DNA of 52,894 nucleotides from Deltaproteobacteria bacterium (GTDB lineage Bacteria > Myxococcota > XYA12-FULL-58-9): contig JACRCV010000074.1 in the NCBI GenBank assembly GCA_016218825.1, positions 1 through 52,894 on the forward strand, read 5' to 3'. The position numbers were made by a program, and so were the translations under genes. Shown piece after piece: positions 1-52,894 of this stretch (position 1 is its first letter; each line of letters begins with the position of its first letter). The notes under the pieces were generated by a model. The model was not told the DNA's origin, ran no database searches, and saw only the letters and a list, made by a program, of their open reading frames with translations.

Positions 1-67
1 GACATACGCGAGCCGCGCATGGACCTGCACTGACCCCCGGCCTCGCACCGACAAGCTCGCCCTGGCA

Positions 68-95
68 CCTCAGAGACGCGTCCGCGTTTCTGAGG
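68..95. terminator. Strong hairpin upstream of the first gene
   Basis: Positions 68-80 and 83-95 are inverted complements over 13 bp with a single G-T wobble and a 2-nt centre. No T-tract follows on the + strand. It may be the terminator of a gene ending left of the window. A second palindrome, GCCCCGGGGC, lies at 104-113. No protein-coding signal was recognised in 1-189. Confidence 0.5.
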
Positions 96-122
96 CGCCG
101 GCTGCCCCGGGGCGCGTGGCCT

Positions 123-138
123 TAGAGCGGAGTTATGG
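123..138 (+). repeat. Left copy of a 16-bp inverted repeat bracketing the locus
   Basis: TAGAGCGGAGTTATGG occurs here, and its exact reverse complement occurs at 52754-52769, just beyond the last gene. The match stops sharply at both edges. The 16-mer is less GC-rich than its surroundings. It could be a shared operator, a dispersed intergenic repeat or an insertion boundary. Confidence 0.6.
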
Positions 139-189
139 ACGCACGCCGTGCCTGGCCGCATATGAGCGGTTCTGCTAGACTCGGCGTCG

Positions 190-609
190 ATGTTGAGACC
201 GGCAGCGCTTGACCGCACGACGACGACCGCGGCCCTGTCGACCGCGCGCCTGCCATTCGTCGCGCCGTCGCGCAAAGACGTGATCCGGTGGATCTTCGGC
301 AACATGCCGCTCTTGTTCGACGGCGACAAGTATCGGCGTTTCAAAGCGACGTACCAGTTCGTGTTCACCGACGTCGACGATGGGTTCGCGATCTACGCCG
401 AGTTCGACGCCGGTGCGGTGCAGGTGAAGGAAGGCCAGCACCCCAACCCCTCGGTCGTGGTGCACACCTCATCAAGCTCGTGGTTTGACGTCTCCGGGCA
501 CGTCCAGAACCCGATCTGGGCGATCGTCACCCGGCAGCTGCGGGTGCACGGCAAGGTGCCGCTCCTCGGCAAGCTGGAGCAGGTTCTCTGCAAACGCATC
601 CAGCCCTGA
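190..609 (+). CDS. Small SCP2-like (sterol carrier) lipid-binding protein
   Basis: A 139-aa protein with a single SCP2-type fold from about residue 20 to the end. It has no catalytic motif, so the expected role is binding a hydrophobic ligand in a tunnel. It is clearly similar over its length to the last ~120 residues of the PKS encoded at 7355-17092. Shared features include a K-[DE]-V-[IV]-RW start, NMP-[LM]-LFD, a YQF-[VI]-FTD block, a WFDV segment and a WAIV block. It has no signal peptide or membrane segment, so it should be cytosolic. The ATG at 190 has no Shine-Dalgarno; TAGACT at 176-181 could be a -10 box giving a nearly leaderless transcript, which is speculative. The next gene follows after 49 bp. 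The paralogy suggests that it handles the same hydrophobic polyketide. Confidence 0.8.
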   Translation: MLRPAALDRTTTTAALSTARLPFVAPSRKDVIRWIFGNMPLLFDGDKYRRFKATYQFVFTDVDDGFAIYAEFDAGAVQVKEGQHPNPSVVVHTSSSSWFDVSGHVQNPIWAIVTRQLRVHGKVPLLGKLEQVLCKRIQP

Positions 610-658
610 AACGGCTGCCTGTCGTTAGCTTTCGGGCACAAACGAGGGACACTCCATC

Positions 659-1132
659 GTGGTGATGATCAAGAGAGGCTCCGGTGCCGGCGAGTTGAGC
701 TGGAGCTTCCCGGATGACCTGTACTACATGCCCTTCGACCACGAGTGGGCGCGCGTCGAGGGCGACGCGCTGAGGGTCGGCATCAGCTCGTTCATCGTCT
801 GGTTCATGAGCCGGCTCTTGCCCATCGACTGGATGCGAACGGTGCCCGCCGGCCGGATGGTGAAGAAGTACCAAGCGCTCGGCAGCTACGAGAGCCCGTC
901 GTACTTCACCGCGCTGCGCTCGCCGGTGGCCGGGGAGATCCTCGAGGTCAACTTCGAGATCGTGACCGGGCCGCAGCGAATCAAAGAGGCGCCCTACGAG
1001 CACTGGATCTTCCTGATCCGGCCCGCGAACGGCGCGACCGATCTGCGCGACCTGCCGCACGGCGGCGACGCCGTCAAGGGCTGGATGAGCCAGGTCCTCG
1101 CCGAGATGGAGAGCGTCGGCGAGTTCGACTAG
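659..1132 (+). CDS. Glycine cleavage H-like protein lacking the lipoyl lysine
   Basis: This 157-aa protein follows the GcvH pattern: a DHEW segment near residues 27-30, VGIS at 40-43, and the SPVAGEILEVN hairpin at 88-98. In true H proteins the lipoylated lysine lies in an ESVKA motif. Here the aligned positions are E78, S79, P80, S81 and Y82, so lysine is replaced by serine. It cannot be a conventional lipoate carrier and may be a scaffold or binding protein. Start choice is ambiguous: GTG at 659 and 662 and ATG at 665 are consecutive, and GAGGG at 643-647 favours 659. The Fe-S oxidoreductase begins about 54 bp downstream on the same strand, suggesting a functional pair. H-like proteins beside Hdr-type subunits are known in sulfur metabolism (LbpA with sHdr), but those keep the lysine. 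Confidence 0.75.
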   Translation: MVMIKRGSGAGELSWSFPDDLYYMPFDHEWARVEGDALRVGISSFIVWFMSRLLPIDWMRTVPAGRMVKKYQALGSYESPSYFTALRSPVAGEILEVNFEIVTGPQRIKEAPYEHWIFLIRPANGATDLRDLPHGGDAVKGWMSQVLAEMESVGEFD

Positions 1133-1186
1133 GAGCCGAGATCGTCTCGCGTTCGGTGCGACAGGGGCGGTCGCTGGAGGTTGATC

Positions 1187-3277
1187 GTGGTCGAGAACGA
1201 CGTGCCGCTGTTCGCGCTGTTCTTCATGCTCGGCGCCGGGGTGTTCGTCGTCGGCGTGCTGCGTAACCTGTCGGTGTGGCTGCGCGGCAAGCACTCGTGG
1301 CGCGCGAGCGCGCGGACCGTCGCCGCGACGATCTTCTCGCGCCGCATCGTCACCCTCGCCGCGGCCTTCGGGCGCGACGTCCTGTGGCAGCGACGCCTGC
1401 TCGAGCACGACAAGCTGCGCTGGCTGATGAAGACCTGCATCATCTTCGGCTACCTCGGTGTCATCACCGTCAACGAGCTCCGGGTCGCGCAGATCCCCGA
1501 GCTCGACGGCCGCTCCCACCTGCTGTTGCTGTTCTTCGCGCCCTTCGGCGACTTCTACTATCTCAAAGGCCTCGGCGCGGCGGCCGCCGCCGCTACCCTC
1601 AACACCCCGGGCGGCTATCCGTTCACGTCGACGCAGGCGCTGTTGGCGAGCCTCAACGACGTCTTCGAGGTGATGGTGATCGCCGGCTGGCTGATCGCCT
1701 TCACGCGCCGCTTCGTGAAGCGCGCCTTCCCGTTGAAGACCCTAGCCGTGGAGCACGCCGCCCTGTTTCTGTTGGGCGGCTGGTTCCTGTTCCGGCTCCT
1801 CGCCGAGGCGGTGACCATCGTCGCCTTCCAGGTGCCGAGCGAGGTCGCCCGGCATTGGACGGTGGCGGGAGCGCTGGCGACCGGACTCGGGCGGCTGCCG
1901 TTGTCGGCCTCGACCTGGGCCGCCGCGTACACCGTTCTGTGGCCGTTGTCGGCGGCGCTGCTCGGCTTTCTGTTCGGCTCGATTCCGTTCAACGCCAAGC
2001 TCTGGCACATCTTCACGACGCCGCTCGTAACCCTGATGAGCTCGGTGCCGCGCCCGAAGCTCGCCGACGTCGATCACATGCCGTCGCGGGTGCCGTTCAC
2101 CACCGGGCAGCTGATGGAGCTCGACGCCTGCGTCCGCTGCCAGGTGTGCACCGACGTCTGCCAGGTGGCCCAGGCGTCATTGGGCGGCAACGACAACCTA
2201 CGGCAGTTCCGCTCCTACGCCGACATCAACACCCGGCTGCGCACCTGGGCGCACAGCAAGAAACCACTCGGGGCCGAGGCCGAGGCCGAGCTCGGCGCCG
2301 ACGCCTACTACTGCTTCTTGTGCGGCCGCTGCCGGGAGGTCTGCCCGGCCCACATCGACACCTTCGCGCTCGGCGCGACGCTGCGCCGCAACGCCTACCT
2401 CGCCGGCTGCCAGCCGAAGCTCGCCACCGCGGTCGTCAATCAGATCGTCAAGAGCAACACCTTGCTGGCGACGCCGAAGGAGGCGCGCACCCTCTACCTC
2501 GAATACGACGACCCGTCGCGCGCCCGTCACATCAAGCCGAAGGCCGAGGTGCTCTACTACGTGGGTTGCTTCTCGTCGATCGTGCCCCGCGTCCAACACG
2601 TCCCGACCACGGTCGTGTGCCTGTTGGAGCGCGCCGGGGTCGACTTCACCGTGCTCGGCGGCGAAGAGATCTGCTGCGGCTACCCGATGGCGGTCAGCGG
2701 CGCCACCGACCAGATGCACGACTTCATGGTGCGCAACGTCGAGATGGCGAAGCGCACCGGCGCCAAGACCATCCTGTTCTCGTGCCCGACCTGCTTCAAC
2801 GTCTGGACCAAGGACTACACCGGCCTCGACGGCATCGAGCTCATCCACCACACCCAGTACTTTGCGCGCCTGATCAAGGAGGGCAAGCTCGTCCCGAGCA
2901 TCCCGGTGGCGATGCGGGTGGCCTACCACGATCCGTGCGACCTCGGGCGCAAGGCCGGGATCGTCGATGCGCCCCGCGAGCTGCTGCAGAGCATCCCCGG
3001 GCTGCAGCTCCGGGAGTTCCCGCATCACGGCAAGATGAGCTACTGCTGCGGCGGCAGCGCGATGACGGTCGCCTACAACAACGAGCTCGCCGGCGTGAAC
3101 TCGGTGTCCATCGTCATGGAGGCGGCGGCGCTCGGCATCCAGGCGATCGTCTCGTCGTGCGGCGGCTGCAACCGAACCCTGCAGATCACGATGGAGCAGG
3201 CCAAGAGCCCGATGGCGATCTTCGACGTCGCCGAGATCCTGAACATGGCGCTCGAGCCGCCCGGCCGGACGCCCTAG
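1187..3277 (+). CDS. Membrane-anchored HdrD/GlpC-type (Fe-S) oxidoreductase
   Basis: This protein has about 696 aa. The first ~290 residues carry roughly five or six hydrophobic segments resembling a NarI/DsrM-type quinone-facing membrane domain. Two 4Fe-4S motifs follow: CxxCxxCxxxC starting near residue 315, and another near 376 ending CP. Two cysteine-rich CCG domains follow, with their CC pairs near 496 and 620 and partner cysteines in CPTC and CGGC motifs, typical of heterodisulfide-reductase D-like subunits. The expected role is electron transfer between the quinone pool and a thiol, disulfide or 2-hydroxyacid-type couple; the substrate is unknown. GTG at 1187 is preferred because GGAGG at 1176-1180 sits six bases upstream, whereas TTG at 1181 directly abuts it. 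The stop shares a CTAG palindrome with the convergent kinase gene. Confidence 0.85.
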   Translation: MVENDVPLFALFFMLGAGVFVVGVLRNLSVWLRGKHSWRASARTVAATIFSRRIVTLAAAFGRDVLWQRRLLEHDKLRWLMKTCIIFGYLGVITVNELRVAQIPELDGRSHLLLLFFAPFGDFYYLKGLGAAAAAATLNTPGGYPFTSTQALLASLNDVFEVMVIAGWLIAFTRRFVKRAFPLKTLAVEHAALFLLGGWFLFRLLAEAVTIVAFQVPSEVARHWTVAGALATGLGRLPLSASTWAAAYTVLWPLSAALLGFLFGSIPFNAKLWHIFTTPLVTLMSSVPRPKLADVDHMPSRVPFTTGQLMELDACVRCQVCTDVCQVAQASLGGNDNLRQFRSYADINTRLRTWAHSKKPLGAEAEAELGADAYYCFLCGRCREVCPAHIDTFALGATLRRNAYLAGCQPKLATAVVNQIVKSNTLLATPKEARTLYLEYDDPSRARHIKPKAEVLYYVGCFSSIVPRVQHVPTTVVCLLERAGVDFTVLGGEEICCGYPMAVSGATDQMHDFMVRNVEMAKRTGAKTILFSCPTCFNVWTKDYTGLDGIELIHHTQYFARLIKEGKLVPSIPVAMRVAYHDPCDLGRKAGIVDAPRELLQSIPGLQLREFPHHGKMSYCCGGSAMTVAYNNELAGVNSVSIVMEAAALGIQAIVSSCGGCNRTLQITMEQAKSPMAIFDVAEILNMALEPPGRTP

Positions 3278-6200
3278 GGAGGGGCAGAGCCGTCTCGGCC
3301 CAGGATCTCGGCTTGGCGGCTGTGGGCGCGCGCCCGGTCTTGGTCGTCCGCAAAGAACCGGGTGAGGTAGTGGTGCAGGTCGAACTCTTGGCCGAACAGA
3401 TGACTATCGTGGGCCAGCGTCACGCCGCGCGCAATGAGCCGCTCCCCGAGCCCGCGCGAGCCTCGCGCGACGTGCCACGCTCCACGCCCCACCAGATACC
3501 AGGGGGTCGCGCAACCCATCGGGAGAGGTAGCATACCGCGCCACTCGGCGCCCCGCACCGCCTTGGCCGTCTCCGCCGTGGTCGTGCCCCTCGACCGGCG
3601 GTGGAGGGCTGCCGCCCCCATCAGCGCGCCGTCGACGACGATGCAGGGTTGACGAACGAGTGTGGCCTCGAAGAGGTGCGCAGCCTCGACGCCGAGGGTC
3701 AGCGCCTCCTCGAGTTGTCCGCCATGCATCAGAGCGATCACCAGCCGGCCCCGCGCAGTCAGTAGGTAGAGATAGTCTCCAACCTTCTCGGAAAGGTCGG
3801 CCGCCTCTCTGAGCGTCACGATAGCTCCCTCGGTGTCCTGGCGCTTCAGCTGGAGACAGCCCCGCAGGTACTTGGCCCACCCCATGCTGCGGACATCGGC
3901 GACATCGACGGACATCTGCCAGAGCTGACGCGCGAGCCGCTCGACTTCGCCAAGCTGCCCCGCTTCGAGGTAGGCTTCGCCGAGGATGGTCCACAACTGG
4001 CGCAACCTCAGCGTTTCGGCGCACCTCGCCAGCAGACGTTCGGCCTCGAGACAGGCGGCGATGTGTTCCTCGACTCGCCCCTCCACCGCGTGGCTCAGTC
4101 CGCGCAGCATCGCCTCCCACCCTCGTTCCGAAGGTGTTCCGGCCACCTCGGCAACCGCTCGGGCGCGCGCGAGGTAGGAGAACGCCAACCGCCCGAATCC
4201 GAGCGCGCTCCATACCAAGCCCTGTTGACTGAGCGACATCGTGAGCTCGGGAGATGGGCCGAGACGCGCCGCCGCGCGCAGCCCCGCGACCTGATAGAAC
4301 AACAAGCGCACGAAGTCTCTCCAGTAGAAGGTCTCGGTCAATCGTACGCAAGTGCGGGCAATGATTCGCAGACGGCCGTTGGTGGGGTTGGGCCTTCGCC
4401 GCGTCCCGAGAAACGGAAACAGCAGGCCGCCGACGGCAACCAGCATGCCCCAAATCGACCTCGCGAGGGCGGCGAGGGTGGAGCGGGGCACGGGGAAGCC
4501 CAGCGTCGCGAGCAGCTTCTCCATGAGTTGGACGGCGTCGACGATGCGGCCGTTGCGGTGCTCGACCTCCGCCTGGCGCCTGAGAAGGTCGGCTCGCTCC
4601 ATCGGACGGCGTTCGCTCTTGAGTCGCTGATTGTAGGCGTCACGTGCGGCGTCGTACTGCCCGGCTTGCAGGCACGCGTCACCGTACTTCTCGAGGAGGA
4701 ACGCCGGAGGCGTGGGCTTACCCAGCGCCGCCGACACCTCCAGGGCCTTGGCGTAGTGCTCGCACGCCTGCGAAAACGCGTAGCTGGCGAAAGCGTGGTC
4801 GCCGGCGTGAATCCAAGCGCTGTACGCCCAACGCGTCTCACCCGCCCTCGATGCGTGGTGGGCGAGGTCGGCGGCGAGCTCCGGCGCGCGGTCGCGTCGG
4901 CTCCGGATCCTTGCAGCGAGGGTTCGATGCAAAGACTTGGCCGCGTCCTTCGGCAAGACCTCGTAGATGGATTCCCAGAACCTATCGTGCGCGAAGGAGT
5001 AGTGCCCGGTCCCGCCCTCTTCTTCGAGGAAGCCGGCCTGGGTCGCCTCGTTGAGGTGGTCGAGGAGCTCCAGGTCGGAGGTGTCTACCAGGGCCCCCAG
5101 GTCGCCGAGGGTGAACTTCCGCCCACAGACCGCCGCGGCCCCGAGCGCCCGCTGGGTCCCCAGCGAGAGGCGCGCGGCACGCTGCCCAACCGCCTCCGAC
5201 ACGCTGCGAGGCATCCTGACTGCATGAGTTGTCGCGCCGGCGAGGTTCCAGCCCGCCGCCTCGTACGCCAACTGCCCGTCGGCGACCAGGAGATGAAGGG
5301 CCTGCGCGATGAACAGCGGCGTCCCCTCGCCGTGGGCCAGCAACCGCTCGGTAAAGCCACGGAGGTCGTCGTTGATGGACGTCGAGAGCATCGAGCTCAC
5401 CAACGCCGTGGCCGAATCGAGATCAAAGGGCCCGAGCTCGATCAGGCGAGCCAAGCCGTGCTCGGCGGCGGCGCCAAACAGGTCGTCGATCGCGTTGTTC
5501 GATACGCGCCGGTGAGTAAACATGAAGGCGATCGGCGCGGCGTTGCCTTCCCGGCGTGCGCGCGCGATCGCGCCGACGATGAAGGTCAGCAGATCGAGCG
5601 TGCCGGCGTCGGCCCACTGGAGATCCTCCACCAGCACCATGACAGGCGCGGCTTGACTCTTCGCGACCAGACCGTCGGCGATGCTGCGGTACAGGCGCCA
5701 TAGGTTCCCGGCGCTCTCGTCGAAGCTCACCGAGCTCTCGGCCTTGTCGCCGTAGCCCCCGCCCGAGGATGAGGGCGTCGCCGACGGGGTGCTGTCGGCT
5801 CGCGTCGTGACGGTGTCGCAAGGCGCCCGCGCCGCATGCGACGTGGAGGTGTCGAGGCCTGCGGTGCCCTCGTCCGCCGCCGACGTCGGCCCTTGCTCGC
5901 GCAGCGCGAAGGCGAGAAGACTCTCCACCGGCTCATAGGGCGCGCCGCCCTGGGCGCGACAAGTTCCCAGCAGGAGCCGCCCGTGGCGCGCGCGAAATCG
6001 GGCCAGGGCTCGCGAGACAAGTCTCGACTTGCCCACCCCGGCGTCGCCGAACACGCGCATCAACAGTGGCGAGTCGGGGCCGCGCTCGAATGCCGCCAGC
6101 TCGAAAGCGTCCATCCATTGGAGGTCCGGCTTGCGGCCGACAAACGTCGGCGCCGCGACGTACCCCCGGCGTTCGAGCGCTGGGATCTGCGCGAGGAACC

Positions 6201-7086
6201 GGGGGCCAGTGGGAACCTCGCGAAGCCACGCGGCCAACGCGTCGAAGGCGGCGGCCGCCATCGGGAAACGCGCCTGGGGCTGCTTCTCCAACAATCTCAT
6301 GATCACACGCGACACCGGCGTGGGCACCACGGTCTCGTCGAGCGGTGCCGGGAGAAGATCTCGATGGGCCGCGAGCCACGCCTGGTCGTCGTTCGTAGCC
6401 GGGGAGAACGGCATGGTCCCCGCCACCAGCTCATAGAGCACGACACCGAGCGAGTACAGGTCGCTTCGCGGGTCGGCCGCCTCGAACGCTGCCTGTTCGG
6501 GTGACATGTAGCGCGCCGAGCCGAGGAGCTGACCGACCGTGAAGGCGGCCTCGGTGTCGGCGACCTGGGCGATACCGAGGTCGGACAGTTTGACGTGGGG
6601 TGCATCGTCGCCCGCACCGACCTCGACTAGGATGTTGTGCGGCTTGACGTCGCGGTGGACGATCTGCCGCGCGTGGAGATGGTCGAGGGCGGCTAGCACC
6701 TGGCAGGCGACCTTGACGGCCGACGTCACCTCCAACCTGCCCTGCGAACGCAGGCTCCCACCGGACACATACTCCATCGAGAATAGCCAACGCCCCGCAT
6801 GGACGCCGATCTCGAAGACGCGCACGCAGTTGGGATGGGCGAGGCGCCGCGCGGCGCGGAACTCACGTTTGAAGCGGACGATCTCTGCCTCGCTCTCGTG
6901 CATCTCGTGCAACACCTTGAGCACGAGAACAGAGTCGGTCACACGGTCGAGAGCTCGGTAGACGATCCCCATGCCGCCCTCGCCGAGCTGGTCTTCGAGC
7001 ACGTATCGCCCATCGATGACCTGACCGGGCTTCCATTGGCGAGCAATGTCGCGACCCGTCGGACCGCTGAAGATCGTCTCGGTCAT
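3274..7086 (-). CDS. Ser/Thr protein kinase fused to AAA ATPase and TPR-like repeats
   Basis: This protein has about 1270 aa from ATG 7086. The kinase domain (about 25-300) has a GEGGMG glycine loop, the ATP-binding lysine K57, HRDVKPHN with catalytic D146, DLG in place of DFG, and a YMSPEQ activation-loop end, so it looks active. An AAA/STAND-type ATPase follows, with Walker A GDAGVGKS near 350 and Walker B VLVEDLQWAD near 486. From about 560 to the end it is helical and TPR-like, as in MalT-type sensor regulators. This architecture is common in myxobacteria. An in-frame GTG at 7206 would add 40 residues that do not look conserved. The gene lies downstream of and co-oriented with the two PKS genes after a 268-bp gap, so it may regulate them or be an independent neighbour. 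It converges on the Fe-S gene with a 4-bp overlap. Confidence 0.88.
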   Translation of the reverse strand: MTETIFSGPTGRDIARQWKPGQVIDGRYVLEDQLGEGGMGIVYRALDRVTDSVLVLKVLHEMHESEAEIVRFKREFRAARRLAHPNCVRVFEIGVHAGRWLFSMEYVSGGSLRSQGRLEVTSAVKVACQVLAALDHLHARQIVHRDVKPHNILVEVGAGDDAPHVKLSDLGIAQVADTEAAFTVGQLLGSARYMSPEQAAFEAADPRSDLYSLGVVLYELVAGTMPFSPATNDDQAWLAAHRDLLPAPLDETVVPTPVSRVIMRLLEKQPQARFPMAAAAFDALAAWLREVPTGPRFLAQIPALERRGYVAAPTFVGRKPDLQWMDAFELAAFERGPDSPLLMRVFGDAGVGKSRLVSRALARFRARHGRLLLGTCRAQGGAPYEPVESLLAFALREQGPTSAADEGTAGLDTSTSHAARAPCDTVTTRADSTPSATPSSSGGGYGDKAESSVSFDESAGNLWRLYRSIADGLVAKSQAAPVMVLVEDLQWADAGTLDLLTFIVGAIARARREGNAAPIAFMFTHRRVSNNAIDDLFGAAAEHGLARLIELGPFDLDSATALVSSMLSTSINDDLRGFTERLLAHGEGTPLFIAQALHLLVADGQLAYEAAGWNLAGATTHAVRMPRSVSEAVGQRAARLSLGTQRALGAAAVCGRKFTLGDLGALVDTSDLELLDHLNEATQAGFLEEEGGTGHYSFAHDRFWESIYEVLPKDAAKSLHRTLAARIRSRRDRAPELAADLAHHASRAGETRWAYSAWIHAGDHAFASYAFSQACEHYAKALEVSAALGKPTPPAFLLEKYGDACLQAGQYDAARDAYNQRLKSERRPMERADLLRRQAEVEHRNGRIVDAVQLMEKLLATLGFPVPRSTLAALARSIWGMLVAVGGLLFPFLGTRRRPNPTNGRLRIIARTCVRLTETFYWRDFVRLLFYQVAGLRAAARLGPSPELTMSLSQQGLVWSALGFGRLAFSYLARARAVAEVAGTPSERGWEAMLRGLSHAVEGRVEEHIAACLEAERLLARCAETLRLRQLWTILGEAYLEAGQLGEVERLARQLWQMSVDVADVRSMGWAKYLRGCLQLKRQDTEGAIVTLREAADLSEKVGDYLYLLTARGRLVIALMHGGQLEEALTLGVEAAHLFEATLVRQPCIVVDGALMGAAALHRRSRGTTTAETAKAVRGAEWRGMLPLPMGCATPWYLVGRGAWHVARGSRGLGERLIARGVTLAHDSHLFGQEFDLHHYLTRFFADDQDRARAHSRQAEILGRDGSAPP

Positions 7087-7224
7087 CACCAGGCGTGATC
7101 CCGTTCGAAGATAGACGCCACCCCGCTCTGAGCCCCCACAGCGGTCGATTGTTGATATCACGCAGGCAACAGAAGCCCAACGACCGTCGCACGGCACCGA
7201 CTCCACTCGAAGACTCCGTGGACC

Positions 7225-7243
7225 AGGAGGCGCCGGCGCTCCT
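7225..7243 (-). terminator. GC-rich hairpin between PKS and kinase genes
   Basis: AGGAG/CTCCT and CGCC/GGCG form a short stem with one bulged base. It lies about 110 bp past the stop of the upstream PKS gene and ahead of the kinase gene, with no T-run. It is a possible terminator or attenuator. Confidence 0.3.
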
Positions 7244-7284
7244 CCTGCCGCTGCCAGATAACGCCGAGCTGTCGCCCTGCGATC

Positions 7285-7356
7285 AGCACCACCGTGGCGT
7301 CGTCGCCTCGGGTGGACGGCGCACAGCGGGGCGCGGCAACTACGAACGGTGGTGCT
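7285..7356 (-). other. Inverted repeat starting in the PKS stop codon
   Basis: AGCACCACCGT (7285-7295) and ACGGTGGTGCT (7346-7356) are perfect 11-bp complements with a 50-nt loop. The right arm includes two bases of the PKS stop codon (7355-7357). In the PKS transcript the 3' end could fold into a long-loop hairpin. This may be an mRNA end structure or terminator element. Nothing else is recognised in 7087-7354. Confidence 0.4.
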
Positions 7357-10300
7357 AACGACGTGTCGTCGCCGGCTTCGCCCCCAGGACCCTGCGCAGC
7401 ATCCCCAACAGCGCCAAGTCGCCGTCGACCTTCATCTTGCCGCTGACGATCGCCCACAGCGGGTGCATGACGCCGTTGGCGACGTCGAACCAGACATCGG
7501 ATCGGGTGCGGATGACCACCGTCGGGTGCGGGCAGCACCCCTCCCCCACCTCGGCCTTGCCGCGCCCGAAGCGGATGTAGACCGGCAGACCGCCGTCGAT
7601 GTCGGTGAAGATGAATTGATAGGCAGCCTCGAACTCGGGGAAGCGCGCCCGGTCGAAGAGCATCGGCATGTTGTCGAAGACCCAGCGCACCACCTCTTTG
7701 CGCCGCGGCACGAAGGCGGGGATCGGACCGCGCGCCGGGCTCGAAGAGACCTTGGGGGCCGCGATGTCGCCCAGGCTCGCGAAGTGCGACAGGATGGGGT
7801 GCAACACCTGCGCGTCGACCGGCGGGAACGGCAACCCGACCGCCGCCAGCCCGGCGTCGGCGGCGGCGTGCTCGAAGCGAAAGTCACGGAAGAACGACTT
7901 GGGAAGCTCGGGCACGTAGAGAAAGCCGTCGTCGATCCCGGTCCGCCCGCCGACCAACAGCGCGAGGATCAGGTGCAGCCGCGGCGCCTTGGCCTTGAGC
8001 TGTTCGCCGAGCCCGAAGACCTCTTCCTTCCATTGGCTCTCCGGCACCAGCCGCAGCCTGTAACCCATGCCCTGCAACACCGCGTGCAGCCTGCGGAAGC
8101 TGAGGGGCCTCGGGTTCGCGAGCTGATAGGTCTTGCCGCTAGCGTCGGGGTGCAACGACAGCCCGACGATAGCCCGCGCCAGATAGTCGACCGCCGCGAT
8201 GTTGAGCGCCCCATCCGCCGGCATGCTGCCGAGCTGCATACAGCCGATGAGGAAGTTCTCCACGAAGATATCGGTGCGCGCCGTCGTGCCGCTGTCGCTG
8301 TCGCCGGTGATGAACCACATCCGATGGACGTTGACCGGCAGTCCTTTCTGGCGGGCGAGCGCGGCGATCTTCTCGTTGACCCATTGGGAGTGCGTATAGC
8401 CGGCGCTGACCACGTAGCTCGGATCGTCGCCGGGCCCGGCCTCCGGATACGGCTCGTCCTCGACCCGGCCGACCGGATAGACCGAGAAGCTCGAGGTCAG
8501 GTGGACCGGGATGCGCCGCGACCGGCACGACAACCGGAGCAGCTCCCGGAAGCCACCCACGGCGGTGTCGCGGAAGTACTCGTAGCCGAGCGTCCAGTTC
8601 GCCGGCATGCCGATGTGGTAGATGAGGTCGAGGCTGGCGGCGAGCTCGTCGAAGGTCGCGGCGTCGACGCCGAGCTGCGGCTGGCCGAGGTCGCCCAAGA
8701 GCGGCTTGATCCGTGACCCATAGCCGTCACGCCACAGATGGAAGTACGTCAAGTTCTCCCGTACCCGGCGCCGCGCCGCCTCGACGTCCGCGGCCCGCAC
8801 CAGGCAGAAGACCGTGGCCTTGGTGCGCTCCAAGAGCTCACGCAGCACGAAGCCCCCGACAAAGCCGGTCGCGCCGGTCAACAGCACCCGCGCCGGTTCG
8901 GTGAAGGTCGACAACGGCCGGGTCTCCACGGGGACCTCGAAGCCGAGACTGACGTCCTGCCACAGGTGCGAGTGCCGCTTCTCCTCCGTCTGCGCCCCGG
9001 GCCCGAGCAGCTTGCCGAGCTGCTCGGCCAGCGCCCCCACCGTCGGGTACGAGAGCACGAAGCTGAGCGGTAGCGCGATCCCCGAGTCGCGCTTGATCTC
9101 GGCGCGCAGCTCCATGACCGTCAGAGACGTGAGCTCGAAGCTCTCCAGCTTCAAGTCGGGATCGAGCGGCGGCGGCGAGGCTCCTCCTAGCAGGCGCACC
9201 AGCTTGTCGTAGGTGTATTCGAGCAGGACCGCGCTGCGCCGCGCCGGCGGCAGGTTCTCCAGCCGACTCTGGAGCAGACCGGCGCTCGCCGCGCCGTCGC
9301 CTTGCGCCGGGCCCTGCTCCCGTGCGAGGCGCGCGAACAGCGGCGGTGGGTCGCCGCTCGCGAGGCTCGCCAACAGCTGCCGCCAATCCACGTGGGCCAC
9401 GACCACCTGCGAGGCGCCGCTGTGCAGCACGCCGGCGAGCGCCCCGAGCGCCTCTCGCGGCGCCAAGAGCTCGAGGCCCATCTCGCGCATGCGCCGCGCC
9501 GCCTGCGCGTCGGCCGTCGCGATCCGCGCGGCCATGCCGACCTCGGCCCACGCACCCCAGTTGACCGCGACGCCCGGCAGGCCGAGCGCCCGCCGGTGGG
9601 CGGCGAGCGCGTCGACGAAGGCGTTGGCGGCCGCGTAGCTCGCCTGCCCCGGGTTGCCGAACAACGCCACCTGCGACGAAAACAGCACGAAGTGGTCCAG
9701 CGTCAAATCCGAGGTCAGCCGGTGGAGGTTCCAGGCGCCGAGGGCCTTGGGCGCGAGCACCCGTTCGAAGCGGCGCCAGTCCTGCTGCGTCAAGACGCCG
9801 TCGTCGAGCACCGCGGCCAAGTGGAAGACACCACGCAGCGGCGGCAACTCGCGGCGGATCTGATCGAGCGCGGCGGCAACCGCCTCCGGCTCGGCGACGT
9901 CGGCGCGGATCGTGAGGACCCGCGCGCCCGCGGCCTCGAGCTCCTTGACCTCACTGCGCCCGGCAGCCGCGCTCCGGCCCAGGAGAGCGAGGTGGCGCGC
10001 GCAGTGCTCGACGAGCCAGCGCGCGAGGACCAACCCGAGGCCACCCTGCCCCCCGGTCACCAGGTACGATGCGTCCGGCGCGAACGTCGCCGGCGCGCTC
10101 GCCGCGTCGCTCGTGCGCCGCGCCAGGCGGCGGACGAACGTCCCGCCGGCACGCAGCGCCAGCTCCTCCTGCGGCGCGGCGCCCGCGAGCGCGGCGACGA
10201 TGGCTTCGGCCTCGGTGGACCCGACGGTCGGCGGCAGATCGATCGTGACCGCGGCGAGCTCCGGGTGCTCCAACGCCAACACCGCCCTGAACCCGTTCAA

Positions 10301-13300
10301 GACCGCTTGCGCGGCGCTGGCGGGCAGGTCGCGGTCGCCGACGTGCGCGCCGCCACGGGTCACCAGGCAGACACCCGGTGGCCGTGCGAGCTTCGCCTGG
10401 GCCAACGCCTGCGCCAGCGCCAAGGCGCTCCCAAGGATGAGCCGCAGATCTGGAACCAGAGTCTCTGCCGACGTCTGGGCCGCCGGCGTCGCGTCGAGGC
10501 TCAACAGGTGAACGATGCGGTCGATAGGCGCGCCTTCGGCCTGCACCGCAGCGAGCAGCCGCGCCACGTCACCGGCGGCGCACGGATCGAGCCGAAAAGC
10601 GCCGGCGTCGAGCTTGGCGAACGCCTCGCCGCGCGCCGCGACCCGGCAGGTAACGCCCCGCGCCCGAAGCACATCCGCCAGCGCCGCGCCGACGCCGGTG
10701 TCGTCGGCCAGGATCAACCAGACGCCGCTGCCGAGCGCTGCCTCCGGCCGCGACCCGGCCGCCGGCTCCCAGACGACGTCGTAGGTCAGGCCGAGCGCCG
10801 GCCTTCGTGCCGCGGCCAGACGTGCGAGCACGTGCTGCGGCACGCGGCGGAAGTGTAGGCCGGCGAGCGCAATCGCCAAGTGGCCGGCGTCGTCGAACAC
10901 CTCGAGATCGCAGCTCAGCGCCTCGCCCTCCGCGGCGCCCCCATCCTGTCGCGTGACGTGACACCACATCGCGCCCGCGGGTCGGGCGTAAAACCGACAG
11001 CTCTCGACGCCCACCGGCAGGTAGGGGTCGCTCCCCGAGCCCTGCCACTCCACGAGCGGTTGCAGGGCCGCCGCCGACTGCAGCGCGCTGTCCAAGAGCG
11101 GCGGATAGAAGTGATAGCGCCCGAGCTCCGCCCGGTCGGCCTCGGGACACTCGATCCGGGTGAGGGCCTCGCCGTCGCGGCGCCAAACGTGCTGCACGCC
11201 CTTGAACGCCGCGCTGAACTCGAAGCCCTTCGCCGCGTGCGGCGCATAGAACGCCGCTTGGTCAATCTGCTCCTCGGCGGCACCTTGCAGCTCCCGCACC
11301 AGGCGCGTGGCCTCCGCAAGTCGTGCGGTCGGCAGGTCGATCCGGCGCAGCCTGCCGCGCGCGTGCAGCACCCACGCCCCGGGGTCGGCCGCCTCGGGGG
11401 CGTGGCGATGGACCGCGAACGACGCCGAGCCCGATTCGTCGGGGGTGACGAGCGTTTGCACCCGCGCGCCGCGATCCTCGGGAAGGTACAGCGCCTCGAG
11501 GAACTCGACGTCGGCGATCTCGACGGCCCCGGGCCCGAGCACCGCGCCCGCCGCCTCGAGGGCCATGTCGAGGTAACCCACCGCCGGCAGCAGGACCCCC
11601 CCGGCCACCTTGTGTCCGGCGAGCCAGGGCAAGGTTCGCGGCGTCAGGTTGTTCTCGAAGACCGGCAGCGGCGTCGTCAGGCGGTGGCCGACGAGGAGGC
11701 CGGCGCCGGGCCCCGGGGTCCGACCCTCGACAGCGGCGCGCGGCGGCGTCGCGTCCTCGTCGATCCAGTAGCGCTTGTGTTGGAACGGATAGGTCGGCAA
11801 GACCACCCGCCGCCGCGGGTAGTCACGATCAAAGCCGCTGAAGTCGAGCGGCGCACCCAAGGCGTACAAGGTCCCCAGGCTCGAGAGCAGCTGCTCCCAG
11901 TCGTCCTTGCCCTTGCGCAGACTCGGCAACCAGGCGGCGGCGTCCTCGGCGACGCACCGCCGCCCCATCCCCAAGAGCACCGGGCTCGGCCCGACCTCCA
12001 GGAACACGTCGACGCCCGCCCGAGCCGCGCACTCCATTCCCCGTTGGAAGCGGACCGCCTCCCGCACGTGCCGGCGCCAATACCCGGGCGTGCCAACCTC
12101 GTCGCCCGCGACCTCGCCGGTCACGTTCGAGATCAAAGTCAGCGCCGGCGCCGCGTAGGTCAGCGTCGCGGCATACTCCTCGAACGCCGCCAGCATCGGC
12201 TCCATCAGCGGCGAGTGAAACGCGTGTGACACCACCAGCCGTTGGGTCTTGATGCCCTGCGCCGAGAGCCCGCCCTCGACCTCGGCGACCGCCGCCTCGT
12301 CCCCCGACACCACGACGCTCTCCGGCCCGTTCACCGCCGCGATCGACACCCGGCGCGAACGCCCCGCGAGCGCCGGCGCTACCCGCGCTTCGCCGGCGAA
12401 CGCCGCCGTCATCACGCCGCCCGATGGCAGGCCCTGCATCAGCGCGGCGCGCCTCGCGATCAGGCGCAGCCCGTCGGCGAGGCTCATCACCCCCGCGACG
12501 CACGCCGCGACGTACTCGCCGACGCTGTGGCCCATGACCACCGCGGGGCGCACGCCCCACGAGCGCCACAGCTCGCCGAGCGACCACTCGAGCGCGAACA
12601 ACGCCGGCTGGGTATAGGCCGTCTGATCGATGAGCGACCGCGCGTCGCCGAACAGCACCTGGAGCAGCGGCACCTCGAGCTCGCCGGCGAGCAGCCGGGC
12701 GCACTCGTCGAGCGCCCCCCGGAACGTCGGCTGCGTCTGGTACAACGCCTGCCCCATCGCCGCGTACTGCGAGCCCTGGCCGGTGAACAGCATCGCCACC
12801 TTCGGCGCCTTGCCGCCGCGCACCACGCCCCGGACGACCCCGACCGGCTTCTGTCCGGCGGCCGCCGCGCCCAGGCGCTCGCACAGCTCCGCGCGGCTCC
12901 CTGCGACCACCGCCAAGCGCGCCCCGAAGTGGTCGCGCCCGGTGTGCGCCGTGAAGCAGACATCACCGAGCGCCTGGCGCGGCTCGGCCTCGAGGTGCCG
13001 GACATAGCGCCGCGCCGCGCGCCCGAGCGCCTCGTCGTCCTTCGCCGACAGGCACAACAGGTGCCGCGGCCGCTCCACGGCGACCCTCGCCGGTAGCCGC
13101 TCGGGCGGCTCTTCGAGGACCACGTGGGCGTTCGTCCCCTGAAAAGCGAAACCACTCACCCCGGCCAGTCGCCGGCCGGAGCCTCGCGGCCAGGGCCGCC
13201 GGCCGGCGGTCACCCCGAGGCCGAGCTCGTCGAAGGCGATGTGCGGGTTCAACGCCGACAGGTGCAAGTGCGGCGGCAGCTCCTCGCGCTCCATCGCCAG

Positions 13301-16300
13301 CATCACCTTCGTCAACGCCGCCATCCCCGCCGCGAGCTCGAGGTGACCGACGTTGGTCTTCACCGAGCCGATCGCCAGGTGCTGATCGCCGGCGCCCACC
13401 TTCCGGTAAACGGCGGCCAGCGACTGCACCTCGATCGGGTCGCCCAAGGACGTGCCGGTGCCGTGGCACTCGACGTAGCTCACCTCCTCCGGACGTACGC
13501 CCGCCGCCAAGAGCGCCCGGCGAATGACCGCTTGCTGCGCCGGCCCGTTCGGCGCGGTCAGCCCGCTCGACGCCCCGTCCTGGTTGACGGCCGAGCCGCG
13601 GACGACGGCGAGGATGTTGTCCCGATCCGCGATAGCGCGCGACAGCGGCTTGGCCAGCACCACGCCACAGCCTTCGCCGCGCACGTAGCCGTCGGCGCGG
13701 GCATCGAAGGTCTTCGCCCGACAGTCCGGGGCGAGGAAGCGCCCTTTGCAGAAGCCGATCGTGAGCTCGGGCGTCAGGATGAGGTTCACACCGCCGACAA
13801 TCGCCATCTCGCACTCGCCGGCGTGCAGGCTCTGGATCGCCAGGTGCAACGCCACCAGCGACGCCGAGCACGCGGTGTCGACGACGAAGCTCGGCCCGTG
13901 GATGCCGAGCAGATACGACAGGCGGCCGGCCGAGACGCTCATCGCGCAGCTCATCGGTGTGAAGGCGTTGATCGCCTCGAGCCCGGTGGCCTTGGTGATC
14001 CGATCGTAGTAAGGCGCGCCGCCATTGGCGATGAAGACGCCGACGTTGCGGCCGGCGAGGCCTCCGGGTGCCTGCCCGGCCCGTTCCAACGCCTCCCAGG
14101 TCACCTCGAGGAGCAGCCGCTGCTGCGGATCCATGTTCTCGGCCTCGAGCGCCGAGATCCCGAAGAACGCCGGGTCGAACTGATCGATGCCGTCCAAGAA
14201 GTAGCCCTGGCGGGTGTACATCTTGCCGGGTGCGTCGGCGTCCGCGTCATACAACCGGTCGACGTCCCAGCGCTCCGGCGGGATGTCCCGAGCCAAGTCC
14301 CGTCCGCCCTGCAACAAATCCCAGAAGATCTCCGGATCGTCGGCGCCGCCCGGAAACCGGCAAGCGACGCCCACGAGCGCCGTCGGCTCAGCGCCCGCGC
14401 TCGCCGCCCCGGGCGCGGCCACAACTCCGGGCGCCACGACCTCGACCGCCGCCGCGGCCGCGAACAGCTCGTCATCGAGGAAGCGCGCGATCGCCACGAT
14501 GCTCGGATAGTCGAAGGCCAAGGTCGCCGGCAGCTTCCGGCCGACGCTGCGCCGCAGCACGTCGCGCAACTCCACCGCCAGCAGCGAGTCCATCCCCAGG
14601 TCCATCAAGGGTCGCTGTACGTCGAGAGGCTGCGCCGGATCGTGGCCGATCGCCCTGACGACGATCTCCTTGACGTGCTCGACGAGCGACGCTCGCCGCG
14701 CCTCGCGGCTCTCGCGCTGCAGCCGCCGGACGAGCTCGGTCGGCCCTCCAGGCGTGTCGCTCGACGTCGTCTGTCGCAGGGCCGCTTCGGCGACCTCGCG
14801 CAGGATCGGCTGCTTTGCCGCCGCCGGAAACACCGAGAAGAACTTCCCCCACTCTGCCCGGAGGATGCCGATCTGCGCCCGGCCATCCGCGAGCGCCCGC
14901 GCCAACAGCATCGCGCCGCGCTCGGGGGTGATCGGGGTGACGCCCATGCGCGACCAACGGGCCTGGTCGCGCGCCCCCTGCGCCGCCGCCATGCCCACCT
15001 GCGACCACGGGTTCCAGCTCAAGCTCTGGGCGGCGAGCCCTTGGGCGCGGCGCTGCTGCACCAGGCCGTCGACGAAGGCGTTCGCCGCGGCGTAGTTGCT
15101 CTGTCCCGCCGACCCCAGCAGCGACGCCACCGAGGAGAAGCAAACAAAGTGGTCGAGCGCCAGGTCGCGCGTGCCCCGATGCAGGTTCCAGGCGCCGAGG
15201 GCCTTCGGCCCCAAGACTCCGGCGAAGCGCTCCCAGCTCTGCTCGCCCAGGACGCCGTCGTCGAGCACCCCGGCCAGGTGAAACACGCCCCGCAGGGCCG
15301 GCTGGCTCGCCGCGACTTCGCCGAAGACCCGCGCCAACTCCACGTCGCTCGCGACGTCGCCGCGGTACCACCGCACCTCGGCACCGCCGACCCGCAGCTC
15401 TCGTTGCAGCGCCTCGGCCTGTTCACGCCGACTCACGAGCGCCAAGTGCCGCGCTCCCTGCTCCACCAACCAACGACAGAGCACGCCCCCGAGGCCGCCG
15501 GCCGCTCCCGTCACCAGGTAGGTGCCGTCGCCGACGATCTTGGCCGCGGCGCCATCGGCCGCCCCTTTGACGCGCGCCAGCCGGCTCACGTAGCGTGCAG
15601 CGCCGCGCCACGCCACCTCGGTCTCCGCGTCCGCGCCGAGCATCTCGTCGGCGAGCGCCTTGCTCTCCGTCGGCTCGGCCGCCGGGTCCAAATCGACCCG
15701 CCGCAGGCCGAGCGCCGGCTCCTCGACCGCGACCGACCGAGCGAAACCCCAGGCGGCCGCGGCGACCGCGTCCACGCCGGCCTCCGCGCCGCTCACTCGC
15801 TGTCCGCCGCGAGTCACGAGCCACAAGTCACCGTGTCCCGACCGCGGCGCGAGTGCCTGGCTCAGGCACAGCAAGCCCCCGAGACCGCCTTGCAGCTCCC
15901 CGGCGAGCTGTGCGGCAGCCCCGGCCTTCGACTCCAGGTGATCGAGGCCCCACAGATACACGACGCCCCGCCATTCCGCGTCCCCGGTCTCTTGGAGCAA
16001 CCTTTCGAGGTCGGTCCGCACCTGCGGGCCGACGCGGTAGTGTCCCGGATCGAGGCGCGCGTAGCCGTCCGCCGCACGCACCTCCACGCACTCCCCACCC
16101 CGGGCCACGAGCTCGCGACCCAGGGCCGCGCCAACGCCGCCCTGGTCCGCGAGCACCAGCCATCGCCCCGTGGCCACGCCCCCGACCGGCCCGCTCCGCG
16201 CTGCGGCTCGCCACGTGACCTCGTGCAGCCAGTCGTCGAGCTCGCGCGACATCGCGCGTTTGAAGGCGCTCCTCGGGGCACGCCGCCAACGCAGGTCCCG

Positions 16301-17092
16301 GATCTCCATCACCACGTTGCCGTCGGCGCCGAGCAGGAGGACGTCGGTCGAGTAGGTGTCGTCGCCGCGCCCGCCGGCGCGCAGCCGCACGTGGGACCAG
16401 AGCTCGGCGTCGGGACGGCGGTAGAAGGTCAGGGACGCAAACGCCACCGGCAAGAACGGGCTGTCGTCGCGGCCCGGCGTGGTGACGGCCGCCATCGTCG
16501 CGGCACCGCACATCTGCAGACAGCCGTCGAGGTAGCCCGGAAAGATCTGATGCGCGGCGGCGTGCGCCGCCGCCTGGTCCGGCAGGCGGATCAGACCGAG
16601 GGCCTCGCGCTCCCCACGCCAAAGGCGCGCGATGCTGCGGAAGCTGTCGCCGAGCTCGAGGCCGAGCGCCCGCATCGTGTCGTAGTACGCCGGCACCGCG
16701 AGCTCGCTCTTGCAGGCCGCCTTCGCCGCCTCCAGAGCGTCGCGCTGCGGCGATGGTGCCGCACCACCCGACTGCACCTGAGCCCGCCCGCTCGCGTGCC
16801 GCACCCAGGCCTGGCTGTCTGCCGCGGTCGCGGCGTCCCTGCTGACGATCTCGACTCGCACGCCTCCCTGATCGTCGGGCGCGAGCACCGTCTGCAGCGT
16901 GCGCTCCTCGTCCGCGGCAATCGTCAGCGCCTGCTGCACCGCAAACTCGGCGAGCGCGATCGGACCCGGTCCCAAGACCTCGGCCGCGGCGGACAGCGCC
17001 GCGTCCACGTACCCGGTGAACGGCAACACGACCAGACCGTGCACCCGATGGTCGCCCAGCCAGGCAGGTCCGCCCAGAGCCTTGGCGCTCAT
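7355..17092 (-). CDS. Terminal type I PKS: (DH)-KR-ACP, KS-AT-DH-KR-ACP, thioester reductase, SCP2
   Basis: This protein has 3245 aa from ATG 17092, chosen because GGAGG at 17101-17105 lies eight bases upstream. It begins inside a dehydratase: catalytic H15 of HxxxGxxxxP, but the usual N-terminal strand is missing. KR (Tyr667) and ACP (Ser836) follow, completing a module whose KS-AT lie on the preceding protein. Then come KS (Cys1075), AT (GHSVGE Ser1523, HAFH, so malonyl-type), DH (His1827), KR (Tyr2486, LDD motif) and ACP (Ser2656 in ELTSL). A NAD(P)-binding thioester reductase (about 2735-3075) has TGATGFVGG and Tyr2899, but Gln2903 replaces the usual YxxxK lysine. The end, about 3120-3245, is an SCP2 domain. 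No thioesterase is present, so release should be reductive. The SCP2 domain may shield or hand over the hydrophobic product. Confidence 0.93.
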   Translation of the reverse strand: MSAKALGGPAWLGDHRVHGLVVLPFTGYVDAALSAAAEVLGPGPIALAEFAVQQALTIAADEERTLQTVLAPDDQGGVRVEIVSRDAATAADSQAWVRHASGRAQVQSGGAAPSPQRDALEAAKAACKSELAVPAYYDTMRALGLELGDSFRSIARLWRGEREALGLIRLPDQAAAHAAAHQIFPGYLDGCLQMCGAATMAAVTTPGRDDSPFLPVAFASLTFYRRPDAELWSHVRLRAGGRGDDTYSTDVLLLGADGNVVMEIRDLRWRRAPRSAFKRAMSRELDDWLHEVTWRAAARSGPVGGVATGRWLVLADQGGVGAALGRELVARGGECVEVRAADGYARLDPGHYRVGPQVRTDLERLLQETGDAEWRGVVYLWGLDHLESKAGAAAQLAGELQGGLGGLLCLSQALAPRSGHGDLWLVTRGGQRVSGAEAGVDAVAAAAWGFARSVAVEEPALGLRRVDLDPAAEPTESKALADEMLGADAETEVAWRGAARYVSRLARVKGAADGAAAKIVGDGTYLVTGAAGGLGGVLCRWLVEQGARHLALVSRREQAEALQRELRVGGAEVRWYRGDVASDVELARVFGEVAASQPALRGVFHLAGVLDDGVLGEQSWERFAGVLGPKALGAWNLHRGTRDLALDHFVCFSSVASLLGSAGQSNYAAANAFVDGLVQQRRAQGLAAQSLSWNPWSQVGMAAAQGARDQARWSRMGVTPITPERGAMLLARALADGRAQIGILRAEWGKFFSVFPAAAKQPILREVAEAALRQTTSSDTPGGPTELVRRLQRESREARRASLVEHVKEIVVRAIGHDPAQPLDVQRPLMDLGMDSLLAVELRDVLRRSVGRKLPATLAFDYPSIVAIARFLDDELFAAAAAVEVVAPGVVAAPGAASAGAEPTALVGVACRFPGGADDPEIFWDLLQGGRDLARDIPPERWDVDRLYDADADAPGKMYTRQGYFLDGIDQFDPAFFGISALEAENMDPQQRLLLEVTWEALERAGQAPGGLAGRNVGVFIANGGAPYYDRITKATGLEAINAFTPMSCAMSVSAGRLSYLLGIHGPSFVVDTACSASLVALHLAIQSLHAGECEMAIVGGVNLILTPELTIGFCKGRFLAPDCRAKTFDARADGYVRGEGCGVVLAKPLSRAIADRDNILAVVRGSAVNQDGASSGLTAPNGPAQQAVIRRALLAAGVRPEEVSYVECHGTGTSLGDPIEVQSLAAVYRKVGAGDQHLAIGSVKTNVGHLELAAGMAALTKVMLAMEREELPPHLHLSALNPHIAFDELGLGVTAGRRPWPRGSGRRLAGVSGFAFQGTNAHVVLEEPPERLPARVAVERPRHLLCLSAKDDEALGRAARRYVRHLEAEPRQALGDVCFTAHTGRDHFGARLAVVAGSRAELCERLGAAAAGQKPVGVVRGVVRGGKAPKVAMLFTGQGSQYAAMGQALYQTQPTFRGALDECARLLAGELEVPLLQVLFGDARSLIDQTAYTQPALFALEWSLGELWRSWGVRPAVVMGHSVGEYVAACVAGVMSLADGLRLIARRAALMQGLPSGGVMTAAFAGEARVAPALAGRSRRVSIAAVNGPESVVVSGDEAAVAEVEGGLSAQGIKTQRLVVSHAFHSPLMEPMLAAFEEYAATLTYAAPALTLISNVTGEVAGDEVGTPGYWRRHVREAVRFQRGMECAARAGVDVFLEVGPSPVLLGMGRRCVAEDAAAWLPSLRKGKDDWEQLLSSLGTLYALGAPLDFSGFDRDYPRRRVVLPTYPFQHKRYWIDEDATPPRAAVEGRTPGPGAGLLVGHRLTTPLPVFENNLTPRTLPWLAGHKVAGGVLLPAVGYLDMALEAAGAVLGPGAVEIADVEFLEALYLPEDRGARVQTLVTPDESGSASFAVHRHAPEAADPGAWVLHARGRLRRIDLPTARLAEATRLVRELQGAAEEQIDQAAFYAPHAAKGFEFSAAFKGVQHVWRRDGEALTRIECPEADRAELGRYHFYPPLLDSALQSAAALQPLVEWQGSGSDPYLPVGVESCRFYARPAGAMWCHVTRQDGGAAEGEALSCDLEVFDDAGHLAIALAGLHFRRVPQHVLARLAAARRPALGLTYDVVWEPAAGSRPEAALGSGVWLILADDTGVGAALADVLRARGVTCRVAARGEAFAKLDAGAFRLDPCAAGDVARLLAAVQAEGAPIDRIVHLLSLDATPAAQTSAETLVPDLRLILGSALALAQALAQAKLARPPGVCLVTRGGAHVGDRDLPASAAQAVLNGFRAVLALEHPELAAVTIDLPPTVGSTEAEAIVAALAGAAPQEELALRAGGTFVRRLARRTSDAASAPATFAPDASYLVTGGQGGLGLVLARWLVEHCARHLALLGRSAAAGRSEVKELEAAGARVLTIRADVAEPEAVAAALDQIRRELPPLRGVFHLAAVLDDGVLTQQDWRRFERVLAPKALGAWNLHRLTSDLTLDHFVLFSSQVALFGNPGQASYAAANAFVDALAAHRRALGLPGVAVNWGAWAEVGMAARIATADAQAARRMREMGLELLAPREALGALAGVLHSGASQVVVAHVDWRQLLASLASGDPPPLFARLAREQGPAQGDGAASAGLLQSRLENLPPARRSAVLLEYTYDKLVRLLGGASPPPLDPDLKLESFELTSLTVMELRAEIKRDSGIALPLSFVLSYPTVGALAEQLGKLLGPGAQTEEKRHSHLWQDVSLGFEVPVETRPLSTFTEPARVLLTGATGFVGGFVLRELLERTKATVFCLVRAADVEAARRRVRENLTYFHLWRDGYGSRIKPLLGDLGQPQLGVDAATFDELAASLDLIYHIGMPANWTLGYEYFRDTAVGGFRELLRLSCRSRRIPVHLTSSFSVYPVGRVEDEPYPEAGPGDDPSYVVSAGYTHSQWVNEKIAALARQKGLPVNVHRMWFITGDSDSGTTARTDIFVENFLIGCMQLGSMPADGALNIAAVDYLARAIVGLSLHPDASGKTYQLANPRPLSFRRLHAVLQGMGYRLRLVPESQWKEEVFGLGEQLKAKAPRLHLILALLVGGRTGIDDGFLYVPELPKSFFRDFRFEHAAADAGLAAVGLPFPPVDAQVLHPILSHFASLGDIAAPKVSSSPARGPIPAFVPRRKEVVRWVFDNMPMLFDRARFPEFEAAYQFIFTDIDGGLPVYIRFGRGKAEVGEGCCPHPTVVIRTRSDVWFDVANGVMHPLWAIVSGKMKVDGDLALLGMLRRVLGAKPATTRR

Positions 17093-17100
17093 CGCCCAAT

Positions 17101-17105
17101 CCTCC
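17101..17105 (-). promoter_or_regulatory. Shine-Dalgarno that fixes the start of the terminal PKS
   Basis: CCTCC on the + strand reads GGAGG on the - strand, eight bases before ATG 17092. It supports independent translation of the downstream PKS rather than a frameshifted continuation of the upstream gene. An in-frame TTG at 17134 lies upstream of this site and is less likely. Confidence 0.7.
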
Positions 17106-17147
17106 GGACGCGCGCCACCGAGGCGACGACCCAAAGACCGCGGCCGC

Positions 17148-20100
17148 TCATGGTTCCTCGGCCTCCGGCGCCGGCGGCGTGCGGTCGTCGGCGCGCAGCC
17201 GGGTCTCGAAGACGTGCAACGTCGAGCTCACCACTCTCTTCCCCAAGAGCGGGTTTGCCGAGACCGTGGGACCGCCGTCGGGTCCGGGCTCCCCGCGCCG
17301 CGCGTGCTGAGGCTCATCGACGTCGATCCAATAGCGCTGGTGCTGGAAGGGATAGGTCGGCAGCACGACCCGCCGCCGCTGGTAGTCCCGATCGAAGCCG
17401 TCGAAGTCGACGGCGACACCGCGGACGTAAAGGCCGCCGCAGCTCTCCAGGATCTGCTCCCAGTCATCGCGTCCCTTGCGGAGTGACGGCAGCCACGCCT
17501 TGTCGCTCGCGACCGCGCGGCGCGCCAGACCCAAGAGCACCGGCTGCGGACCGATCTCGAGGTAGACGTCGGCCCCGAGCGCCTCCGTGGCCTGCACGCC
17601 CGCCGCGAACCGCACCGTCTCCCGCAAGTGCCGCCGCCAATAGCGCGCGCTGCACACCTCGTCGCCGATCACCGCGCCGCTGAGGTTCGACACCAGCGCC
17701 ATCGTCGGCGCGTGGAAAGTGAGGGTGGCGGCGTAGGCCTCGAGCTCGTCGAGGATCGGGTCCATCAGCGACGAATGGAAGGCGTGCGAGACGTTGAGGC
17801 GCTGGGACTTAGCGCCCCGGGCGCCGAGCGCGCCGAGGGCGAGGCTGAGGTCGGCGTCGGCCCCCGAGAGCACGAAGCTGTTCGGGCCGTTCTCGGCCGC
17901 GAGCGACACCTTGGAGCCGAGCCCGGCGATGACCTCGAGGATCGTGCCGGCGTCGGCGGTGACCGCGGCCATCGCACCGCCCGGTGGCAGGCTCTGCATC
18001 AGCGCGGCTCGCTTGGCGATCAGCCGCAGGCCGTCGTTCAGACTGAGCACGCCGGCGGCGCACGCCGCGACGTACTCGCCGACGCTGTGTCCCATGACGA
18101 AGTCCGGCCGGACTCCCCATGAGCGCCACAGCTCGTAGAGCGCCCACTCGAGCGCGAACAGCGCCGGCTGCGTGTAGGCGGTTTGGTCGACGAGATCCCC
18201 CCGCTCGCCGAACAGGACCGTCAGCAGGGGCACCGCGAGCTCGGCATCGAGCACCCGCGCACACTCATCCAGGGCGCGGCGGAACGTCGGCTGGGTCTCG
18301 TACAAGCGCCTCCCCATGCCGGCGTACTGCGCGCCCTGGCCGGTGAACAGCAACACCGCCTTGGCGCTCTTGCCGGCCGCGGTCTCGCCCCGAACGCTGC
18401 CCGCGGCAGCGTCGCCCCGCGCCGCCGCCTCGAGCGCAACCGCCACCTGGCGGTGCGAGGCGCCGCTCACGGCCAATCGATGCTCGAAATGCGCCCGCCC
18501 GGTGTTTGCGGTAAAACAGACGTCGGCGAGTCGCTCCTCACGGTGGCCGCCGACGTGCGCCGCGTACCGCCGGCAGAGCTCGGCGAGCGCGTTCGGGGTG
18601 CGGGCCGACAGACACAGGAGATGCGTGGGGCGCTCGACCGGCGCCGGCGCCGCGGTTTGCTCCGGCGCCTCCTCGACCACGACGTGTGCATTCGTCCCCT
18701 GGAAGGCGAAGCCGCTCAGCCCCGCGACGCGCCGGCCGAAACCCCGCGGCCACGGCCGCGGTCCGGTGACCACCCCGAGCGCCAGCTCGTCGAACGCGAT
18801 GTGCGGGTTGATCTCCTGCAAGTGCAGGTGCGGCGGCAGCTCCTCGTGCCCCAGCGCCAACGCCACCTTGAAGAGGCCCGCCATGCCGGCGGCGAGCTCC
18901 AGGTGGCCGACGTTGGTCTTCACCGAGCCGACACCCAGGCGCCGGTCTCGGCCCCGATCGTCGTGAAACACCGCGTCCAGGGACTGGAGCTCGATGGGAT
19001 CGCCGAGCGCGGTCCCGGTGCCGTGACACTCGACGTAGCCGACCTCGTGCGGCGCCACCCCGGCCCGCGCCAGCGCCTGTCGGATCACGGCCTGTTGTGC
19101 CGGCCCGTTGGGCGCGGTCAGGCCGCTCGAAGCGCCGTCTTGGTTCACCGCCGAGCCGCGCACCACCGCCACCACCGGGTCGCCGTGCGCCAGGGCCGCT
19201 GACAGCGGCTTGAGCACCACGACGCCGCAACCCTCGCCCCGCACGTAGCCATTGGCGCGCGCGTCAAAGGTCTTGGCACGACAATCCGGAGCCAAGAAAC
19301 GTCCCTTGCAGAAGCCGATCGTCAGCTCGGGGGTCAAGAGCAGGTTGACGCCGCCGACCAGGGCCATCTCGCACTCGCCCTTCTGCAGGCTCTGCGCCGC
19401 CAGATGCAGCGCCACCAGCGACGCCGAGCACGCGGTGTCGACCACGAAGCTCGGCCCGTGGATGCCGAGCACGTACGACAGCCGGCCCGCGGCGACGCTC
19501 AGCGAGCAGCTCATCGGCGTGTACGAGTTGATGCCGTCGACGCCGACGGCGTTCATCAGCCGCTCGTAGTACGGGTTGCCGCCGTTGGCGATGAACGCCC
19601 CGACGTTGCGGCCCGCGATCCCGGTCGGGGCCTGCCCGGCGCGCTCGAGCGCTTCCCAGGTGACCTCGAGCAAGAGGCGCTGCTGCGGATCCATGTTCTC
19701 GGCCTCGAGCGGCGCGATCGCGAAGAACGCCGGGTCAAACATGTCGACGTTGTCGATGAAGTAGCCCTGGCGGGTGTACATCTTGCCGGGGACGTCGGGG
19801 TCCGAATCGTAGTAGGCGTCCAGCGACCAGCGGTCGCTCGGGACGTCGCGCGCGACGTCGGCGCCACTTCGCAACATCCGCCAGTACGCCTCGGGATCGT
19901 TGGCGGCACCTGGAAAACGGCAGGCCATGCCGATGATCGCGATCGCTTCATCCTCGAGGCGCCGCGACCCCGGGGCCGACGCCGGGGCCGCCACGACGCT
20001 CGCGGTCGTCTTGTCAGAGAAGAGCAGCCCGTCCAGGTAGCGCGCGATCGCGGCGATGCTCGGGTAGTCAAAGGCGAGGGTCGCCGGCAGCTTCTTGCCG

Positions 20101-23100
20101 ACGCTCTTGCGCAGCGTGTCCCTGAGCTCTACGGCCAACAGCGAGTCCATCCCCAGGTCCATCAACGGCCGCTCAGGATCGACGGGCCGCGCCGGATCGA
20201 GACCGATGCCCGTGGCGACGAGGGCGCGGACGTGCTCCAGCAGGAGCTCGCGTCGCCGCGTCTCGCTCTCGCCCTTGAGCCTCATCACCAGATCGGTCGC
20301 CGGCCCGGCGCCCTTGGTCGCGGCTGCCGGCACCAGATCGCGCAGCAACGACTGACCGCTCGCCGCCTCGAGGCTGTCGAAGAGCTTGGCCCACGCGACC
20401 CGGAAGACGCCGAGCTCAGCGCGGCTGCTGCCGAGCACTCGCTCCAGAAGCGCCGCGCCGAGCCCGGGTGCGACCGGCGTCACCCCGAGGGTTGCCCAGC
20501 GGCGCGCGTCGCGCCCACCCTGCGCCGCGGCCATCCCGACCTCGGACCACGGTCCCCAGTTCAGACTCAGCCCGGCGACTCCCAATGCCCGCCGATGGTG
20601 GGCGAGAGCGTCGAGGAACGCGTTGGCAGCGGCGTAGTTGCCCTGCCCGAACGAGCCGACGAGGGACGCCACCGACGAGAAACAGACGAAGTGGTCGAGC
20701 GCGCTGCCGACGCTGTTGACGTGCAGATTCCAGGCGCCGGCGACCTTGGGCGCAAACACCCGTCCGAAGCGCTCGGCGCTCTGCTCGCGCAACAAGCCGT
20801 CGTCGAGCACCCCGGCGAGGTGGAACACGCCGCGAAGCGCCGGCTGCGCGGCGCGGATAGCGGCGAAGATCCGCGCGACGTCCGCCTCCCGCGCGACGTC
20901 CGCCTCGTAGACCGCAACCGCCGCGCCTGCCGCGCCCAGCTCTTTGGCCAGCGCCGCCACCTTGTCTCCCTGTCGGCTCACGAGCGCCAGGTGCCGGGCG
21001 CCGTGTGCCACCAGCCAGCGGCACAGAACCCCGCCGAGGCCGCCGCTCGCCCCGGTCACGAGGTACGTGCCGGTTGCGCCGATCCCCGGCCCCGCGGCGT
21101 CGCCAATCCTCGACCGCGCCAGGCGGCTCACCAGGCGACGGCCGGCCCGGATGGCCACCTCATTGTCCGGGCCTTCGCTCAGGAGCTCGAGCGCCAGAGC
21201 GTGGACGTTGCCGTCGGCGTGCGCGCCGTCGAGGTCGACGCGGGTGCAGGCGAGCTCGGGGTGCTCGAGAGCGATCACCCGCCCCAGGCCCCACAGCGGC
21301 GCCTGCGCCACACAGACTCCGGCCTCGTCACCCGCCCGCACCGCGGCCCGGGTCACCAGCGCCAGCCGGACGCCGCTCGCGGCCGGCCGGGCCGTCAGGA
21401 CCTGCACCAGCGACAACACGTGCGACGAGCCCCACCCCTGTTCGCGCGCGATCGACGCGGTGCTCGCGGCCGTCGCGCCGGCGCCCTTCAGGCTCCACAG
21501 GTGCACGACCCGGAGGAACGGAGCAGTCGCCGTCGCCGGCAGCAGCGCGGCGAGCAGCCGCTCGCAATCGGCGCGCGACGGTGAGGCCCGGAAACGGACC
21601 GCGCTCTGCTCTTCAAACCGATCCCCGGCGTACACCTCCACGACGCGGCCGCCTTGGAGCTCGATCTCTTGGCCCAGGGCGCTGCCGACCCCGCCGTCGT
21701 CAGCGAAGATCAACCACAGGCCGCTCTTGGGTTTCGCGACCGGAGCGGCGGCGGCCTGCCAAGTGACCTCGAACAGCCAGTCGTCGAGCTCCTTGCGCGC
21801 TCCACGCATCAGCGCGGCACGCGACGCGCGCTTCCAGCGCAGATCCTTGATCGCCAGTGACACCCGGCCGTCGGCGTCGAAGATCGTGACGTCGGTGGCG
21901 TAGGTCTCACCGCCCTCGCCGCCGTCCAAAAGGACGACGTGGCACCAAACCTCGGCGCTCGGGCGATGATCGTAGGTCAGCGCGCCGAGACCGACAGGCA
22001 GGTAGATGCTGGCCTCCGGGCCGCGCGCCGCCTCGCCGGCCGCGAGCGACGCGAAGGTGTGCAGACAACCATCGAGCACCCCGGGGTAGATCTCGTGTCG
22101 GTCGCGATACCGCTCGGCCCCCGACTGCAGCCGGACTAGACCGACCGCCTCGCGCTCGCCGCGCCACAGGCGCTCCAGGCTCTGGAAGCTCGGCCCGAGC
22201 CCGAGCCCGAGGGCCGCGAGGGCCGCGTAGTGCTCCTCGGGCGACAGCTCTTCCGGACAACGGCGGCGCACGGCCGCGAGGGCTTCGGCGCCGGGCCCGC
22301 CGCCTGCGGCCGTCACCGGATAGCGAGCCTGGGCGTGCTCGGTCCAGTCGCCGTCGCCCGGGCGTCGTTGCCGGCTCGCGAGCTCGACGCGGCCCCGGTC
22401 CCCCGCCTCCGGCACAACAACCGTCTGCAGCGTCCGCCCGTCGTCGCCGGTGAGCACCAGGGGCTCGCGCACCGAGAGCTCCTCGAGCAGCACCGCCCCC
22501 TTCGCCGCCGTGTGCCGCACCGCCGCCAACGCGGTCTCCAGGTAGGCGACAAAGGGCAACACGACGCTGCCGTGCACCCGGTGCTCGGCCAACCACGGCA
22601 CCGCGGCGGTGTCGAGCGCTGCCTGGAACAGCTGCACGCCGGAGCTCGCCAGGCGCCGGCCGAGCAGCAGGTGACCGGTCGCTTCGCCGCCCGCGGCCTC
22701 GCCAACCTCAGATGCCGAGCCAACGGCCGCCGTGGTGCTGATCCAGCAGCGCTTGCGCTGGAAAGGATAGGTCGGCAGCAGGACCTGGCGCCGGCCACGA
22801 CCGTCGGCAAACGCCCCGGCGGCAAGCGGCGCGCCGCGAACGTAGAGACCGGCCACGGTTTCGAGGAGCTGGTCCCAGTCGTCCTTCCCCCTGCGCAGCG
22901 ACGGCAGCCACGCCACGTCGTCGCGCTCGACCGCCGCCCGCCCCATGCCGATGAGCACCGGATGCGGCCCGACCTCGAGGAAGACGTCGGCGCCGAGCGC
23001 CGCCGCGGCGCGCATCCCGGTCGAGAAGCGGACCGCATGGCGGAGGTGCCGACTCCAGTACGACGCCTCCCGAACCTCGTCGGTCACCACCGTGCCGCTG

Positions 23101-26100
23101 AGGTTCGAGACCAGCGGCACGGTCGGCGCGCGGCGCTCGACCGCCGCCACCGCGGCCTCGAAGTCTGCGAGCACAGGATCCATCAGCGGCGAGTGAAAGG
23201 CGTGGGACACCACGAGTCGCTGCGCCTTGACGCCGTCGCGCCCGAGCGTCTCGAGCACCGCATCCACGGCCTCGGCGCTACCCGAGACCACCGTATTCTC
23301 GGGGCCGTTCTCCGCCGCGATCGTCACTCGCCCATCGCCACCGCGAAGCACCTCTTCGACACGGGCGGCGCTCGCGGTGAGCGCCGCCATCGCCCCGCCC
23401 GCGGGCAGACGCTGCATCAGTGCGCCACGCCTGGCGATGAGCCGCAGGCCGTCCTCGAGGCTGAAGACGCCGGCGACCGTGGCCGCGACGTACTCGCCGA
23501 CGCTGTGACCGAGAACGACCGCCGGGCGCACGCCCCACGCGCACCACAGCTCGTACAGCGACCACTCGAGCGCGAACAGCGCCGGCTGAGTGTAGGCGGT
23601 CTGGTCGAGCAGCGCCGTCCGGTCGCCGAAGAGCACCTGCAACAGCGGCACCTCGAGCGCGCCGGCAAGGCCGCGCGCACAGGCATCGAGCGCGCGCCGG
23701 AAGATCGGCTGGGTGTCGTAGAGGGTCCTCGCCATCCCCGCGTACTGCGAGCCCTGTCCGGTGAACAGCAGCCCGATCTTGGGGCGCACACCGGCGGCCG
23801 CCGTCCCCTGGACCACGACCGCGCGCGTCTCGCCACCGGCGAAGCTCGTCAGGCGTTCCGCCAACTGCGCCCGGTCCTTGCCGACCACCGCGACGCGCTC
23901 CGCGAAGTGGCTGCGGGCGGTGTAGGCGCTGAAGCACACGTCGCCGATGGCCTGCTCGAGATGCAGATCGAGGTGGGCAGCGTAGCGCCGGGCGCTCTCG
24001 CGGAGGGCGACCGCGCTCGTTGCCGACAGGCACAACACCTGCCGGGGTCGCTCGTGGAGCACCGCGCGGGGCGCAGGGCGCGCCGGCGGCTCCTCGACGA
24101 CCAGATGGGCGTTCGTCCCCTGGAAGGCGAAGCCGCTGATCCCGGCGACCCGCCGCCCAAAACCTCTGGGCCACGGTCGTGCGCCGGTGACGACGCCGAG
24201 CGGCAGCGCGTCGAAGGCGATGTGGGGATTCAGCTCGGCCAAGTGCAGGTGCGGCGGGATCTCCTCGTGCTGCATCGCGAGCACCACCTTGAAGAGCGCC
24301 GCCATGCCCGCCGCCGGCTCGAGGTGACCGACGTTGGTCTTTACCGAACCGATCGCCAGCCGTCCGTCCGCCGGCCGATCGCCGTACACCGCGCCGAGCG
24401 ACTGGACCTCGATCGGGTCGCCGAGCGCGGTGCCGGTGCCGTGGCACTCGACGTAGCGCACCTCGGGCGCGGCGACCCCGGCCTGCACCAGCGCCTGGCG
24501 GATGACCGACTGCTGCGCCGGACCATTGGGCGCCGTCAAGCCGCTGCTGGCGCCATCCTGGTTGACCGCCCCGCCGCGCAACACCGCCAGGATCTCGTGG
24601 CCGCTGGCGATCGCATCCGAAAGACGGCTGAGCACGACGACCCCGCACCCCTCGCCACGCACGTAGCCGTCGGCGCGGGCGTCGAAGGTCTTGGCGCGAC
24701 CGTCGGGCGCCAGGAAGCGTCCCTTGCAGAAGCCGATGGTCAGCTCGGGCGTCAGCATCAAGCTCACGCCGCCGACGAGCGCCATACTGCACTCGCCGGC
24801 CCGCAGGCTCTGCATCGCGAGGTGCAGCGCCACGAGGGACGCCGAGCACGCCGTGTCGACGACGAAGCTCGGGCCCTGCAGACCCAGGGCATACGACAGC
24901 CGCCCGGCGGCGACACTCAACGAGAAGCTCAGCGGCGTGTAGGCGTTGATGGCCTCGAGGCCGCCGGTCTTGGTGGCGAGCTCGTAGTAGGTGTTGCCGC
25001 TCGCCGCGACGAACACGCCGACCTGCTTGCCGGCGAGGCCGCCCGGCGCCTCCGAGGCGCTCTCGAAAGCCTCCCAGCTGACCTCGAGGAGCAGGCGCTG
25101 TTGTGGATCCATGTTGTCGGCCTCGAGGGCCGAGATCCCGAAGAAGGCCGGATCGAACTGGCTGACGTCGTCGACGAAGTAGCCTTCGCGCACGTACATC
25201 TTCCCGGGGGCGTCCGGATCGGCGTCGAAGTACCGCGCGAGGTCCCAGCGCTCGCGTGGCACCTCGCGCGCCAGGTCCGCGCCGCTGTGCAGCAGGTGCC
25301 AGAACCGCTCCGGATCGCTGGCTCCGCCCGGGAAGCGACAGGCCATGCCGACGAGCGCCACCGGCTCATCGGCGCGCGCCGCGACCGAGCGCCGTGGCGC
25401 CCGCGCGCTCAACGCCGCGGGCTCGGCGCCACCGCGCCCGATCTCGCGCCCACCATCCCGGGCCGGCGCACGTGTCAACAGCTCCAGATCGAGGTAGCGC
25501 GCGATCGCCTCGATGCTCGGGTAGTCGAAGGCCAACGTCGCCGGCAGGCGGCGGCCGACACTGCGCCGCAGGCTGTCGCGCAGCTCGATGGCCACGAGCG
25601 AGTCCATCCCCATGTCCATCAGCGGCCGCTTGGGGTCGACCGGCTTGCCGGGCTCGAGCCCGAGCGCGGCGACGACCACGTCCCTGACGTGCTCGACCAG
25701 GATCTCGCGCCGCCGCTCGTCGCTCTGGTCCTCGAGCTTCGCAACCAGGGCCGGCGTCGCCACCTGCGCCGCCGCCGGGCGCGCCGCGCGTGCGAGCTCG
25801 CTCAACACCGGCTGCTCGGCCGCCACCGGCAACGCGGCGGCGAACGCCCCCCAGTCGACGCGCAGCAAACCGACCGTGGCCCGCGGCAGCGCGAGCGCCC
25901 GCTCGAGGAGCGCCGACCCACGGGCCGGCGAGATCGTCGTCACCCCGAGCCGCGCCCAGCGACTCTGCTGGCGCGGGTCGGCGCCGGCGGCCATGCCCAC
26001 CTGCGCCCACGGACCCCACGCGAGGCTCTGACCGACGAGACCCCGAGCCCGCCGATACTCCATCAGCGCATCGAGGAACGTGTTGGCGGCGGCATAGCTC

Positions 26101-29100
26101 CCTTGGCCGATGGCACCCATCAGGCCGACCATCGACGAGAAACAGACGAAGTAGTCGAGCGCCACGCCCTGGGTGTGGGTGTGCAGGTTCCACGCCCCGG
26201 AGACCTTGGGCGCCATCACCTTGGCCAAACGCTCCCCGGTCTGATCCAAGAGTACGCCGTCGTCGAGGACGCCCGCGAGGTGAAAGACGCCGCGCAGCGG
26301 TGGCCCCGCTGCGGCCAGCTCGGCGAGCACGCGCTGGACGTCGAGCTCGTTCGCCACGTCGCCGGTGTAGGTCGTGACCGAGACGCCCCGACCCGCGAGC
26401 GCCTGCGTCAGCCCGCCGTCCTCGCCGCGACGACCGACGAGCACCAGGTGACGCGCGCCGCGGTCGGCGAGCCAATGGCCAAGGACGCCGGCGAGGCCTC
26501 CGCCGCTCCCGGTGATCAGGTAGGTTGCATCGACGACGATCGCCGGCGCGTTGCCGTCGGTGCTCATCTCCAGACGGGCGAGCCGACTCACGAAGCGGCC
26601 GGCGCGCCGCAACGCCACTTCGGCCTCGTGACTGTCGGCGAGCAGCTCCTCGACCAGCGCCTCGGCCTCGGCGACGCCCCACGTGGCCTCGAGATCCAGC
26701 CGCGCCGCCAACAGCTCGGGATGCTCGAGGGCGACGACGCGGCCGAAGCCCCAAAGGGCCGCCTGACCCGGGGAATCGACCCGGTCGGCGTCGCTGACCC
26801 GCTGGGCCCCACGGGTCACGAGCCACAACCGGCTCGGCTTGGCCAGACCCGCCAACCCTTGGACCAGGGCCAGCACGCTCCCGACCCCGAGCGCCACACC
26901 GTCCGCGGGCGCCGCGCCAGAGGCCGCGACCGCGCCGCCGTCCGTGATGCTCCACAGATGCACGACACGAAGCGCCGCCGCCGACGGCGCGAGGGTCGCG
27001 AGCAGCTGCTCGACGTCGGCGCGCGAGGCGGGCGACAGCTCGAAGCGATCGCCGCCCAGCGCTTGGAAACGCTCGCCAGCCGCCACCTCCACGACCCGCT
27101 GACCGCGAGCCCGCAGGGTCGCCGCCAGCGCGCCGCCAACCCCGGCGCCGTCAGCGAAGATGACCCAGGTCGCCGGCGCCGCGTCGCGCTGCGGCTCCGG
27201 GCGCGCCGTTTGCCGCCACACGATCTCGTGCAGCCAGCCATCGAGCTCGCGGTCGGCCGCGCGCGCCAGGACCGCCCGCGAAGCCCGTTTCCAACGCAGC
27301 CCCTCGAGCTCGATGCGCAGGGCGCCGCCGGCGTCGTACACCGAGAGATCGGTGGTCGCGGTCTCGCCGATCTCGTCCCCCTCGCGCAGCCGCAGGTGAC
27401 ACCAGAGCTCCTGACCCGGCGCCTTCAGGAAATCGACGGCGTCGCAGGCCACCGGCAAGAACAACGCGCCCGCCACCGCCTCTTTGGGAAGCAGCGCCGC
27501 GAACACCTGCAGGCAGCCGTCCAAGAGGCCCGGGAAGATCTCGTGACCCGCAGCCAGCGCCGTCACCCCGCTCGGCAAGCAGACCCGCCCCAACGCCTGA
27601 CGCTCGCCACGCCAGACGGCCGCGAGGCTCTGGAAGCTCGGCCCGAGCTCGAGCCCGCGCGCCCGGATGTCGGCGTAGTGCAACGCAGGCTCGATGTCGA
27701 CGCCGCATGCCTGGCGCGCCGCCGCGAGCGCGTCGCCGTCGTCATCGGCCAGCGGCCGTAACGGCGCGCAGACCGCCGCGCAGTGCTCGGTCCACCGGTC
27801 TTCGGCCTCACCCTGTCGATGGCTGAGCACCTGGACGCCGGCGCTGCCGTCGTCTTGCGGCGTCAGCACGGTGTGCAGCGCGAACGCCTGCTGGTCACCG
27901 ACCACGAGGGCCTGCTCGACCGCGACCGCCTCGAGCCGCACCGCCGCCGAGCCCTGCCAACGCCGCGCGGCCGCCAGCGCCGCGTCGACGTACGCCACGA
28001 ACGGCAGGACGCACGCCCCGTGGGCCCGGTGCTCGTGAAGCCAGGGCAACGACGCCTCGCTCACCTCGCTCTCGTACAGCTGGACGCTGGAGCCTGCGAT
28101 CCGCGTGCCGAGCAGCACGTGCCCCGACGCCCGGCGGTTGTCGGTCGGAGCCCGACCACCGTGCGCCTCGGCGCCGTCCTCCTTGATCCAGCAGCGCTTG
28201 TGCTGGAACGCGTAGGTCGGCGCACCCACCAGGCGGCGCTGGTAGTCGGCGTCGAAGCGCGCCAAATCGAGCGCCGCGCCGCGAACGTAGAGCTCCGCGG
28301 CGCTCTCGAGGAGTTGCTCCCAGTCGTCGCGCCGGCGGCGCATCGACGGCAGCCAGGCACAGCCTTCGCGCGCGATGAGCCGCCGACCCATGCCGACGAG
28401 CACTGGATCCGGACCGATCTCCAGGAAGACGTCGGCGCCTTGAGCGGCCGCCGCCTGCATGCCGTGGCCAAAGCGCACCGGTTGGCGGACGTGCTGCCGC
28501 CAATATGCCGCGCTGCGGATCTCGTCCCCGGCAAGAGCGCCGCTGAGATTCGACACCAGCGGCAGCTGCGCCGCATGCAGCGGCAATTCGGCGACCGCGG
28601 CCTCGAAGGCGTCGAGTATCGGCTCCATCAGTGGCGAGTGGAAGGCATGCGAGACCGAGAGCCGCTGGGTCCGCACGTGGTCGGCGGCGAGCCCGGCCTC
28701 GACCTCGGCGAGCGCCTCGGCGTCGCCGGAGATCACGGTGTTCGCGGGACCATTGTCGGCGGCGAGCGCGACCCGATCTTGATAGGCGGCGATCGCGGCA
28801 CGCACCCTCGCCGCATCGGCCATCACCGCGGTCATGGCGCCACCCGCAGGCAACCCCTGCATCAGCGCGGCGCGCTTCGCGATCAGACGCAGCCCATCTT
28901 CAAGACTGAAGACGCCGGCCGCGCAGGCCGCCACATATTCGCCGACGCTGTGGCCGATGACGACCGTCGGGGTAACGCCAAACGATCTCCACAGCTGGTA
29001 CAGTGACCACTCGAGCGCGAACAACAGCGGCTGGGTGTAGGCGGTCTGGTCGATGAGCTCGCCCCGCTCACCAAACAGCACCTCCAAGAGCGGCACGTCG

Positions 29101-32100
29101 AGCACCCGCCGCAAGGCTTCGGCGCACTCGTCGAGGCAGCGCCGGAAGGTCGGCTGGGTCTGGTACAAGCGCCGTCCCATCCCGGCGTACTGCGAGCCCT
29201 GTCCGGTGAAGAGGACCGCGATCTTGGGGGTGGCCCCGAGCGCGATCGTGCCGCGCGCGACACCCGGCGTCTCCTGGCCCCGCGTCGCGTTCGCCAGCCG
29301 CGCGCCGAGCTCGGCACGCGACTCGGCGACGACCGCCAGGCGCGCCTCGAAGTGACCACGAGCGGTGTTCGCGGTGAAGCAGAGATCGGGAAGCGCGTCG
29401 GTGACGTGGCTGTCGAGATGTTCAGCGTAGCGGCCCGCGAGCTCGCGGACTGCGGCCTCGGTACGCCCGGACAAGCACAGGAGGTGGCGGGGGCGATCGA
29501 CCCCCAGCGGCACGGACGCCGGGCGCTCGGGCGCCTCCTCGACCACGAGGTGGGCGTTCGTCCCTTGAAACGCGAAGCCGCTGACACCGGCGAGCCGCCG
29601 GCCGGAGCCCCTGGGCCACGGCCGGCCGCCGGTCGCGACGCCGACTTGCAGCTCGTCGAAGGCGATGTGGGGATTCAATTCGTCGAGGTGAAGGTGGGGC
29701 GGGATCTCCTCGTGCTGCATCGCCAGCACCACCTTGAACAGCGCCGCCATGCCCGCCGCCGGCTCCAGATGACCGACGTTGGTCTTCACCGAGCCCACGG
29801 CCAGACGCGCGTCGACCGCCCGCCCACGCCCGTAGGCGCCGCCCAACGCCTGCACTTCGATGGGATCACCGAGCGCGGTGCCGGTCCCGTGGCACTCGAC
29901 GTAGCTGACCTCCTCGGGGGCGACGCTCGCCTGCGCCAGCGCCTGGCGAATGACCGCCTCCTGCGCCGGGCCGTTCGGCGCCGTGAGCCCACTCGAAGCG
30001 CCGTCCTGGTTGACCGCGGCGCCACGCAGCACCGCCAACACTCGGTCGCCGGCGGCGAGCGCCTCCGACAAACGCTTGACGACGACCACACCGCAGCCCT
30101 CACCCCGGACGTAGCCGTCGGCGCGGGCGTCGAAGGTCTTGGCGCGGCCATCGGGCGCCAGAAAACGCCCTTTGCAGAAGCCGACGGTGAGCTCCGGCGT
30201 CAGGATGAGGTTCACGCCGCCGACGATCGCCATCTCGACCTCGGCGCTCCGCAGGCTCTGCATCGCCAAGTGCAGCGCCACGAGCGAAGCCGAGCAGGCG
30301 GTGTCGACGACGAAGCTCGGGCCCCGCAGCCCGAGCACATAAGATAGGCGGCCGGCGGCGACGCTCAAGGCATAGGCCGTGGTGGTGAAGGCGTTGATGC
30401 CCTCCAGGCCCGAGGCCTTCATCATCCGTTCGTAGTAGGTGTTGGTGCTGGTCGCGACGAAGACGCCCACCGGCCGCCCGGCGAGCGCCGGCGGCGGCTG
30501 CCCGGCCCGCTCCAGCGCCTCCCAGGTCACCTCGAGGAGCAGGCGCTGTTGCGGATCCATGTTCTCGGCCTCGATGGACGAGATGCCGAAGAACGCCGGG
30601 TCGAACTGGTCGACGGCGTCGACGAAGTAGCCCTCGCGGACGTACATCTTTCCGGGCGCGTCCGGGTCGGCGTCGTAGAGCGCGTCGATGTTCCAGCGCT
30701 CGCGCGGGATCTCGCGCGCCAGATCGGCGCCACTCTTCAGCGCCCGCCAATAGAGCTCGGGATCGTTGGCGCCGCCCGGAAACCGGCACGCCATGCCCAC
30801 GAGCGCGATCGGCTCGGCGATGGCGCTCGCCGCCCGCAGCCGCTTGCCCAAGAGCGACGCTGACGCCGCCCGCCGGACCGGGGCCACCACACCGGCGTCG
30901 CCGCCTGGCTGGTCGTCGCGGAACAGGATCTCGTTCAGGTAGCGGGCGATGGCGCCGGCGCTCGGGTAGTCGAAGGCCAGGGTCGCCGGCAGGCTTCGCC
31001 CGACGCTGCGGCGCAGGTCGTCACGGAGCTGGATGGCGAGCAGCGAGTCCATCCCGAGCTCCATCAGGGGCTGCTGCGGATTGAAGGGTTGTGCCGGATC
31101 CAGGCCGATGGCCCGCACCACGAGCTCCTTGACGTGATCCAAGAGCAACTCGGCGCGGCGCGCCGCGCTCTCGGGGCGCAGCGTGCGGATGAGCTCGGTG
31201 GCGGCGACCGGCGCCGCGATCGCTTGGCCCGAGCCTCGAGCGAGCTCGGCCAACAAGCTCTGTTCGCGCGCCACCGCGAAGCTCTCGAAGAACTTGGGCC
31301 AGTCGACCTTCAGGATGCCGACCTGGGCGACGCCGAGCCTGAGCGCTTCGTCGAGGAGCAGGGCGCCCTGCACCGGGGTGACGGTCGCGATCCCCATACG
31401 CGCCCAGCGCGCCCGCTCGCGCTCGCCGACCGCCGCCGCCATGCCGACATCGGCCCACGGCCCCCAGTTGATGCTCAGGCCGGGTCGACCGGACGCCCGC
31501 CGGGCGTGCGCCAGCGCATCCATGAAGGCGTTGGCCGCCGCGTAGCTGCTCTGACCGAGGGTGCCGATGAGCGAGGCGACCGAGGAGAAGGTCACGAAGA
31601 AGTCGAGCGCGTCCGCGGCGGTGCAGGCGTGCAGGTTCCAGGCGCCCGCCACTTTTGGGGCGAAGACTCGGGCGAAGCGCTCCCAGCTCTGCTCGGCGAG
31701 CACGCCGTCGTCGAGCACGCCGGCGAGATGGAAGACGCCGGCAAGCGGCGGCCCGTGCGCTCGCAGCGCGCCGATGACCCGCGCCACCTCCTCGTGGCGC
31801 GCGACGTCGACGCCGTGACAGGCAACCGTCGCTCCCTTGGCGCGCAGCTCGTCGACCAGCGCCGCGGCATGGTCGCCGCCGTGACGGCTCAGCAGCGCCA
31901 GATGCCGAGCGCCGCGTTCGACGAGCCAGCGGCACACGATCTGGCCCAGGCCACCGGTCGCGCCGGTCACCACGTAGGTCCGGTCGGCGCCGATGACCGG
32001 CGCCGCCTCGAGCCGATCTTGCGACTCGCGCTCTTTGAGCACGCAGACGAGCCGGGCGCCGTCACGCAGCGCCACTTCGCCGTCGTGCCCGTACAACAGC

Positions 32101-35100
32101 TCGGACGCCAACTCCGCGACCCGCGCCGCGGGCCACGCGGCATCGAGGTCGACGCGGCCGGCACCGAGCTCGGGATGCTCGAGGGCGATGACGCGTCCCA
32201 TACCCCAGAGAAGAGCCGGGGTCGGGCTCACGGCGCGATCTGCATCCGTGGCGCGCGCCGCGCCGCGGCTGACGAGCCACAAACGCGTCGCGCCCTTGGT
32301 CACGCCCGCAGCCAAACCCTGCACCAGGTGAAGCACGCCAGCACACACCGTCTCGGCCTCGACCGTGAGGCGATCGGCCTCGATCTCGGCGAACGGTCGC
32401 GCCTCGAGGCTCGCCAGGTGAACGACGCCGCGGAGCGCGCCCCCCTCGCCGACCTCGGCCAGGAGCCGCAGGACGTCGGCGCGCCGGGTCATCGGCACGC
32501 GGTAGTGGGTGTCGTCGGCGCGCACAAACACGGCGTCGGGCATGACCTCGACGACGCGTGCGCCCTGGGCCGACAGTGCCGCCGACAGCGCCACGGCGGT
32601 GCCGGTGCCGTCGGCACGACCGTGGACGACGAGCCAGGTGCCCGCCGGCTCCTGGCCGGCGGCGGTCGCCAGCGCCGCCTGCTGCCACCGCGGCTCGTAG
32701 AGCCAGGTGTCGATCTCGCGCCGCACGCCGCGCAACAACGCGGTGCGCGACGCTCGCCGCCAGTCGAGGGCCTCGATCGCAAGGACGACGCCGCCCTCGT
32801 CGTAGAGCGTGACGTCGGTCCGATAGGCGTCGCCGCCGACCTCGCCGCCGGTGCGCAGCACCACGTGGCACCAGAGCTCGCCCTCGGGCCGTCGGTGATA
32901 GGTGAGCGCGCCGAGCCCCACCGGCAGGAAGAGCCCGGCGGCCGCGCCCTGCCGCAACGCCTCCGGCAACGCCGCGGCGCACATCTGCAGGCAACCATCA
33001 AAGTGGCCGGGGTGGATCTCGTAGCGCTCGCGCTCGGCCGCGACCGGCGCCGGGATCCGAACCCGGCCGAGCGCCTCGCGCTCACCGCGCCACAGCCCGA
33101 CGATGCTCGCGAAGCTCGGCCCGGCGTCGAGCCCCAACCGGCGGATGGTCGCGTAGTAGATATCGACATCGACGCTCGTCCGACAGCGCGCCTGGATCGC
33201 GGCCAGCTCCGCTCGCGAGCTCGACGCCGCCGGGCTCGGTGCCGCAGCGGACGAACAGACGCCGGCGGCGTGCGAGGTCCAGCCGACCCCGGGACCATCG
33301 TCACCGCCGGGCCGGCTCACGATCTCGATGCTGGCGCCACCCTCTTCGGGAACGAGAACGGTCTGCAGTGTCCGGCGCTCATTGCCTGCCACCACCAGCG
33401 CCTGCTGCACCCGAAGCTCCTCGAGTCGAACCGCGCCGTCGCCCAAGACCCGCTTGGCAGCAGCGAGCGCCCCTTCGAGATAGGCGACGAACGGCAGGAC
33501 CACGGCGCCGAAGACCCGGTGATCGGCCAACCACGGCAGGCGCTTTGTGCCGACGACGCTCTCGAACAGCGAGACCCGGGAGGCGGCGAGCTCGACGCCG
33601 AGGAGGGCGTGCTCGGTGTCGACGCCGTGGCCCGTGCTCGTCGTGGCCGCGGCGGATTCGAGCACCGGCTCCGGGAGCCAATAACGGCGGCGCTGAAACG
33701 GGTAGGTCGGCGCTCGCACCCGCCGCCGCGCGAAGCCGTCGTCGAGCCGCGCCAGATCGAGCGGTGCGCCCCGGACATAGAGCGCTCCAGCGCTCTCGAG
33801 GAGCTGCTGCCAATCGTCGCGCTCCCGCCTGAGCGACGGCAGCCACACCGCCCCTTCCTCGGCGACACATCGCCGCCCCATCCCGAGCAGTACCGGGCTC
33901 GGACCGAGCTCCAGATAGGTGTCGACGCCGGCCGCCGCCATCGATTGGATGCCGCGCGCGAAACGCACCGCATCGCGCAGATGCCGACGCCAGTACGACG
34001 GCTTGCGCATCTCGTCGCCGGCCGCCGCGCCGCTGAGGTTGGAGATCAACGGCACCTTGGGCGCCCGAAGCTCCATGGTCGCGACGTAGGCCTCGAACTC
34101 GTCGAGGATCGGGTCCATCAGCGGCGAATGGAACGCGTGCGACACCGTCAACCGCTGGGTGCGCACCTTCTCGGCCTTGAGCTCCGCCTCGGCCGCGCTG
34201 ATGGCAGCCGCGGCGCCCGACAGGACCACCGCCTCCGGGCCGTTCTCGGCCGCGAGCGACAGCTGTTCCCGATGCCGGGCCAAGAGCGCCGCGACCCGGG
34301 CCTCGGCCGCGAACACCGCCAGCATCGCCCCGCCGGCCGGCAGGCGTTGCATCAGCGCCCCGCGCCGCGCGATGAGCTTCAGCCCTGCCTCGAGGCTGAA
34401 GACCCCGGCCGCCGTGGCGGCGACGTACTCGCCGACGCTGTGACCGAGCACCGCGGCCGGCCGCACGCCCCAGGAGCGCCACAGCTCGTAGAGCGACCAC
34501 TCGAGCGCGAACAGCGCCGGCTGGGTGTAGCCGGTCTGGTCGATCAGACCGGCGTGCTCCTCGAACAGAACCTCGAGGAGCGGCACGTCGAGCGCGCCGG
34601 CGAGGATCTTGGCGCAGTCGTCGAGCGCCCGCCGGAACGTCGGCTGGCTGTCGTACAGACGCCGGCCCATCCCGGTGTACTGCGCACCCTGACCGGTGAA
34701 CAACAGCCCGATCTTGTGCCGGCCGCGCTTCTCGACCCTGCCGGTCGCGGTGCCGGGCTTCGCCTCGCCCTGCGCCAACGCCGCGAGCCGCGCGCCTGCG
34801 GTGTCCCGACTGTCCGCGACCAACGCGAAGCGATGCTCGAAGTGGCTGCGACCGGTGTTCGCGGTGTGAAACAGATCGGCGAGGCCGACCGCCGGCTCGT
34901 CGGCGATGAAGCGCTCGTAGCGGCGCGCGAGCTCGACGAGCGCCGCGTCGTCCTTGGCCGACAGACACAGCAGCTCCGCCGAGCGTTGCGCCAACGGCGC
35001 CGTCTGGTCTTCGGTCGTGCTGCGCGGCGCCTCCTCGACGACCACGTGGGTGTTGGTGCCCTGGAAGGCAAAGGAGCTCACCGCCGCGAGGCGTGGCCCA

Positions 35101-36422
35101 TCGCCGCGCGGCCACGGCGTCCGCCGGGTCGGCACCGCGACCGCGAGCTCCTCGAGCGCGATGTGGGGGTTGACGGCGCTGAGGTTCAAGTGCGGCGGGA
35201 TCTCCTCGTGCTCGAGCGCCAGCATCACCTTGATGAGCCCCGCCATCCCGGCCGCCGCCTCGAGGTGACCGATGTTGGTCTTCACCGAGCCAATGGCGCG
35301 CCGGCCTTGTCGCGGCTCGCCGGCGTACACCGCGCCGAGCGACTGCACCTCGATCGGATCGCCGAGCGCGGTCCCGGTGCCGTGGGTCTCGACGTAGCGC
35401 ACCAGACGCGGGTCGATCCTGCCGCTGTCGAGGGCCTTGCGGATCACCGCCTGCTGCGCCGGGCCGTTGGGGGCGGTGAGCGCGCTGGAGGCGCCGTCCT
35501 GGTTCACCGCGGTGCCGCGCACCACGCAGACCACGTGATCGCGGTCGGCGAGCGCGTCGCTGTAGCGCTTGAGGAGGATGACGCCGCAGCCCTCGCCGCG
35601 GGTGTAGCCGTCGGCGGCCGCGTCGAAGGTCTTGCAGCGCCCGTCCTTGGCCATCATCCGCGCCTTCGAGAAGCCGACGGTGTACTCGGGCTGTAACAGC
35701 AGGTTGACGCCGCCGACCAGGGCCATCTGGCACTCGCGGTTGCGCAACGCCTGGCAGGCGCAGTGCAGCGCGACCAGCGCCGACGAGCACGCGGTGTCGA
35801 CCGGGAAGCTCGGCCCCTGGAAGCCGAAGACGTACGACAACCGGCCGGCGGCGACGCTGAAGTTGGTGCCGGAGTTGGTGTAGGCGTTGATCTGCTCCAG
35901 CCCACACTTGGTCTGGATCCGCAGATAGTCGGCGAGGGTGATACCGACGTAGACGCCGACGTCCTTGCCCGAGAGCGAGTGCGGGCCGTAGCCGGCGGAC
36001 TCCAAGGCCTCCCAGCTCACCTCGAGCAGCAAGCGCTGCTGTGGGTCCATGTCCTCGGCCTCGCGGGCCGAGATCCCGAACAGCTGCGGATCGAACTTGT
36101 CGACCTCGTCGACGAAGCTCCCCCAGCGGGTGTACATCTTCCCGGGCTGGTCGGGGTCGAGATCGAAGAGGGCGTCGACGTCGAAGCGCGACCGCGGGAT
36201 CTCGGTGATCGCGTCGACGCCGTTCGCCAACAACCGCCAGTAGTCCTCGGGGCTCTGCACCCCGCCGCCGAAACGACAGCCGATGCTGACGACCGCGATC
36301 GGCTCGGTGCGCGCGCTCTGGAGTTGGTCGGCCTTCTCCTGGACGCGTTTGGCGAAGAGGGCCAGCTGCTCGGGGGACAGCTTAGCGATGCGGTCCTTGA
36401 GGTCGCTCAACACTCTCTCCAC
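17148..36422 (-). CDS. Giant type I PKS: three KS-AT-DH-KR-ACP modules plus KS-AT of a fourth
   Basis: A 6424-aa synthase. Residues 1-37 form a docking helix with an [12 protein letters not shown] motif. Module 2: KS Cys212, AT Ser662, DH His968, KR Tyr1627, ACP Ser1793. Module 3: Cys2043, Ser2492, His2798, Tyr3443, Ser3608. Module 4: Cys3859, Ser4307, His4614, Tyr5263, Ser5427. Module 5: KS Cys5665 and AT Ser6113, then only the first ~25 residues of a DH before an acidic tail. All ATs have GHSVGE and HAFH, so they look malonyl-specific. DH His and Asp motifs are present. KRs carry LDD, predicting B-type hydroxyls and trans double bonds. KR3 has TGSGGGLA, with alanine for the last nucleotide-binding glycine. 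No ER is seen. The start is GTG 36422, or GTG 36413 behind GGAGAGA; neither has a strong ribosome site. Confidence 0.95.
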
Positions 36423-36454
36423 GACGACTGGGTCCGAGTTGGGGGCCGCACGCC

Positions 36455-36483
36455 TTGACTTCTGCGAGGGGCAACTTTACAAG
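36455..36483 (+). promoter_or_regulatory. Possible sigma-70-like promoter in the divergent PKS/hotdog spacer
   Basis: TTGACT (36455-36460), a 17-bp spacer and TACAAG (36478-36483) match the -35/-10 pattern at five and four of six positions. The spacer between the divergent genes is only 60 bp. If this promoter is used, the transcript would start near 36490, favouring GTG 36492 or ATG 36522 as the start of the hotdog gene. Confidence 0.35.
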
Positions 36484-37427
36484 TGCGGCGTGTGACGCGT
36501 CAATCTCTGAATTTCGACCAAATGGACCGCTCGACCCCGATGGCCGGCGGGTTTGAGGCGCACGGCATCAACCCGCTGACGCTGGGCGCGAGGCTGCGTT
36601 ACCGAGTTCAAGCCCAGCCCCCACGAGTGCCGCACGAGAACCCGATGCACAGCGAGGGGGCGCGGCGCCTGGGTTTCCCCGAGGGCCTGGTGGTCGGTGT
36701 CACCGGCTACGGGTGGATGACCCACCTGGCGGCGGCGGCGCTGGGCCGCGACTGGCTCGACCGGGGCAGCTTCTCGGTGACGTTCTTGCGCCCCTTCCAC
36801 TACGGTCAGCAAGCGACGCTGGCAGCGGAGGTCGACGTGCACACCGGGTCGCAGACCCGCCTCGTGTGCCGCGCCTTCACCGCGACCCACGGAGACAACC
36901 CGGTGGCGTTGGCGACGATGGCCGTCGAGCGCGACCGCGAGCCCCCGACGATCGACCTCGCCGACTACCGGGCGGCACCGCTCCCCGAGATGGCCGATCG
37001 CCCGATCGCCACGCTGAAGAATTTCCCGCCGGGGAAGAGTCTCGGCTCCATCGAGGTCAAGCTCGACCGCGCCCTCGTCGACGCCCACCTCGAGGTGCTC
37101 GGCGAGTCCCTGTCGATCTACAAAGGCCAGGACGCCCCCATCTTTCCGGGCCTCTACCTCAGCATGTGCAACTGGGCCTTCGAGCTCAACTACCTCGCGA
37201 TCCCGTGGATGCACCTGAAGAGCGCCGGCCAACACCTCGGCCCGAGTAGGGTCGGCGACGAGCTGGCGGTGCGCGGCGTGGTCCACAAGACCTTCGAGGA
37301 GGGCGGGCGTCGCCAGGTGCAGCTCGATCTGGTGATCGTGGCCAACGGCAAGCGACCGGTCGCCAAGGTGCGGCACACGGTGGCCTACGAGCTCTATGAA
37401 ACGACAGCCGCGAGCGAAGGTCGGTGA
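36483..37427 (+). CDS. MaoC-like double-hotdog protein
   Basis: A protein of up to 314 aa. Near residues 50-70 it has ENPMH, then GARRLGFPEGLVVG, resembling the hydratase-2/MaoC signature (D-x-N-P-x-H followed by A and GF). The Asp position is occupied by His, while Asn and His are kept. The second half looks like another hotdog repeat. It could be an acyl-thioester dehydratase or hydratase, or a non-catalytic thioester-binding protein working on a PKS intermediate. GTG 36483 has GAGGGG 11 bases upstream; GTG 36492 and ATG 36522 are alternatives. It is divergent from the giant PKS gene and is followed after 3 bp by the small HTH gene, so the two are probably cotranscribed. Confidence 0.7.
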   Translation: MRRVTRQSLNFDQMDRSTPMAGGFEAHGINPLTLGARLRYRVQAQPPRVPHENPMHSEGARRLGFPEGLVVGVTGYGWMTHLAAAALGRDWLDRGSFSVTFLRPFHYGQQATLAAEVDVHTGSQTRLVCRAFTATHGDNPVALATMAVERDREPPTIDLADYRAAPLPEMADRPIATLKNFPPGKSLGSIEVKLDRALVDAHLEVLGESLSIYKGQDAPIFPGLYLSMCNWAFELNYLAIPWMHLKSAGQHLGPSRVGDELAVRGVVHKTFEEGGRRQVQLDLVIVANGKRPVAKVRHTVAYELYETTAASEGR

Positions 37428-37430
37428 CCG

Positions 37431-37844
37431 ATGCCGAGCACGTGGAAGAGTTGGGTAGAGCTGCCGGAGCGGGACCGCCGCACCGCGATCGCTGACGCCG
37501 GCTTCTGGTCGCAGCTGAGCGAAGAGCAACGACAGGTCTTCCTCGACACCGCCGACTGGCAAGAGCTCCGCCTGGTGCCCGAGGCCAAGGCCGCCAAGCT
37601 CGGCGCGCTCGTCAGCCTGGACGCGATCTGCAAGCATCTCGGGCTCACTGAAGTCGAGGTCTACTGGCTGATGAGCACGCGCAAGCTGCCGAGCTTCATC
37701 GTCGGGCCGGTGTGGAAGTTCGACACCAAGAGCGTCGACGCCTGGGTGACACAGATGGGCGGTCGCGACGCGGTGCACAAGGACATCAAAGAGCAGATGG
37801 CGCGCCACCGCGCCGGCAAAGGCGGCGACGCCGCCAAGGCCTGA
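37431..37844 (+). CDS. Small helix-turn-helix (excisionase/MerR-like fold) protein
   Basis: 137 aa. Residues ~63-105 fit an HTH_17/excisionase-type winged helix: SLDAICKHLGLTEVEVYWL, then KLPSFIVG, then W-K-F followed by VDAWV, the usual wing ending. The N-terminal ~60 residues are helical and charged, with no recognised family. The C-terminus is Lys/Ala-rich. No recombinase or phage gene is nearby, so a transcriptional role is more likely than excision. It follows the hotdog gene after 3 bp and converges on the aminotransferase gene with a 3-bp gap. It is the only small DNA-binding protein inside the cluster and is a candidate local regulator. Confidence 0.65.
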   Translation: MPSTWKSWVELPERDRRTAIADAGFWSQLSEEQRQVFLDTADWQELRLVPEAKAAKLGALVSLDAICKHLGLTEVEVYWLMSTRKLPSFIVGPVWKFDTKSVDAWVTQMGGRDAVHKDIKEQMARHRAGKGGDAAKA

Positions 37845-37847
37845 CGC

Positions 37848-38981
37848 CTACTCGAGGGCCGCGACCGCGAGATCGAGCTCCTCGGCGGTGTTGTAGACGT
37901 GCGGTGAGAGCCGGACGCCGCCGCCGCGTACCGACAACACGATCTTGCGATCCAGCAGGCGCTTGCGCAGACCGTCGGTGTTCAGGTTGGCGCGCGTCGC
38001 GAGCACGATCCCCGACTTCTCGTGCGGCTGGTCTCGCGGCGACAGCACCGTGAAGCCCCGGCGGCGAAGGGCGTCGACGAGATAGTCGGTGAGCTCGAGC
38101 AGACGTTCGGCGATCACGCTTTGCCCGATGCTCCGCAACAGCTCGAGGCTCCCCACCATGCCGTGAATGCCGACGAGGTTGTGGGCGCCCTCCTCGTAGC
38201 GGCCGGCGTCCGCCTTGAGCGGCTGGCGCGGGTTCAACATGTCGTAGGGGTCGGCCTGGGCCAGCCAGCCTTCGACGCTCGGCGCGATCCGCTCGAAGGC
38301 GCGCGGCGAGACGTAGCCCAGGCCGGCGCCCTCCGGACCGAGGAGCCACTTGTGCGAGTCGGCCGCGAGAAAGTCCACGCCGTCTTTCTCGACGTCGAGG
38401 GGCAGCACCCCGAGACCCTGGATGGCGTCGACGACGAGCAGCGCGTCGTGGCGGCGACAGATCTCGGCGAGCCGCGAGAGCTCGACGCGAAACCCGGAGA
38501 GGAACTGCACGAAGCTCACCGAGACCGCGGCGGTCTTGGCATCGACGGCACGCGCGACGTCGTCAACGAGGACGCGCCCGTCACGCTGTGGAACGAAACG
38601 CACCTCGACGCCGCGCCCCTCGAGCGGCAGCCACGGACGGATGTTCGCCGGGAACTCGCGGTCGACGAGCACCACGTTGTCGCCCGCCCGGACCGGGATC
38701 CCGGTCGCGGCGATCGCGAGACCCTGCGTCGTCGAGCGCACCATGAAGATGCGCTCGGGCTTGGTGCCCAAGAGCTCGGCCGCGAGCAGCCGCGCCTTGA
38801 CCAAGGTCTTGCCGACCTTGCCGGGATAGAATGCCGCGCCGTGGGCCAGCAGCTCGTCGCAGTATTGCCCGATCCGCTTGGTCGCCGCGAGCGGCAGCGG
38901 CGCGACCGCCGCGTGATCGAGATAGCAGAGCTCCCGAGTGACCGGAAACTCCGCTCGCAATGCTTCCCATGAGTAGGTCAT
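37848..38981 (-). CDS. Class V PLP-dependent aminotransferase / cysteine desulfurase-like protein
   Basis: 377 aa from ATG 38981, where the conserved sequence begins. An in-frame extension to 39206 looks non-conserved. It has the fold-type I class V layout: an N-terminal YLDHAAVAP motif, a Thr-Thr-Gln phosphate-binding segment near residue 83, VVDAIQGLG with the cofactor-binding Asp, and DSHKWLLGPEGAG carrying the PLP lysine. Relatives include isopenicillin N epimerase-like and selenocysteine lyase/cysteine desulfurase proteins. The substrate cannot be told from sequence. Lying between PKS-associated genes, it may modify the starter, or transaminate a reductively released aldehyde to an amine. 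Both are inferences. It is divergent from the acyltransferase-like gene. Confidence 0.85.
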   Translation of the reverse strand: MTYSWEALRAEFPVTRELCYLDHAAVAPLPLAATKRIGQYCDELLAHGAAFYPGKVGKTLVKARLLAAELLGTKPERIFMVRSTTQGLAIAATGIPVRAGDNVVLVDREFPANIRPWLPLEGRGVEVRFVPQRDGRVLVDDVARAVDAKTAAVSVSFVQFLSGFRVELSRLAEICRRHDALLVVDAIQGLGVLPLDVEKDGVDFLAADSHKWLLGPEGAGLGYVSPRAFERIAPSVEGWLAQADPYDMLNPRQPLKADAGRYEEGAHNLVGIHGMVGSLELLRSIGQSVIAERLLELTDYLVDALRRRGFTVLSPRDQPHEKSGIVLATRANLNTDGLRKRLLDRKIVLSVRGGGVRLSPHVYNTAEELDLAVAALE

Positions 38982-39196
38982 GTTCGGCAACCAACCGGAC
39001 GCACGCCCTACAAAGCAGGTATGCCGCTCGCGCGCAACGGCCCGGTACGCCTCGCGCCGTCCACGCCGCGCGCCCAGCTCGACCGACCCCGACCCCCCAC
39101 GCCATCGGGGTGCCCTTGATTCCAGTTGGTGACGGATCCCGGCAGTGCTAGAAATGCGGAGTCTCGGCACACCAAGAAAGACGAGAAGAGAGCCCG

Positions 39197-41326
39197 ATGG
39201 GTGCATTTCTTGAGAGTTTTCGGAGTGTTCTCGATCCTACCTGGCAGTTCTACACCCCGTTTGGAATGCGCGAGGACGCGTCCCGGTTCACCTTCGAGAC
39301 CGCGCCCTTTGCCGACCATGCCGCGGAGGCGTGCTCGCCTCCAGCGATCGGCAGCTGGCTTCGAGCCGCCGCCGAGCTGTTGTTTGACTATGACCAGCTG
39401 CTCGCCCACGAGTGGCGACAACGCACCTGGACGCGTCTCATCGACGCTGAGATCGGCGCGCTGCGGCAAGGCGGCGACCAGGGCAGCGCGGACGCCGCGG
39501 ACCACGAGATGGGCGCGGTTCGCCCTCGGCTCCAAGCTCCGTGGGCCAAGGAAACGGCGCTCTTGGACCCCCTCGAGCTGATCAAGGCCCTGCCCGCCGA
39601 GTCCTGCCGACGCCTGCGGCACCGATTCGAGCGCCGCCGCCGGCGCGACGAGAACGCCTTCTGCGACCAGCTGTCGCTGCTCGTGACCCTCGCGCCGACG
39701 CGACAGGCGGATGTTCGCCGCCGGCTGAGCCTCGCCGAGATCCAAGGCTGCCTGCTGTACGGCGACGACGTCTACGCCTTCGATCTGGCGCTGCGCGATG
39801 AGCGCGGCCTGCTCCTGGTGTTCGCGTCCGCAGATCCGGCGGACACCGCGGTCACGGCGCGACTCGTCCCCGACCGAACGAGCTTCCGAGACGAGCGCGG
39901 CCGCGTCGTGACCATCGACAAGCGTGGGCAGGTCGTGCACGAGTCGACGAGCATCGGCTGCCTGCGACCACCACCGGTGTCGGCGCTGGCGGCCGCCGTC
40001 GCCCAAGTCCAGGCCGGCGGCCACTCCCCATTGCCGGCCCCGATCACGTTGCGACGCTATCCCCGCGGGGTGCAGGCGGCGATTCGCGCCCGAGAGCAAG
40101 ACAGCGAAGCGCTCCGGGTCCTCGCGCGGGCACCGATCATCGTGCAGGTGCGCGACTTCGACAAGCCCGTGCCGCTGGGCGTGGTGCGGGCGTGTGCCGG
40201 CGGCACCGGCGACCAGCCGCTGACCATCATGCCCAACCGATTCGGTACCGCCTTCGACTTCTCCCACATCATCTTCGACGGCGTGTGGGCCATCACCATG
40301 GCCGACCGCCTCACCCGCCGCGCCCAAGAGCTCTTCCGCGGCGAGGCCGCGAGTCGCACCGCCACCCCGGTGCCGGTGAAGCGCCTCGACCTGTCCGGGG
40401 TTCTAGTCACCGACAGGGCCGAGCGCGCACCACGGGTCCCCGCGGTCGCATACGGCGAGACGACCGCCGTAGATCTGGACACCATGCGCGCGCTGCGCCG
40501 CCGCCTGACCGATCGGGGTATCGCGCTGTCGGCGGGAGACATCCTCCTTCTCGGGTTGTTCCTGCATCACCGACGCCATGCCTTCGGCGCGGAGGCCGAG
40601 ACAGGCTTGGCGGCCCTCGAGGCAGCGGCGGCGCATGCCGTGGTCGAGACGATTCGCCGGACGCGTGCCGACGAGCGCCTGGGTGTTCCGGTGCCGATCC
40701 TCTTCATGGATGCCGCCCCTGTCGATCCGCGGCAGCGGCTGTTCATGGCCACGTGGCACACAGTGCCGGACGACGCGCTGTACGCCGTCCTCGAGGGATC
40801 GGCGCCAACCAGCGCCGCGAGCGTCGCTACGGCTTTGGCGGCCTTCGCAAGAGCGGCCGAGAAGTTTCGGAGTCAGCTCGCAGCCGGGGTAAGCCCGACC
40901 TTCGCCGCGATCGGGCCTCTGAAAACGTGTCCCGGCCCGTTTCGGAACGCCGCGCATCGACTACCGCTGCGCAGCGCCGCAGTCCGCCGCGGGGTCATCG
41001 GCGACCAGCTCTTCTCCAACCTCGGCCAGATGGCGCCCGGTTCGGCGATCACCCGCGTTTCCGGGGCCCGCGGCGACGTCGGCGATCGCGGAATCATCCT
41101 GACGACGCTCACGAACTGCAGGCGTGAGCTGTTCATCTCGATTCGAGACTTCCGTCCCTACGTCGGCGAGCTGTGCGACCTCGGACACCCCGACGCGGCA
41201 ACGGTGCTGGCGCAGGACTACGTGGACGGCTATGCGTCGACGACGAACGCGCTGGTCAAACGGCTGGCCGAGATCCTCGGCACGTCAGCGGTCGCGGCCG
41301 CAGCGCCGCAACGGCAATCGACTTGA
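39197..41326 (+). CDS. Unassigned acyltransferase-like protein with HxxxDG motif
   Basis: 709 aa, not matched to a named enzyme. The segment around residues 350-370 reads FDFSHIIFDGVW, with H357, D361 and G362 forming the HxxxDG active-site signature of the CoA-dependent acyltransferase superfamily (condensation, carnitine acyltransferase and BAHD-like). A later FSNLGQM segment near residue 610 and a TTLTNCRRELFISIRDF strand fit the C-terminal half of that fold. The N-terminal ~270 residues are Arg-rich, mostly helical and unrecognised. It has no signal peptide. It could esterify or amidate the PKS product or starter. It is divergent from the aminotransferase gene across 215 bp (38982-39196). 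That spacer holds only weak promoter-like words, for example TTGGTG at 39126 and TAGAAA at 39149 with 17-bp spacing. Confidence 0.6.
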   Translation: MGAFLESFRSVLDPTWQFYTPFGMREDASRFTFETAPFADHAAEACSPPAIGSWLRAAAELLFDYDQLLAHEWRQRTWTRLIDAEIGALRQGGDQGSADAADHEMGAVRPRLQAPWAKETALLDPLELIKALPAESCRRLRHRFERRRRRDENAFCDQLSLLVTLAPTRQADVRRRLSLAEIQGCLLYGDDVYAFDLALRDERGLLLVFASADPADTAVTARLVPDRTSFRDERGRVVTIDKRGQVVHESTSIGCLRPPPVSALAAAVAQVQAGGHSPLPAPITLRRYPRGVQAAIRAREQDSEALRVLARAPIIVQVRDFDKPVPLGVVRACAGGTGDQPLTIMPNRFGTAFDFSHIIFDGVWAITMADRLTRRAQELFRGEAASRTATPVPVKRLDLSGVLVTDRAERAPRVPAVAYGETTAVDLDTMRALRRRLTDRGIALSAGDILLLGLFLHHRRHAFGAEAETGLAALEAAAAHAVVETIRRTRADERLGVPVPILFMDAAPVDPRQRLFMATWHTVPDDALYAVLEGSAPTSAASVATALAAFARAAEKFRSQLAAGVSPTFAAIGPLKTCPGPFRNAAHRLPLRSAAVRRGVIGDQLFSNLGQMAPGSAITRVSGARGDVGDRGIILTTLTNCRRELFISIRDFRPYVGELCDLGHPDAATVLAQDYVDGYASTTNALVKRLAEILGTSAVAAAAPQRQST

Positions 41327-41424
41327 CGGCTTTCGGTGCCCACGTTACACCTCTGAAGGCCCCAGGAAGGTTGACGGTATTCCTCTGGTCGACTCCCCAG
41401 TGGTGAACTACTGGCGATCGTGGT

Positions 41425-41439
41425 ACCTCGCTTCGAGGT
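41425..41439. other. Small perfect inverted repeat upstream of the starter operon
   Basis: ACCTCG (41425-41430) and CGAGGT (41434-41439) are perfect complements around CTT. They lie 78 bp before the AMP-ligase start in the 190-bp gap after the acyltransferase-like gene. The repeat could be an operator or a small terminator. No convincing promoter was found in 41327-41516. Confidence 0.3.
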
Positions 41440-41516
41440 TGTCTGAACGACGAGTCTGTTCGAAGGGCCCGGGTCGGTAGCCACCGGACCGCGTCGAGCA
41501 GGGGCAGGGAGACGGC

Positions 41517-42854
41517 GTGCACTGGTTGTTCGAGACCTTCGCCGGCTACGGCGAACGGTTGGCGCTCTGCACCGGGTCGGAGACGGCCACGTATCACCAG
41601 CTGCTCGAGCGGGCGGGCGCCTGGGACCGGGAGCTCGCGCGCCGCGGCATCGGCCCCGGTCAGTCAGTGGCGTTTTGCGGCGACTACTCGGTCGCGACCA
41701 GCGCGCTGATCCTCGCGCTGCTCGCGCGCGGCAACATCGCGGTGCCGCTGACCGTCGCCACCCGCGACAACCATCCGCTCTACCTCGAGCTCGCCGAGAC
41801 CAAGGCCCTGATCGAGCTCGACGACGGCGAGCACTGGCGGCTCTCGACGCGGCCGGACAAACCCGACGCGCACCCGCTCCTCGCCAGCTTGCGGGCCGCC
41901 GAACGCCCTGGGCTGGTGTTGTTCTCCTCGGGATCGACGGGTACGCCGAAGGCCATCGTCCACGACCTCGAGAAGCTGCTCGCCAAGATCCCGCGGGGCA
42001 AACGCGCCTGGCGGTCCCTGGTGTTCCTGCTGCTCGACCACATCGGCGGCATCAACAGCCTGCTGCGGAGCCTGCTGAACGGCGGCACCGCGATCTCGAT
42101 TCGCGACCGCGCCCCGGACCAGGTCTGCGCGGCCATCGCCGCCGAGCGCATCGAGCTCCTGCCGACCTCGCCGACCTTCTTGAACATGCTCCTGATCTCG
42201 AGGCTCTACGAGAAGTACGACCTGTCGTCATTGGAGCTCATCACCTACGGCACCGAGGTGATGCCGGCGGCGACCCTGCGCGCCGTCCACCGGGCGCTGC
42301 CGAAGGTCCGCCTCAAGCAGACCTACGGCCTGAGCGAGTTCGGGATCTTCAGCACCCAGTCCGAGGGCTCGGAGTCGCTGTGGATGCGCATCGGCCGCGG
42401 CGAGGTCGAGACCAAGATCGTCGACGGCACGTTGCGCGTCCGCGGTGACACCGCGATGCTCGGCTACCTGAACGCGCCGTCGCCGTTCGACGCCGAGGGC
42501 TGGTTCGACACCGGCGACCAGGTCGAAGCGCGGGGCGACCTCGTCAGGATCCTCGGGCGACAGTCCGACGTGATCAACGTCGGCGGTGAAAAGGTCTACC
42601 CGGCCGAGGTCGAGAGCGTCCTCTTGGAGATGGACAACATCAGAGACGTCGCGGTGCGCGGCAAGAAGAGCCCGATCACCGGCCAGGTGGTGATGGTCAC
42701 CGTGGCGCTGCACGCCCCCGAGGACGTCGCCGCGCTCAAGCAACGGATCTGGGAGCATTGCAGCGGCCGGTTGACGCGGAACATGGTGCCGGCCGTCGTC
42801 GAGGTGGTCCAAGACCTGAAGGTCACCGATCGATTCAAGAAGGTCAGGGCCTGA
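41517..42854 (+). CDS. Discrete AMP-dependent acyl ligase (acyl-CoA/ACP synthetase family)
   Basis: 445 aa, ANL superfamily, shorter than the usual 500-550 aa because the N-terminal part is compact. The phosphate loop near residues 137-145 is intact (SSGSTGTPKA). Further motifs include QTYGLSEFG, a TGDQ motif with the ribose-binding Asp, GRQSDVINVGGEKVYPAEVE, and a C-terminal lysine in DRFKKVRA. It should therefore adenylate a carboxylic acid and load it onto CoA or a carrier protein. GTG 41517 has GGGAG at about 41507-41511 as ribosome site. The stop overlaps the next ATG (TGATG), indicating translational coupling. In context it is the likely functional starter-activating enzyme, because the ligase-like domain of the 2614-aa PKS is degraded. 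The substrate is unknown. Confidence 0.88.
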   Translation: MHWLFETFAGYGERLALCTGSETATYHQLLERAGAWDRELARRGIGPGQSVAFCGDYSVATSALILALLARGNIAVPLTVATRDNHPLYLELAETKALIELDDGEHWRLSTRPDKPDAHPLLASLRAAERPGLVLFSSGSTGTPKAIVHDLEKLLAKIPRGKRAWRSLVFLLLDHIGGINSLLRSLLNGGTAISIRDRAPDQVCAAIAAERIELLPTSPTFLNMLLISRLYEKYDLSSLELITYGTEVMPAATLRAVHRALPKVRLKQTYGLSEFGIFSTQSEGSESLWMRIGRGEVETKIVDGTLRVRGDTAMLGYLNAPSPFDAEGWFDTGDQVEARGDLVRILGRQSDVINVGGEKVYPAEVESVLLEMDNIRDVAVRGKKSPITGQVVMVTVALHAPEDVAALKQRIWEHCSGRLTRNMVPAVVEVVQDLKVTDRFKKVRA

Positions 42855-43585
42855 TGAGCGAACGACAGGTGGTGGTGGTGAGCGGCGGCAGCCGCGGCCT
42901 GGGTGCCGCCCTGATCCGCGAGCTGCTCGACGAGGGTCACGCGGTCGCGACCTTCAGCCGCACCGCGTCACCCTTCATCGACGAACAGAACCGGCGACGC
43001 GCGGCGGATTTCATGTGGCGGGCGGTCGACGGCATCGACTCGAAGGCGCTCGGCGGCTTCGTCCGCGAGGTCGACAAACAGTTCGGCCGCATCGACGCGC
43101 TGGTCAACAACGCCGGCATCCTCCTCGAGGGCCTGCTGTCGCTGACGCGCAGCGAAGACATCCACCGGGTCATCGGCGTCAACCTCGAGGGCCCGATCCA
43201 CCTGACCCGCGCTTGCGTCAAGGTGATGCTGCGACAGCAACAAGGCGCCATCGTCACCATCTCGTCGTTGAACGCGACCCGCGGCCATCGCGGCGTCGCG
43301 GCCTACAGCGCCACCAAAGCCGCTCTCGACGGCCTGACCCGGAGCCTGGCGCGTGAGCTCGGGCCGAGTCACATCCGTGTCAATTCGGTGGCGCCGGGCT
43401 TCTTCGAGTCAGAGATGACGCGCGGCATGGCGGAGGCGCAACGCCAACAAGTGCTCCGCCGGACCCCCCTCGGTCGCTTCGGCGCTCCCGAGGACATGAC
43501 CGGCGCGGTGCGGTTTCTACTGTCACCGGCGGCGCGCTTCATCACCGGCCAAACGCTCGTGGTCGACGGAGGTCTCACATGCTGA
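42854..43585 (+). CDS. FabG-like short-chain dehydrogenase/reductase
   Basis: 243 aa, classical SDR. It has the Rossmann motif SGGSRGLG at residues 10-17, NNAG in the middle, catalytic Ser138, Tyr151 and Lys155 (YSATK), and an SVAPGF loop followed by a GAPEDMTGAVRFL segment typical of 3-oxoacyl-ACP reductases. It should use NADPH to reduce a beta-ketoacyl carrier-bound intermediate. The ATG at 42854 overlaps the ligase stop. A longer upstream reading frame from 42758 only covers ligase coding sequence and is not used. The 3' end overlaps the following gene by 7 nt. It may be a starter-unit reductase working with the discrete ACP. Confidence 0.92.
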   Translation: MSERQVVVVSGGSRGLGAALIRELLDEGHAVATFSRTASPFIDEQNRRRAADFMWRAVDGIDSKALGGFVREVDKQFGRIDALVNNAGILLEGLLSLTRSEDIHRVIGVNLEGPIHLTRACVKVMLRQQQGAIVTISSLNATRGHRGVAAYSATKAALDGLTRSLARELGPSHIRVNSVAPGFFESEMTRGMAEAQRQQVLRRTPLGRFGAPEDMTGAVRFLLSPAARFITGQTLVVDGGLTC

Positions 43586-44568
43586 AGGAGACGGTCGAGC
43601 TCACCCTCAGCCACGTCGATCTCGGGACCCTCGGCGAGCAAGCGGCGATGACCCTGGTCGGCAACACCTTTGTCCACCGGCTGCTCGAGGGCAAAGGCCA
43701 CACCCTCAGCGAGGTCAAGGACGCGAACGGCCACGTCGCCTACCCCGGCTTCTTCATGACCCACCTGAGCGTGCCGCCCGCCCACCTGCTCGAGAAGCAC
43801 CGGGTGTGGGAGAAGGTCGGGGTCGGCATCGAGGTGACGAGCTTCGGCGGCATGATCGTCGAGTCGACCTTCGTTCTCGGCGCTCCCAACGAGATCCCCG
43901 AGGAGATCGACCAGCTGGAGGAGGGAACGCTGCCGATGGTGCGGGCGGCGAACATGTTCGTCCTCGAGGACAGCCGCGGCAACGAGCCGCAACCCTCGGT
44001 GCCGAAGCGCGACTGCATCGCCGACCTGCCGAAACGGACGACACCACCGGCCGCGGTCGCGCGCTTTGGCCAGGTGCAAATCCAAGGACGCGTCGATCCG
44101 GACTTCCGTCCGACGATGAGCGCGCGCGCGCCGGTGCGCTACCCGATCGTCGAGGGGCGCGACAGCGCCGCCGGCCACGCTCTCCTATTCTCGTCGTTCG
44201 TGCGCATCATGGACCACGCCTTACGAACGCTGCTCTGCGAGCAGGCGCCGACGCCGGTACCGGTCGAGCTCGTGCTCTGTTTGGCGGCGCTCGAGCGCGA
44301 GACCTGGTACCTGAACAACACCTACGGCGACCAGGTCGTGCTGGCAAAGGTCGGCGCGAAGCTGGAGCCGTGCCCGCGGGATCTCCTCGCCAAAGACAGC
44401 GGCAAAGTGGCGGCGGGGATCCTCAGTTGCTGCACCGAGCTGTACGAAGAGAGCACGAACAAGCTGCTGATCGCCTCGAAGGCGCGCCAGGTGTTCGCGG
44501 TGCCGGCGACGCGCAAGACCCTTCAAAAGGACGTCGAGCGTCTGCTCGCCAACCAGAGCAGCGTCTGA
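43579..44568 (+). CDS. LnmK / Pnap_2097-like double-hotdog biosynthetic protein
   Basis: 329 aa, similar in length and pattern to LnmK, the bifunctional acyltransferase/decarboxylase of leinamycin biosynthesis that makes propionyl-ACP from methylmalonyl-CoA, and to the related Pnap_2097 family. Visible features are an N-terminal hotdog with GNTFVHRLLEGKG and HVAYPGFFMTHLSV (residues ~30-60), and a second hotdog from about 175 with ARAPVRYPIVEGRD and a DHALRTLLCE helix. I assign the family by overall pattern. LnmK acts through an active-site tyrosine, but I cannot place it securely here. It lies between FabG and ACP in a coupled operon, so it should act on an acyl-ACP or load it. A dehydratase role is a possible alternative. 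Confidence 0.7.
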   Translation: MLKETVELTLSHVDLGTLGEQAAMTLVGNTFVHRLLEGKGHTLSEVKDANGHVAYPGFFMTHLSVPPAHLLEKHRVWEKVGVGIEVTSFGGMIVESTFVLGAPNEIPEEIDQLEEGTLPMVRAANMFVLEDSRGNEPQPSVPKRDCIADLPKRTTPPAAVARFGQVQIQGRVDPDFRPTMSARAPVRYPIVEGRDSAAGHALLFSSFVRIMDHALRTLLCEQAPTPVPVELVLCLAALERETWYLNNTYGDQVVLAKVGAKLEPCPRDLLAKDSGKVAAGILSCCTELYEESTNKLLIASKARQVFAVPATRKTLQKDVERLLANQSSV

Positions 44569-44603
44569 CCGACTCAATGCCGGTTGAACACGGAGGTGGC
44601 TCA

Positions 44604-44858
44604 GTGAGTGATGTGGCGGAGACGGTCCGCGCGACCGTACTGGAGATCGTCCGCAGGCAGCGCCCCGAAGTCCAGGCAGTCGTTGGCGAGCAAGCGCTGG
44701 TCGCCGAGCTCGGGCTGCGCTCGATGGACATCGCCGAGCTCGTCGCGACCCTCGAAATGAAGCTGAACGCCGATCCCTTCGAGGAGTTGGTCGCGATCAG
44801 CGACGTCAAGACGGTCGGCGATCTCTGCGCCGCCTACGCCAAGGCGGTGGCGGCCTAA
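44604..44858 (+). CDS. Discrete acyl carrier protein
   Basis: 84 aa from GTG 44604, chosen because GGAGG at 44592-44596 sits seven bases upstream; an ATG at 44577 lacks this. The fold is a four-helix carrier protein with the phosphopantetheine serine in ELGLRSMDIAEL, around residue 37. The Asp that normally precedes Ser is Arg here, and Leu after it is Met. It should be post-translationally loaded and present the starter to the ligase, reductase and LnmK-like protein, then hand it to the downstream PKS. The PKS gene starts 4 bp after its stop, so translation is probably coupled. Confidence 0.88.
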   Translation: MSDVAETVRATVLEIVRRQRPEVQAVVGEQALVAELGLRSMDIAELVATLEMKLNADPFEELVAISDVKTVGDLCAAYAKAVAA

Positions 44859-44862
44859 CTCC

Positions 44863-52707
<7,845 letters not shown>

Positions 52708-52753
52708 CCCTCCGGCGTTGCCGTGACCTGAGCGTCGCCGCTGCCCGGGGACG

Positions 52754-52769
52754 CCATAACTCCGCTCTA
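52754..52769 (-). repeat. Right copy of the 16-bp inverted repeat bracketing the locus
   Basis: CCATAACTCCGCTCTA is the exact reverse complement of positions 123-138. It lies 46 bp after the stop of the last PKS gene. Confidence 0.6.
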
Positions 52770-52791
52770 GACGCTCCGCGTTAGGAGTGTG

Positions 52792-52832
52792 AAGCGCATC
52801 CGATCCGCGCTGTGCCTGGTTTGGATGCGCTT
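52792..52832 (+). terminator. Hairpin downstream of the starter/PKS operon
   Basis: AAGCGCATCC (52792-52801) and GGATGCGCTT (52823-52832) are perfect 10-bp complements with a 21-nt loop; two more inner pairs (one G-T) extend the stem. It lies 84 nt past the PKS stop. No T-tract follows, as is common in very GC-rich genomes. It probably terminates the operon. Nothing else is recognised in 52708-52894. Confidence 0.55.
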
Positions 52833-52894
52833 GCCTTAGCGGGCCGCATGTCGCCCAGTGGGCGAGTTCTTGCTTGCTTTGGCTTCTGGTTATA

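Follow-up and report, generated by a model that had tools for sequence, protein, structure and literature searches.

The closest described counterparts of the assembly-line ending analysed here are the terminal reductase (R) domains of MxaA (myxalamid; structures 4u7w/4w4t) and MxcG (myxochelin), with which the thioester-reductase-like (TR) domain of our terminal PKS subunit, PKS3, shares a position after the ACP, an extended-SDR fold, an NADP motif and about 34-44% identity. Lines of the MxaA/MxcG type stop at the R domain, whereas PKS3 goes on into an SCP2 domain and has Gln in place of the catalytic Lys. SCP2 domains enclose hydrophobic cavities, and C-terminal copies recur on MFE-2-like, acyl-CoA dehydrogenase and SDR fusions and on alkylsulfatases. 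In MFE-2/17beta-HSD4, SDR-MaoC-SCP2 and ACAD-SCP2 proteins, which also occur in Myxococcota, the domain likewise stands behind enzymes that act on hydrophobic acyl chains, but these proteins serve beta-oxidation-type metabolism and contain neither a PKS nor a thioester-reductase domain; PKS3, in turn, has no MaoC domain and has a PKS module upstream.

Two further groups of SCP2 proteins are relevant. UbiJ and UbiT are SCP2 accessory factors that hold greasy intermediates beside enzymes, and UbiJ binds ubiquinone intermediates and organises a multi-enzyme complex (PMC6747719). They differ from the PKS3 domain in being separate proteins of the isoprenoid-quinone pathway, and the likeness, at 12-14% identity, is one of fold only. 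Among the closest SCP2 domains outside the contig (28-30% identity) are those at the C-termini of QueG-like 4Fe-4S proteins of ~450 aa, which are iron-sulfur fusions and, unlike PKS3, contain no PKS. This widespread family was met in five frames, and its SCP2 belongs to the subfamily nearest to the fused domain. For the TR domain, the fungal R* domains offer a comparison, since these non-redox Dieckmann cyclases of PKS-NRPSs likewise close their lines with an R-domain fold that has lost redox chemistry (PMC12304814). However, R* domains make tetramates after an NRPS module, whereas in PKS3 the changed residue is the Lys and the TR domain is preceded by PKS domains only, with no C, A or PCP domain. 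A Dieckmann role for the PKS3 domain was rejected because the NRPS module is absent.

The window, i.e. the whole stretch of DNA that was analysed, is an entire contig of 52,894 bp from a 6.5-Mb draft genome. The assembly line is encoded by three genes:

44863-52707, plus strand: PKS1, an AMP-binding loading domain and an ACP, then KS-AT-DH-KR-ACP
17148-36422, minus strand: PKS2 (6,424 aa), three KS-AT-DH-KR-ACP modules and the KS-AT of the next
7355-17134, minus strand: PKS3, the terminal PKS subunit, as an uninterrupted ORF of 3,259 aa
7355-17092, minus strand: the likelier extent of PKS3

The ORF tool called the TTG at 17134 as the start of PKS3, and the ATG at 17092, which has GGAGGA upstream, is the likelier start. 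PKS3 finishes the KS-AT module begun on PKS2 and then adds one more; Pfam profiles gave its order as the remainder of a DH-KR-ACP followed by KS-AT-DH-KR-ACP-TR-SCP2. The boundary between the PKS2 and PKS3 genes (17085-17160, minus strand) lies inside a DH domain, of which the first strand is on PKS2 and the catalytic His on PKS3. The stop codon of PKS2 overlaps the ATG (as ATGA) of an ORF of ~20 codons, and the TGA of that ORF overlaps the PKS3 ATG at 17092. Either the DH is naturally split, with translation of its two parts coupled, or the assembly contains a frameshift here.

The KS Cys/His residues, the GHSVG and HAFHS motifs of malonyl-type AT domains and the DH and KR motifs are intact throughout the six modules. 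As every module is KS-AT-DH-KR-ACP with intact active-site motifs, a polyene is the expected product, in agreement with the original prediction made from the DNA alone, and established PKS logic leads us to expect that the chain on the terminal ACP is a fully conjugated hexaene. The features at the C-terminal end of PKS3, in the order in which they are translated, are:

9005-9217, minus strand: terminal ACP, with the attachment Ser kept and LTSL replacing the usual DSL
7745-8902, minus strand: TR domain, with the MxaA R-domain fold and the NADP motif TGATGFVGG
8489-8491, minus strand: Ser (residue 2882) at the triad Ser/Thr position, kept
8396-8398, minus strand: triad Tyr (residue 2913), kept
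8384-8386, minus strand: Gln codon CAA (residue 2917) at the catalytic-Lys position of YxxxK
7703-7745, minus strand: TR-SCP2 linker
7358-7702, minus strand: fused SCP2 domain, with the Pfam core at 7385-7633 and the modelled fold beginning near 7702

The original prediction placed an SCP2 domain at the end of the terminal PKS (7355-7740) and proposed a profile search for it. This search assigned PF02036 to residues 3168-3250, within the last ~115 residues that make up the domain, with a score of 39.9 bits (E 5.5e-10; cut-off 21.3) when the last 125 aa were scored and of 33.5 bits when the whole PKS3 protein was used. An AlphaFold model of the tail (AF2, built with 20 SCP2 sequences) had a pLDDT of 92.1 and a pTM of 0.81, and showed the SCP2 topology of alpha, beta sheet, alpha, beta and C-terminal helix. 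The hydrophobic core positions of the fold are retained. Foldseek matched the model to SCP2 and SCP2-like domains with probability 1.00, including 3cnu, 1ikt, UbiJ and the C-domains of alkylsulfatases (2yhe, rmsd 1.4 over 99 columns). A joint model of TR and SCP2 was of low confidence across its SCP2 half. The profile score, the modelled fold and the structural matches together bear out both the domain and its predicted coordinates.

The tail is in frame with the upstream TR domain, with no intervening stop or frameshift. At the three codon positions the GC values are.64/.46/.91 for the SCP2 part, close to the.67/.46/.92 of the reductase part, and the tail is therefore coding; the possibility that it is a GC-rich read-through of a stop codon was ruled out by this codon-position bias together with homology.

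A second SCP2 gene, which stands alone, is found 7 kb away, on the far side of a kinase gene:

190-609, plus strand: stand-alone SCP2 protein of 139 aa (PF02036, 31.4 bits)

This paralogue is 48% identical to the fused domain over 113 aa and is its closest relative in everything searched, the next best among 195 Myxococcota genomes being 30% identical. The genome contains nine SCP2 matches, and the stand-alone gene is the only one besides the fused domain on this contig. Two SCP2s of one subfamily on a contig, as here, occurred in no other genome searched, and a scan of 84,980 GTDB genomes with both copies gave 59 pattern matches with no true relative among them, which points either to a rare subfamily or to patterns that were drawn too narrowly. 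Downstream of the stand-alone gene is a membrane iron-sulfur protein of 698 aa (1181-3277, plus strand) with Fer4 and two CCG domains, resembling TfrB/LdhH/GlpC. Between the two SCP2 loci lies a Ser/Thr kinase - AAA ATPase - TPR protein (3274-7206, minus strand), which is a possible regulator of the cluster.

We looked for the same ending elsewhere from both sides of the fusion. In 195 Myxococcota genomes, 63 of them with strong matches, no TR match continued through the SCP2 part, and none of the best 80 TR loci of GTDB (84,980 genomes) carried an SCP2 extension. Almost all of the compared relatives (95 of 99) end at the TR domain. The remaining four have other tails. By eye, two of these resemble a GNAT acetyltransferase and one a hydratase-like domain, and the last has no assigned type; the two GNAT-like tails are on TR domains of Salinispora and represent another unusual fusion at this position. 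An SCP2 profile made from four sequences was run against samples of 193, 292, 246, 151, 299 and 149 genomes from six phyla and against 34 TR-bearing genomes. Among the matches listed for these ~1,300 genomes, with a limited number of candidates scored per genome, no SCP2 stood behind a PKS; the partners found instead were MFE-2-like, SDR, acyl-CoA dehydrogenase, flavodoxin and 4Fe-4S proteins, and the other long frames that were read contained no PKS sequence.

Several long SCP2 frames were considered as PKS fusions and rejected. Five from Myxococcota were SDR, MaoC and SCP2 enzymes and another was a 4Fe-4S-SCP2 protein, while a frame of 1,186 aa from the same phylum read through a stop, its upstream part having the look of out-of-frame noise. 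Two frames from a cyanobacterium-centred sample were ACAD-SCP2 proteins, one from a deltaproteobacterial MAG was SDR-SCP2, and one from an Anaerolineales MAG had glycosidase-like sequence upstream, as judged by eye. Plasmid and phage collections gave no match, and no close homologue of the whole cluster was found in the genomes searched. The literature searched, with most subscription journals outside its scope, contained no account of a PKS that carries an SCP2 domain. The claim that this ending is new among well-described PKSs therefore agrees with both the literature and the genome searches: SCP2 tails on acyl-chain enzymes were known already, and on a PKS terminus the domain is unrecorded in the data searched.

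The TR domain itself is readily recognised (TIGR01746, 226.8 bits against a cut-off of 213.35; PF07993, E 1.2e-49). The nearest solved structure to its model is the MxaA R domain, with a TM score of 0.87-0.89, and the invariant positions of the Rossmann motif TGxxGFxG are kept. The triad is incomplete: where YxxSK is usual the domain has YTHSQ, i.e. Tyr and Ser remain and the catalytic Lys is Gln. We aligned the domain with 99 relatives, drawn partly from Myxococcota and partly from the 80 best loci among the 84,980 genomes. In these 100 sequences Tyr is conserved in all, Lys is kept in all 99 relatives, and Gln occurs in PKS3 only. One of the scan patterns accepted either Lys or Gln at this site, so the sampling was not biased against Gln. 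Of the 61 positions with 90% conservation or more, the PKS3 domain departs at 14, the highest value of the 100 sequences (median 2); with the threshold at 95%, 4 of 39 differ, which is the joint highest count. The change from Lys to Gln is one codon of a draft assembly, where a consensus error could have produced it; the other departures within the same domain argue against that.

Mutation of the corresponding residues has been studied in carboxylic acid reductases (CARs), where Y844A and K848A abolish the activity of NcCAR and K867A abolishes that of AtCAR (PMC5826065). Given that the Lys is lost, that 99 of 99 relatives keep it and that Lys-to-Ala inactivates two CARs, release of an aldehyde by reduction is doubtful, and from its sequence the PKS3 domain is unlikely to carry out normal reductive release. 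Gln differs from Ala at this site and some residual reductase activity is possible. In the original prediction the SCP2 domain stood behind the release domain, which presupposes a working reductase that frees an aldehyde; the position was correct, while the working reductase is put in question by the lost Lys. With the Ser-Tyr-Lys triad broken, SCP2 may share in the release or hand-off of the chain rather than merely receive a freed product.

Other genes of the cluster could contribute to this step:

39197-41326, plus strand: 709-aa protein with HIIFDG (HxxxDG) and no Pfam or PDB match at threshold
43579-44568, plus strand: LnmK-like hot-dog protein (TIGR04098, 76.1 bits, below the cut-off of 100)
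36483-37427, plus strand: another probable hot-dog protein (4HBT at E 0.12 only)
37848-39206, minus strand: class-V PLP enzyme of the cysteine-desulfurase superfamily, within the cluster

The HxxxDG motif is typical of condensation and CoA-dependent acyltransferase enzymes. It was recognised by eye in the 709-aa protein, which is a candidate trans-acting release or tailoring enzyme. The two hot-dog proteins are possible starter-unit or release enzymes, and the PLP enzyme is a possible C-S lyase or aminating tailoring enzyme. Because only 190 bp of the contig precede the stand-alone SCP2 gene and its other end is at 52,894 bp, further release enzymes may lie outside view.

The reading that we favour, though tentatively, is that the line ends in a unit for holding and handing off the chain, made up of an altered or pseudo-reductase and SCP2, with a partner in trans probably completing release. 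On this model the six reducing and dehydrating modules would assemble a conjugated polyene from malonate, leaving it on the terminal ACP. The TR fold would probably still bind NADP(H) and the ACP-bound chain but, without the Lys, would reduce the thioester poorly or never. The tethered SCP2 would take the hydrophobic polyene tail into its cavity, which would keep the chain in solution, shield it and offer it either to TR, for a slow or altered release, or to a trans-acting partner; the HxxxDG protein or a hot-dog protein would be candidates for this partner. The free SCP2 protein would then carry the same hydrophobic product or intermediate onward. By analogy with UbiJ, whose SCP2 cavity holds ubiquinone intermediates, the fused domain would most likely serve to hold the nascent hexaene where the line ends. 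As the Lys is missing, we prefer a scheme in which the chain passes to a trans-acting partner and the free SCP2 protein serves as another carrier. The fullest form of this model, in which a non-reducing TR-like domain and the tethered carrier hand the polyene thioester to a trans-acting releaser and the free SCP2 completes a carrier relay, is possible but doubtful.

An active TR domain, in which Gln or water replaces the Lys and SCP2 receives the released aldehyde, is also rather unlikely. The retained NADP motif, Tyr and Ser, the match to the MxaA R domain and the TIGR01746 score above cut-off are all consistent with activity, and the PLP enzyme could use an aldehyde; the invariance of the Lys among the relatives, the inactive Lys-to-Ala mutants of the CARs and the departures from 14 of 61 conserved positions all count against it. 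The fused SCP2 might instead act mainly as a platform for docking or dimerisation, on which the free SCP2 and tailoring enzymes assemble around the end of the line, with lipid binding secondary. This has a precedent in UbiJ, which structures a multi-enzyme complex as well as binding intermediates (PMC6747719), and one cluster does contain two SCP2s of the same subfamily; we nevertheless consider it improbable, as the hydrophobic core positions are kept as they would be in a lipid binder. It is more improbable still that the tail has no function and arose when a duplicated copy of the nearby SCP2 gene was by chance fused to a decaying release domain. The lost Lys, the occurrence of the fusion in a single one of the genomes searched and the location of its nearest relative in a neighbouring gene would fit such an origin, but the SCP2 part has a strong codon bias, an intact fold, 48% identity to its paralogue and no stop or frameshift, and catalytic motifs are kept in all upstream modules.

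To our knowledge, it is poorly understood how long conjugated polyenes stay soluble and unreacted on assembly lines at the release step. A lipid-carrier domain within the last subunit, beside a reductase that lacks its Lys, provides a concrete and testable case. It also cautions that the product can be predicted wrongly from domain annotation alone (i.e. 'terminal TR, so aldehyde product'). Since an SCP2 pocket sits behind a release domain without the catalytic Lys, the usual picture of the release of this chain probably needs revising. If the fullest form of the model is true, a dedicated holder of the hydrophobic chain would separate the release step from the assembly line, and if SCP2 does hold the chain, it would be a portable part for the handling of greasy polyketides.
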